From the IMG/VR virus record IMGVR_UViG_3300006641_000010, positions 1 to 40,838 of that record: a DNA stretch of 40,838 nt. The stretch is one strand, 5' to 3'. The notes under the pieces were generated by a model, which searched no databases, had not been told where the DNA came from, and saw only the letters and a program-made list of their open reading frames with translations. Position 1 is the stretch's first letter. Each line of letters starts with the position of its first letter. Both the position numbers and the translations under genes were made by a program. Of this stretch, positions 1 to 40,838 are shown piece by piece. This DNA is from a virus.

Positions 1-70
1 CACCTTTTTGCTCAGACCGTGGCCAAGGTCACGGTGTGCTCTTGGTCTTGGTATTTGCCAGCGCGGTCTT
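1..70. repeat. Terminal direct repeat, left copy (circular overlap)
   Basis: Bases 1-70 are identical to 40769-40838. The repeat contains the 3' end of the dCTP deaminase gene, so it is most simply the overlap left when a circular or circularly permuted genome is assembled, rather than a physical phage end. Confidence 0.95.
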
Positions 71-593
71 CGTAGCTGACCGAGCAGGGATCGCCTTCAA
101 AGAAGAGCAGCTGACAGATGCCCTCGTTGGCGTAGATGCGGCAGTCCGCACCGGAGGAGTTGGAAAATTCCAGGGTGAGGTGACCGCGCCAGCCAGCTTC
201 GGCGGGGGTCATGTTGGCGATCACACCCATGCGGGCATAGGTGGATTTGCCGAGGCAGATCACCGTGACGTTGGGCGGCACGCAGAGCTTCTCTAAGGCG
301 ACACCCAAGCCGTAGCTATGGGCCGGCAGCACGAAGTAGCGGCCGCGCTCATCGCTTTGCAGCTCGACGTTGCGCAGGTTGTCCGGGTTGAACGCCTTGG
401 GGTCCATGATCGTGCCCGGCACATGCTGAAACACGCGGAAATCAGCAGGTGACAGGCGGATGTCGTAGCCGTAGGAGCTGCAGCCGTAGCTGAGCACCTT
501 GTGGCTAGCGATCTGCCGGATCAAGGTCGGTTCAAACGGCTGGATCATGCCGGCGTCAGCGCGGACGCGAATCCAGTGGTCAGCTTTGATCAC
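12..593 (-). CDS. dcd: dCTP deaminase
   Basis: Deaminates dCTP to dUTP in the cytoplasm, feeding thymidylate synthesis during phage replication. The sequence follows the proteobacterial-type Dcd closely from its first residues (VIKADHWIR, then MIQPFEP, SYGCSSYGYD). It carries the active-site block GKSTYARMG and the catalytic-glutamate block TPAEAGWRGHLTLEFSN, and ends with the usual GKYQ tail. I chose the GTG at 593 because it has a GGGAGG ribosome site 7 nt upstream, overlaps the preceding stop as GTGA and gives 193 aa, the family length. An upstream in-frame ATG at 632 would add 13 unmatched residues. It is the last gene before the circle junction in the leftward early operon and reads toward the sigma factor. 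Confidence 0.95.
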   Translation of the reverse strand: MIKADHWIRVRADAGMIQPFEPTLIRQIASHKVLSYGCSSYGYDIRLSPADFRVFQHVPGTIMDPKAFNPDNLRNVELQSDERGRYFVLPAHSYGLGVALEKLCVPPNVTVICLGKSTYARMGVIANMTPAEAGWRGHLTLEFSNSSGADCRIYANEGICQLLFFEGDPCSVSYEDRAGKYQDQEHTVTLATV

Positions 594-748
594 AGCAGGG
601 CCTCCCCGCGTGCTTTGCGGGCCAGCACCCATGCGGCAAACGCCACGATCAAGCTGGCGGTTTGGTTGTTGATTGGTGCAGCGTGGGGGTAGCTATCACG
701 CCACCACTCAGCCAGTAGATCTTCAAGCGTCGGCGTTGTCGTCGTCAT
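590..748 (-). CDS. Small hypothetical protein, 52 aa
   Basis: A 52-aa protein starting MTTTTPTLEDLL with an EWWRDSYPHA stretch and a hydrophobic helix (ASLIVAFAAWVLA). It starts at ATG 748, overlaps the upstream small gene by 26 nt, and its stop overlaps the dcd start (GTGA). The tight packing between coupled genes supports translation. Its family is not known to me; small proteins with an acidic N-terminus followed by a WW and SYP pattern seem common in cyanophages, but that is memory, not a search. No function is inferred. Confidence 0.75.
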   Translation of the reverse strand: MTTTTPTLEDLLAEWWRDSYPHAAPINNQTASLIVAFAAWVLARKARGEALL

Positions 749-887
749 GGGTTTGGGTGAGAAGGCCGGTGTAGGTGGACTTGAGCGGATGGCCGTCAGG
801 CAGATCAGCGCGGCCGCTGGCTTCGTAGGCAGCGTCTAGGCGGTCTTGCCGCGCTTGCTGCTCAATCGGGTTGCAGTCGGGGTTCAT
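723..887 (-). CDS. Small hypothetical protein, 54 aa
   Basis: A 54-aa polar protein beginning MNPDCNPIEQQARQD and ending in an acidic tail (THDDDNADA). The ATG at 887 overlaps the ssb stop by one base (TGATG), the classical coupling arrangement, and the 3' end overlaps the next gene by 26 nt. No domain is recognised. Packing within the early operon is the main evidence that it is real. Confidence 0.7.
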   Translation of the reverse strand: MNPDCNPIEQQARQDRLDAAYEASGRADLPDGHPLKSTYTGLLTQTHDDDNADA

Positions 888-1264
888 CAGAAGGGCATCG
901 CAGCAGTGGTCTCAACCTTGGGCTGTGCATTGATCGCCCTGATTTCACGCGCCTTGATCACAGTGTCCACACGCTCTTCGCCGGCTTTGGTGGCCCACTT
1001 CTTGGTGGTGATCCGACCGGTGGCAGTGACCAACCCTGCTTTGCTCACGCTGTTTGCCAGTTCTTCGGCCAGATCTTCCCAAGCTTCAACGGTGAACCAA
1101 TGCGGCTCGCTGTCTTTCCCGTTGTTCACGGCAATGCGAACCTTGGCCACCGCTTTACCACCGTCCAGATAACGCAGATCAGGATCAGCCGCAGCGCGGC
1201 CGGTGATGGTGAATTCAGCGGATTCAAGGATCGCACTAATGGTGCTGGTTGCTGACATGTTCAT
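887..1264 (-). CDS. ssb: Single-stranded DNA-binding protein
   Basis: OB-fold SSB that coats ssDNA during replication and recombination. Recognisable pieces are the first strand (EFTITGRAAADPDLRYLDGGKAVAKVRIAVN), the WFTVEAWEDLAEELANSVSKAG stretch read in two pieces, and TGRITTKKW. At 125 aa it is short: the usual Gly/Pro linker is nearly absent and the C-terminus is AAMPF, keeping the terminal Pro-Phe but not the acidic residues that bind partner proteins. The start overlaps the preceding stop (TGATG); a second ATG lies two codons in. It sits in the same operon as the Sak3-like annealing protein, a common phage recombination pair. Confidence 0.9.
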   Translation of the reverse strand: MNMSATSTISAILESAEFTITGRAAADPDLRYLDGGKAVAKVRIAVNNGKDSEPHWFTVEAWEDLAEELANSVSKAGLVTATGRITTKKWATKAGEERVDTVIKAREIRAINAQPKVETTAAMPF

Positions 1265-1464
1265 CAGTTGATGGTGGGAAGGTTGAAGTAACGGCGCAGC
1301 GCGTCATGCACTGCACCGCTGGGGGTGAGCTGATGCTCATCCGCGTGTTTGCGGATCAGCTTCATCACGTCCGGCCAGAGGTGGGCGCAGACGGCCACGC
1401 TTTTGGTGCTGCGGGCGTACCGCCGCCTGGGCGTTACCGGCTCGCGTTCGCTAGCGCTAGTCAT
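1264..1464 (-). CDS. Ribbon-helix-helix-like DNA-binding protein, 66 aa
   Basis: From ATG 1464 the product is a 66-aa basic protein whose core (SVAVCAHLWPDVMKLIRKHA, then TPSGAVHDALRRYF) fits a strand followed by two helices as in CopG/Arc-type regulators. I prefer this start because it overlaps the upstream gene by only 8 nt; a start at 1521 would put 57 nt more inside that gene. The start codon is followed by a CTAGCGCTAG palindrome, one of the recurrent boxes in this genome, so it may be autoregulated (inference). The product could be a small accessory DNA-binding protein rather than a repressor. Confidence 0.6.
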   Translation of the reverse strand: MTSASEREPVTPRRRYARSTKSVAVCAHLWPDVMKLIRKHADEHQLTPSGAVHDALRRYFNLPTIN

Positions 1465-1693
1465 CAAGGGCGCACCAGAGGTAGGGCGTGTTGCGGTGGG
1501 CATAGAAATCAACAGGGGCAATCGCTAAGCCTTCATCCTGCATGGCGATGAAACTGCGCAGATGAAGCCAGCAGGATTTGACCCGTTCATGCGAGCAAAA
1601 GCGGTATTCCGCCGGCACCGCATTGGCTGATTCGACCCACTGCAGTGAGGTGCCGCAAAGTGCAGCAAGGTAGGCGCCTTGGTTATTCCTCAG
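1457..1693 (-). CDS. Hypothetical protein, start uncertain
   Basis: The minus frame ending at 1457 reads as normal protein from about 1700 onward (NNQGAYLAALCGTSLQWVE, then CSHERVKSCWLHLRSF and VDFYAHRNTPYLWC). Further upstream the same frame is Ser/Arg-rich and looks like a shadow of the gene at 1683-1916. No convincing ATG exists at the boundary. CTG at 1693 or GTG at 1618 are options, and the ATG at 1900 would require more than 200 nt of dual coding. A -1/+1 shift joining the two reading frames into one protein is also possible. Function unknown. Confidence 0.5.
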   Translation of the reverse strand: MRNNQGAYLAALCGTSLQWVESANAVPAEYRFCSHERVKSCWLHLRSFIAMQDEGLAIAPVDFYAHRNTPYLWCALDD

Positions 1694-1916
1694 CAGCCAA
1701 TAAACCCGGTGCAGATACGGATCGCTGCAGGAGCTTGAGATCCGCGCGGATGCGTTGGAGGAGGACGCGTTTCGCGCAGTGATTGCCGAAGTACGTGAGC
1801 CTTGCATTAAATGCAGCTTCTGCATAAACGTCTGCTCCCGCCGATTCAATGCCTTCAATGGCATCGCATACATGCGCGTGAGCAAGTCGGATGTGCTCAT
1901 CAGGCGGCAACGGCAT
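1683..1916 (-). CDS. Hypothetical protein, 77 aa
   Basis: A 77-aa alanine-rich, probably helical protein starting MPLPPDEHIRLAHAHVCDAI. It overlaps the end of the annealing-protein gene by 17 nt, typical of coupled genes in this operon. Amino-acid composition looks natural in this frame, while the competing frame over the same bases is Ser/Arg-rich, so I take this one as coding. No family recognised. Confidence 0.6.
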   Translation of the reverse strand: MPLPPDEHIRLAHAHVCDAIEGIESAGADVYAEAAFNARLTYFGNHCAKRVLLQRIRADLKLLQRSVSAPGLLAAEE

Positions 1917-2583
1917 TTAGCTGCTCCATCAGGAAGTCGCGGTGCGCGGCGGTCTTGATGTAGTCGGCGGCCTTCTTGTCGGGCGGCAGGCTGAACCGCT
2001 CTTGAAAGGCCAGCACGATCTGAGCGCGGCGTTCCTCGCTCACCTTGAGCACGGCCTGCACCAGCTCTTGCACCTCAGCGGCACTCAGCTTCTCGGGGTT
2101 CGGGGATGCCGGCTTCTTGGCCGGTGGCTTGTTAGCGCTAGCCGATGCGGGCACGGCAGGAGCGGCCTCATCACGCATCGGGTTCTCCACCTCCACCCGC
2201 GCCCACAGCTCATACCCCAACCCAAAGGCAAAAGCTGCAGCCGTGCAAAGGCAGCGGCGGTGCGTGTCGGTCAGCGTCCGCGCCGTAATGCGCTCAAACG
2301 GAATCGGGTTGTTGCGGTTGTCCATGCACGCCTGCGGGAAGTCCGGCGTCACCTGATCGCCATTGGCGAAGTAGCCAACGACATAACCGGAGCCATCAGG
2401 GGCACGCCACACATGGCCGCCATCCGGGGCGGCGCTAAGAGTGAACTGCCAGCCGGGTGCGTGAACGTGCAACAGGTGGGCGATCTTGGCCCAATTCACA
2501 TAGTCAGCGGCATAGGAGCCGCTGCCCTTGGTGGAGATGTCATCAGGAGAGATGACCCCACCAAGTTGCGGGAAGTCGGTCAT
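1900..2583 (-). CDS. Sak3-like (DUF1071) single-strand annealing protein
   Basis: Predicted phage ssDNA-annealing recombinase. The N-terminal half follows the DUF1071/Sak3 pattern: YVNWAKIAHLLHVHAPGW, a glycine-rich sheet ending in GSGYVVGYF, then MDNRNNPIPFERITAR and DTHRRCLCTAAAFAFGLG, equivalent to the family's NRN block and R-x-x-x-K-x-hydrophobic-GLG helix. A Pro/Ala/Lys linker and a helical C-terminal region follow. I chose ATG 2583 (227 aa) because the promoter at 2627-2655 places transcription start downstream of the alternative ATG at 2628. It leads the segment containing SSB and is likely to anneal ssDNA coated by that SSB. Confidence 0.8.
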   Translation of the reverse strand: MTDFPQLGGVISPDDISTKGSGSYAADYVNWAKIAHLLHVHAPGWQFTLSAAPDGGHVWRAPDGSGYVVGYFANGDQVTPDFPQACMDNRNNPIPFERITARTLTDTHRRCLCTAAAFAFGLGYELWARVEVENPMRDEAAPAVPASASANKPPAKKPASPNPEKLSAAEVQELVQAVLKVSEERRAQIVLAFQERFSLPPDKKAADYIKTAAHRDFLMEQLNAVAA

Positions 2584-2626
2584 GGATGCGGTGGTATCGG
2601 GTGCCGCGTCGCTGCAGCACCCTTGC

Positions 2627-2655
2627 ATCCTAGGCTAGCCAACGCTAGGGGTCAA
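2627..2655 (-). promoter_or_regulatory. Promoter with palindromic operator-like spacer, leftward
   Basis: On the minus strand: -35 TTGACC (2655-2650), a 17-nt spacer CCTAGCGTTGGCTAGCC and -10 TAGGAT (2632-2627). The spacer is identical to that of the rightward promoter at 8189-8217 and contains imperfect palindrome arms CTAGCG and GGCTAG. It overlaps the 3' end of the upstream gene and would drive the annealing-protein/SSB/dcd operon. Repressor binding to the spacer is inferred. Confidence 0.75.
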
Positions 2656-3313
2656 GTCCCTGATCCATCGCCGCTAGTGCTTCGGCTACCGGATCGGAGC
2701 CGTTGATCGTGATCGCCTCCCATTCGGTCGGCGTCCACTGATGCCAGCCGCTCAGCACGTTGCGCAGTAGGTCGCGCTGGGCGTTGGTCAGGCCTTGGCA
2801 GTGCTGCTCCAGCTCCTTCCATGCCACCGCCGGGCTGAGCTGCTTTTCCTTGGCAATCGCCTCAAAGCGGCCCTGATGCTCGGCGCTCAGCGCCTTGGCA
2901 GCTTCCTCGGACAACGGCTCCGGTTGCTGCAACCACTCCGGCGGCTCCAGCTCGCCGATGAAATGAGAGAAGAACTCCGTAGCCCGCCATGGCCGGCCGT
3001 GGGCGTCAGTGATCGGCTGCGAATCTTTGAGTCGATCCTTCAGGCGCCGGTCGCTCACGCCGCTGTAGTCCCCTTCGGCCACCCGCGCATTGGCCAGCGC
3101 CAGCTGGATAAAGGTGAGCGGCTGCGGCTGATCGGTCTTGGCGTTCTGCAGCTTGTTGAAACTCGAATCGCGCACGGCGGGAAAGCCGGCCTGCTCGCCC
3201 CACTCATGCAGCGTGCTGTGGATCCAGCCATTGCGGTTGCACCAAGCCGTGAGGGTGCGGCCAAAGCGCTGGCGGGTGGCTAGCGGTGGATGGCTGTAGC
3301 GGTCGTGATCCAA
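2645..3313 (-). CDS. Putative DNA-binding regulator, 222 aa
   Basis: Not confidently recognised. The N-terminal 60 residues (RFGRTLTAWCNRNGW, then LHEWGEQAGFPAVRDSSFN, KLQNAK) resemble a helix-turn-helix of the XRE/Cro kind, with a following helix FIQLALANARVAEG. The rest is acidic and helical with many Trp and Glu residues and no catalytic motif I can see. It lies between the large serine recombinase and the recombination operon, where lysogeny regulators often lie. The GCTAGC-type boxes at 3325-3339 just upstream of its start fit autoregulation. A lysogeny repressor is the leading but unproven hypothesis. Confidence 0.6.
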   Translation of the reverse strand: MDHDRYSHPPLATRQRFGRTLTAWCNRNGWIHSTLHEWGEQAGFPAVRDSSFNKLQNAKTDQPQPLTFIQLALANARVAEGDYSGVSDRRLKDRLKDSQPITDAHGRPWRATEFFSHFIGELEPPEWLQQPEPLSEEAAKALSAEHQGRFEAIAKEKQLSPAVAWKELEQHCQGLTNAQRDLLRNVLSGWHQWTPTEWEAITINGSDPVAEALAAMDQGLDP

Positions 3314-3344
3314 TGCTTGTGCTTCGCTAGCGGCTAGCCTACCC

Positions 3345-4766
3345 CTAAGGATGGGCAGCCGCCTCCCCGGCCCTTAGCCGCACGTCCTGCACTGCTCCAT
3401 CACTCACGACGACCCGATCCACCCACTGCGACAGCAGGCGCCGCGTCTGCTCCGGTGTCCTAGTCATCTCCGCCCACACCTGCGGTTGATCCAGTGCCTC
3501 TAAGGCATCGCTCAGCGTGAAGCGGCTGCCGCCATCGCTCACGCAGTCCTGCAACAGCGTGCTCAAGCGCTGCTCCTTGCGCTCGATTACTTCCGCCAGG
3601 TCCGCATCCTCCAGCAACCGCAGGTCACTGATCTGGCCCTGTAGCTGTTTGATCTCTGGGCTGAGCCGCTGCTTGAGCCGCAGTTCATCCACCACGCTGC
3701 TGTAGGCCAGCAGTTCACGCTTCTCCCACAACCGCTGCAGCACTGCCTCCAGCACGGTGTCCTCCTTGATCCCTTTGTGCGGACGCACCGGGCACACCTC
3801 ATGGGTGCAGCGCAAATAGATCGGCCCTGGCTGGCGCGGTTGGTGGTAATGCATCAACCCACCGCAATGGCCGCAATGCACCAGCCCGGTCAACACTCGG
3901 CTACGACGCTTGCGAATCGGCGTTGTGGACCGAACCCGCAGCGACTGCATCACCTGCTGGATCTCCACCTGCTCCTCGTGGCTCACCAGCCCTTCATGGG
4001 CGTGCGGATGAATCTCTTCCACCTCGCCTGGCTTGTTCAGCAGGCGGCTTTTGTTGCCATCGGCATCCAGCTTCCAGCGGAAGGTGCCATACACGCGGCT
4101 GCCGGCAATCGCTGGATTCAGCAGCCAACGCCGCAGGCCCTCCAGGCTGCGAAACGCCTGCCCGCATTCCTTGTACTGACAGTCGAAGGCATCGCGCAGG
4201 CTGCCGCTGGCCAGGAAGTGGTCCACGATCTGCCGCGCCACCGGCGCCGTCTCGGGGTCCAGTTCGTAGTTGAGTTTGCCCTCGGTGTAGCGGTAGCCAA
4301 ACGGTGGTTTGCCCGCTTGGGGCTTGAGCTGCTTGCGGGCATACACCTGCCCGTGATGCACCCGCTCACCGATCAGCTCCGATTCCATCTGCGCCATGCC
4401 CATCAGCAAGTTGGCGTAGAAGCGCCCCATCGCCGTGGAGAGATCAATCGACTGATCGAGGCAGATCAGGTTCGGCCAGCTGTCTTGATTGAACAGGCGC
4501 AGCAACTTCCCGCCATGCACCGTGGATCGGCTCATCCGATCCATGCGCGTGCAGAGCACCGTGTTCAGCAGGCCCTGGTCGCAGCACTCCAGCAAGCGCT
4601 TCAGCTCCGGCCGGTCGTCGCGGGTGCCGGAGGCCACATCCACAAACTCCACCACCGGCTCGCCCAGCTTCTCGGCCTGCTCCCGGAGGCGGCTCAGCTG
4701 CTGCTCTAAGGCGTGGGCCTGATCCTCGCTTTCGGTGCTGACGCGGGCGTAGATCGCCGTCGTCAT
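3345..4766 (-). CDS. Large serine recombinase (XisF-like integrase)
   Basis: A 473-aa serine recombinase, expected to integrate or excise the phage by strand exchange through a 5'-phosphoserine. The N-terminal resolvase domain (about 1-150) shows YARVSTE with nucleophile Ser10, plus TRMDRMSRS and a GMAQMESELIGER helix. A recombinase domain follows (PPFGYRY, LLNPAIAGSRVYG), then a zinc ribbon with CGHCGG and a later C/C pair (RCTHEVCP), then a coiled coil (about 355-410). Length and order match cyanobacterial XisF-type element recombinases and phage integrases. It is transcribed away from the rightward genes at 4852 onward. An attP site should be close, but I cannot locate it from one genome. 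Confidence 0.9.
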   Translation of the reverse strand: MTTAIYARVSTESEDQAHALEQQLSRLREQAEKLGEPVVEFVDVASGTRDDRPELKRLLECCDQGLLNTVLCTRMDRMSRSTVHGGKLLRLFNQDSWPNLICLDQSIDLSTAMGRFYANLLMGMAQMESELIGERVHHGQVYARKQLKPQAGKPPFGYRYTEGKLNYELDPETAPVARQIVDHFLASGSLRDAFDCQYKECGQAFRSLEGLRRWLLNPAIAGSRVYGTFRWKLDADGNKSRLLNKPGEVEEIHPHAHEGLVSHEEQVEIQQVMQSLRVRSTTPIRKRRSRVLTGLVHCGHCGGLMHYHQPRQPGPIYLRCTHEVCPVRPHKGIKEDTVLEAVLQRLWEKRELLAYSSVVDELRLKQRLSPEIKQLQGQISDLRLLEDADLAEVIERKEQRLSTLLQDCVSDGGSRFTLSDALEALDQPQVWAEMTRTPEQTRRLLSQWVDRVVVSDGAVQDVRLRAGEAAAHP

Positions 4767-4851
4767 CGTTCAATTCGCTCCAGGCTATTCTGTGGCTACA
4801 GGCTTAGCCGCGCCAGAGCTGCTTGGCCTGAAACCACAGCCGAAAAGCCGC

Positions 4852-5097
4852 ATGACCACTGCGATCTCAGACCTGACCGCTCAGCCGATCACGCGCAGCA
4901 CTCTGCTGGAGCTGCTCAGCAGCGACGGCCAGGCCCATGAAAACCTGGGAGCGGGCGTCCGCGAGGCCTGCGTGTGCCTGCACGAGGCCCGGAGCTACTA
5001 CGACCTGCCGGCGGTGCTGGAGGAGCCTCTGAGCCGCTTCCGCTGGCACCTCGATAAGGCGTTTGCGGCGCTGGAGGATGCCCGCGAACTGATCTGA
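4852..5097 (+). CDS. Small hypothetical protein divergent from the recombinase
   Basis: An 81-aa helical acidic protein (MTTAISDLTAQPITRSTLLE, ending ALEDARELI). It is divergent from the recombinase across an 85-bp gap and is followed directly by a strong terminator, so it is a single-gene unit. A GTG at 4792 would add 20 residues. The position suits a recombination directionality factor or early regulator, but no sequence feature proves it. Confidence 0.65.
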   Translation: MTTAISDLTAQPITRSTLLELLSSDGQAHENLGAGVREACVCLHEARSYYDLPAVLEEPLSRFRWHLDKAFAALEDARELI

Positions 5098-5124
5098 GCG
5101 GCAGCCTGAGCCGAATTGCCACTG

Positions 5125-5155
5125 GCCCTAGGGAATAACGCCCCTAGGGCTTTTT
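5125..5155 (+). terminator. Intrinsic terminator
   Basis: Perfect 9-bp stem GCCCTAGGG (5125-5133) / CCCTAGGGC (5142-5150), 8-nt loop, then TTTTT. Ends the 4852-5097 unit. Confidence 0.9.
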
Positions 5156-5201
5156 GCTGTCTTGACGCGCAGCAGATCTGCCTCGGACTGGCTAATTCGC
5201 T

Positions 5202-5255
5202 CTAGCGCAGTTTATTGTTGTGATTCGCGCTAGTCCCGCCATGCGACGGCTAGCG
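5202..5255. promoter_or_regulatory. CTAG-box cluster upstream of RHH gene
   Basis: Inverted 7-bp arms CTAGCGC (5202-5208) and GCGCTAG (5227-5233) flank an AT-rich 18-nt centre, with another box GGCTAGCG at 5248-5255. This lies directly before the RHH gene at 5274. The arms resemble those of the operator-like promoter spacers, so regulation, possibly autoregulation, is inferred. Confidence 0.5.
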
Positions 5256-5273
5256 ACTAACACATCCAAAGCC

Positions 5274-5477
5274 ATGACCGCATCCCTTCACTTGGTGACG
5301 CGCAGGCCCAAGCGCATCACGATCACCGTGTCCTACGCCGTTGCGGAGCACCTCTTCACGATGAGCGACGAGCAGGGCCGCTCCACCAGCAACCTGGCCG
5401 CTCACCTGCTGGAGGTGGCGCTGGAGGCCATGCACGGCGAGCCGCCGATCAAGAAGAAGTGGCCCGGCAAGGGCTGA
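5274..5477 (+). CDS. Ribbon-helix-helix (CopG/Arc-like) regulator, 67 aa
   Basis: A 67-aa protein whose core PKRITITVSYAVAEHLFTMS, then GRSTSNLAAHLLEVALEAM, is a typical RHH fold: a DNA-contacting strand followed by two helices with NLAA at the turn. The ATG at 5274 removes an unmatched N-terminal extension possible from 5220. The gene is isolated between two terminators and preceded by CTAG boxes, which fits an autoregulated phage repressor or copy-control protein. Its target is unknown. Confidence 0.75.
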   Translation: MTASLHLVTRRPKRITITVSYAVAEHLFTMSDEQGRSTSNLAAHLLEVALEAMHGEPPIKKKWPGKG

Positions 5478-5483
5478 GCGCAC

Positions 5484-5504
5484 GGCCCCGTCAGGGGCCT
5501 TTTT
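5484..5504 (+). terminator. Intrinsic terminator
   Basis: Stem GGCCCC (5484-5489) / GGGGCC (5494-5499), 4-nt loop GTCA, followed by TTTTT. Ends the RHH gene. Confidence 0.85.
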
Positions 5505-5604
5505 CGTGGCGGTGTGCAGCAGTCCTGCGGCGGGTCGCAAGGGACTCGGTGGCTAGCGCAGATATGCCTTGCCACTGCGGCTAGCCGTGGCTAGCTTCGG
5601 CACC

Positions 5605-5664
5605 GATCCGTTCAAATCCGTGCAAAACGGTGCAGATCGGTTCAGATCAGTACAAATCGGTGCC
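5605..5664 (+). repeat. 10-bp tandem iterons (putative replication origin)
   Basis: Five full units and partial flanking units at exact 10-bp spacing: TTCAAATCCG, TGCAAAACGG, TGCAGATCGG, TTCAGATCAG, TACAAATCGG. Spacing of about one helical turn puts all copies on one DNA face. The array ends 8 bp before the gene at 5673, whose N-terminus looks like a DNA-binding RHH domain. It is either an initiator-binding array or an autoregulatory operator. Confidence 0.75.
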
Positions 5665-5672
5665 ACCTGGCG

Positions 5673-6281
5673 ATGCCCCGGATCAACCTGACTGTTCAGC
5701 CTGAGCTGTACGACTACATCTTGAAACACAAGCCCAAAGCCCTGTCGGTGCCTGCGTTTTGCAGTCTGCTGATCGAGCAGTCGGCCTCGGATTCTCTTGA
5801 CAAGGCCATTACTCTGGGAGACACGAGCGCAGCCGGGGCTCCCTCTACTTCTTCTAATTCTTCTTCTAAAGAAGAAGAATTAACTTCTATACCTAATAAA
5901 ACCAAGACGCGCGTGCGCGTGCGCGAGGCCACGCCCTACAGCGCCAAGGTCATCAGCGCTGATCTGGTGCCGGCTGACCTGCTCGATTGCCAGCAGCTGC
6001 TGCCGGAGTTCTGGGCGGTCAAGAAGGGAACGCGCTCTGAGGGCGTCTGGAACCGCGTTTGCGGCAAGCTGCGTGGGTGGACACCTGAGCAGCGGCGCGA
6101 GGCCCTTGAGCGCGCCATAGCCAGCGGCTGGGGCGATGTTTTTGAGCCCCCTGCAGCTAGGGCTAACTCAGGGCAGCTGCCGCTGTCGCCCAGCGGCGCA
6201 CCCATGACCCACATGGAGCAGACCGTCGCTTCGTTCATCCGCAAACAACGCGCCATGGAGGAAGGCCGTGCTGTCGCTTGA
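5673..6281 (+). CDS. Putative replication initiator with N-terminal RHH-like domain
   Basis: A 202-aa protein. Residues 1-40 (PRINLTVQPELYDYILKHK, then LSVPAFCSLLIEQ) look like a ribbon-helix-helix DNA-binding domain. A Ser/Lys-rich linker follows, encoded by an unusually AT-rich stretch, and then a domain with LPEFWAVKKGTRSEGVWNRV and EQRREALERAIASGWGDV. Iterons directly upstream, the AT-rich palindrome inside the gene and the following loader-like gene copy the lambda O/P-origin arrangement. No catalytic motif is seen and an initiator role is inferred from context. It could instead be a plasmid-type copy-control protein. Confidence 0.6.
   Translation: MPRINLTVQPELYDYILKHKPKALSVPAFCSLLIEQSASDSLDKAITLGDTSAAGAPSTSSNSSSKEEELTSIPNKTKTRVRVREATPYSAKVISADLVPADLLDCQQLLPEFWAVKKGTRSEGVWNRVCGKLRGWTPEQRREALERAIASGWGDVFEPPAARANSGQLPLSPSGAPMTHMEQTVASFIRKQRAMEEGRAVA
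5856..5881. other. AT-rich perfect palindrome within initiator gene (possible unwinding element)
   Basis: Perfect 12-bp arms at 5856-5867 and 5870-5881 (AATTCTTCTTCT and its reverse complement) with a 2-nt centre, inside an AT-rich run of about 60 bp in an otherwise GC-rich gene. Just downstream lies an alternating purine-pyrimidine run (GCGCGTGCGCGTGCGCG). Fits a DNA-unwinding element next to iterons. Confidence 0.6.
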
Positions 6282-6663
6282 ACACTTCTCTGCCACCATG
6301 GGCGCCCTGACCGAAGCGCTGCCGCGTGGCAAGCGCATGGGTGAAGCCACCTATGCCTTGATGTGGGCCACGTTCCCGGCCAAGGCCAAGGAAGACCTCA
6401 CCCCTGAGATCTGGATGTATGCGGCCGCGCAGCGCCTGCTGGATCCTGACCCGATGGAAGACCTGCCGCTGCCGATGCAGCTGCTGAACTACGTGTTCCG
6501 CAACGAGAACGGCCGCGCCAACGTCAGCTGGGGGCTCAAGGCTGACCTGCCCGAGCGCATGGCCAACCCAGACCGCTTCAACCCGCAGCCGGTGCCCGGC
6601 CAAGTGGTGCTGCCACCCGAGCCCGCCGTCACCAACCCGCTGCTGCAGGAGGTGGCATGGTGA
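6268..6663 (+). CDS. Hypothetical protein, candidate helicase-loader/replication accessory
   Basis: A 131-aa protein with GTG start at 6268, a GGAGG ribosome site about 6 nt before it and a 14-nt overlap with the preceding gene. Helical N-terminal half (RMGEATYALMWATFPAKAKE, LTPEIWMYAAAQRLL) and a Pro-rich C-terminus. It has no Walker A motif, so it is not a DnaC-type ATPase. Its position after the initiator and its size suggest a lambda P-like or other replication accessory role, but this rests on gene order only. Confidence 0.55.
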   Translation: MLSLEHFSATMGALTEALPRGKRMGEATYALMWATFPAKAKEDLTPEIWMYAAAQRLLDPDPMEDLPLPMQLLNYVFRNENGRANVSWGLKADLPERMANPDRFNPQPVPGQVVLPPEPAVTNPLLQEVAW

Positions 6664-6830
6664 AGCGCAAGCAGGAATGGGTGCCAGCCACAACCTTTAC
6701 GACCGTCAAGCTGAAGCCAAACGGACCCAAGGCTGGACAGTCGGTTGAGGCTTGGCAGCGGGGCAAAGACAAGGAGCAGGATCGCTTTGATGCCGCCAAA
6801 GCACGCAAGATCAACCGAGGTGAGTTATGA
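6657..6830 (+). CDS. Small basic hypothetical protein, 57 aa
   Basis: A Lys/Arg-rich 57-aa protein (MVKRKQEWVPATTFTTVK). ATG 6657 is preceded by AGGAGGT with only 3 nt spacing; the adjacent in-frame GTG at 6660 has 6 nt spacing and overlaps the upstream stop as GTGA, so it may be the true start. The stop overlaps the next ATG (ATGA). No family recognised. Confidence 0.65.
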   Translation: MVKRKQEWVPATTFTTVKLKPNGPKAGQSVEAWQRGKDKEQDRFDAAKARKINRGEL

Positions 6831-7159
6831 GCTTCGGCCCGTTGTTTGACTTCTCGGCTAGCACTAGCGAGGCCTGTAGAGATCACGCCATCGCCACGGT
6901 CGGCGCCAATGCCGGCCCTGAGTTCATGGAGCAGGCCAAGGCCGTCATCTTGGAGCGCCTCTCCGGCACCGAGTGCCTGGCCGAGGAGTTCCGCCGCGTC
7001 TGCGAAGACGCCGGCATCAAGCCCCACCACCACAACGCTTGGGGCAGCCTCACCAATCAGCTGGTCAAGGCCGGGATCCTGATCGACACCGGCCGCCTCG
7101 GCAAGAGCACGAGCCTTCGTAGCCATGCCCGCCGCCAACCGATTTGGAGAGTGCGCTGA
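6827..7159 (+). CDS. Conserved phage protein with HHHNAWG motif, 110 aa
   Basis: A 110-aa protein with helices around AKAVILERLSGTECLAEEF and a block HHHNAWGSLTNQLVKAG followed by a basic tail ending SHARRQPIWRVR. From memory, small phage proteins carry a similar PHHPNAWG then GLI, SxxPSSHAR and VWR series; it looks like a winged-helix fold. Start ATGA overlaps the previous gene. No catalytic function is assignable. Confidence 0.7.
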   Translation: MSFGPLFDFSASTSEACRDHAIATVGANAGPEFMEQAKAVILERLSGTECLAEEFRRVCEDAGIKPHHHNAWGSLTNQLVKAGILIDTGRLGKSTSLRSHARRQPIWRVR

Positions 7160-7656
7160 TGCGCCCAGCCTTTGATCTCAGCAGCGTCCAAGCGCTGCTT
7201 CAGCGCGGCATCAATGCGGGTTATTGGACGCTTGAACAGCTTGATTACCCACCTCCCGATTACGAACGGCAGATCCTTGACGCTCGACGTTCCCAATACT
7301 TCGGCCCGAACTATGAGCCACCAGTCCCCTACTTCAACCCGCTCCGATCCCCCAACACCGGTGAAGCCGTCCAGCCCATCAATCCCCGCGATTTCGACGT
7401 GGCTGCAGCCACTAGGGCTAACGAGGGACCAAGAAACCTGGACCTACCGCCTATCCAATGGCCACCAGTTCCCGGTGAGCGTCACCAGCCTGATCTCAGC
7501 CGTGACCAAGACGCCGCAACAGCTGGAGGCAATCATGGCCACCAAGGCGACCTGGGAGCCACGGGGCAACACCATCCACAAGGCCCTGGAGCTGATGGCG
7601 CACCAGCGCTTCAACCCCAGCCCACCGCCGTACCTCTCTCCAGCGCCCCATGGTGA
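7159..7656 (+). CDS. Hypothetical protein overlapping the exonuclease frame
   Basis: ATG 7159 overlaps the preceding stop (TGATG). The first 75 or so residues (MRPAFDLSSVQALLQRGINA, GYWTLEQLDYPPPDYERQ, YFNPLRSPNTGE) read like a natural small phage protein. The remainder to 7656 is His/Gln/Gly/Pro-rich and looks like out-of-frame reading of the exonuclease gene. Either the gene runs through a long overlap, or a +1 shift or sequence error near 7380-7420 joins this N-terminus to the exonuclease. Function unknown. Confidence 0.5.
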   Translation: MRPAFDLSSVQALLQRGINAGYWTLEQLDYPPPDYERQILDARRSQYFGPNYEPPVPYFNPLRSPNTGEAVQPINPRDFDVAAATRANEGPRNLDLPPIQWPPVPGERHQPDLSRDQDAATAGGNHGHQGDLGATGQHHPQGPGADGAPALQPQPTAVPLSSAPW

Positions 7657-8038
7657 CTACGGCGCCTGGATTGAACCGCTCTTGGCCCACGAACTCTGGG
7701 ATCGCATCAGCGTGATCGGTGCTGAAGTCATGGCCTACAGCCTGCGCCGCAACGTCGCTGGCACCGCCGACCTCGTGATCCGCTTTGCCGATGGCACCTA
7801 CGGCATCGCTGATCTGAAAACCCAAAGCTCCGAACGCTCCACCCCCTACGACACCCGCCCGCAACTCGGCGCCGGCGTCGAAATGATTGGCGACCACTAC
7901 AAGCTCCTGATCACCCGCTGCCTCACGCTCTGGTCACGGCCCGGCAGCCTCGTGATCCAAACCCACACTGCTGATGAATGCCTGCAGGCCTGGCTGGATG
8001 TCTGCGAGGAATACACCGCGCGGTTTCGCCCCTTCTAG
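7313..8038 (+). CDS. PD-(D/E)XK nuclease (RecB/Cas4-like exonuclease)
   Basis: Predicted phage exonuclease for recombination. Recognisable elements: SVTSLISAV, the GNTIHKALE helix, AEVMAYSLRRNVAGTADLV (the acidic position before the core strand), and FADGTYGIADLKTQ giving the D-x-K catalytic pair, then a Q-rich helix (DTRPQLGAGVEM). This matches the PDDEXK_1 family, which partners annealing proteins such as the Sak3-like product at 1900-2583. I used ATG 7313, but the first 35 residues are Ser/Pro-rich and the true start may be further in, or the N-terminus may come from the overlapping frame. Confidence 0.8.
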   Translation: MSHQSPTSTRSDPPTPVKPSSPSIPAISTWLQPLGLTRDQETWTYRLSNGHQFPVSVTSLISAVTKTPQQLEAIMATKATWEPRGNTIHKALELMAHQRFNPSPPPYLSPAPHGDYGAWIEPLLAHELWDRISVIGAEVMAYSLRRNVAGTADLVIRFADGTYGIADLKTQSSERSTPYDTRPQLGAGVEMIGDHYKLLITRCLTLWSRPGSLVIQTHTADECLQAWLDVCEEYTARFRPF

Positions 8039-8072
8039 GCCGCTAATTAGCTACCGCTAGTCCACCAGCGAC

Positions 8073-8105
8073 CCATCCCGTGCCACTCTTGAGCCGCCGG
8101 GATGG
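8073..8105 (+). other. RNA hairpin after exonuclease gene
   Basis: Perfect 8-bp stem CCATCCCG (8073-8080) / CGGGATGG (8098-8105), 17-nt loop, no T tract. The 8039-8252 gap holds this hairpin, CTAG boxes near 8057 and 8179, and the promoter at 8189; I see no gene in it. Confidence 0.45.
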
Positions 8106-8188
8106 CCCGAATACAACACCCGCAAGGGAAATCAGGGCAGGAGCATGCGGCTCCATCGGAATCCCGGCACCCTCTTCGCTAGCCACCC

Positions 8189-8217
8189 TTGACGCCTAGC
8201 GTTGGCTAGCCTATTCT
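8189..8217 (+). promoter_or_regulatory. Promoter with palindromic operator-like spacer, rightward
   Basis: -35 TTGACG (8189-8194), 17-nt spacer CCTAGCGTTGGCTAGCC and -10 TATTCT (8212-8217). The spacer is identical, base for base, to that of the leftward promoter at 2627-2655. It drives the small-gene operon beginning at 8253. Shared spacer identity suggests co-regulation by one phage protein. Confidence 0.8.
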
Positions 8218-8252
8218 CGTGATTACGGGGGCGACCCCACCGCATCCTTCCC

Positions 8253-8510
8253 ATGAACCCTCTCTGCACGGTTCTCCCAGATCTCCCTTCCTCCGCCACG
8301 GACTGGGCTGAGCGCTACCTCTTCAACAGCGCCATCCTTTCCGACTACTGCCACGAGGAAGAACTCGACGATATGCACGCCACCTTCATGGCGGCAGGCA
8401 TCCCCTACACCGTCCAGTTCCGCCCCGGCACCCCCGACCCCGAGCCCTACGACTGGGCCGACGAATGCCTCAGCGCAGCTGATCGCAACTCCTTTGCTTG
8501 CTTCCAGTGA
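8253..8510 (+). CDS. Hypothetical acidic protein, 85 aa
   Basis: First gene after the 8189 promoter. An 85-aa acidic protein (SDYCHEEELDDMHATFMAAG, then YDWADECLSAADR). No known motif; strong acidity and early expression would fit a host-interaction or inhibitor protein, but that is speculation. Its stop overlaps the next gene (GTGA). Confidence 0.7.
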   Translation: MNPLCTVLPDLPSSATDWAERYLFNSAILSDYCHEEELDDMHATFMAAGIPYTVQFRPGTPDPEPYDWADECLSAADRNSFACFQ

Positions 8511-8683
8511 CTAGCCCTAACGAGCAGCAGCTTGCATTCCTGCTGGAGCAAGCCGTCACCAACGACATCCACGAAGAAGACGCCGCCGACTTCCTCGACG
8601 ACCACGGCATCCCCTGCTTTTCCCACAACCGTCAAACCCTCATCACCCTCGCCTACCGCAACGGCTGGAGACCAAACCCATGA
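8507..8683 (+). CDS. Hypothetical acidic protein, 58 aa
   Basis: GTG start overlapping the previous stop (GTGA); 58 aa, acidic middle (TNDIHEEDAADFLDDHGI) and a C-terminal TLAYRNGWRPNP. A TTG three codons earlier is possible. It shares the acidic HEE(E/D)xxD style with the upstream product, so the two may be distant paralogues. No function known. Confidence 0.65.
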   Translation: MTSPNEQQLAFLLEQAVTNDIHEEDAADFLDDHGIPCFSHNRQTLITLAYRNGWRPNP

Positions 8684-8883
8684 CCTCCCCCTCCCTACCT
8701 CCCTTCATCACCCGCACCACCCGCCGCACCTATTCCCGCACCGCACCCCTGCACGCCGTGCCCTCACGTCCGCACCGCAAACCCTCCAAACCCCAATCGT
8801 TCCTTGAGCGTCATGGCGATCTCATTACCTTCCTCTGGACTTGCATCCTCATCGCAGCCCTCGTCTACACCGCCTTCTCTTGA
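8680..8883 (+). CDS. Small single-pass membrane protein, 67 aa
   Basis: ATGA overlap with the previous gene. Basic, Pro-rich N-terminal 45 residues, then one predicted transmembrane helix near the C-terminus (LITFLWTCILIAALVYTAF). Orientation would place the basic part in the cytoplasm. Function unknown. Confidence 0.65.
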   Translation: MTSPSLPPFITRTTRRTYSRTAPLHAVPSRPHRKPSKPQSFLERHGDLITFLWTCILIAALVYTAFS

Positions 8884-9169
8884 ACCGCTGCTAGAAGAAC
8901 TCACCAACCTTGCCATCAGTGAGAAAGCGATCCAAGCCCGACGCCAAGAACTCCTTGACCTATTGGATCAACTGGTGGAAGCGGGTGAGGCAGAGGAGCA
9001 ACTCGCGTGGAACGACTGCAAAATCACTCGCCGTAGCCGCAAGTCCTACACCTATCCCGCTCACATCCTTGAGCAACGCGAGCAGCTCAAGGCATCCGAA
9101 CGACTTTCACTCGCCTTGGGCGAGGCCTCGGTAACCATCAAACACTTCTGGGAAGTCCGCACCGCATGA
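8813..9169 (+). CDS. Hypothetical coiled-coil protein, 118 aa
   Basis: Starts at ATG 8813 (a TTG lies at 8804), overlapping the membrane-protein gene by 71 nt. A coiled-coil helix (LEPLLEELTNLAISEKAIQ, then RRQELLDLLDQLVEAGE) is followed by CKITRRSRKSYTYPAHILEQ, a basic RKxYxY pattern, and ends with HFWEVRTA. The N-terminal 20 residues are Ser/Pro-rich and may not be native. Possibly a nucleic-acid-binding accessory protein. Confidence 0.6.
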   Translation: MAISLPSSGLASSSQPSSTPPSLEPLLEELTNLAISEKAIQARRQELLDLLDQLVEAGEAEEQLAWNDCKITRRSRKSYTYPAHILEQREQLKASERLSLALGEASVTIKHFWEVRTA

Positions 9170-9339
9170 AGACCAAGCTCAAAGCCTCCTCCCTCCCCAT
9201 CACCCTCACCGCCTACCAACGCGCTATCGACGCCGCCGCTCGCACCGTTTCCGGCATCCCCCGCGCTCAACTTGAAGCCATCGTTGCCGCCGCTATCACC
9301 GCCATCGGCAAACCAGACCATGACGACAAAGCGGCCTGA
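9166..9339 (+). CDS. Small hypothetical protein, 57 aa
   Basis: ATGA overlap with the previous gene; 57 aa (MKTKLKASSLPITLTAYQRA, then an Ala/Ile-rich helix QLEAIVAAAITAIG and a polar tail). The helix is only moderately hydrophobic. Overlaps the next gene by 20 nt. No family recognised. Confidence 0.6.
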   Translation: MKTKLKASSLPITLTAYQRAIDAAARTVSGIPRAQLEAIVAAAITAIGKPDHDDKAA

Positions 9340-9496
9340 ATACCAACCCTGTCGCCTCGTCTCCCTCTGCGGTCAATACCTCACCGTCAATGGCACCTTC
9401 TCCGCAGACCCTGCCCGCGCTCTCACCGCCGAGCGCTGGTACATCGAACGACAGCAGCAACGCATCAACACCGCCACCATCATCCTCCGCGCCTAG
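9320..9496 (+). CDS. Small hypothetical protein, 58 aa
   Basis: ATG 9320 gives 58 aa (MTTKRPEYQPCRLVSLCGQY, then an AERWYIERQQQRINT helix). It overlaps the previous gene by 20 nt and the N-terminus of the RusA frame. No function recognised. Confidence 0.6.
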   Translation: MTTKRPEYQPCRLVSLCGQYLTVNGTFSADPARALTAERWYIERQQQRINTATIILRA

Positions 9497-9923
9497 CGCC
9501 ATCACCTTTGATGTGATCGGCATGGAGGCCGCCACGCAAGGCTCCAAACGCGCCATGCCCAACGGCATCATGCTCGAAACCAACAAGCGCCTACGCCCCT
9601 GGCGCTCGCACATCACTGACGCCGCCCTCGCTACCAACTACCCCCTCACCACAGCACCGGTCTCCATCTCCATCACCTTCCGTTTCCTACGACCCAAGGC
9701 TCACTTCAACAAGTCCGGTCTATCCCCTAAAGCACCACTCCACCTAACCTCCAAACACAAAGGCGACATCGACAAGCTCTCCCGTGCCGTGCTTGATGCC
9801 CTCACTGGCACTCTTCTTCACGACGATTCTCAAGTGGTTCAACTATCCGCCCACAAGCGCTACACCACCCCAGAAGAACGTCCCGGTGCCCTCATCACCA
9901 TCATCCCCCTCACGGCAACTTAA
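9390..9923 (+). CDS. rusA: RusA-like Holliday junction resolvase
   Basis: Endonuclease expected to cut branched replication and recombination DNA before packaging. The RusA fold is clear from residue 38: ITFDVIG, a basic W block (RLRPWRSHI), VSISITFRFLRPKAH, then the acidic active site GDIDKLSRAVLDALTG (D126, D128) and DDSQVVQLSAHKRY (D145/D146). ATG 9390 is the only start that retains the first strand, although residues 1-37 are Ser/Pro-rich and overlap the upstream gene by 107 nt. A GTG at 9513 or ATG at 9522 would truncate the fold. Confidence 0.85.
   Translation: MAPSPQTLPALSPPSAGTSNDSSNASTPPPSSSAPSAITFDVIGMEAATQGSKRAMPNGIMLETNKRLRPWRSHITDAALATNYPLTTAPVSISITFRFLRPKAHFNKSGLSPKAPLHLTSKHKGDIDKLSRAVLDALTGTLLHDDSQVVQLSAHKRYTTPEERPGALITIIPLTAT
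9914..9923 (+). promoter_or_regulatory. GGNAASYTAG-type box
   Basis: GGCAACTTAA, 19 nt before the ATG at 9943. It overlaps the last codons of rusA, so chance is not excluded. Confidence 0.4.
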
Positions 9924-9942
9924 GCTAGCCAGCCTTGGCACC

Positions 9943-10257
9943 ATGGAACCGTGGTCCGTCGTCGCTGAATACCCCTACACCGGCGAACCCTTTGGCCTCG
10001 TCTTCAATGACGACTCCACCATGGCTGAAGCTGAATACATCGCTCGACAACTCCTCGCTACCTTCCGCCTCACCGGCCTCTACCTCCCCTCTTCCTCACA
10101 AGACAACCCCGAAGGCAACTACCTCTTCCTCTTCACCATCGAGCCTGAAACCATCCCCCGCATGGGCACCATCTGGGCCTACGGCGTCGACGACGCGGAA
10201 CTCCGCCTGAACGTCCTAGCCTCTGATGGCACGCTCTTCATGCCCTCCCCCGGTTAA
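9943..10257 (+). CDS. Hypothetical protein, 104 aa
   Basis: A 104-aa acidic protein (MEPWSVVAEYPYTGEPFGLV, then EAEYIARQLLATFRL and PRMGTIWAYGVDDAELRLNV). Compact alpha/beta pattern without known motif. Starts after an 19-nt gap containing CTAGC and is followed after 9 nt by the terminase small subunit. Confidence 0.65.
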   Translation: MEPWSVVAEYPYTGEPFGLVFNDDSTMAEAEYIARQLLATFRLTGLYLPSSSQDNPEGNYLFLFTIEPETIPRMGTIWAYGVDDAELRLNVLASDGTLFMPSPG

Positions 10258-10266
10258 ACTCCGGCC

Positions 10267-10716
10267 ATGGCTAAAGAGCGCGGACACTACAAACTCAACG
10301 CCAACTTGATTGAAAAGGCAGCAAGACTTGCTGCTTTGGGTTGGTCTCAGCGCAACATCGCTGAAGCTTGTGGTGTTGATGATTCCACCTTTCGCATGTG
10401 GATCTCTAATGCCGACACTGCGGAGGCCACTGAACTTGAATCCGCGCTTTTAGCGGCTATTCAAGAGGCTGCAGCAGCAGGTGAAGAAGCCTTGGCCGCC
10501 AAAATCGCTAACGGCGACACACGCGACGCTCAATGGCTGCTCACTCACTCCGCTCGCTGGCGTGACCGCTGGTCAGACGCAGCCGCCACACGACGCGAAG
10601 TGCTCAATACCCTCACCACTGTTGTCCAAGTCATTCAGCAGTCCGATCTGACACCTGAGCAGCAAGATCAACTCCTGCTCCGCATGCAGGCGGCTGGTCT
10701 TGGCGCTCTCGCTTGA
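10267..10716 (+). CDS. terS: Terminase small subunit
   Basis: DNA-recognition subunit of the packaging motor. The N-terminus has a helix-turn-helix (KAARLAALGWSQRNIAEACG, VDDSTFRMWI) as in many small terminases, followed by an Ala/Glu helical region for oligomerisation, an RWRDRWSDAA segment and a C-terminal helix (SDLTPEQQDQLLLRMQ). 149 aa is usual. It overlaps the large subunit gene by 17 nt, confirming its identity. Confidence 0.85.
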   Translation: MAKERGHYKLNANLIEKAARLAALGWSQRNIAEACGVDDSTFRMWISNADTAEATELESALLAAIQEAAAAGEEALAAKIANGDTRDAQWLLTHSARWRDRWSDAAATRREVLNTLTTVVQVIQQSDLTPEQQDQLLLRMQAAGLGALA

Positions 10717-12058
10717 TCCCCTCAGCGCAGCACGCGCTCAGATCCAGCTAGGCCGCAGTGCTGGCCCTGTCGTGCGTGACAGCAATGCCCTGCTCGCTCG
10801 CATCTACAGCGACCTGCACCCCAAGCAGCAGGCCTTCATCGACGACACCGATCACAAGATCGTCGCCCTCTGTGCTGGCTACGGCTCCGGCAAAACCCGT
10901 GCCCTAGCCGCTAAAGCCGTCAATCTTGCCATTGCTAATCAGGGCTTCATCGGTTGCGTCATGGAACCAACCGGCCCCCTGATCCGCGACATCTGGCAAA
11001 ACGACTTCGACGACTTTCTGGAGGGCTACGACATCCCCTACACCTTCAGGGCCTCGCCGCTCCCGGAATACATCCTGCACCTACCCGGCGGTGATACCAA
11101 GATTCTGTGCCGTTCGTTTGAGAACTGGACACGCCTCATCGGTCTCAACCTCGCCTGGTGTCTCGCTGACGAGGTGGACACCGTAAACAAGACGCTGGCG
11201 CAAAAGGCATTCACCAAGATCCTCGGCCGCCTTCGCTCCGGTAACACCCGCCAGTTCGCCGCCGCCTCCACACCCGAGGGCTACAGCTGGCTCTACCAGA
11301 ACTTCGGCACCGAGGAAGCCCTGGCCCGTGAGGATCGGCACCTGATCAGGATGCGCACCTACGACAACCCGCATCTGCCGCCGGACTTCATCGAAACCCT
11401 GAAGGCCAACTACGACCCCAGCCTGCTGCTGGCCTACCTGGAAGGGCAATGGGTCAACCTCACCACCGGGCAGGTCTACGACCGCTTCAGCCGCGACAAG
11501 CACGTTCAGCCTGTCACCTGGGATGTGGATGAGCCGATCTTGCTGGGGATCGACTTCAACGTGGGCAATATGTCCGGCATCCTTGCCGTCCGCCGTGGCA
11601 ACACGCTGCACATCTTTGATGAGATCAGCGGTGCCCATGACACTGATGCCATGGGCCAAGAGGTGCGCCGCCGTTACGGCAAAGCCCGCATCCTCGGCTA
11701 CCCCGATGCCTCTGGCGCTGCCCGCAGCACCAACAGCTCCCGCAGCGATGTGGCGATCCTTGAGGCCTACGACATCCACAACATGGCGCCCAAGGCCAAC
11801 CCGCCGGTGCGGGACCGCATCGCAGCGGTGCAAGCGTTGCTGGAGAACGGCAACGGTCATGTGCGCCTGTTTGTGGATCCGCGCTGCAAGCGCACCATCG
11901 AGTGCCTAGAGCTGCAGAGCTACAACGACAAAGGCGATCCCGACAAAAAAGCAGGTTTCGACCACATGAACGACGCACTGGGCTACATCGTTCACCGTTG
12001 CTTCGAGGTGGGCCGGGCCACCAGCGGCAAGGCGGTGCGCGGCGTGCGGCTGTACTGA
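10700..12058 (+). CDS. terL: Terminase large subunit
   Basis: ATPase and nuclease that packages DNA into the prohead. Walker A is AGYGSGKT (about 59-66) and Walker B is AWCLADEVD (about 152-160). A coupling-type segment follows (AAASTPEGYSWLYQNFG). The C-terminal RNase H-like nuclease shows LLGIDFNVGNMSGILAV (first Asp), a GYPDASGAA strand and FDHMNDALGYIVHR (last Asp). 452 aa is normal. The start is TTG 10700 inside terS; GTG 10771 would be the next choice. Confidence 0.93.
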   Translation: MALSLDPLSAARAQIQLGRSAGPVVRDSNALLARIYSDLHPKQQAFIDDTDHKIVALCAGYGSGKTRALAAKAVNLAIANQGFIGCVMEPTGPLIRDIWQNDFDDFLEGYDIPYTFRASPLPEYILHLPGGDTKILCRSFENWTRLIGLNLAWCLADEVDTVNKTLAQKAFTKILGRLRSGNTRQFAAASTPEGYSWLYQNFGTEEALAREDRHLIRMRTYDNPHLPPDFIETLKANYDPSLLLAYLEGQWVNLTTGQVYDRFSRDKHVQPVTWDVDEPILLGIDFNVGNMSGILAVRRGNTLHIFDEISGAHDTDAMGQEVRRRYGKARILGYPDASGAARSTNSSRSDVAILEAYDIHNMAPKANPPVRDRIAAVQALLENGNGHVRLFVDPRCKRTIECLELQSYNDKGDPDKKAGFDHMNDALGYIVHRCFEVGRATSGKAVRGVRLY

Positions 12059-12163
12059 CTTGCGCTAGCCACCGATCATGGGCTAGGCTTCGCTCGGTTA
12101 GTTGAACCCGGCGGCCTCTTCGGACTCCCCGGCGGCTTCTAACCACCCCATTTCATCACTGCC

Positions 12164-12349
12164 ATGACAACCACCCTCGCGTGGGTGGCGGTGATCCTGC
12201 TCTTCCCGCTCATCCTCCTGCTCTGGGCTACTGAGTCCCAGCAGCAGCGCATCCGTCGTCTGCATTCTGCAGGCCTGAGCCAGACCAAGATCGCCAGCCG
12301 CCTCAACCTCTCCCGCTACACAGTTAGGAAAGCTCTAGCCGCTCCGTAA
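12164..12349 (+). CDS. Membrane-anchored helix-turn-helix protein, 61 aa
   Basis: Residues 4-22 (TLAWVAVILLFPLILLLWA) form one transmembrane helix; residues 28-61 (QRIRRLHSAGLSQTKIASRL, then NLSRYTVRKALAAP) form a resolvase-type helix-turn-helix. A DNA-binding domain tethered to the membrane is unusual and may link DNA packaging or transcription to the membrane. It sits between terL and the portal operon, preceded by a 105-nt gap with CTAG boxes at 12065 and 12084. Function inferred only. Confidence 0.75.
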   Translation: MTTTLAWVAVILLFPLILLLWATESQQQRIRRLHSAGLSQTKIASRLNLSRYTVRKALAAP

Positions 12350-12355
12350 GCCACC

Positions 12356-12365
12356 GGAAACCTAG
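12356..12365 (+). promoter_or_regulatory. GGNAASYTAG-type box
   Basis: GGAAACCTAG, 20 nt before the ATG at 12386; intergenic. Confidence 0.55.
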
Positions 12366-12385
12366 CCGTAGAGTTTGCCTCCCTC

Positions 12386-12838
12386 ATGGCCCGTTCTTAC
12401 AAGCGTGACAACAACGGTCGTTTCGCTGGTGGCGGCGGCGGTGGTGGTGGCGGCGGTGGTAAAGGCGGTGGCGGGAAGATGGGTAAAAGTGCCAAGAATG
12501 AGAGCGCACGCGCTAAGTACAAAGAAGCCAGCGGCAAAGCTCGTGAGCTGACTAAAACGGCCAGCAAAGTTGCTAGCAATCCCAAGTCTTCCGCTAAGGA
12601 AAAAGCGTTCTGGAATCGTCAAGCTGGCGGTGCAAAGTCCGGCCTCACTCGGGTTAGCAATAACCTGAGTGGTAAGGGCAAAAAGTCGGCATCCTCTGGG
12701 GTCACCGCTGCCCGAGCTGCTGGTCGCGCCAAAGGTTCTGCCATGGCCGCTAAAGCCACTTCTCGCAATGCCGCTCTTGATGCCAAGGCCGCAGCTTATG
12801 GCGGTGGCAAGGCTCCTTCCCGTCGTCGTCGCAAGTGA
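12386..12838 (+). CDS. Gly/Lys-rich basic protein, 150 aa
   Basis: Starts MARSYKRDNNGRFAGG, followed by an 11-glycine run, then a strongly basic Ala/Lys/Ser region and an RRRRK end, reminiscent of histone-like tails. Proteins beginning with this KRDxxGRFA signature occur in phage head operons, in my memory of cyanophages. It may bind DNA or act as a scaffold accessory. The poly-Gly tract is a GGT/GGC microsatellite prone to length change. Confidence 0.7.
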   Translation: MARSYKRDNNGRFAGGGGGGGGGGGKGGGGKMGKSAKNESARAKYKEASGKARELTKTASKVASNPKSSAKEKAFWNRQAGGAKSGLTRVSNNLSGKGKKSASSGVTAARAAGRAKGSAMAAKATSRNAALDAKAAAYGGGKAPSRRRRK

Positions 12839-12869
12839 TCGGTTGTTGATCGCCCTTACCTGAGCTGCC

Positions 12870-14321
12870 GTGCATACCCTCGCTGCCACCACCAACCTGA
12901 ACCTTGCCTTGACCACCATCAAGGATTTGCAGGTTCATGACCCTGGGATTCCGTGGTTGCGCATGGAGCCGCGCTGGCGGCTCATCGAGCAGCTCAGTCT
13001 TGGCACCCTCGGCATGCAAGCGGCCGGCCGCCGCTACCTGCCGCAGGAACCCAAGGAAGACGACGAGAGCTATCAGGCCCGCCTCGCCCGTTCCGTCTGC
13101 CCTCCATACACCCTGCGCCTAGAGCAGATGCTGGCCGGCATGCTCACCCGCAAGCCGGTGCGGCTGGACAACGTGCCTGACGTGATCCAGGAGCACCTCT
13201 ACGACGTGGATCTGAGCGGTGCAGATCTCAACGTCTACCTGCAGGATCTGGCGCGGAAGTGCATCCGCTACGGCCACGTTGGTGTGCTGGTGGACTTCCC
13301 CCGTGGTGATGAAGGGGATGACACCCCCGTGACCACTTTTGAGCGCCCCTACTGGGTCAGCTACACGCCGCGCGACATCCTCGGCTGGCGCACGGATGTG
13401 GTGAACGGCTCCCAGCAGCTGACGCAGCTACGCCTGCGCGAGCAGGTGGTCGTGCCCTACGGCGAGTTCGGCGAGGAACTGGTGGAGCAGGTGCGCGTGC
13501 TGGAGATCGGCCGCTTCCGTCTCTACCGCAAGCAGGCCTCCAAGAACCGCGACTGGGAGCTGATCTCCGAAGGCACCACCACCCTTGACCGGATTCCCTT
13601 TGCGGTGGCCTATGCCAACCGCACCGGCATCCTCGAATCCACCCCGCCTCTAGAAGAGGTGGCCTGGCTGAACCTCAAGGCCTACCGCTGCGAATCCGAT
13701 CAGGCCAACATCCTCCACGTCGCCGCAGTCCCCCGTTACAACCTCTTCGGTGTGCCTGCCGAAGTCGACGAGCTAGAGGCTGGCCCCAACTCGGCCATGG
13801 CCTTCCCGGTGGATGCCCGCGCTGAGTTCACTGAACCCACCGGCACCAGCTATCAAGCCCGCTTCACTGAGCTGGACCGCATCGAAAAGCAAATCGCGGA
13901 ACTAGGTCTGGCTGCTGTGCTCGGTCAGAACATGACCAACCAAGCTGCCGAATCCAAGGCGATTGAACGCAGCCAAGGCGACGCCGCTCTCCAGGCGGTG
14001 GCCATCGGCCTGCAGAACCTGATCGACAGCTGCCTGCAGTTCCACGCCGCCTACCTGAACCTGCCCACCTCCGGCAGCAGCATGGTGAACAACGACTTCG
14101 TGGCCCGCACGCTGGAGCCCGCCCACGTCGCAGAGCTGATCAAGCTGCGCATGAACGGCGACATCACCCAAGAAACGCTGCTGATCCAGCTCGCTGACGG
14201 TGAGTGGCTCTACGACGATTTCAATGTGGACGCCGAGATTGAAGCCACACAAGCGCAGCAAGCACAACGCTTGGATGCACAAGCCGCACAGCTTGATGCC
14301 AACCTCCAGCAGTTGAATTGA
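12870..14321 (+). CDS. Portal protein (DUF4055)
   Basis: Dodecameric portal at one capsid vertex through which DNA is packaged. The DUF4055 pattern is visible: YLPQEPKEDDESYQARLARS, LEQMLAGMLTRKPVRL, ARKCIRYGHVGVLVDFP, YWVSYTPRDILGWR, RIPFAVAYANRTG, an AWLNLKAYRCESDQANILHV helix, and the long C-terminal AAESKAIERSQGDAAL helix. 483 aa is typical. The start is a GTG, with no clear ribosome site. It follows terL and precedes scaffold and capsid genes, as expected. Confidence 0.9.
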   Translation: MHTLAATTNLNLALTTIKDLQVHDPGIPWLRMEPRWRLIEQLSLGTLGMQAAGRRYLPQEPKEDDESYQARLARSVCPPYTLRLEQMLAGMLTRKPVRLDNVPDVIQEHLYDVDLSGADLNVYLQDLARKCIRYGHVGVLVDFPRGDEGDDTPVTTFERPYWVSYTPRDILGWRTDVVNGSQQLTQLRLREQVVVPYGEFGEELVEQVRVLEIGRFRLYRKQASKNRDWELISEGTTTLDRIPFAVAYANRTGILESTPPLEEVAWLNLKAYRCESDQANILHVAAVPRYNLFGVPAEVDELEAGPNSAMAFPVDARAEFTEPTGTSYQARFTELDRIEKQIAELGLAAVLGQNMTNQAAESKAIERSQGDAALQAVAIGLQNLIDSCLQFHAAYLNLPTSGSSMVNNDFVARTLEPAHVAELIKLRMNGDITQETLLIQLADGEWLYDDFNVDAEIEATQAQQAQRLDAQAAQLDANLQQLN

Positions 14322-14346
14322 GCCGCTAGCGAACGCTAGTTATACT
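14318..14346 (+). promoter_or_regulatory. Sigma70-type promoter with palindromic spacer
   Basis: -35 TTGAGC (14318-14323), 17-nt spacer CGCTAGCGAACGCTAGT and -10 TATACT (14341-14346). The spacer holds a perfect palindrome CTAGCG-AA-CGCTAG, the idealised form of the boxes in the promoters at 2627 and 8189. Drives scaffold and major capsid. Confidence 0.75.
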
Positions 14347-14373
14347 TTCAGCGATACATCGTTTGTTGCTGTT

Positions 14374-15063
14374 TTGTCTGACGATCTCGATCAGCAAGAG
14401 TCACCGAGTCAATCCTCGGTTGATGCTTCTGCGCTGCAGTCGAAGATTGAGTCCTTGATCCAGCACAACCAAAAGCTGGAGCGCCAACTCGGCCAGGCCA
14501 AAGACAAGCTGCGGGCACTGCCGGATGGTGTGGACGTTGATGGGCTGATCAAGTTCAAGCAGGAACACGAGCAGGCGCAGCTGGAGCAACAGGGCAAATA
14601 CGCCGAAGCACGGCAAGCCCTCGAAGCGCAGTTCCGTGAGCGCGAATCACAACTGCAGCAGCGGCTGGATGCCTTGGAAGCGGAGAACCGCGAGCTGAAA
14701 CTGATCGGCCCTGCTGTCGCCGCATTGGCGGACACGGTGCATGACCCCGATGAGGTGATTCGCCTCAAGCTCAAGCCTGAGCAGATTGAACGCGAAGCTG
14801 ATGGCACCGTCGTGGTTGTGGATGGCTATCAGCGCACGCCCATCAACGACTGGGCACGCACCAGCCTGCCGCAATACCGCCTCAAGGCACCCAAGCCCCA
14901 AGGCACTGGCGCACCGGTCGGCCGTAGTGGTGGCGGTGGTGAGCTACCGGCTGGCAGCAAGAACCCCTTTAGTCGGGAGCACTACAACCTCACCGAACAG
15001 GCTCGCATTTACAAGACCGATCCTGAGTTGTACGCACGCCTTAAAGCCGCTGCTGGTAAGTAA
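14374..15063 (+). CDS. Capsid scaffolding protein
   Basis: A 229-aa acidic protein with a long coiled coil (about 20-120, e.g. SKIESLIQHNQKLERQLGQ and ALEAQFRERESQLQQRLDAL) and a basic C-terminal segment (NPFSREHYNLTEQARIYK). It lies directly between portal and major capsid genes, where scaffolds for prohead assembly occur. The start codon is TTG 14374. No protease is encoded nearby, so the scaffold probably exits or is processed otherwise. Confidence 0.85.
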   Translation: MSDDLDQQESPSQSSVDASALQSKIESLIQHNQKLERQLGQAKDKLRALPDGVDVDGLIKFKQEHEQAQLEQQGKYAEARQALEAQFRERESQLQQRLDALEAENRELKLIGPAVAALADTVHDPDEVIRLKLKPEQIEREADGTVVVVDGYQRTPINDWARTSLPQYRLKAPKPQGTGAPVGRSGGGGELPAGSKNPFSREHYNLTEQARIYKTDPELYARLKAAAGK

Positions 15064-15154
15064 CACGCAGCGGAATACTTACAGGTAACGGGTGGCTGTT
15101 GGCGCCCTGAATGGCTGTTGGCCGCCTTTGTAAACCCCCAACCTGGAGAACACC

Positions 15155-16207
15155 ATGGCTGCCACTGTGCGGTCTGATGTGGTCATCCCCGAGATTTTTA
15201 CCCCCTATCTCGAAGAGGCCACTACCCTTCAAAACGCTTTCATCGCTTCTGGCGTTGTTCAGCCCCTCGCTGCCCTGAACGGTGGTGACGGTGGCGACTA
15301 CGTGAACGTGCCCTTTTGGGATGCCAACCTGAGCGGCGATGCTGAAGTCCTGAGCGACTCCGGCAGCCTGACTCCTGGCAACATCACCGCCGACAAGCAG
15401 CGCGGTGTGTTCCTGCATCGCGGCCGTGCCTGGGGCGTGCGTGAGCTGGCGAAGCTGGCATCTGGGGATGACCCGATGCAGGCCATCGGCAACAAAGTTG
15501 CTTCCTACATCGCCTTCCAACAGCAAAAGGATCTGCTGGCCACCCTCGGTGGTGTGTTCGGTGCTGTCGGTTCCGCCAACACTGGCGCTGCCTTCATCGA
15601 CCTGACCTTTGACGCCGGTGGTTCGGGTGAAACTCCCCTCACCGCCCGTCATGTGGCCAAGGCTCGCGCACTGCTGGGCGATCAGGGCGACAAGCTCTCC
15701 GCCATCTGCATGCACTCCGCCGTCTACTACGACTTGGTGGAGCGCCGCGCCATTGACTACGTGACCGCTGCTGAAGCTCGCGCTACCGCTGCTGCTTCCA
15801 ACGCTGCTACCCCCGATGTGTTCGGTGGTTCTGTGGCTGCTGCGTTCACCGCTGATGCCAGCGTGCCCTTCTTCATGGGCATGCGCGTGATCGTCAGCGA
15901 CGATGTGCAGACCTCTGGTTCTGGCTCCAGCAAGAAGTACGCCACCTACTTCTTCACCCCCGGCGCTGTGGCCTCTGGCGAACAGCAGGGTCTGAAGACC
16001 GAAGTGGATCGCGACATCCTCGCGCTGGCTGACTACATGGCCGTGTCCTGGCACAACTGCTACCACCCCATGGGTTCGCAGTATCAAACTGCCGGCGGTG
16101 CCAACCCCAGCCAGGCCACTCTCGCCACCATCACCAACTGGACGAAGGTGTACGAGACCAAGAACATCGGTATCGTTCGCGGCACCGTCACTTCCAACTT
16201 CGACTGA
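15155..16207 (+). CDS. Major capsid protein
   Basis: A 350-aa HK97-fold-type coat protein. The N-terminus VIPEIFTPYLEEATTLQNAF, then VNVPFWDANLSGDAEVLSDS, RGVFLHRGRAWGVRELAKL, ASYIAFQQQKDLLATLGGVF and the late ALADYMAVSWHNCYHPMG are typical of coat proteins paired with DUF4055 portals. CTGGAG upstream is a reasonable ribosome site. The codon choice is strongly biased to C/G ends, as expected for the most highly expressed protein. Confidence 0.93.
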   Translation: MAATVRSDVVIPEIFTPYLEEATTLQNAFIASGVVQPLAALNGGDGGDYVNVPFWDANLSGDAEVLSDSGSLTPGNITADKQRGVFLHRGRAWGVRELAKLASGDDPMQAIGNKVASYIAFQQQKDLLATLGGVFGAVGSANTGAAFIDLTFDAGGSGETPLTARHVAKARALLGDQGDKLSAICMHSAVYYDLVERRAIDYVTAAEARATAAASNAATPDVFGGSVAAAFTADASVPFFMGMRVIVSDDVQTSGSGSSKKYATYFFTPGAVASGEQQGLKTEVDRDILALADYMAVSWHNCYHPMGSQYQTAGGANPSQATLATITNWTKVYETKNIGIVRGTVTSNFD

Positions 16208-16216
16208 GGTTGAACG

Positions 16217-16369
16217 ATGGGATTAACAGGTTTCAACCTGGCCCGTCGTGAAGAAGAGGAGGCTGCTCCGGCAGCCTCTGTTCCTTCCGAGCCAGCAGTG
16301 TGTGAGGCCCCGGTGCCTCAAGCAGAAACACCCAAGCGTGGTCGCAAGAAGGCTGAGGAGGAATCCTGA
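16217..16369 (+). CDS. Small charged protein after capsid gene, 50 aa
   Basis: MGLTGFNLARREEEEAAPAA, then Pro/Glu-rich linker and a PKRGRKKAEEES tail. Starts 9 nt after the capsid stop and overlaps the next start (TGATG). Low-complexity charged proteins of this size often follow capsid genes. Function unknown. Confidence 0.7.
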   Translation: MGLTGFNLARREEEEAAPAASVPSEPAVCEAPVPQAETPKRGRKKAEEES

Positions 16370-16626
16370 TGGCCGTCTTCCCTTCCACTGAACAGGTTGG
16401 TGGTGCTGGTCAGGTTGGCTTTGAGCTGATCACTGACACCAGTGCTCACACCGGGCGGTTCTTCCGCCTCTATGCCCTCGAAGCCACCGTGATCAACACG
16501 GCCACGGTGCAGAACGCTTCCGGCAACACCTTCTCCGCTGTGCCGATTCCGGCCGGTGGTGCCATTGATGGGTTGTTCACTTCGGTGACGCTCACCAGCG
16601 GCAAGGTCGTGGCCTACAAGCTCTGA
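16369..16626 (+). CDS. Small beta-rich head protein, 85 aa
   Basis: An 85-aa beta-strand-rich, neutral protein (VGFELITDTSAHTGRFFRLY, then AIDGLFTSVTLTSGKVVAYKL). Its position directly after the capsid operon start and its composition suggest a capsid decoration or spike protein. Coupled on both sides by TGATG overlaps. Confidence 0.65.
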   Translation: MAVFPSTEQVGGAGQVGFELITDTSAHTGRFFRLYALEATVINTATVQNASGNTFSAVPIPAGGAIDGLFTSVTLTSGKVVAYKL

Positions 16627-16766
16627 TGGCGACCAAAGCAAAGGCGGGCAGTAGTGCTCGCCTTTTTCAGTCTCCGCCCAAGCGCACGCGCCAAGGGCAG
16701 GGAACCAATAGCAAAAGAAAGCGTCGGCATGGGCGCAAGCTTCTAAGGGGCCAAGGCCGTGGCTGA
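16626..16766 (+). CDS. Small basic protein with TRQG and RGQG motifs, 46 aa
   Basis: MATKAKAGSSARLFQSPPKR, TRQGQGTNSKRKRRHGRK, LLRGQGRG. Starts by TGATG overlap and overlaps the next gene's GTG by 8 nt. I recall similar TRQG ... RGQG micro-proteins in several cyanophage groups, so it is likely conserved and expressed. Nucleic-acid binding is likely from charge; its role is unknown. Confidence 0.7.
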   Translation: MATKAKAGSSARLFQSPPKRTRQGQGTNSKRKRRHGRKLLRGQGRG

Positions 16767-18732
16767 TCTCTCCCAGCAGATTGAGGTGTTCCTCCGCAAT
16801 GCGTTGCGGCAGCGCAAGCTGGAAGATCGCCTGATCCGTCAGGCACTGCGTGATCTGCGCAGCACCTTGGCTGCGGTGGAGAGAGTAGTGGGTAGCTCTG
16901 GTGTGCTGGCGGTTGGCATCAACCGTGAGCGCACCATTGCCGCAATCACCACTGCGGTGGCCAAGAGCGTGCAGGACTCCTTTGGCGTGCCGCAGCTGGC
17001 GGCCTTGCAGGACGCCTTGACCCCCTTTGTGGAGCAGCAGCTGGACTATGCACGGCGGCTGGTCTCCATGGCCGGCGGGAACCTCACGGCAGAAGGCGCC
17101 GGTCAGCTCAGCCAGGTGCAGGTGCAGCGCCTCGTGAACGATGCCGTCGTGGGTGGCAAAACCCTCAGCACGCAGCTCACCCAAGCTTTGCCGGCCACCG
17201 TTGCCGACCGCGTAGAGCGCTTCATCCGCCTCGGGCTTTCGGACATTGGTGGTGAGACGTTTGCCACCTATCAGAACGCCGTGGTGCGCGTCACCGAGAA
17301 CAACGTCGAAGCCATCGTGCGCACCGCCGTCAACGAGGTGGGCAGTGCCGCACAGCAGGCGATCTACCAATACGAAGCCGACCCGGACTGGCTGGATGCC
17401 GAAGGCTTGGTCTGGACTGCACTGCTGGATTCGGCGGTCTGCCCGATCTGCCTGGCCTTGGATGGCAAGCGCTTTCCGCCGGACTACCAGAAGGTCAGCC
17501 CGCACCTGCAGTGCGTCCTAGGCGACACCGAGATCGAGCCCGGCATCATTGCCGCCGCCATGCGGAGCCACTACACCGGCAACGTCGTCACCATTCGCAC
17601 GGATGGCGACCGGGTGCTTTCGGTTACCGAGAACCATCCAGTGCTCACCAGCCACGGATGGAAGCCGGCCAAGCTGCTCCAAGAGGGCGATCAGCTCATT
17701 GGTCGACAGGTCAAAAGGGCACCGGTTATCAACCCAGAACTCGACCAGCGCCCAGTCACGGCTGAACAGCTGTTTACGCTTTTGGCTGAGCAATCGTCGA
17801 TGGAAGGGCGTTGCGTGCCAGCCTCCGCCATGGATTTCCACGGCGATGGGGCCGGGATGCACAGCAATGTCGACATTGCATGTGTGAACTGGGAACTGCT
17901 GCTCAACGCTGAAGCCGTGTGCCCGCAGCACTTGCGCGATGCGCTGTTCGTTGTGGCTAATGCGCAGCTGGCGGCGGTAGACGACCTCGGCCCGCTTGAT
18001 GCGCTCCTGCTCGCTATGCACGCGACCGCGACAGGCTTCATTGGCGGCAGCGACTTGGTTGCGACGCTGCTCGGCGGTCATTTGGCTCCACTTGAGGGCC
18101 TCGGCCTCGCTTTGGCTGCGCGGCGTGACCCCCGCTTTGATGAGCCGTTGGCGTATGCAGGTCCGGGACACGCCAAGTTGAAGAGCGATCTGGTTTTCGC
18201 TCATGCCGGATCGGTAGAGGTTGACCACAGCGGCGTAGTCAATGACGTTGCGATTGGAACGCAAGGGCACGCCGGCACGAAGCAGACAGTTGCGGATGGC
18301 CTTGGCACTGACGCCAAGCTCCTGCGAGAGCTTGTTAGCGCTAATCCCGCTGAGGTAGCGATTGACAACGTGGTCAGCGTCCAAATTGAGGCGAGGCATA
18401 GCGTTCCCGTGTATGACTTCTCTACTCTTAGTGGAGCGTATTTTGCTTCTGGCATTTTAACTCACAACTGCCGCTGCAGCCTCGTGCCGTGGAAATGGCG
18501 CAACGAGGACATGCGCGACCCCAAGGGCAACCCTGTGGCACCCCGTCGCCTTGCTGATGGTGATGGCCCCGAGCAACCGCTGGATTTCAAGGTGGCCGCC
18601 AAGCAGTGGGTCAAAGACAACCCCCAGACCGCTCAGGCCATCTTTGGCAAGAAGCTGGGCCAGCGCCTCGTGGACGGTGAGATCAGCTTCGATAAGGCCG
18701 TGAAGCAGTGGGCCGCTCCAAAGGCAAGTTAG
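16759..18732 (+). CDS. Mu gpF-like head morphogenesis protein interrupted by an intein
   Basis: The extein is a minor head protein of the Mu gpF/SPP1 gp7 family: a helical N-terminus, ETFATYQNAVVRVTENNVEA, VNEVGSAAQQAIYQYEAD, then the zinc-type C-terminal motif CPICLALDGKRFPPD and PHLQ/CRCSLVPW. This last motif, normally HPxCRC, is split by an in-frame insertion of 319 residues with intein hallmarks (see 17512-18468). After splicing the head protein would be 338 aa, normal for the family. GTG start overlapping the previous gene. Such proteins bind the portal vertex and enter the virion. Confidence 0.9.
   Translation: MADLSQQIEVFLRNALRQRKLEDRLIRQALRDLRSTLAAVERVVGSSGVLAVGINRERTIAAITTAVAKSVQDSFGVPQLAALQDALTPFVEQQLDYARRLVSMAGGNLTAEGAGQLSQVQVQRLVNDAVVGGKTLSTQLTQALPATVADRVERFIRLGLSDIGGETFATYQNAVVRVTENNVEAIVRTAVNEVGSAAQQAIYQYEADPDWLDAEGLVWTALLDSAVCPICLALDGKRFPPDYQKVSPHLQCVLGDTEIEPGIIAAAMRSHYTGNVVTIRTDGDRVLSVTENHPVLTSHGWKPAKLLQEGDQLIGRQVKRAPVINPELDQRPVTAEQLFTLLAEQSSMEGRCVPASAMDFHGDGAGMHSNVDIACVNWELLLNAEAVCPQHLRDALFVVANAQLAAVDDLGPLDALLLAMHATATGFIGGSDLVATLLGGHLAPLEGLGLALAARRDPRFDEPLAYAGPGHAKLKSDLVFAHAGSVEVDHSGVVNDVAIGTQGHAGTKQTVADGLGTDAKLLRELVSANPAEVAIDNVVSVQIEARHSVPVYDFSTLSGAYFASGILTHNCRCSLVPWKWRNEDMRDPKGNPVAPRRLADGDGPEQPLDFKVAAKQWVKDNPQTAQAIFGKKLGQRLVDGEISFDKAVKQWAAPKAS
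17512..18468 (+). mobile_element. Intein in gpF-like gene (residues 252-570)
   Basis: Starts at Cys252 with CVLGDTEIEPG (block A), has VTENHPVLTSHGWKPAKLL with the T-x-x-H motif (block B), and ends VPVYDFSTLSGAYFASGI then LTHN before Cys571 (blocks F and G plus the +1 nucleophile). All class-1 splicing residues are present, so excision should be active. No endonuclease motif is visible in the sense frame: the roughly 220 residues between blocks B and F are the reverse reading of an endonuclease gene on the other strand. The last 70 bases are AT-richer than the flanks, a sign of transfer. Confidence 0.92.
17518..18399 (-). CDS. Antisense homing endonuclease inside the intein (HTH + Vsr/DUF559-like)
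   Basis: A 293-aa protein on the strand opposite the intein. Two tandem helix-turn-helix units: residues 8-45 (RYLSGISANKLSQELGVSAK) and 54-92 (NLYRSGMSENQIALQLGVSR, then TCIRQRLIKAGVTPRS). A PD-(D/E)XK nuclease follows at about 148-242: helix HNEQRIAQVLRAHGFSVEQQ, then CNVDIAV (D177), AVEIHGGGWH (E188, H195) and QKRKQLFSRDWALVEFW. This matches Vsr/DUF559-type homing endonucleases. The tail after about residue 245 is antisense to the intein N-terminal splicing block and may be functionless. Codons align in register with the sense codons, so the gene can contain no TTA, CTA or TCA. A weak minus promoter (TTGTGA, 16-17 nt, AAAT-rich) lies at 18467-18439. Confidence 0.85.
   Translation of the reverse strand: MPRLNLDADHVVNRYLSGISANKLSQELGVSAKAIRNCLLRAGVPLRSNRNVIDYAAVVNLYRSGMSENQIALQLGVSRTCIRQRLIKAGVTPRSQSEAEALKWSQMTAEQRRNQVAAANEACRGRVHSEQERIKRAEVVYRRQLRISHNEQRIAQVLRAHGFSVEQQFPVHTCNVDIAVHPGPIAVEIHGGGWHATPFHRRLLSQKRKQLFSRDWALVEFWVDNRCPFDLSTNELIALLEQLGRLPSVAGEHWMVLGNRKHPVAIRANGDDVAGVVAPHGGGNDAGLDLGVA
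18723..18732 (+). promoter_or_regulatory. GGNAASYTAG-type box
   Basis: GGCAAGTTAG, 18 nt before the ATG at 18751; it includes the stop codon of the head gene, so partial coincidence is possible. Confidence 0.4.
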
Positions 18733-18750
18733 TGCTAAGGGTGCGTTGCT

Positions 18751-19308
18751 ATGACCGTCACTGTTGTTGCCACTGTCGGCTCGGCTTCGGCCAATAGCTA
18801 CATCAGCGTGGCCACTGGTGATGATCTCGCCAACCTCTACCTCGGCACGCTGAATTGGACTTCAGCCAGCACCGATAACAAAGGGCGGGCGCTGATCATG
18901 GCGACCCGCTACCTCGATGAGCTGCGCTACATCGGCGAGAAGGCCTCCACCACCCAAGCGCTGGCCTGGCCCCGCAGTGATGCAGCCTGCGGTGATTGGA
19001 CCTTCACCACCAGCGAGATTCCGCAGCCGATCAAGCAAGCCACCTTTGATCTGGCTGAGGCTCTGCTGGGTGACAGCACTCTGCTGACCGTTGCCGGCGC
19101 TGGCAGCACTGAGCTGATCCCTGGCATCCCCAATGCCAACCTCAAGCGTGCCCGCGTGGACGTGATTGATGTGGAGTTCAACAGCGTGCAGCAAGCCGAA
19201 AGCAAAAACGCTTTGAACGTCGTGCCACACCTCAAGCAGGTGCTCGGTTGTCTGTGCTTAAGCAAGGCATCATCTTCTGTTGGGGCTGTCCAAGTCTTGC
19301 GAAGTTAG
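18751..19308 (+). CDS. Head-tail connector (DnaT-like phage adaptor)
   Basis: A 185-aa protein with the pattern of the phage head-completion adaptors often labelled DnaT-like: ANSYISVATGDDLANLYLG, a KGRALIMATRYLDELRYIG helix, ALAWPRSDAACGDWT, and EIPQPIKQATFDLAEALL. These proteins dock beneath the portal; they are not primosomal DnaT. The C-terminal 25 residues are Cys/Ser-rich and atypical. Confidence 0.75.
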   Translation: MTVTVVATVGSASANSYISVATGDDLANLYLGTLNWTSASTDNKGRALIMATRYLDELRYIGEKASTTQALAWPRSDAACGDWTFTTSEIPQPIKQATFDLAEALLGDSTLLTVAGAGSTELIPGIPNANLKRARVDVIDVEFNSVQQAESKNALNVVPHLKQVLGCLCLSKASSSVGAVQVLRS

Positions 19309-19317
19309 ACTTGACCT

Positions 19318-19896
19318 ATGCGCATCGCTGAAGGCCAACTTTCATTCTTCAGCACTCCGGCTGAACCGGAGAAAAAGCGCGTTGAGCATCATCTCGCCAA
19401 GCCGTTCACCAGAGAAGAGCAGCGGCGCTTTGGTCGGATGTATGCCGAGAACATCGGCCTGATCCGCATGTTCGGCGGGAAGCTGTGCCGCAAGTATCGG
19501 CACTGCATGGCCACCGAAGACATCTTCTCCTGCGTGGACATCGCCTTTCTCAAGGCGTGCCGTGCGCATGACCCAGAACGCGGGAAGCTCAGCACCATCT
19601 TCTGGACGTTTGCCCAAGGGGAGTGCCTGCACTTCCTGCGTGGCAGCAACTGGACAATCAAGGCCACGCACAAAGCGCGTCTGTTGGGCAATAGCGCTAG
19701 GAAGCTGATGGCACTCGGCTGGACCTCGCTAGCGGTCTGCAAGGAGCTGAGCTGCACCAAGACCGAGCTGAAGGATGCGCTGCTGGCCACCGCTGGCGTC
19801 GCCCATGACGTAAAGGGCTTTGATCTGCATGTCTGCCCTCGACCCACACCGTGGGAGGTGCTGGAAGCTGAAGAAGATCGTTTAGCGGCAAGTTAG
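19318..19896 (+). CDS. Diverged sigma-70-like factor within the morphogenesis operon
   Basis: A 192-aa protein with a sigma region-2-like core: YAENIGLIRMFGGKLCRKYR, ATEDIFSCVDIAFLKACRAH, ERGKLSTIFWTFAQGECLHF, LRGSNWTIKATHKARLLG. The FSTYAxxWI-like helix is replaced by LSTIFWTFAQGEC, followed by a putative -10 contact helix. A second helical part (LMALGWTSLAVCKELSCTKT, ELKDALLA) may be a region 3/4-like helix-turn-helix. At 192 aa it is ECF-sized. Starts 9 nt after the connector gene and precedes the tail tube, so it is expressed with structural genes. Binding to host RNA polymerase is inferred. Confidence 0.75.
   Translation: MRIAEGQLSFFSTPAEPEKKRVEHHLAKPFTREEQRRFGRMYAENIGLIRMFGGKLCRKYRHCMATEDIFSCVDIAFLKACRAHDPERGKLSTIFWTFAQGECLHFLRGSNWTIKATHKARLLGNSARKLMALGWTSLAVCKELSCTKTELKDALLATAGVAHDVKGFDLHVCPRPTPWEVLEAEEDRLAAS
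19887..19896 (+). promoter_or_regulatory. GGNAASYTAG-type box
   Basis: GGCAAGTTAG, 23 nt before the tail tube ATG at 19920; includes the upstream stop codon. Confidence 0.4.
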
Positions 19897-19919
19897 GGCT
19901 ACAAGCCACAGGAACGATC

Positions 19920-20399
19920 ATGGCCACCGGTGCCTTCTTCGCGGCCCTTGGGTATCGCTTCTATGTGAAGGCTGGCACCACGGCCTCCACAAACCCAACC
20001 GCTTCTACTGGGATGACCGAGATTCTCGGTCTGACGAACGCAGGTATTCAGGGCTCCTCCACCACCACGGAAGTGCTGGACTACGGCAGCACTCTGGGTT
20101 ATGCAGCCAGCCTGGTGACCGGGCAGAGCTACACGATCCCAATGGCGATGAACCTGAACCTTAACGATGCGGGGTACGCCATCTTGCGTCAGGCCGCACG
20201 CGATGCAGCAACCGGTGTGACCGTGGAGTGGTATCGGGAGTCGCCTGAGATGAGTTCCACCGGCAGCCCTGAGTACAACAGCGGCGTGGCCTTCGTGACC
20301 GACTTCTCCGAAGACATCCAGGCTGGCAACGTGGCCAGTGTGTCTTTCACCCTGACCGGTTATGGCGCCCCATCTTGGGTGGCTGAGACCAACACCTGA
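19920..20399 (+). CDS. Major tail tube protein
   Basis: A 159-aa beta-rich protein (FYVKAGTTASTNPTASTGMT, TNAGIQGSSTTTEVLDYGST, then VSFTLTGYGAPSWVAET) with the typical tube-protein order: N-terminal strand, a loop with the ITNAG/VDYG pattern and a final FTLTG strand. A strong terminator follows directly, as expected for a highly expressed gene ahead of the inverted pair. Confidence 0.8.
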   Translation: MATGAFFAALGYRFYVKAGTTASTNPTASTGMTEILGLTNAGIQGSSTTTEVLDYGSTLGYAASLVTGQSYTIPMAMNLNLNDAGYAILRQAARDAATGVTVEWYRESPEMSSTGSPEYNSGVAFVTDFSEDIQAGNVASVSFTLTGYGAPSWVAETNT

Positions 20400-20430
20400 G
20401 GCTAACTAGAGAGCGAGCAAAGGGATCTCA

Positions 20431-20458
20431 AGCGGTGGGCTACGGCTCACCGCTTTTT
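20431..20458 (+). terminator. Intrinsic terminator between convergent units
   Basis: Stem AGCGGTG (20431-20437) / CACCGCT (20448-20454), 10-nt loop, TTTTT on the plus strand. Ends the tail tube transcript just before the convergent minus-strand genes stop at 20460. Confidence 0.85.
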
Positions 20459-20459
20459 G

Positions 20460-20906
20460 TTAGAGGCTCATGCCGCTCAGCTTGCGCCACTGATCTGCGA
20501 AGTAGGTATCGAGCGGTGCATTCTCTAGAGCCGGCTTGATCCAGTTGCGCCCTGGCACCAGCGTGCCCTTGCTGGTGGTGTAGCCGGTGAGGATCAGCGG
20601 GGCATAGGCAAACCCGCCTTTGCTCTTGGCATCCCACGTAAAGGTGATCGTGGTGCGGCCATCAAAGCTGCGGCGCTGAGAGCGCAGGAACCCTCTCAGA
20701 TCCACGATGTCGCGGGGGCTGCTGACGGTGGCGCCATTGCGCCGTTTGGTTTCCCGAGGCCAGCCGAACTGCGGCGATTGGATCTCAGCCTTGAGCTGCT
20801 TGTCCAGCACCGTCTGGTAGGTGCCCAAGATCTGCGGCACCCGCAGCTTCAGTTGATTGGCATTCCAGCCGGTGAGGCGAAACGAAGCACGGACCTGAAC
20901 CGCCAT
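20460..20906 (-). CDS. HK97 gp10-like head-tail/tail completion protein (inverted)
   Basis: A 148-aa basic protein (MAVQVRASFRLTGWNANQLK, QSPQFGWPRETKRRNG, IVDLRGFLRSQRRSF, and late YAPLILTGYTTSKG, GRNWIKPALE). The helix-then-basic-loop-then-RNWIKPAL pattern resembles HK97 gp10-type tail completion proteins that lie between head adaptors and tail tube. It is encoded on the minus strand inside a plus-strand operon and is coupled to the upstream minus gene by a one-base overlap at 20906. Confidence 0.65.
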   Translation of the reverse strand: MAVQVRASFRLTGWNANQLKLRVPQILGTYQTVLDKQLKAEIQSPQFGWPRETKRRNGATVSSPRDIVDLRGFLRSQRRSFDGRTTITFTWDAKSKGGFAYAPLILTGYTTSKGTLVPGRNWIKPALENAPLDTYFADQWRKLSGMSL

Positions 20907-21301
20907 CAGCCCTGCACGTAGCGGGCCAAGCGGATCTTGTCGCCCAGCACCTGCTGCAACGTGCTGCCGATCAGGCCGGTGCTGCCGTAGGGAAAGCGGC
21001 CGTTGATCACCTCACACTCAATGGCACCTTGGCCGGCGAAGTTCAGCGTGCCGGTGATGCCGGGTTTGATGCGGGCATCCAATGCCTGCGGGCTGACGGC
21101 ATAGCCCTCATAGGTCTCCACGTCCGTATCAACGCCAGGAAAACCCGAACTGTTGGTGCCGGCCTGTCGCAGGTACAAGCTGACGGTGACCGCTTCTGTG
21201 GCCGGTGCAATGTTCCCGGTAACAGGATCAGTCATGGTGCCAACCGTGGGCACGGTGAAGACAGCCGTGGCGTTGGCGAGAGCAGCGAGAGCGCTTGTCA
21301 T
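20906..21301 (-). CDS. Head-tail joining protein (inverted)
   Basis: A 131-aa beta-rich protein (VTVSLYLRQAGTNSSGFPGV, QALDARIKPGITGTLNFAGQ, FPYGSTGLIGSTLQQVLGDK). The size, strand-rich pattern and coupling to the gp10-like gene fit a head-closure (stopper) type protein. Read divergently from the tape measure gene. On its strand the box GGGAACCTAG lies only 3 nt before the ATG, so the true start may be further in. Confidence 0.6.
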   Translation of the reverse strand: MTSALAALANATAVFTVPTVGTMTDPVTGNIAPATEAVTVSLYLRQAGTNSSGFPGVDTDVETYEGYAVSPQALDARIKPGITGTLNFAGQGAIECEVINGRFPYGSTGLIGSTLQQVLGDKIRLARYVQG

Positions 21302-21304
21302 GGC

Positions 21305-21314
21305 CTAGGTTCCC
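21305..21314 (-). promoter_or_regulatory. GGNAASYTAG-type box, minus orientation
   Basis: Minus-strand GGGAACCTAG pointing at the minus gene ending at 20906. Forms a divergent pair with the plus box at 21324. Confidence 0.5.
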
Positions 21315-21323
21315 GCGTCTGAA

Positions 21324-21333
21324 GGCAACCTAA
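21324..21333 (+). promoter_or_regulatory. GGNAASYTAG-type box
   Basis: GGCAACCTAA, 20 nt before the GTG of the tape measure at 21354. Together with the minus box it forms an inverted repeat (TAGGTT / AACCTA). Confidence 0.55.
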
Positions 21334-21353
21334 AAGCAGCGAGAAGCTGAGTT

Positions 21354-23537
21354 GTGGCCGAGAGTCTGGGCGCTGCTGTATTGACGCTCAGCGTTGATGA
21401 CTCCCGCTTTCAGGCTGGCCTCAAAAGCGCACAGACGGCGGCTGAATCGTTCCGTAATGTCGTCGCCAGTCTTGGCGTTGCCACAACCATCGGCGGTGGC
21501 TTGGCCTTTATTGGCAATCAGGTCAAGCAGCTGGATGAGGCCAGTGCTGCTGTACGCACCCTTGGCGTTGACTCTGATGAACTAGGCAAAAGGCTTCGTG
21601 CGCTGTCCGCTGAGCTGGATAGCAACATCAGTCAGATCGACCTGACCAAGGCGGCCTATGACGTGGCCAGCTCTGGCTTTGCGTCCGCTTCTGAGGCAAC
21701 GGACATCCTTCGCGCATCGGCACTGGGTGCCAAAGGTGGTTTTGCTGATGTCAATGATGTGGCCAGCGCATTGACCGGTGTGCTCAACGCTTACGGCCTC
21801 AGTGCATCATCGGCGACCGACATTGTTGACAAGTTTGTGCAGACGCAGGCGGACGGTGTGATTACCGTGCGTCAATACGCCGCACAGATCGGTACGATCA
21901 GCTCCATCGCAGCGGCAGCTGGCGTCAGCATTGATGAGCTGAATGCTGCCGTGGCGACTGCCACCCTGCGTGGTGTACCTGTGGCGCAGACGTTCACGGG
22001 TCTGCGTCAAGCAATCAGCAGCATCATCAAGCCAAGTGAGCAGGCCAAGGAGTTGGCTGAATCCTTGGGCTTGGATTACAGCGTGGCAGCGTTGCAATCC
22101 AAGGGCTTTGCGGCGGTCTTGGCTGATGTGCAGCAGAAGACCGGCGGTTCTGCTGACAAGCTGGCAGTGCTGTTGGGCAGTGTTGAGGCGCAGGCTGCCA
22201 TTCAGCCACTGCTCAACGACCGATTGGCTAAATACAACGAGCTGCTGGATAAGCAAAGCCAAGCTGCTGGCCAAGCTGCATCGGCATCAGACATCAATGC
22301 CAAAACAATTAGCGGCGGTCTTCAGCAAATTGGCAATGGGTTCTCCAATCTGGCGACAACCCTCGACACGACGTTGACCCCGTTGTTTAGTGGTTTCATC
22401 AAGAGTCTGAACGACATCTTGAGCAAGCTCAATCAGGTGTCCGCTCTCGCGCCCGAAAAGGTGCTTGCGCGAGAGAAGCAGGCTACGGATCTTGTGGCTG
22501 CGAACCTAGGCCCGCTTGGCCTCAAGGGGTCAGGCTTCTTTGGTTCGGTCTCGGTGCCTGGTGCCAGTGTTGGTCCGCAGTTCAAAGACAAAACCTTCAC
22601 CGGCTCTGCAACTGGTGTTCGGGAAGACATCATCAGGGCTTTGCTGTCACAGGACTTAGCCGAGATCAACAAGGCGCTGCCTGAGGCCGGCAAGCAAGCC
22701 GGTAAGGAGTTGGCCAATGGTGGAACACAGGCGGGTCAAGCTCTTGTGGCTGCTGCTGGTGAAGTCCCGCAAGCAGTCAAAGATTCTGCGGCCATCGCCC
22801 GTCAAAATGCAGAGCTTGGCATCGGGTTAGAAGCCATCCAGCGGCAAATTGACGCCGAAAACCAGCTCGCTCGCGTTGCCGAAGGCCCTTACAAGGAGTT
22901 CCTCAAGCAAAAGCTCGGCATTGAAGAGACCACTGCCGCTGCTGAAGACAAGGTGCGCTCCCTCGGCGCCCAGCTGGAGGAGCTGCGCGGCAAAGGCGTT
23001 GGTGTTGATAGCCCTGAGTACAAGAAAGTGCTTAATGATCAGGTGCTTGCCCAGCAAGAGGTGGAGCTAGCACGTGCCAAAGGCAATACCGCGTTGATTG
23101 ATGCTGGCAATTCCTTTAATGAGTCCCTGAATGATGCGTCTGACAAGCTGGCAAAGGCCAGCGAGCAAGCGGCAAAGGATGCAGAGTCAGCCAGCAATGA
23201 CTACGACTCAGCGGCCAAATCGCTGCGTGGCGCCCTTGAAGGTTCGTTCAATCTCCTCACCAGCTCACGGCAGGACAGCTTGACGCGTGCCGCGCAGGCT
23301 GACATCAACCGAGCTGTGCAGGCTGGTCTGTTTGATAGTTCCAAAGTCGGCAACCTCAAGGGCAGTGAGCTGCTCTCGGCCGCGTCTCAAGCGCGTGGAA
23401 TCTTTGAAGCTGACAGCAGGCTGGTGAAATCCAACGATGAACTGACCAAAGCCACAAGCAAGCTTGCGGAGAAGGACTGGACCGTGAATGTCGCCGTCAA
23501 CGCCAACAGCGGCGATTACGCCGTTCAACTGGGCTAA
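21354..23537 (+). CDS. Tail tape measure protein
   Basis: A 727-aa protein with the TP901-type tape-measure core: DSRFQAGLKSAQTAAESFRN, ASSGFASASEATDILRASAL, GFADVNDVASALTGVLNAYG, GVITVRQYAAQIGTISSIAA, AGVSIDELNAAVATATLRGV. The rest is Ala/Gln/Glu-rich helical (EDKVRSLGAQLEELRG). At about 0.15 nm per residue it predicts a tail near 110 nm (family rule of thumb). GTG start. No lysozyme or peptidase module seen, and no clear long hydrophobic segments. Confidence 0.92.
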   Translation: MAESLGAAVLTLSVDDSRFQAGLKSAQTAAESFRNVVASLGVATTIGGGLAFIGNQVKQLDEASAAVRTLGVDSDELGKRLRALSAELDSNISQIDLTKAAYDVASSGFASASEATDILRASALGAKGGFADVNDVASALTGVLNAYGLSASSATDIVDKFVQTQADGVITVRQYAAQIGTISSIAAAAGVSIDELNAAVATATLRGVPVAQTFTGLRQAISSIIKPSEQAKELAESLGLDYSVAALQSKGFAAVLADVQQKTGGSADKLAVLLGSVEAQAAIQPLLNDRLAKYNELLDKQSQAAGQAASASDINAKTISGGLQQIGNGFSNLATTLDTTLTPLFSGFIKSLNDILSKLNQVSALAPEKVLAREKQATDLVAANLGPLGLKGSGFFGSVSVPGASVGPQFKDKTFTGSATGVREDIIRALLSQDLAEINKALPEAGKQAGKELANGGTQAGQALVAAAGEVPQAVKDSAAIARQNAELGIGLEAIQRQIDAENQLARVAEGPYKEFLKQKLGIEETTAAAEDKVRSLGAQLEELRGKGVGVDSPEYKKVLNDQVLAQQEVELARAKGNTALIDAGNSFNESLNDASDKLAKASEQAAKDAESASNDYDSAAKSLRGALEGSFNLLTSSRQDSLTRAAQADINRAVQAGLFDSSKVGNLKGSELLSAASQARGIFEADSRLVKSNDELTKATSKLAEKDWTVNVAVNANSGDYAVQLG

Positions 23538-23540
23538 GCC

Positions 23541-24284
23541 ATGACTGTCTCCATCGGCGCCTTCACCACCAACAAGCTCCTCGCCCAGCCCTTTGGCTAT
23601 GAGGAAGCCACCACCCGCGACGGCCTCACCGCTCGGCGCTGGACCGTCAGCGGCCTGCTCACCGCCACTGAGTGGCAATCACTGCTGAGTGTCTACAACA
23701 CCTGGCGTGATGCGCGGATCCAAGACGCGGACAGCGTGGCGGCCAACAGCGTCGGCACCACCGTCAGCCTGACCGCCAGCGCCAACGGCATTACCTGGAG
23801 CGGTGTCGGCTGCTGGTTCACCAGTGCCCCGAGAGGCGATCAAGCTGGCCCCTACATCTCCGCCAGCGTGGAGCTGGTCGATGCAGCACAAGCGCTGCAG
23901 GTTGCGTTGCGTCAGCGTGAAAAAGCCAAGAGCGCGGAAGATCGCCCCGCCCTTGGCACGTTTACTCTCGGCGGTTGCACTCTGACGCTATTGAGGCCAC
24001 CTGTCACCTATCAGGACGTGCCGCAGATGCAGCTCACCGCTGCTGGCACCAGCTACCTGACCGGACCGCTCACGGCAACCAAGGTGTATGCGCTGGAAGG
24101 CGAAACCAACGCTTCGGGATGGAGTGCCTTGCAGAGCTGGTTTGAAAGCACCATCGGCACCACCCCAGCAGCAGGTGCCTACTTCCCCCTCGGCGCCCCT
24201 ACGGCCACAGCGGCCAATGACGTGGTGAACGGCCTGAAGGTCATCACCTACACCGTGACCCTGAGCGTTGGAGTGGCTCAATGA
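23541..24284 (+). CDS. Distal/minor tail protein
   Basis: A 247-aa protein with two beta-rich halves (SIGAFTTNKLLAQPFGYEEA, WTVSGLLTATEWQSLLSVYN; then LTAAGTSYLTGPLTATKVYA, ASGWSALQSWFESTIG), apparently internal duplicates built on the same W-x-x-L-x-x-x-(F/Y) pattern. It lies between tape measure and tail hub and overlaps the next gene by 4 nt (ATGA), matching a distal tail or baseplate component. Confidence 0.65.
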   Translation: MTVSIGAFTTNKLLAQPFGYEEATTRDGLTARRWTVSGLLTATEWQSLLSVYNTWRDARIQDADSVAANSVGTTVSLTASANGITWSGVGCWFTSAPRGDQAGPYISASVELVDAAQALQVALRQREKAKSAEDRPALGTFTLGGCTLTLLRPPVTYQDVPQMQLTAAGTSYLTGPLTATKVYALEGETNASGWSALQSWFESTIGTTPAAGAYFPLGAPTATAANDVVNGLKVITYTVTLSVGVAQ

Positions 24285-27200
24285 CCGTTGACGTTCGCGC
24301 TCACGTCTTCTGCAACCTCGGCACGATCATCAGCGGCAGCATCGCGGATGAAGCACTGAGCGTTGGCCAAGGTTTGATCAGCTGCCGTGGCCAGTTGGTG
24401 CTGGCAGGGCTGAGCACACCGGCCGTGGGCAGCATCGTCAACATCGGTTGGGAGCGCGACGGCACCATCGCCCGGCTGCCGCGCACGCTCCGGGTGCTGA
24501 GCAGCTTTGCCAACCCCTTCACGCGCCAGACGACGGTGCAGCTGGGCGACAAGCTGGTGTATCTGGCCAACCTGAAGGGCAAACCGGCGGAGGAGGAGCA
24601 GCCAGAAGACGACGAGAGCAACGGCCCTGAGCCGCAGAACTACCCCAGCAGCGACTACGACTGGCAGCCGCTGGAGCAGTGTTACCTGCCCAAAGAGGGT
24701 GCCAAGCCGTTCAACTTCTCTGACTCCAAGGCCGCCAGCCAGCTGACGGTGCGCGAGGACTACGCGCTGGCTCCGTCCAAGGTGATGAACCGCGCCCCGA
24801 TGGGCATCCGCGCCAGTGCAGTGCTGCAGAAATGCTGCTTTGCCTTGGGGCTTGCGACCACCGGCAGCACTCTCACCAACGTCTACCAAGACGACTTTGA
24901 TCTGAGCGCCGGTTATGTGTCGGTGTTGGATCAGCTGATCAGCAGTGAATCGCTGTTTGGCTACCTGAACGAAAGCGAAACGCTGGTGTTGCGCGGCTGG
25001 GATGGCGCTGGCAGCGGCCCTCTGCTGGATGACAGCAGCGTCATCGAGCTGAGCGGCATCAACAGCGGCGTACTGCCCGGCCAGGTGGTGAGCGTCACCT
25101 TTGAGAGCAAGCGGCTGGAGCAGACCGCTGCCGAGGAAGCGCAGCAAGAGCTGGATGACGAAGAGGCCGCGCAGGAGGTGTTGGATGACCCCACCAGCAC
25201 CGAAGAGGAGAAAGAAGCTGCGCAGGCCGAGCTGGATACCTTGGCGGAAGAGAAGCAGCTGCGCGACTGGGAGCGCGATGAAGCGGTCACCTACAACCAG
25301 CAGTACGACTTCTATGTGCAAGACGACGCGGGTGCCATCGTCTACACGCTGAGCGTTGCCCACAACCCCCGCAGCGTCACCCGCACCTACTACGACGAAA
25401 GCGACTACAAGACCAAGGCGATCACCACCGAAGAGCGCATCTTTGCCGGGGAGCTGGGCTCCATCCTCCAGGCCAAGCTCAACGCCCTCTATGCGGCCAA
25501 CGATCTGGAGGAGCTGCGCCTGCTGCCGCAGCTTGCTCGCCAAGAACTTCTGTTCCGCACCGAGGAATACCTCGAATACGAACCGATCAAGCAGGAGGAA
25601 GCCGCCGACTCCTTCGCCCTTGATCCTGATCGCCTCTGCCCGGATCCCACCGGGGAAGAGCGCGTTGTGGATGAAGATGCGGCTCAAGAGAAGAGGGTGG
25701 AAAAGCAGCAGGTGCGTCAGACCGTCAAGCGCTTTGAACCGATTGAGGCCCTGATCGGCAAGCTGAACATCGGCGGCATCGACTGGGGCGAGTTTGATCT
25801 GACCACCCTGCCCACTGGCGAATACGAAGCCGAGCGCACGGTGATCACCTACGACACCAACCAACCCGAAGGCCAAACCAAGACGCGCACGGATCGCTAC
25901 CTCGCCTATGGCCTGACGCAGAACGGTCAGCAGGACACGGCCGAAAAGGGCCAAGTCACCACGGATCTCAACGGCTTGAACGATCTGCTTGCGGCAGCGG
26001 AGCGTCTGGTGTTTGAAGGCACCAGCATGGCGATCCAGCAGGACCGCACCTTCGGCGTCCAGCAGCGCCCCACCACTGAGGCCCGCCAGGAAGCGCTGAA
26101 GGAAAAGCAGGCAGCAGTTGGTGCCACCAACGACGAAGGCCGCCAGCAGGCGGAGCTGGAGCAGGAGAACAGCACGGTCGAAAGCAAGCCCAAGACCGAG
26201 CTCGAGATGCCGCTCGCCTCCGATGACGCAGTGGTGTGGAGCGCCAGCAATGGCTATGAGTTCAAGGGCAGCAATGCGATGAGCCAAGCGCTGCGGTACG
26301 CCCGCACGCAGAACGCGGTGATGTTTGGCAACCGCGCTGGTGTCTCTCTGCAGCTGCCGGCCTATGTAATGCCGCTGTACCCGCTGAGTTCGGTGTACCT
26401 GCAGGCGGCTGGCTTGACGGCGGCCTACAAGGCCAACGGGCTCAGCTGGAGCTTCAACAGCGACGGCATCCTCGGCGCCATGGATGCGCTTTATGCCGGG
26501 GCGGTCAGCGGCAGCGGCACCTTCTGGATGCCGGTGGCCCCTGGCATCACCAGCCTCCCGAGTGATCCGACCGTGACGACTGGCACCGGCGCCCCGGCCA
26601 ACAGCACCACCACCCCTAGTGGCTTTGACCCGACAGCACCAGGGGCAGTGTTTGCCAGCCTGCCCACGGGCCAGGCGCCCAGTTATGCGCAGAGCATCGC
26701 GCCCACGGCTTTGGTGCCTTCTGTGAATGAGCGGGTGCCGTTAGTGGCGGGCACTAGGACCGCTCTCAGCGTGACCGCACTGGACTACGCGTTGACGTTG
26801 CCAACCGGCACGGCGGTGTTGGTGACAAAGGCGGAGATCACGGTGGCCACGAGGCTGGCGGCAGAGGCAGCGGCGTTCGTGGCGACAGGCCAAGCCAATG
26901 CCTTCAGCTACACCCGCCGGCTCACTGCTGCGGCCGGCAGCGTGGTGGCTACAGGCTTTGGCGCTGGCTCAATCCGCGACTACCGGATCGGCACCAACTT
27001 CGGCACTTTCACCGCAACCGGCCAGAACGCCATCGTCGCTCTGCAGCGGGCACCACTGGCCGCAGACGCTGGCAGCTTTGCATTGAGCGGCCAAGCCGCG
27101 CTCTTCTCAGGGGCTACGACGTTCCCTGCTGACGCGGGCAGCTTTGCGCTCACCGGCCAAGACGCCGGCAGTTTGCGCGGTTACATCTTGAGCGGCGCAG

Positions 27201-28183
27201 CCAATTCCTTTGAAGTTGGCGGACAGGATGGACTGTTCACATACACTTCGCCGCAGTTCAACATTGTCTCTTACACGGGCAACGCAACATCTCGATCTAT
27301 AGCTGGCGTTGGCTTTGAGCCAGGCATTGTATGGATCAGAAAAACCGGCGGACTTGGCGGCTCTCATTATGTCTTTGACTATCAGCGAGGAGTTTATAAG
27401 TATTGGGTAATTGATAGTACTGCAGCATTTGCAAATAATGCTACGACCCTGGTTTCGTTTGATCCTGATGGGTTTGGCCTTGGTGGATCTGCCCTTGTTA
27501 ATGCAACGCCTGATCTGTATGCCGCGTTCGCTCTAAAGAAGGGGCTGGCTTTTGTCGCCAATAACGATGGTTCGATAGCATCTACTTGCAGTGTTAATTC
27601 AGATGCTGGCTACAGCGTCTTTAGCTGGACCGGCACCGGGGCCACGGGTACAATAGGTCACGGGCTAGGTATACAGCCGGAGCTATTTGTTTGGAAAAAC
27701 AGCGGCGCGGTGGTGGGCCGGATTGGTTCTCCGCTAATTGGCAATAACTACAGCATGGCATTTAGCAGCACGGGCGTGGCATCCTCTAGCACCGCCCATT
27801 ATCGGACATCTAACTCTTCCGTCATAGAGCTTGGCGGTAGCTCAAATTCTGTCATCCAATATATTGGCTATGCCTTTTCGAGTGTGCCGGGTGTTAGCAA
27901 AGTGAACACCTATTCGGGTTCTGCAGCTACTAAGACTGTTGTGGTCGGCTTCCAGCCAAGACTTGTCATCTTAAAAAGCTATATCGGTTCAAATGAGAGT
28001 TGGACCGTCTTTTACTCCATTTCCAAAGCGACGGGTTTTGCCCAGCAGGTTCCGCTTTACGGAACGACGCCAGAAGCAACCTCGGCCAGTTTTTCGTTCA
28101 CTGAGTCCGGTTTTGAGATCACGGCTGGAAACACTGGAAATCAAAACGCCACCACCTCATATATTTACATCGCGTTTGCTTGA
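24281..28183 (+). CDS. Large tail hub/receptor-binding protein
   Basis: A 1300-aa protein, modular. Residues 1-500 contain hub-like beta regions plus a Glu-rich coiled stretch (about 280-330, EEAQQELDDEEAAQEVLDD). A Pro/Thr-rich linker (about 770-800) leads to repeats of a GSFALTGQ-type unit (about 860-980), then a C-terminal domain (about 990-1300) with SYTGNATSRSIAGVGFEPGI, HGLGIQPELFVWKN and VVVGFQPRLVIL, resembling DUF7483 tip domains of environmental phages. The coding sequence for the last 310 residues is clearly AT-richer, suggesting a horizontally exchanged host-range module. Confidence 0.8.
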   Translation: MTVDVRAHVFCNLGTIISGSIADEALSVGQGLISCRGQLVLAGLSTPAVGSIVNIGWERDGTIARLPRTLRVLSSFANPFTRQTTVQLGDKLVYLANLKGKPAEEEQPEDDESNGPEPQNYPSSDYDWQPLEQCYLPKEGAKPFNFSDSKAASQLTVREDYALAPSKVMNRAPMGIRASAVLQKCCFALGLATTGSTLTNVYQDDFDLSAGYVSVLDQLISSESLFGYLNESETLVLRGWDGAGSGPLLDDSSVIELSGINSGVLPGQVVSVTFESKRLEQTAAEEAQQELDDEEAAQEVLDDPTSTEEEKEAAQAELDTLAEEKQLRDWERDEAVTYNQQYDFYVQDDAGAIVYTLSVAHNPRSVTRTYYDESDYKTKAITTEERIFAGELGSILQAKLNALYAANDLEELRLLPQLARQELLFRTEEYLEYEPIKQEEAADSFALDPDRLCPDPTGEERVVDEDAAQEKRVEKQQVRQTVKRFEPIEALIGKLNIGGIDWGEFDLTTLPTGEYEAERTVITYDTNQPEGQTKTRTDRYLAYGLTQNGQQDTAEKGQVTTDLNGLNDLLAAAERLVFEGTSMAIQQDRTFGVQQRPTTEARQEALKEKQAAVGATNDEGRQQAELEQENSTVESKPKTELEMPLASDDAVVWSASNGYEFKGSNAMSQALRYARTQNAVMFGNRAGVSLQLPAYVMPLYPLSSVYLQAAGLTAAYKANGLSWSFNSDGILGAMDALYAGAVSGSGTFWMPVAPGITSLPSDPTVTTGTGAPANSTTTPSGFDPTAPGAVFASLPTGQAPSYAQSIAPTALVPSVNERVPLVAGTRTALSVTALDYALTLPTGTAVLVTKAEITVATRLAAEAAAFVATGQANAFSYTRRLTAAAGSVVATGFGAGSIRDYRIGTNFGTFTATGQNAIVALQRAPLAADAGSFALSGQAALFSGATTFPADAGSFALTGQDAGSLRGYILSGAANSFEVGGQDGLFTYTSPQFNIVSYTGNATSRSIAGVGFEPGIVWIRKTGGLGGSHYVFDYQRGVYKYWVIDSTAAFANNATTLVSFDPDGFGLGGSALVNATPDLYAAFALKKGLAFVANNDGSIASTCSVNSDAGYSVFSWTGTGATGTIGHGLGIQPELFVWKNSGAVVGRIGSPLIGNNYSMAFSSTGVASSSTAHYRTSNSSVIELGGSSNSVIQYIGYAFSSVPGVSKVNTYSGSAATKTVVVGFQPRLVILKSYIGSNESWTVFYSISKATGFAQQVPLYGTTPEATSASFSFTESGFEITAGNTGNQNATTSYIYIAFA

Positions 28184-28194
28184 GCGGAGAGTCC

Positions 28195-28204
28195 GGCAAC
28201 CTAG
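28195..28204 (+). promoter_or_regulatory. GGNAASYTAG-type box
   Basis: GGCAACCTAG, 18 nt before the ATG at 28223; fully intergenic. Confidence 0.55.
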
Positions 28205-28222
28205 CCCCAAAGCTCCGGCCTC

Positions 28223-28645
28223 ATGGCGTCGTTCAACAAGTTCAATAGCTTCGTGGAGGCATTGGCCGAGAAGAAGCATGATCTCGGCGCTGACACGCTC
28301 AAGGTGCTGCTCACCAACACCGCACCCGTTGCCACTAACAGCGTCAAGGCAGATCTGACGGAGATTAGCGCGGGCAATGGCTACACCGCCGGGGGCAACA
28401 CCGCTTCGGTCACCAGTTCGGCGCAAACCTCCGGCACCTACAAGCTGGTGCTAGGCGACCCTGCGACCTGGACTGCCAGTGGCGGCAGCATCGGCCCGTT
28501 CCGTTATGCCGTGCTCTACAACGACACCGCCAGCAACAAGGAGCTGATCGGCTGGTGGGATTACGGCAGCAGCATCACCTTGGCCGCTGGTGAATCCTTT
28601 GCTGTGGACTTTGATCCGACCACCGGCGTGCTGACCCTCGCTTGA
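28223..28645 (+). CDS. Tail/virion structural protein, 140 aa
   Basis: Helical N-terminus (NKFNSFVEALAEKKHDLGAD) followed by a beta-rich body: TLKVLLTNTAPVATNSVKAD, TEISAGNGYTAGGNTASVT, FRYAVLYNDTASNKELIGWW. This pattern is shared by many phage tail-tip or fibre-adjacent proteins. No enzyme motif. Shares the FVEALA/LL(T)N/ISAGNGY style with the next gene product, possibly a distant paralogue. Confidence 0.7.
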   Translation: MASFNKFNSFVEALAEKKHDLGADTLKVLLTNTAPVATNSVKADLTEISAGNGYTAGGNTASVTSSAQTSGTYKLVLGDPATWTASGGSIGPFRYAVLYNDTASNKELIGWWDYGSSITLAAGESFAVDFDPTTGVLTLA

Positions 28646-28646
28646 T

Positions 28647-29048
28647 ATGGCACTCACCAGCACGATCAGCACCAAGGAGCTGCAACGCCAAGCGGCCGCA
28701 GCGTTTGAAGGCAAGACCTACACCGTCTTTCTGGCCACCAACACCGGCAGCCTCACGGCGGAATCCACTGCTGCTGCTTGGATTGCCGCCAAGGTGTCCG
28801 GCGGTGGCTACGCCGATGTGACCGGCACCATCGGCACTGGCAGCTACAGCACCGGCAACGCTCGCTATGAGCTGCCTGCCATCAACGCCACCTTCACTGC
28901 CACCAGCCCTGGCTTCACCTACGACACGGTGTGCGTGCGGATCGGCACTGAGACCTACCTGCACTCGATCTTGGTGGAGTCGCCCAACATCGCCATGGCA
29001 GCTGGGCAGAGCAAGACCTACAGCATCACGTTTGCGCAAGACGACTGA
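28647..29048 (+). CDS. Tail/virion structural protein, 133 aa
   Basis: Beta-rich, Thr/Ser/Ala-rich protein (KTYTVFLATNTGSLTAESTA, then GGYADVTGTIGTGSYSTGNA and TVCVRIGTETYLHSILVESP). Begins one base after the upstream stop. Same general architecture as the preceding protein (short helix, TYxVFLATN strand, GGY turn), so the pair may derive from duplication. Virion component inferred from position. Confidence 0.65.
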   Translation: MALTSTISTKELQRQAAAAFEGKTYTVFLATNTGSLTAESTAAAWIAAKVSGGGYADVTGTIGTGSYSTGNARYELPAINATFTATSPGFTYDTVCVRIGTETYLHSILVESPNIAMAAGQSKTYSITFAQDD

Positions 29049-29057
29049 GGCTGAGCG

Positions 29058-30632
29058 ATGAGCACCAACATCCAGATTGATGTGGTGCTGGAGCGCCTGC
29101 AGGAGCAGGCCAGGCAGGTGTTGGGCCAAAACCGTGATGAGCGGCAGGAGCGCGAGGATGCTCAGCTAGAAGGGCAGCGCAATCGCAGCACACGCGAAAG
29201 TCGCCAGACCTTGGTGGCGGCAAGCGCCACAGGCAGCCAGCAAACACCCGCAGGCGAGCTGCGCCAGCGTTCTGCCGATGAGCATTCTGCTGTCCCAGAC
29301 ACCTACAAAAAGCGGCGCCCCGCTGCTCAACGCGAAGGTGGCAGCGTCGCCGCAGTCACCTACAGAACGATCACGCAGTCTGCAGAAGACGCCACGATCA
29401 CGTTGCGGGTCGGCACGCCTGACTTTGAAGCTCAGGTTGAAGTGCCCAACATCTTTGACCCTGGCCTCGTCACGGTCAACGACATCACGCTGCCAGCGAG
29501 TGGTTCTGGAGGCGACAGCGTAGAAGCTGTTGGCGGCATCCACTACGTGGATTCCTTCTATACCAACGCCTATCAGGCGTGGTCTGGGCTGGACATCAGC
29601 GGCACCGGCTCACCGCCCCTGCTGTACCAAGGCACCACAGCACCGCCCTTGAGTTCAGTGGTGGATGTGTGGACCGCCAGTTACGACACCTACAACGCCG
29701 ATCAATCGAGAGCGCTGGTGCTGCCAAGCGGCCGAGCTAGTGGCGTCTTCGTCTATGTCCACAACCGGATCAAGATCTTCAACACGTTCCGCCGCATCCA
29801 GCGCCGCAGCCAACAAAGCGAAAACCCGAGATCTGAAACTGTCTCGGCCGCAGATGATGGCACCGGCACTTGGTATGACCTGCGCCAAACTAACCGCGTG
29901 ATCTTTGAGTATGTGGACACGCAGAGCTTTGCAGCCTATGAGATCTACGCCTTTGCCTTCAGCCCCACTGCAGTCCGGGCGATTACAGCGCCCGATGCCT
30001 TGCGCACCTACATCGAAGCTCTGTGTCCCCCGCTGACGGTGAACGGCACCACCAGCAAGCTCGTGGAATCAGGTGGCGGCCAAGTGGCTGGCTACGGCCC
30101 CGGCAGCAGCAGCTACTTCTTCACGCTGCCCAATGTCTACGACGATATGCCCACGGTGGATACCACGGCTTGGCTGGCAGACACGGTGTACGGCAACTAC
30201 CCCTCCGGTAATGACGTGCTGGCCAAGCAGTACGGAATCGGCTGGCTGCAGTACAGCAGTCATGCGGGCAACTTCTTCTCTCCTGCGGTGTTCTCCTTCG
30301 TCAAAGGCTCTTTGGATCTGCAGGCCCTGGATGCCAAACAGTACGCCGCGATGCGCGTTCAACTCGGCAACAAGCCACCGGCTAAGTTCCTGGCGCCGTG
30401 CGTGCAGACCTGCAGCACAGACGACACGGACTTTTACTACACCAGCACCCAGCCTGTTTCAACTACGACGCCTGTGCCGGAGGCGGACTTCCGCTTGGAT
30501 CGCCGCTATCGCGTCAAGAACGGGGAGGTGTCTGATGGCACCCTCTACTACTGCTGGGACTGGGATAACACGGCCTACTGCCGCAGCCAGTTGACTTCCC
30601 TTGGCTTCAGCTCCGCTGATCTAATCCCATGA
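29058..30632 (+). CDS. Large virion protein, 524 aa
   Basis: N-terminal charged coiled coil (VLERLQEQARQVLGQNRDER) and Gln/Arg-rich linker to about residue 95, then a beta-rich body (ITQSAEDATITLRVGTPDFE, VTVNDITLPASGSGGD) containing YxxxYxAWSGLD, FVYVHNRIKIFNTFR, and YFFTLPNVYDDMPTVDTTA blocks. The last 50 residues include a Cys- and Tyr-rich end (YYCWDWDNTAYCRSQL). I recognise no family; tail fibre or baseplate-type structural role inferred from position. Confidence 0.65.
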   Translation: MSTNIQIDVVLERLQEQARQVLGQNRDERQEREDAQLEGQRNRSTRESRQTLVAASATGSQQTPAGELRQRSADEHSAVPDTYKKRRPAAQREGGSVAAVTYRTITQSAEDATITLRVGTPDFEAQVEVPNIFDPGLVTVNDITLPASGSGGDSVEAVGGIHYVDSFYTNAYQAWSGLDISGTGSPPLLYQGTTAPPLSSVVDVWTASYDTYNADQSRALVLPSGRASGVFVYVHNRIKIFNTFRRIQRRSQQSENPRSETVSAADDGTGTWYDLRQTNRVIFEYVDTQSFAAYEIYAFAFSPTAVRAITAPDALRTYIEALCPPLTVNGTTSKLVESGGGQVAGYGPGSSSYFFTLPNVYDDMPTVDTTAWLADTVYGNYPSGNDVLAKQYGIGWLQYSSHAGNFFSPAVFSFVKGSLDLQALDAKQYAAMRVQLGNKPPAKFLAPCVQTCSTDDTDFYYTSTQPVSTTTPVPEADFRLDRRYRVKNGEVSDGTLYYCWDWDNTAYCRSQLTSLGFSSADLIP

Positions 30633-30748
30633 ACAACCCAGCACTAGAGCGCCTGCAACAGCAGATGGCAGCCCTGATCAAGTACAACCGCGAACAGCGT
30701 CAGAAACGCGAGAAAGAAATGCAACTACGCTTGAAGAAGCGTAAGTAG
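30629..30748 (+). CDS. Small basic coiled-coil protein, 39 aa
   Basis: MNNPALERLQQQMAALIKYN followed by an Arg/Lys/Gln helix ending LKKRK. Overlaps the upstream stop (ATGA) and ends 16 nt before the tail chaperone gene. A single amphipathic basic helix; function unknown. Overlap coupling supports expression. Confidence 0.6.
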   Translation: MNNPALERLQQQMAALIKYNREQRQKREKEMQLRLKKRK

Positions 30749-30764
30749 CTCGCCACGGATCTTT

Positions 30765-31349
30765 ATGCCGCAGCTCCCCTTTGTCCAAGCGCCCGAGGCA
30801 CCCACAAACCGCAGGCTTGGCACACCGGCTAGTGGCATTTTGGAGATGCCGGTGCTCGGTGGTCTGACCGTTGGTGAGTCGGCCATGATCTCTGAGCTGC
30901 TGGCCAATGAGCAGAGCAGCTTCGTCAAAGGTGCCCAGATCGCTGATGCGATTGCCAAGGCCGAAGAGATCAGCATCTCCGAGGCGTTCAACATCATCGA
31001 AGGCGCCATCAGCGGCAGGCAGCTGGAAGAGCGGGCTGAGGAGATCCGCACCAAGCACGCGGCGTTGATCCAAGAGGTGGCGCAGGTGTACGCCTCGGCT
31101 GGGCAGCGCAACATGGAGGCCACGGTCAGTGCGCTGATCAAGTGCCGTTGCAACCTGCCGGACTGGTCCGTTGCTGACACCCGCCAGATGCACCGCGCCC
31201 TGTTCAACGCGATCTGGCAACTGGCGCAGGAAGAATCTGACGCCGAGGCGATGCCCAGTGAGCCGCCGACTGAGGAGGAGCTGGGAAAGCCGCCAGCGGC
31301 GGATGGCGCCGCAGCGAAACGGACTGGGCGGCGATCTTCTACGACCTAG
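30765..31349 (+). CDS. Tail assembly chaperone (G-like product)
   Basis: A 194-aa protein: proline-rich start, then VGESAMISELLANEQSSFVK and helical segments, ending in a low-complexity tail (KPPAADGAAAKRTGRR). A lambda-type slippery heptamer GGGAAAG at 31283-31289, in exactly the zero-frame phase G GGA AAG, lies 20 codons before the stop, and the -1 frame beyond it reads as good protein. This is the hallmark of tail assembly chaperones (lambda G and G-T), which coat the tape measure during tail assembly. The location after the tail fibres rather than before the tape measure is unusual. Confidence 0.75.
   Translation: MPQLPFVQAPEAPTNRRLGTPASGILEMPVLGGLTVGESAMISELLANEQSSFVKGAQIADAIAKAEEISISEAFNIIEGAISGRQLEERAEEIRTKHAALIQEVAQVYASAGQRNMEATVSALIKCRCNLPDWSVADTRQMHRALFNAIWQLAQEESDAEAMPSEPPTEEELGKPPAADGAAAKRTGRRSSTT
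31283..31289 (+). promoter_or_regulatory. Programmed -1 frameshift site GGGAAAG
   Basis: Heptamer G GGA AAG in the X XXY YYZ phase of the chaperone frame, the same sequence as in lambda G/G-T. Zero-frame stop 58 nt downstream; -1 frame open to 31936. Confidence 0.8.
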
Positions 31350-31936
31350 CCCACAGCTACCCCGGTCAATTCCACCGCACCACCTACGCGAGGGAACTGC
31401 GGCAAACGGTGCTGCAGGCATGGCGTGAGCTGCAGCGGATTCGCCGTGAGCAAGCGCAGTTGCAGGAGATGCCGGTGGCTCAACTCGCTGCACTGCTGGC
31501 CAACATCAACCGCGACCCCAAGAAGGGCAAACCGTTCTCGCTGCAGGACTTCCAGCTGTTTGCGCAGGAGCAGAAGGCCGAGCGGCGTCTCAGCGCCGAG
31601 GTGGCTGCGGTTGCCCTAGCGCTCAAGCACGACGACAAGGCACCGCCCCTGTTGGTGTCCTGTTGGAACGAAGTGCTGGCCAGCGCAGCGGACGGCACGC
31701 GAATGCCGGAGGTGCGGGCACTGCATTCCGATGACGACGCCGTGTGGGTGTTGGCGCCGGCATGGGAAGCCACCGGCATCCGTGGTGGATTGGTGCTGGT
31801 CAAGGGGCAGATCAGCGGCACCGTCGTGCTGCGCGATCTAGATCGGCCACTGTTGACGCACCGGCTGCTAGTCCCCGCCCGCCCCGGCTTCGGCTGGATC
31901 GAGGCAGGTTGCTTGCTGCTTTCGGCGGAAGACTAG
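31289..31936 (+). CDS. Tail assembly chaperone, T-like extension made by -1 frameshift
   Basis: Entered by a -1 shift at 31283-31289, giving a fusion of about 390 aa from the 30765 start. After the shift the frame reads ETDWAAIFYDLAHSYPGQ, FHRTTYARELRQTVLQAWRE and RIRREQAQLQEM, natural protein that has no start codon of its own until a GTG at 31409. The C-terminal part is beta-rich (VLVKGQISGTVVLRDLDRPL, FGWIEAGCLLLS). The lack of any in-frame start for the WAAIFYDLAHSYP block is the best evidence that frameshifting is used rather than independent initiation. Confidence 0.8.
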   Translation, partial: AASGGWRRSETDWAAIFYDLAHSYPGQFHRTTYARELRQTVLQAWRELQRIRREQAQLQEMPVAQLAALLANINRDPKKGKPFSLQDFQLFAQEQKAERRLSAEVAAVALALKHDDKAPPLLVSCWNEVLASAADGTRMPEVRALHSDDDAVWVLAPAWEATGIRGGLVLVKGQISGTVVLRDLDRPLLTHRLLVPARPGFGWIEAGCLLLSAED

Positions 31937-31939
31937 GTA

Positions 31940-32338
31940 ATGGACTTGCTGAGCCTGCGCACCGCCATCGAGACCACGCTGGTGGATCAGCTCGGCACGT
32001 ACACCCTCGCCAACAGCGCCACCACCCCGGCTATCTCGGTGCGGGCACCGGGCGAGAGCCTGCCGCCTGGCACCACCGTCACCGGCCTAGAGGTGGTGAT
32101 CGTGCGCGAGCCCGAGCTGGTGCCGGTGCGGCAATACAGCAAGGAGCAAGCCTTCAGCCGCTGGACCCTATATCTGGTGGACTGGAGCGGCGATGCCAGC
32201 CTGCAGGAAGTGGCTGGCCGCCTGCTCTGGAGCTACCCCGGCAGCAACGCGGTGACGATCAATGTACCCCGTGGTGTGGGGCCCAGATCGCAGATGCGCG
32301 TGGACATCACAACCAACCCCGACACCTACGCGGGTTGA
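31940..32338 (+). CDS. Minor tail/structural protein, 132 aa
   Basis: Helical start (MDLLSLRTAIETTLVDQLGT), then strands GLEVVIVREPELVPVRQYSK, FSRWTLYLVDWSGD, and a helix with SYPGSNAVTINVPRG. The pattern (N-terminal helix, four strands) resembles tail terminator/completion proteins and its neighbour is the chaperone, but I cannot assign it firmly. Starts 3 nt after the chaperone fusion stop. Confidence 0.6.
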   Translation: MDLLSLRTAIETTLVDQLGTYTLANSATTPAISVRAPGESLPPGTTVTGLEVVIVREPELVPVRQYSKEQAFSRWTLYLVDWSGDASLQEVAGRLLWSYPGSNAVTINVPRGVGPRSQMRVDITTNPDTYAG

Positions 32339-32345
32339 GCTGACC

Positions 32346-32355
32346 GGAAACCTTG
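32346..32355 (+). promoter_or_regulatory. Degenerate GGNAASYTAG-type box
   Basis: GGAAACCTTG, only 3 nt before the ATG at 32359; preceded by the shared GACC context seen at 32992. Confidence 0.35.
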
Positions 32356-32358
32356 GGT

Positions 32359-32703
32359 ATGGCGATCACCCCGGCGAGCTACAACATCCGGCCCCAGCGG
32401 CGGGCGGATTATCCGCTGCAGGTGCAGTTCAAGGATGCGGATGGTGACGGCATCAACATCACCGGCTGGACGGTGCTAGCGCAGGTGTGGAGCAAGGATC
32501 GTGTGACCAAGTACGGCGACTTCACGGTGACGACGCTGAGCGCCAGCACTGGTTCCGTGAAGCTCACGCTGCCGTACACCGTCACGGCAACCCTCCCGGA
32601 CGAATGCCGGTACGACGTGATGCTGATCGACAGCAACGGTCTGCGCGAGTATTACCTCGAAGGCATCGTGCGCCCCTCTGAGGGCTACACCGCACCGAGC
32701 TGA
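32359..32703 (+). CDS. Virion structural protein, 114 aa
   Basis: A 114-aa beta-rich protein (SYNIRPQRRADYPLQVQF, DADGDGINITGWTVLAQVWS, SAYxxxGSVKLTLPYTVT-like strands and a final YYLEGIVRPSEGYTAPS). The Ig-like or baseplate-wedge-like pattern (KDADGxxxNITGW) is frequent in environmental phage tail regions. ATG 32359 chosen over TTG 32353. Likely fibre attachment or baseplate component. Confidence 0.65.
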   Translation: MAITPASYNIRPQRRADYPLQVQFKDADGDGINITGWTVLAQVWSKDRVTKYGDFTVTTLSASTGSVKLTLPYTVTATLPDECRYDVMLIDSNGLREYYLEGIVRPSEGYTAPS

Positions 32704-32705
32704 CT

Positions 32706-32993
32706 ATGGCGAACACCGTTGAGGTGATCAGCACCGGCCAGGTGGTCGTCACTGAAATAGCCGAGCAGGCGATTGAACTCACCACCGCTGCCCAGCCGCT
32801 GCTGGTGGAGGTGCAAACCGCTGGCCCGCAAGGCCCGCCCATCAGTGAAGTGTTGAACCTCGGCGACTTGGCCAACGTCAACGACACCGCCAAAGTCACG
32901 GGCAGCGTCTTGTACTACGACGCCACCACCAGCACTTGGAAAGGCGATGACATCAACACGGTCATCACACTGACGGACGGCGGGAATTTCTGA
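32706..32993 (+). CDS. Small tail-fibre-associated protein, 95 aa
   Basis: 95 aa: strands VEVISTGQVVVTEIAEQAIE and LLVEVQTAGPQGPP, then LNLGDLANVNDTAKVTGSVL and YDATTSTWKGDDIN. The GPQGPP followed by a xLxDLxDVNxxxxxxGxVLxYD pattern is the typical junction of phage fibre proteins, seen here as a free small protein. Starts 2 nt after the upstream stop. Confidence 0.7.
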   Translation: MANTVEVISTGQVVVTEIAEQAIELTTAAQPLLVEVQTAGPQGPPISEVLNLGDLANVNDTAKVTGSVLYYDATTSTWKGDDINTVITLTDGGNF

Positions 32994-32995
32994 CC

Positions 32996-33005
32996 GGAAA
33001 CCTAG
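32996..33005 (+). promoter_or_regulatory. GGNAASYTAG-type box
   Basis: GGAAACCTAG right after the upstream TGA, 27 nt before the GTG at 33033. Confidence 0.5.
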
Positions 33006-33032
33006 CTGCAACGCAGTGTCTCGCCGGTAACC

Positions 33033-33860
33033 GTGGCCAACACCATCCGCATTAAGCGTTCGACGGGCAGCAGCGCACCGACGAGCTTGGCCAATGCGGA
33101 GCTTGCCTTTAGCGAGGGCAACGCTGTCCTGCACTACGGCACCGGCACTGGCGGGGCAGGTGGCAGCGCCACGAGCATCATCAAGATCGGCGGCGCCGGT
33201 GCGTTCGCCACACTGGACACCGCTCAGACGATCAGCGGCAACAAGACCTTCACCGGCACTGTCGATCTGAGCGCGGCGACCATCGGCGCCTTCACCACGA
33301 CCGGCAACGTGGTCGTCGGTGGTGATCTGACCGTCAACGGCACCACCACCACGATCAACAGCACCACGCTCGCTGTTGATGACAAGAACATCATCTTGGG
33401 CGACGTGGCCTCGCCCACGGACTCCACAGCTGATGGTGGTGGCATCACCCTCAAGGGTGCAACCGACAAGACCTTCAACTGGATCAATGCCACCGACAGC
33501 TGGACTTCCAGCGAAGACATTGACCTAGCCAGCGGCAAGGTCTATCGCATCAATGGCGCCAACGTGCTGAGCGGCAGCACCCTCGGCAGCGGTGTCACTG
33601 GCTCCAGCCTCACCTCTGTTGGCACCCTCACCAGTGGTGTGTGGAACGCCAGCACCATTGGCGTGCAGTACGGCGGCACCGGTGCCGCGACCCTCACCGG
33701 CTACGTCAAAGGCTCCGGCACCAGCGCACTCACCGCGTCGGCCACGATCCCCAACACCGACATCAGCGGTCTGGGCACGATGAGCACCCAGAACGCCAAC
33801 AACGTGGCCATCACCGGCGGCACGATTGATGGCATCACCTTGGATGGCGGCAGCTATTGA
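33033..33860 (+). CDS. Tail fibre protein, 275 aa
   Basis: GTG start. N-terminus NTIRIKRSTGSSAPTSLANA then ELAFSEGNAVLHYG, an adaptor shared with the next two products. The body is low-complexity Gly/Thr/Ser/Asn beta repeats: ISGNKTFTGTVDLSAAT, VVVGGDLTVNGTTTTINST, LAVDDKNIILGDVASPTDST, and a C-terminal NNVAITGGTIDGITLDGGSY. These blocks are typical of marine and cyanophage fibres. No catalytic domain. Confidence 0.8.
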   Translation: MANTIRIKRSTGSSAPTSLANAELAFSEGNAVLHYGTGTGGAGGSATSIIKIGGAGAFATLDTAQTISGNKTFTGTVDLSAATIGAFTTTGNVVVGGDLTVNGTTTTINSTTLAVDDKNIILGDVASPTDSTADGGGITLKGATDKTFNWINATDSWTSSEDIDLASGKVYRINGANVLSGSTLGSGVTGSSLTSVGTLTSGVWNASTIGVQYGGTGAATLTGYVKGSGTSALTASATIPNTDISGLGTMSTQNANNVAITGGTIDGITLDGGSY

Positions 33861-33867
33861 GCTGGCC

Positions 33868-33877
33868 GGCAACTTAG
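33868..33877 (+). promoter_or_regulatory. GGNAASYTAG-type box
   Basis: GGCAACTTAG, 34 nt before the ATG at 33912; intergenic. Confidence 0.5.
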
Positions 33878-33911
33878 TGCGTCCGGCTAGATAGCCACCC
33901 ACGGACGCCAC

Positions 33912-34163
33912 ATGGCGAACACAATCAAGCTTCGGCGCTCAGCCGTCGCGGGCAAAATTCCCGCTGTAGGTGATTTGCAGCTGGGCGAGCTAGCGCTCAA
34001 CACCTACGACGGCAAGCTCTACACCAAGAAGGACAACGGCACCGCGAGCGTCGTGGAGTTGTCCGGTGGTGGTAGCGGAACTCTCAACGAACTCGACGGT
34101 GGCAGCGCATCCAGCGTTTTCACCGTTGGTGAACTCACTGCTCTTGATGGAGGTGCTGCGTAA
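33912..34163 (+). CDS. Small fibre-adaptor protein, 83 aa
   Basis: MANTIKLRRSAVAGKIPAVG, DLQLGELALNTYDGKLYTKK, DNGTASVVELSGGG, then a Gly/Ser-rich tail. It is essentially the N-terminal adaptor of tail fibres without a shaft, ending at the start of the next fibre gene (one-base overlap). It may trimerise and bridge the tail to the fibre encoded downstream. Confidence 0.75.
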   Translation: MANTIKLRRSAVAGKIPAVGDLQLGELALNTYDGKLYTKKDNGTASVVELSGGGSGTLNELDGGSASSVFTVGELTALDGGAA

Positions 34164-36010
34164 TGTCTGTCCGCATCCAACTGCGCCGTGATACGGCAGC
34201 CAACTGGGCCAGCACCAACCCAACCCTGACGCAGGGTGAGCCGGGCTACGAAACTGACACCGGCAAGATCAAGTACGGCGACGGCACCACGGCTTGGAAC
34301 AGCCTGGGGTATTCGGCTGGCGGTGCTTTTGCTGCTGGTAGTGCGTCCAGCCCCAGTATCACCTTCACCGGTGACACCAACACAGGCATTTACTCTCCCG
34401 GCGCAGATCAACTAGCCATCTCGTCTAATGGGGTTGGGAGACTTTTTATAGCTTCTGATGGAAAGATTGGAGTAGCGACATCATCCCCAGGATCGGCGCT
34501 TCAAGTTAATGGCGCTGGTGGCATACGAATTAACGAAGATGGTGCAGGCACAAAACTGGTTCAGCTGAGAAGCGATTATGCCAGCCAAGGTCCAGCCATC
34601 AACGTATTCACAAATGATCCGCTGCTGTTCCTGACAAATAACACTGAGCGAATGCGCCTGGACTCCAGTGGCCGCTTAGGTCTGGGGTCTTCTAACCCAG
34701 ATGCTCAGTTCGTCATTTCCAATACTTCCAGGATCCGGTTTCCATGCAATGCGGCTCAAAATGCTATTAGTTTTTGGAAGGATGCAACGCCAACTTTTGC
34801 AGCAGAAGTCGGGCTTGGATCGGCGACCGGCCTTGCATCCGCATTGAAGTTTGACATCTATAACGGAACTAGCTGGAATACTGCTGTCAATATTGACTCG
34901 TCATCGCGTGTAGGGATTGGCTCTACTGCGCCCAGCGGTGGTCAGTTAGTCATCAATTCCACGCTTGACGCTTCCAACAAGCAGCTTGTTCTGCGTGATG
35001 CCACAAATGGTTGGGCTCGCAAAATTGGCGTAGATAGCTCAAACAACATGGGCTTCTATGATGGCGACACTGAGCGGATGCGCATCGACAGCTCGGGACG
35101 CCTGTTAGTTGGCACGTCTACTGCGCGTACTGGAGTATTTTTTAACGGAGACGCCAATTCAAATCCTCTTTTTCAAATTGAGCGAGCTGGCGATGGGGCA
35201 GCTACGGCTGGATGCTCTATTTCACTAACTAGAAATACCACTGCCGTCGGTGGTGGTTCATTTATTGTGTTGGCAAGAAGCGGCGGCACAACGCAAGGAA
35301 GCGTGACCGCTGTAAATAATGGTGATTCGCTTGGGTTCCTGACCTACCAAGCAGCGGATGGCACTGATTTTGTTGAAGCGGCTCGTATTGCTGCAGAAGT
35401 AGACGGCACCCCCGGCGCTAACGACATGCCGGGCAGGCTAGTGTTCTCCACTACCGCCGACGGAGCGAGCAGCCCGACGGAGCGGATGAGGCTGGATAGA
35501 AATGGTGAGTTGGATAACTATTCTTCCGGCGGCTACATTTACAAAGCTAGAAGCTCTTCTGGTGCTGGCACTACCAATTTTTTGTATTGGGGTGCTCATT
35601 CGGCAACAAGCACAACAAACGGGACAGAATCATTCCGCGTATTTACCAACGGAAACGTCCAAAATACCAACAACTCCTACACAGCAATCTCCGACATCAA
35701 GTTGAAGGAGAACATTGTTGACGCAAACTCCCAGTGGGATGACCTGAAGGCTTTGCGGGTTCGCAACTACAACCTTAAGGAAGGCCAGACACATCGCCAA
35801 ATCGGTCTTGTTGCCCAAGAGGTGGAGCCCATCTCTCCTGGCTTGGTTTACGAAAGCCCCGACCGCGACGCAGAAGGTAACGACCTTGGCACTGTCACCA
35901 AGTCAGTCAATTATTCGGTGCTCTACATGAAGGCGGTGAAGGCGCTGCAGGAAGCAATGGAGCGGATTGAAACCCTTGAGGCCAAAGTTGCAGCCCTTGA
36001 GGGCGCGTAG
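34163..36010 (+). CDS. Tail fibre/spike with C-terminal peptidase S74 chaperone domain
   Basis: A 615-aa fibre. N-terminal adaptor MSVRIQLRRDTAANWASTNP, GEPGYETDTGKIKYGDGTT; shaft with repeated units of ERMRLDSSGRLGLGSS kind (at least five variants: GRLFIASDGKIGVATSS, SSSRVGIGSTAPS, ERMRIDSSGRLLVGTST, ERMRLDRNGELDN); C-terminus (about 520-615) is an S74 intramolecular chaperone: AISDIKLKENIVDANSQWDD, then RQIGLVAQEVEPISPGLVYE and a terminal coiled coil (MKAVKALQEAMERIETLEAK). The Ser-Lys of SDIKLKENI is the expected self-cleavage site. The shaft region is AT-richer than the genome, suggesting exchange. Confidence 0.88.
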   Translation: MSVRIQLRRDTAANWASTNPTLTQGEPGYETDTGKIKYGDGTTAWNSLGYSAGGAFAAGSASSPSITFTGDTNTGIYSPGADQLAISSNGVGRLFIASDGKIGVATSSPGSALQVNGAGGIRINEDGAGTKLVQLRSDYASQGPAINVFTNDPLLFLTNNTERMRLDSSGRLGLGSSNPDAQFVISNTSRIRFPCNAAQNAISFWKDATPTFAAEVGLGSATGLASALKFDIYNGTSWNTAVNIDSSSRVGIGSTAPSGGQLVINSTLDASNKQLVLRDATNGWARKIGVDSSNNMGFYDGDTERMRIDSSGRLLVGTSTARTGVFFNGDANSNPLFQIERAGDGAATAGCSISLTRNTTAVGGGSFIVLARSGGTTQGSVTAVNNGDSLGFLTYQAADGTDFVEAARIAAEVDGTPGANDMPGRLVFSTTADGASSPTERMRLDRNGELDNYSSGGYIYKARSSSGAGTTNFLYWGAHSATSTTNGTESFRVFTNGNVQNTNNSYTAISDIKLKENIVDANSQWDDLKALRVRNYNLKEGQTHRQIGLVAQEVEPISPGLVYESPDRDAEGNDLGTVTKSVNYSVLYMKAVKALQEAMERIETLEAKVAALEGA

Positions 36011-36023
36011 ACCTACTCACTAC

Positions 36024-36052
36024 AAGGCCGGAGTTTGATGCTTCGGCCTTTC
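36024..36052 (+). terminator. Terminator-like hairpin
   Basis: Stem AAGGCCG (36024-36030) / CGGCCTT (36044-36050), 13-nt loop, short T tract. Ends the fibre gene. Confidence 0.6.
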
Positions 36053-36084
36053 CTCCGTACATTTCACCTGACACCAACAGACCC

Positions 36085-36411
36085 ATGAGCACCACCTTCA
36101 CCTGGAACATCGCCCAAATGGAGCGGGAAACCGCTGACGGCTATGTCTTCACTGTCCACTACACCGTGGGCGCCAAAGACGACACCTATTCGGCTGGTGC
36201 CTATGGCTCGCTCGGCCTGGAGCGTCCCGAAGGCAGCATGATCCCCTTCGCTGATCTGACCCCTGAGGTTGTGATCGGCTGGGTGAAAGAAAAGTTCGGC
36301 GCTGAGAAGGTGGCCGAGATCGAGGGTGCCCTCCAGGCGCAACTTGACGAACAACGCGCACCGAGCAAGCAATCGGGTCTGCCCTGGAGTGCTGCACCTG
36401 CCGCTGCTTAG
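36085..36411 (+). CDS. DUF7936-type phage protein, 108 aa
   Basis: A 108-aa protein: TFTWNIAQMERETADGYVFT, VHYTVGAKDDTYSAGAYGSL, then ITP-type PFADLTPEVVIGWVKEKFGA and EKVAEIEGALQAQLDEQRAP. The block order NxxxxERETADGxVxxxHYxV...DxxYxAGxYGxxGL matches a family (DUF7936) I associate with marine and cyanophages. Function unknown; possibly a virion or fibre-related accessory. Confidence 0.75.
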   Translation: MSTTFTWNIAQMERETADGYVFTVHYTVGAKDDTYSAGAYGSLGLERPEGSMIPFADLTPEVVIGWVKEKFGAEKVAEIEGALQAQLDEQRAPSKQSGLPWSAAPAAA

Positions 36412-36622
36412 TCTCGCCGGCTAGCTTGCTTTTGTTCCCGCTCTGCTTCTGCATCGGGCTGATAGAGCCCAAGCCTCTGTGCGTCCTTGAGGCGTCTCAC
36501 GCTTGGGCCATCCATTCCCAAGGCCAGTAGGCAGCACATCTACAGCAGTGTGCTACTTGTGTGGTGGGCCAGCGCGGCTGCAACCGCCTGACCCGTGATC
36601 AGATCCACTGTTACTGGACCCG
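36412..36622. other. Intergenic region with inverted repeats upstream of tyrosine recombinase
   Basis: No gene seen. Contains inverted repeat GCCCAAGC (36467-36474) / GCTTGGGC (36501-36508) and GCAGCACA (36531-36538) / TGTGCTAC (36549-36556, one mismatch, 10-bp centre). The second has the geometry of a recombinase core and lies about 70 bp before the tyrosine recombinase start; an attP or regulatory role is only a possibility. Confidence 0.4.
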
Positions 36623-37516
36623 ATGGCCGAAGCCTATCGCGCAGGGATGACTGCGCACGTCTGCGAGCAGACGCTTTCTCAAGCTTGGGAGATGTTCAAG
36701 GCAGAGCGCAGCGTTTCGCTCTGCCCCACCAGCCTCACTAGCGATTACGCCCAAGTCAGCAAATGGCTGGCGCGTTGTCCGATCCAGGAGTTCTCTGAAG
36801 GCCGGCGCGTGTTGACTTGGCTGTTGCAGCAGAAGCCTGAGAAGGCTGCGCGGCGCGTCTGCATGTATGTGCGCAGCTTGTACCGCTGGGCTGCTGCAGA
36901 AGATGTAGCGATCCTGCCTCGCAACCCGGTCGCCAACTTCAGGATGCCCAAGGCGCCGCAGGGTGAGCACGAGGTGGTCGTCATTCCCCGCGAGGAGATT
37001 CCCCTGGTGCTTGTGGCGTTAGAGGCCAAGCTCACCTACCGGGGCGTGAACTGGGCGCTGTTTGCCGAGTTCATGCTGCAGACCGCGTTGCGCACGGGTG
37101 AGACCCGAGCGATCAAGTGGGCCGACATTGACGGCGAGCGGGTGCTGATCCACAGCAACTTCACCCTGACCCACGGCCACAAGAACAGCACCAAGACCAA
37201 CAAGAAGCGTTGGGTGCCGCTCAATGCCAGAGCGCAGGAGATCTTGGCTGTTCTGCCAAGGGATAGCGACTATGTGTTTCCGTGGAACCGACTGGCCTTT
37301 CAGAGCTTCTTCATCAAGCGCATGGGCCAACTGCACAGCGCCGGGTTGATCAAAAAGCGCTACCGGCCCTATGACCTGCGGCACGTTGCAATTAGCCGCT
37401 GGCTGGAGGCTGGTATCCCCGTGACGCAGGCAGCCAACTGGGCTGGCAACACATCGGAAGTGATCTGGAAGCATTACGCAGCAACGACTGCGGAATATGA
37501 GATGCCCGTGCTGTAA
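36623..37516 (+). CDS. Tyrosine recombinase/phage integrase
   Basis: A 297-aa tyrosine-family recombinase. SAM-like core-binding domain (about 15-110: LTSDYAQVSKWLARCPIQEF, RRVCMYVRSLYRWAAAEDV). Catalytic domain: LQTALRTGETRAIKW with Arg157, the hairpin Lys in KTNKKRWVPL, YRPYDLRHVAISRWLEAGI with Arg253, NWAGNTSEVIWKHYA with Tyr285. The usual His of HxLR is Tyr250 and the His/Trp position is Asn276, so activity may be altered. It lies between fibre and lysis genes, 32 kb from the serine recombinase. It could integrate the phage or act on another site. Confidence 0.9.
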   Translation: MAEAYRAGMTAHVCEQTLSQAWEMFKAERSVSLCPTSLTSDYAQVSKWLARCPIQEFSEGRRVLTWLLQQKPEKAARRVCMYVRSLYRWAAAEDVAILPRNPVANFRMPKAPQGEHEVVVIPREEIPLVLVALEAKLTYRGVNWALFAEFMLQTALRTGETRAIKWADIDGERVLIHSNFTLTHGHKNSTKTNKKRWVPLNARAQEILAVLPRDSDYVFPWNRLAFQSFFIKRMGQLHSAGLIKKRYRPYDLRHVAISRWLEAGIPVTQAANWAGNTSEVIWKHYAATTAEYEMPVL

Positions 37517-37520
37517 GGCG

Positions 37521-37530
37521 GGCAACTTAG
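37521..37530 (+). promoter_or_regulatory. GGNAASYTAG-type box
   Basis: GGCAACTTAG, 18 nt before the ATG at 37549, start of the lysis cassette. Confidence 0.55.
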
Positions 37531-37548
37531 AGCAACTGCTCGGCCACC

Positions 37549-37722
37549 ATGACGCCAGAGGAACTTGCGGGCCTAGCCATTGCCTTACTGGCTGGCTCCG
37601 AGCTGCTCAGCTACATCCCTGGCGTCAAGGCCAACGGTTGGGTGCAGCTGGTGCTCGCGGCCCTTCGGGGTATCGCAGCCGCTGCTCAGGTTGAGCAAAA
37701 CAACAAGCGCAAGCGCCGCTGA
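37549..37722 (+). CDS. Putative holin, 57 aa
   Basis: 57 aa with two hydrophobic segments (LAGLAIALLAGSELLSYIPG; then VQLVLAALRGIAAAA) and a basic C-terminal tail (NNKRKRR), the usual design of small phage holins. It opens the lysis cassette just before a second membrane protein and the endolysin. The holin role rests on position and topology. Confidence 0.7.
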   Translation: MTPEELAGLAIALLAGSELLSYIPGVKANGWVQLVLAALRGIAAAAQVEQNNKRKRR

Positions 37723-37725
37723 GCC

Positions 37726-37968
37726 ATGGTCGAAATCGTCGCTGCTTTGGCAGGTGCTGTCCTTGCCATTGGGGCAGGCGGCGTTGGTTCCTTTATGCGC
37801 AAAGACGAGGAAGCCTCAAAGGCTGTGATCCGCCTGACCGCCGCTGTGGAGCACATTGCTGGTGAAGTCAGCCTGCTGCGCACAGAGATCAAGGAAGACC
37901 GGCAAGAGCTATACCCCCGCCTGAATGCGATTGAACAGCGGCTCGCCGTGCTGGAGACCAAGATATGA
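37726..37968 (+). CDS. Membrane protein with coiled coil (holin/spanin-like), 80 aa
   Basis: N-terminal transmembrane helix (VEIVAALAGAVLAIGAGGVG) followed by a long charged coiled coil (VIRLTAAVEHIAGEVSLLR, TEIKEDRQELYPRLNAIEQR). Overlaps the endolysin start (ATGA). The single-TM plus coiled-coil topology could be a spanin inner-membrane subunit, an antiholin or a second holin. Confidence 0.65.
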   Translation: MVEIVAALAGAVLAIGAGGVGSFMRKDEEASKAVIRLTAAVEHIAGEVSLLRTEIKEDRQELYPRLNAIEQRLAVLETKI

Positions 37969-39146
37969 GCATCATTCAGCTGCGCGATGCGGCCAAGCAC
38001 TTCAAGCAGCTGCCTCATCAACTTGCCGCTTGGGATTGGCTGCAGGAACACCTAGACGCTGACACGCTCAAGCAGTTCGCGGAGCTGTATCGCGCTGATC
38101 CGGCAGTCAAGCAACCGCTGCCGCCGAGCTGGCTGGCACCCGCTCTGAAGATCATCCGCGAGTTTGAAGGTTGCAAGCTGGAGGCCTACCGCTGCCCAGC
38201 TGGTGTGCCCACCATCGGTTGGGGCACCACACGGCTGATGGATACGCCGGTGCGCATGGGCGACAAGATCAGTCAGGCCCTAGCGGATGAGCTGCTGCAA
38301 AACGAGGTAGAGAACCTCTTCGGCCCTGGCGTGCTGCACCTGCTGCCGCTGGCCAAGCAATGGAAGCCCAATCAGGTCGGGGCCATCATCAGCTTTGCCT
38401 ACAACCTCGGCCTTGGTGCTTTAGAGGATTCCACGCTGCGCAAGCGGCTGCTGGCTGGGGAAGACCCCTGCACTGTCGTGCGGGAAGAACTGCCGCGCTG
38501 GGTGCATGCCGGCGAAGCTGTGCTGGCCGGGCTAGAGCGGCGACGCGCTGCGGAGGTGGCCCTGTTCTGCGGTGATCAGCGTTTGGGCGTGCCTGCACAG
38601 CAGAAGCCCAACACACCGTTGAAGGTGCCCTACTACAGCCAACGCGATTCCACGGTGGCGGGCCAGGCCAACCGGATGTGCTTCTCCAGCAGTTGCGCCA
38701 TGCTCGTCTCCTTCCTGCGGCCGGGTGTGATTACGGGCGCAGCGGCCGACGATCAATACCTCAAGACGGTGCAGCGCTTTGGCGATACCACCGATGTGAA
38801 TGCACAGCTCAAGGCGTTAGCGCACTACGGCATCAAGGCTCGCTTCAAGCAAGACGCCGGTTGGGATGACCTGCAGCAGCAGATCGCACGTTCAGTGCCG
38901 ATCCCCTGCGGATTCCTGCATCACGGCACCAGCGCCAAGCCCACTGGCGGCGGCCATTGGCTCACCGTGATCGGCATCACCAAAGGTCACGTCATCGTTA
39001 ACGATCCCTTTGGCGAGATGGACGTGGTGCGCGGCACCTACCTCAACAGCAAAGGTTCAGGGCTGCCCTACAGCAAGGCGAACTGGGGGCCACGGTGGCT
39101 GGTGGAAGGGCCGCGTTCCGGCTGGTGCATCATCGCCGAGCCATGA
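37965..39146 (+). CDS. Endolysin: GH24 lysozyme plus C39-like peptidase
   Basis: A 393-aa bifunctional cell-wall enzyme. Residues 1-50 are a helical leader. The T4-lysozyme-type domain (about 55-205) has FEGCKLEAYRCPAGVPTIGW with catalytic Glu68, and NQVGAIISFAYNLGLGAL. The C39-like cysteine peptidase domain (about 220-390) has VPYYSQRDSTVAGQANRMCF with Cys239, GGGHWLTVIGITKGHVIVND with His331 and Asp347. Cutting both glycan and peptide bonds fits lysis of a cyanobacterial wall. No signal peptide, so release depends on the holin. Confidence 0.92.
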   Translation: MSIIQLRDAAKHFKQLPHQLAAWDWLQEHLDADTLKQFAELYRADPAVKQPLPPSWLAPALKIIREFEGCKLEAYRCPAGVPTIGWGTTRLMDTPVRMGDKISQALADELLQNEVENLFGPGVLHLLPLAKQWKPNQVGAIISFAYNLGLGALEDSTLRKRLLAGEDPCTVVREELPRWVHAGEAVLAGLERRRAAEVALFCGDQRLGVPAQQKPNTPLKVPYYSQRDSTVAGQANRMCFSSSCAMLVSFLRPGVITGAAADDQYLKTVQRFGDTTDVNAQLKALAHYGIKARFKQDAGWDDLQQQIARSVPIPCGFLHHGTSAKPTGGGHWLTVIGITKGHVIVNDPFGEMDVVRGTYLNSKGSGLPYSKANWGPRWLVEGPRSGWCIIAEP

Positions 39147-39328
39147 GGAACGTGAACATCAGCCAGCGCATTCAACCTGGCCTGTGGAAGGTCCACCGCA
39201 AAGACACCGGCGTTGTGGTGTGGATGGCGATGGCCAACGGCATCACCTACCTCAGCTATCACGAGGAGCAAACCCGCCTCTGGCTCAGCCGTGAGCTAGA
39301 CGATCCAGAACCGCTCGATGCGGCATGA
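39143..39328 (+). CDS. Small hypothetical protein after endolysin, 61 aa
   Basis: ATGA overlap with the endolysin. MRNVNISQRIQPGLWKVHRK, then TGVVVWMAMANGITYLSYHE and LWLSRELDDPEPLDAA. Beta-rich start, acidic end. Coupling suggests a lysis accessory; no family recognised. Its stop codon overlaps the A tract of the minus-strand terminator. Confidence 0.7.
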   Translation: MRNVNISQRIQPGLWKVHRKDTGVVVWMAMANGITYLSYHEEQTRLWLSRELDDPEPLDAA

Positions 39329-39355
39329 AAAAGCCCCCGGCATGACCACGGGGGC
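39328..39355 (-). terminator. Terminator of the leftward early operon
   Basis: On the minus strand: stem GCCCCCG (39355-39349) / CGGGGGC (39339-39333), 9-nt loop, then TTTTT (39332-39328). Follows the small minus gene at 39372-39536. Confidence 0.85.
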
Positions 39356-39371
39356 AGGTTGAACATCCGAC

Positions 39372-39536
39372 CTAGCTTGCCGGCTTGTCATTTCTTAAGC
39401 CTTTCGCCACCATCATGCACTCAAACATCACTTCAGCTTGCCAGCGTTGTTGATGTTCAATGCAGTAACCAAGGCCACACACCCGCCACTTGATCCCATC
39501 CTTTGTGGTGACCTGATTGATGACAGGTTCACTCAC
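39372..39536 (-). CDS. Small hypothetical protein, 54 aa, GTG start
   Basis: Minus-strand 54-aa protein with GTG start at 39536: MSEPVINQVTTKDGIKWRVC, then GLGYCIEHQQRWQAEVMFEC and MVAKGLRNDKPAS. The sequence has normal composition with two Cys and three Trp/Tyr positions. It is preceded 21 nt upstream by the box GGGAACCTAG on its own strand and followed 16 nt downstream by a strong minus-strand terminator, so it behaves as a genuine last gene of the leftward transcript. Confidence 0.75.
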   Translation of the reverse strand: MSEPVINQVTTKDGIKWRVCGLGYCIEHQQRWQAEVMFECMMVAKGLRNDKPAS

Positions 39537-39557
39537 GGGAATACTTAGCGCAACCTT

Positions 39558-39567
39558 CTAGGTTCCC
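39558..39567 (-). promoter_or_regulatory. GGNAASYTAG-type box, minus orientation
   Basis: Minus-strand GGGAACCTAG, 21 nt before the GTG at 39536. The divergent plus side (GCAACCTTCTAGG) is a degenerate counterpart. Confidence 0.55.
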
Positions 39568-39570
39568 GTT

Positions 39571-39792
39571 ATGGCGTGGGGAGAGTGGATGGTGCCCCAG
39601 CCAGGACCGGAGCACCTGCTCACGCTGGAACAGCAACGGCGTGCCGTTGATGGCTACACGCTGCCGCAGGCTAAGGCCATGCTGCTGCGCTTGTGCCAGC
39701 TGTCCTTACATCAAGACCTGATCATCCGAGGCGCTACGCGGCGGATCGCAGAGCTTGAATGCACTCTTGCCCTTGCAGACCGCCAAGCTTGA
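39571..39792 (+). CDS. Small two-helix protein, possible NblA-like
   Basis: A 73-aa protein: MAWGEWMVPQPGPEH, then LLTLEQQRRAVDGYTLPQAK, AMLLRLCQLSLHQDLIIRGA and a C-terminal helix. The L(S/T)LEQQ start followed by QAKxxLxxL and a second helix ending near a (V)K/RxA pattern resembles the NblA family of phycobilisome-degradation adaptors, which some freshwater cyanophages carry; similarity is weak by eye. It converges on and overlaps the sigma factor gene by 59 nt. Confidence 0.6.
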   Translation: MAWGEWMVPQPGPEHLLTLEQQRRAVDGYTLPQAKAMLLRLCQLSLHQDLIIRGATRRIAELECTLALADRQA

Positions 39793-40648
39793 GCCTGAGG
39801 GTGGTCATGGCTCGGTTGTGCATCTGCTGGGTGGCCTGACGGCTCACCTTAAGCTCGGCACCAATTTGTTCGTAAGGCTTCGGCAGGCGGGTGGTGCCGA
39901 AATAACGGCTGCGGATGATGTGCTGGTGCTCGGGGGTCAGATCGTTGATGGCTTCATGCAGCGCATCACTGAACTCTTGCAAGTCATCGAGTTGTCCATC
40001 GGTGCTGCGTGGATCAGCCACCACATCCATAAACTCGCCGTACTTCTCCCCGCCTGGCATCTTCTGATCCAGGCTCAAGACGCTTGCGTTGTGGTTGAGG
40101 TAGCCGAGCAGCGTTTGCTTTTGGATCCCGCAATGCTTGGCTACATCAGCCAGCGGCGGCAGCTTGCCATGCTCTCGCAGGTGCAGCTGCATGTAGTCCA
40201 TCGCTTTGCGCAGCTGATCATTGGCCTGCATCGGCAGGTGGATGATCCGGCTGTGGCGGTTGATCGCTCGCGTGATGCCTTGGCGAATCCACCAGTAGCA
40301 ATAGGTGCTGAACTTGTAGCCCAGCGCCGGCTCAAACTTGAGGATGGCGGAATCCAAGCCAATCAGACCCTCTTGAATTAGGTCTTCAAGGGTCAGCGTG
40401 CCGCTGTACTTCTTGTATTTGCCGGCCACATTAACGGCCAGGCGAATGTTGGAGAGAAAGAAGCGATCACGAGCGCGGCGCCCTTTGTTGATGATGCCCT
40501 TCTGCTGTTTGGTCGGCTTATCAGGGTCACCGATGGCGAGCCAGGCCTGCACCTGACGGGCCAGGGTGATCTCTTCGGCAGCCGTGAGCAGGGGATAGCG
40601 GCGCGAGTGCTGGATGATCCAATCGACGGAAGTGCCAGGCGTAGCCAT
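39734..40648 (-). CDS. Full-length sigma-70 family sigma factor (group 2, RpoD-like)
   Basis: A 304-aa sigma factor with all main regions: 1.2 (SVDWIIQHSRRYPLLTAAEE, ITLARQVQ), 2 (RFFLSNIRLAVNVAGKYKKY, LTLEDLIQEGLIGLDSAILK, FSTYCYWWIRQGITRAINRH), 3 (AMDYMQLHLREHGKLPPLAD, VAKHCGIQKQTLLGYL) and 4 (LTPEHQHIIRSRYFG, PYEQIGAELKVSRQATQQMH). It should load onto host RNA polymerase and redirect it. It lies downstream of dcd in the leftward early operon across the circle junction, fitting an early-expressed switch to late promoters. Region 4.2 departs from the RpoD consensus, which may mean altered -35 recognition. Confidence 0.9.
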   Translation of the reverse strand: MATPGTSVDWIIQHSRRYPLLTAAEEITLARQVQAWLAIGDPDKPTKQQKGIINKGRRARDRFFLSNIRLAVNVAGKYKKYSGTLTLEDLIQEGLIGLDSAILKFEPALGYKFSTYCYWWIRQGITRAINRHSRIIHLPMQANDQLRKAMDYMQLHLREHGKLPPLADVAKHCGIQKQTLLGYLNHNASVLSLDQKMPGGEKYGEFMDVVADPRSTDGQLDDLQEFSDALHEAINDLTPEHQHIIRSRYFGTTRLPKPYEQIGAELKVSRQATQQMHNRAMTTLRLKLGGLQGQECIQALRSAA

Positions 40649-40768
40649 TGGCAGCAGTGTGGGGGAGAAATGGCTAGTGTTTGGGCCTAGACCTTTTTTC
40701 GAGGGCTAGGCGGAACCGTAGAGGCAGGCTGCGGTAAGGGCGGCACCGCGTGAGGACCGCCCACCTGC
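40649..40768. other. Intergenic region between dcd and sigma gene
   Basis: No gene seen. On the circular genome it separates dcd from the sigma start (both minus). It contains a hairpin GGGCGG (40738-40743) / CCGCCC (40757-40762) with a 13-nt loop just after dcd, and CTAG boxes at 40686 and 40705 close to an A/T tract. It probably holds a weak terminator or attenuator and the sigma promoter. Confidence 0.45.
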
Positions 40769-40838
40769 CACCTTTTTGCTCAGACCGTGGCCAAGGTCAC
40801 GGTGTGCTCTTGGTCTTGGTATTTGCCAGCGCGGTCTT
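40769..40838. repeat. Terminal direct repeat, right copy
   Basis: Exact copy of bases 1-70. Gives a circular unit of about 40,768 bp; here it also repeats the end of dcd. Confidence 0.95.

Follow-up and report, generated by a model that had tools for sequence, protein, structure and literature searches.

Why does a phage carry a second sigma-like gene in the middle of its morphogenesis operon? The window that we analysed, the whole 40,838-nucleotide stretch of the IMG/VR virus record IMGVR_UViG_3300006641_000010, holds such a gene at 19318-19896 (+), with an ATG start and a product of 192 aa. An earlier note on this DNA had put it between a head-tail connector and a tail tube gene and far from the other sigma, and both placements hold: it is flanked by the head-tail adaptor Ad1 (18751-19308, PHROG_477) upstream and the tail tube gene (19920-20399) downstream, and the full-length sigma is located at 39734-40648 (-). 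We consider it probable, judging from sequence comparison and predicted fold, that the small gene encodes a late sigma factor that would work like gp55 of T4, tethered to the host beta clamp and coupling late transcription to replication.

The position is a stable property of the family, as a search in related phages proposed by the same note could show. IMG/VR scans gave more than 70 loci with the small sigma family and 53 distinct nucleotide sequences at the same genomic position; in all examined contigs the gene lies between Ad1 and tail tube and never next to terL. The order sigma, tail tube, two inverted genes, tape measure is kept in 45/45 loci that extend over the sigma, stopper and tape measure genes, and Ad1 stands upstream in all 45 except one contig that starts at the sigma gene. 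The cultured relatives by capsid protein (53-61% identity) are KBS-S-2A, S-H1, MED4-184 and MED4-117, in none of which the small sigma was found despite the same head module. Based on these capsid relatives, which grow on Synechococcus/Prochlorococcus, the phage probably belongs to the viruses of picocyanobacteria; a scan of genome contigs for a prophage or host link returned only an irrelevant Variovorax fragment.

Several further features of the window deserve mention in their own right. Its ends (1-632 and 39734-40838) are joined in relatives, where the dCTP deaminase lies directly beside the full-length sigma, which makes it probable that the record holds a nearly complete genome, circularly permuted. 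A serine recombinase (3345-4766, -) and a tyrosine integrase (36623-37516, +) are both present in this one phage, and an Rfam match to sRNA-Xcc1 (RF02221, 55.6 bits) is found at 8096-8176 (+) of this cyanophage window. The SPP1 gp7-like head protein gene (16759-18732) holds a 319-aa intein (17512-18468, +), antisense to which runs an ORF of 293 aa (17518-18399, -) with an HTH and an MTES_1575-like endonuclease. Both frames are conserved (56-73% identity) in several other phages, and most relatives have an intein-free allele; the region reads as a homing endonuclease gene that overlaps its intein on the opposite strand.

Identity and domain make-up of the small protein

The sigma region 2-like core that the earlier note had described is borne out by Pfam, PHROG, PDB profiles and the predicted fold alike. 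PF04542 (sigma-70 region 2) is matched by 16/17 family members with a best E-value of 2.2e-5, the window copy itself reaching E 0.0012, which is under Pfam's curated cut-off, and sigma families of PHROG are matched at 4.4e-9 and 2.6e-6. Against PDB chains, the family profile finds RpoH (2.7e-5, residues 52-179) and also SigE and FliA. The AlphaFold (AF2) model has a mean pLDDT of 75, with 87-94 across most of residues 31-100, and the best 50 PDB rows of a Foldseek search with this model are all sigma factors or sigma chains of RNA polymerase (prob 0.80-1.00), at modest whole-chain E-values (best 1.1e-3). The comparison with sigma families that the note had suggested as a check thus brought up no unrelated fold among these best 50. 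The helical core covers residues 32-113 (19411-19656, +), with the PF04542 match at residues 56-113, and the region-2 domain of SigE (8b3z) superposes on the model at 2.0 A with a TM of 0.78 (target). It is followed by region 3.0/3-like helices in residues 114-160 (19657-19797, +; helices 118-132, 137-143 and 148-157), which fall within the RpoH alignment and contain the invariant residues H118 and R121.

Region 4 of sigma factors reads the -35 box and contacts the beta flap. Pfam gives no match to this region in the window copy at a threshold as loose as E<=10 and none across the 17 family members at E<=1, and the same Pfam library detected region 4 in the full-length sigma of the window as a positive control. 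ECF sigma factors are built from regions 2 and 4; the earlier description as "ECF-sized" is therefore right about the length and wrong about the architecture, and membership in the ECF group was rejected because region 4 is absent and region 3-like helices are present. By profile and predicted structure, the small protein is a member of the sigma-70 family with regions 2 and 3 and without region 4. In a tree of sigma factors the family is strongly united; the connections from group to group depend on long branches, and we draw nothing from them.

The N-terminal tail and the predicted clamp contact

In front of the core, the model shows a disordered N-tail of low pLDDT that is little conserved outside one pentapeptide. 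This pentapeptide, QLSFF in the window (residues 7-11; 19336-19350, +), follows the pattern Q[LM]x[LFM][FL] in 53/53 distinct sequences: Q stands at the first position, L or M at the second, L, F or M at the fourth and F or L at the fifth in all 53, and the third varies freely (S, D, L, C, Q, E, A and others). Ahead of the pentapeptide, the residues are wholly different from clade to clade (MRIAEG-, MSASTL-, MALLTD-, MAPLTL-, VAKRSRD-, MEPSS-), and behind it lies a flexible, weakly conserved linker of mostly low pLDDT and high entropy (residues 12-30; 19351-19407, +). Accordingly, mean entropy is 0.47 bits at the four motif anchors versus 1.48 bits over the next 20 columns. Proteins that bind the bacterial sliding clamp (DnaN) share the consensus QL(S/D)LF, generally QxxLF (PMC12309361), of which positions 1, 4 and 5 weigh most (PMC12309361, PMC3716654, PMC9690074). 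In sequence comparison the N-tail carries a pentapeptide of this QL(S/D)LF/QxxLF type, with QLSFF, QLSFL and QLLLF as variants that deviate slightly from the strict consensus. We infer that this is a consensus beta-clamp-binding pentapeptide of the bacterial kind that would bind the clamp, bearing in mind that a short linear motif may also be kept on other grounds.

Near the ends of the other called window proteins no canonical QLxLF-type motif is present, and the same scan of protein termini yielded no convincing gp33-like partner. A bacterial-type beta clamp domain (PF02768) was found neither in the window nor in 8 relatives, so that the partner would be the host DnaN. As separate observations on cultured relatives, S-H1 has a DNA polymerase III beta clamp gene of its own (18187-19236) beside the terminase, and the C-terminus of the KBS-S-2A full-length sigma (7779-8708, -), ...AMLQLPLIP, is similar to a clamp motif of the hexapeptide type.

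A second group of sigma proteins allows an instructive comparison. The small-sigma family profile also matches the sigma of S-CRES1 (1.1e-10; tblastn to this group 3e-4), one of the "type III" sigmas of cyanosiphophages (P-SS2 ORF003, S-CBS2 gp77, S-CRES1 gp20), and the sigmas of S-CRES1/2/3 and S-CBS2 are homologous to the small sigma over regions 2-3, with no clear region 4 by eye. Unlike the small sigma, these proteins are encoded after terL, and their clamp-like motif is C-terminal: every complete copy seen from S-CRES1/2/3 and S-CBS2 ends in QGSLF or QPSLF, where the residue after Q is G or P and only the loose QxxLF form is matched. The rpoS annotation of S-CBS2 (about 301-1033 of the locus) ends early: the rest of the conserved C-terminus, QGSLF included, is encoded in the +1 frame, and the annotated protein is thus truncated by a frameshift or an error in sequencing. 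In P-SS2, the sigma homologue (213 aa) has the motif at neither end; hence not every sigma of this type would contact the clamp.

P-SS2, which has the sigma and the promoters and no clamp motif, also speaks for an alternative in which the protein is a late sigma reading GGnAAsYTA and the QLxLF motif serves another end, be it the binding of host DnaN so that host replication slows down or contact with some other partner through a conserved helix, without any coupling of late transcription to replication. Phage proteins that target DnaN and halt host replication are known. However, a host-shutoff protein would be expected early and not in a late operon, and a tether that stands in for region 4 would predict the motif on sigmas lacking this region, as is seen in two groups, at the N-terminus in one and the C-terminus in the other. 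We regard this alternative as unlikely and continue with a clamp-tethered late sigma.

The late promoter-like element and its probable reader

The late genes share a promoter-like element, GGCAA(C/G)(C/T)TA(G/A), or in a looser form GGnAA(C/G)(C/T)TA(G/A). The pattern GGNAASYTA has 12 sites in the window against 1.9 expected, a number that 0/100 shuffles reach; all lie from 9914 rightwards, with none in the early part, and 11/12 are found 5-36 nt ahead of a start codon on the same strand, counting the starts at 37549 and 39536, which belong to small ORFs read from sequence. Within the structural genes, GGCAAGTTA precedes Ad1 (18723-18731, +; 41/51 relatives) and, overlapping the stop codon of the sigma gene, the tail tube gene (19887-19895, +; 44/46 relatives). 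GGCAACCTA lies upstream of the tape measure gene (21324-21332, +; 17/20) and of gene 28223 (28195-28203, +; 8/9), GGCAACTTA upstream of gene 9943 (9914-9922, +; 9/9) and gene 33912 (33868-33876, +) as well as 19 nt ahead of the small ORF starting at 37549 (37521-37529, +). GGAAACCTA is located upstream of gene 12386 (12356-12364, +), where conservation across relatives was compared, and of gene 33033 (32996-33004, +). On the other strand, GGGAACCTA precedes the inverted stopper gene at 20906-21301 (-) (21306-21314, -; 26/37), whose transcript is probably leaderless, and a conserved 54-aa ORF at 39372-39536 (-) (39559-39567, -). The status of the remaining match, GGCAAGCTA at 39373-39381 (-), is uncertain, since it has no downstream gene and precedes a terminator-like hairpin. 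The element before the portal gene is kept in 16/23 relatives. In several cases the upstream gene has its stop codon inside the element, hence the recurrent C-terminal ...AS*.

Two observations on gene arrangement belong here. The 54-aa ORF lies downstream of the full-length sigma and is present in 6/6 relatives carrying that sigma. In all relatives with coverage, two head-tail connector-like genes (20460-21301, -) are inverted within the rightward late operon, and this pair has its own divergent late promoter element: in the alignment of relatives, GGNAACCTA faces both ways in the divergent region between inverted gene and tape measure.

The geometry of the element was derived from 85 non-redundant sites with an exact core match, in which the core is conserved by construction and only the flanks are unbiased. 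From -60 to -2 these flanks carry no signal (max 0.24 bits), and an A-rich start region lies 13-15 nt after the first motif position. We rejected a hidden -35 box, or one of flexible spacing, as the best hexamer within -32..-8 occurs in 27/85 sites versus 28/85 in a far-upstream control region, and a generic sigma-70 promoter scan of positions 1-20000 gave sites not above shuffles. The nine motif positions can be aligned with the extended -10 TGnTATAAT such that both share the G at -14 and the A at -11, which would put the transcription start about 6-7 nt downstream of the element. Because this is an extended -10 geometry without a -35, a sigma made of regions 2 and 3 could read this promoter class.

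A reading of the element as a signal for translation or processing, or as an operator for a DNA-binding protein, could draw on its rather uniform spacing of 20-25 nt from nearby start codons. Yet in front of the inverted stopper gene most relatives have just 4-5 nt between the element and the ATG, which is too close for a translation signal of fixed distance and fits a leaderless transcript. The element is also absent across relatives ahead of operon-internal genes, among them terL, gp10 and 24281, and its length equals that of TGnTATAAT. We leave only a small chance to such a signal, and treat the element as a putative promoter.

If it is a promoter, which sigma reads it? The full-length sigma (39734-40648, -; regions 1.2, 2, 3 and 4 by Pfam) stands at the end of the leftward early operon, adjacent to the dCTP deaminase in relatives, and is a probable early or middle sigma. 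All 8/8 tested genomes with the small sigma have 10-18 element sites each, compared to 1-3 in a reversed-pattern control. The four cultured relatives without it have 5, 2, 7 and 8 sites, close to the shuffled expectations of 3.1, 2.2 and 5.9 where computed. Element counts therefore track the small sigma and not the full-length sigma, which indicates that the element follows the former. Both sigma proteins occur in the same phage, and one may imagine that the full-length sigma, or one from the host, reads the late elements, with the small protein as an accessory or anti-sigma factor. Against this, KBS-S-2A has a full-length sigma and no enrichment of the element, three contigs of 45-47 kb, possibly incomplete, have 13-18 sites and no full-length sigma match, and no -35 element is offered to a sigma that bears region 4. 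An assignment of the element to the full-length sigma is contradicted by these genomes, and the accessory or anti-sigma role appears very improbable to us; the full-length sigma or a DNA-binding regulator could still contribute at the motif. The small protein is hence kept as the candidate reader.

Comparable late elements accompany the terL-adjacent sigmas. S-CRES1 has 13 forward GGNANNCTAG sites, 11/13 of which lie 24-33 nt before annotated starts (binomial p ~1e-17). For P-SS2, GGnAnnCTAG is found upstream of late genes in 6/7 sites of the stretch examined (p ~2e-10), a pattern that genome-wide is not enriched over the reversed control. The authors of the P-SS2 genome described a group 3 sigma with no regulon assigned and, grouped with dcd and ssb, the gene of a second sigma (PMC2784084), much as for the full-length sigma of the window.

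Taken with the location of the full-length sigma in the early operon, the co-occurrence of the late-operon small sigma with a -35-less element favours the transcription cascade that the earlier note had proposed over its other suggestion, a sigma fold recruited for an unrelated role. That the protein is a head-tail structural component with a chance likeness to region 2 is hardly credible: its place inside the morphogenesis operon would suit this, but all top fold and profile matches are sigma factors, and the gene is missing from the cultured relatives that share this head module.

Proposed late transcription and known systems

In the mechanism that we propose, the full-length, early-encoded sigma would act upstream of the small sigma, the first molecules of which may be supplied by read-through or by the full-length sigma. 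The small sigma would bind the host core RNA polymerase via region 2 and open GGnAAsYTA promoters, with region 3.0 recognising the G at -14 and region 2.4 the -10. Its N-tail QLSFF would dock on the host DnaN ring and hold the sigma near DNA, and clamps left on replicated phage DNA would deliver the polymerase to the late promoters, replacing the missing region 4. As copying of the phage DNA leaves more and more clamps behind, transcription of the late genes would increase along with replication. What the analysis shows is the sequence of the protein, its predicted fold, the conservation of the motif and the distribution of the element; each binding event and the coupling are inferences from these.

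The closest functional model is gp55 of T4, which combines a region-2 homology domain and recognition of a -10-like element with a clamp motif for gp45 on a linker of about 21 residues (PMC7892883, PMC2988020). Both proteins are small, have a region-2 core without region 4 and are linked to late-gene control, and both share a clamp-type motif on a flexible tail, predicted in our case, and late promoters with a -10-like element only, defined here in silico. In contrast to gp55, the motif is N-terminal and of the bacterial DnaN type, and region 3-like helices are retained. The promoters differ as well (GGCAACYTAG here, TATAAATA in T4), as do the phages, an integrase-bearing cyanosiphophage versus T4-like myoviruses, and the gp45/gp33 system has no counterpart among the clamp domains and terminal motifs searched in the window. 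Up to E<=1, the profile search against PDB brought up no gp55 chain; with this homology test negative, we describe the small sigma as gp55-like in its probable mode of action and not as a gp55 family member.

By sequence and fold, the closest solved relatives are FliA, RpoH and SigB. These factors carry region 4, read -35 elements and have no clamp motif, whereas the small sigma is without region 4, has a clamp-type motif and acts, by our prediction, at elements without a -35. ECF factors are similar in length and differ in their regions, as described above.

In the literature searched, mostly without subscription journals and preprints, we found no prior report of a clamp-tethered late sigma in cyanophages. 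Reviews describe the late transcription of T4, with the clamp as a mobile enhancer, as unique to T4-related phages or markedly different (PMC2988020). The wider claim, that replication-coupled late transcription through a clamp-tethered sigma occurs outside T4-like phages, namely in cyanosiphophages that use the host DnaN, tether their sigma by the N-terminus in one group and by the C-terminus in another, and read a new -35-less promoter class GGnAnnYTAG, is one that we favour with moderate confidence. Several carriers of the related group (S-CRES1, S-CBS2, P-SS2) are cultured, and much of this is testable now. If true, it would be a second, apparently independent case of such a system, borrowing the host clamp, and would give the cyanosiphophages a class of late promoters, the regulon of their "type III" sigma having stood unassigned since 2009 (PMC2784084). 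It would represent a compact, -10-only transcription system with few parts, and tethering to the replisome would emerge as a general means of substituting for sigma region 4 and of timing late genes.
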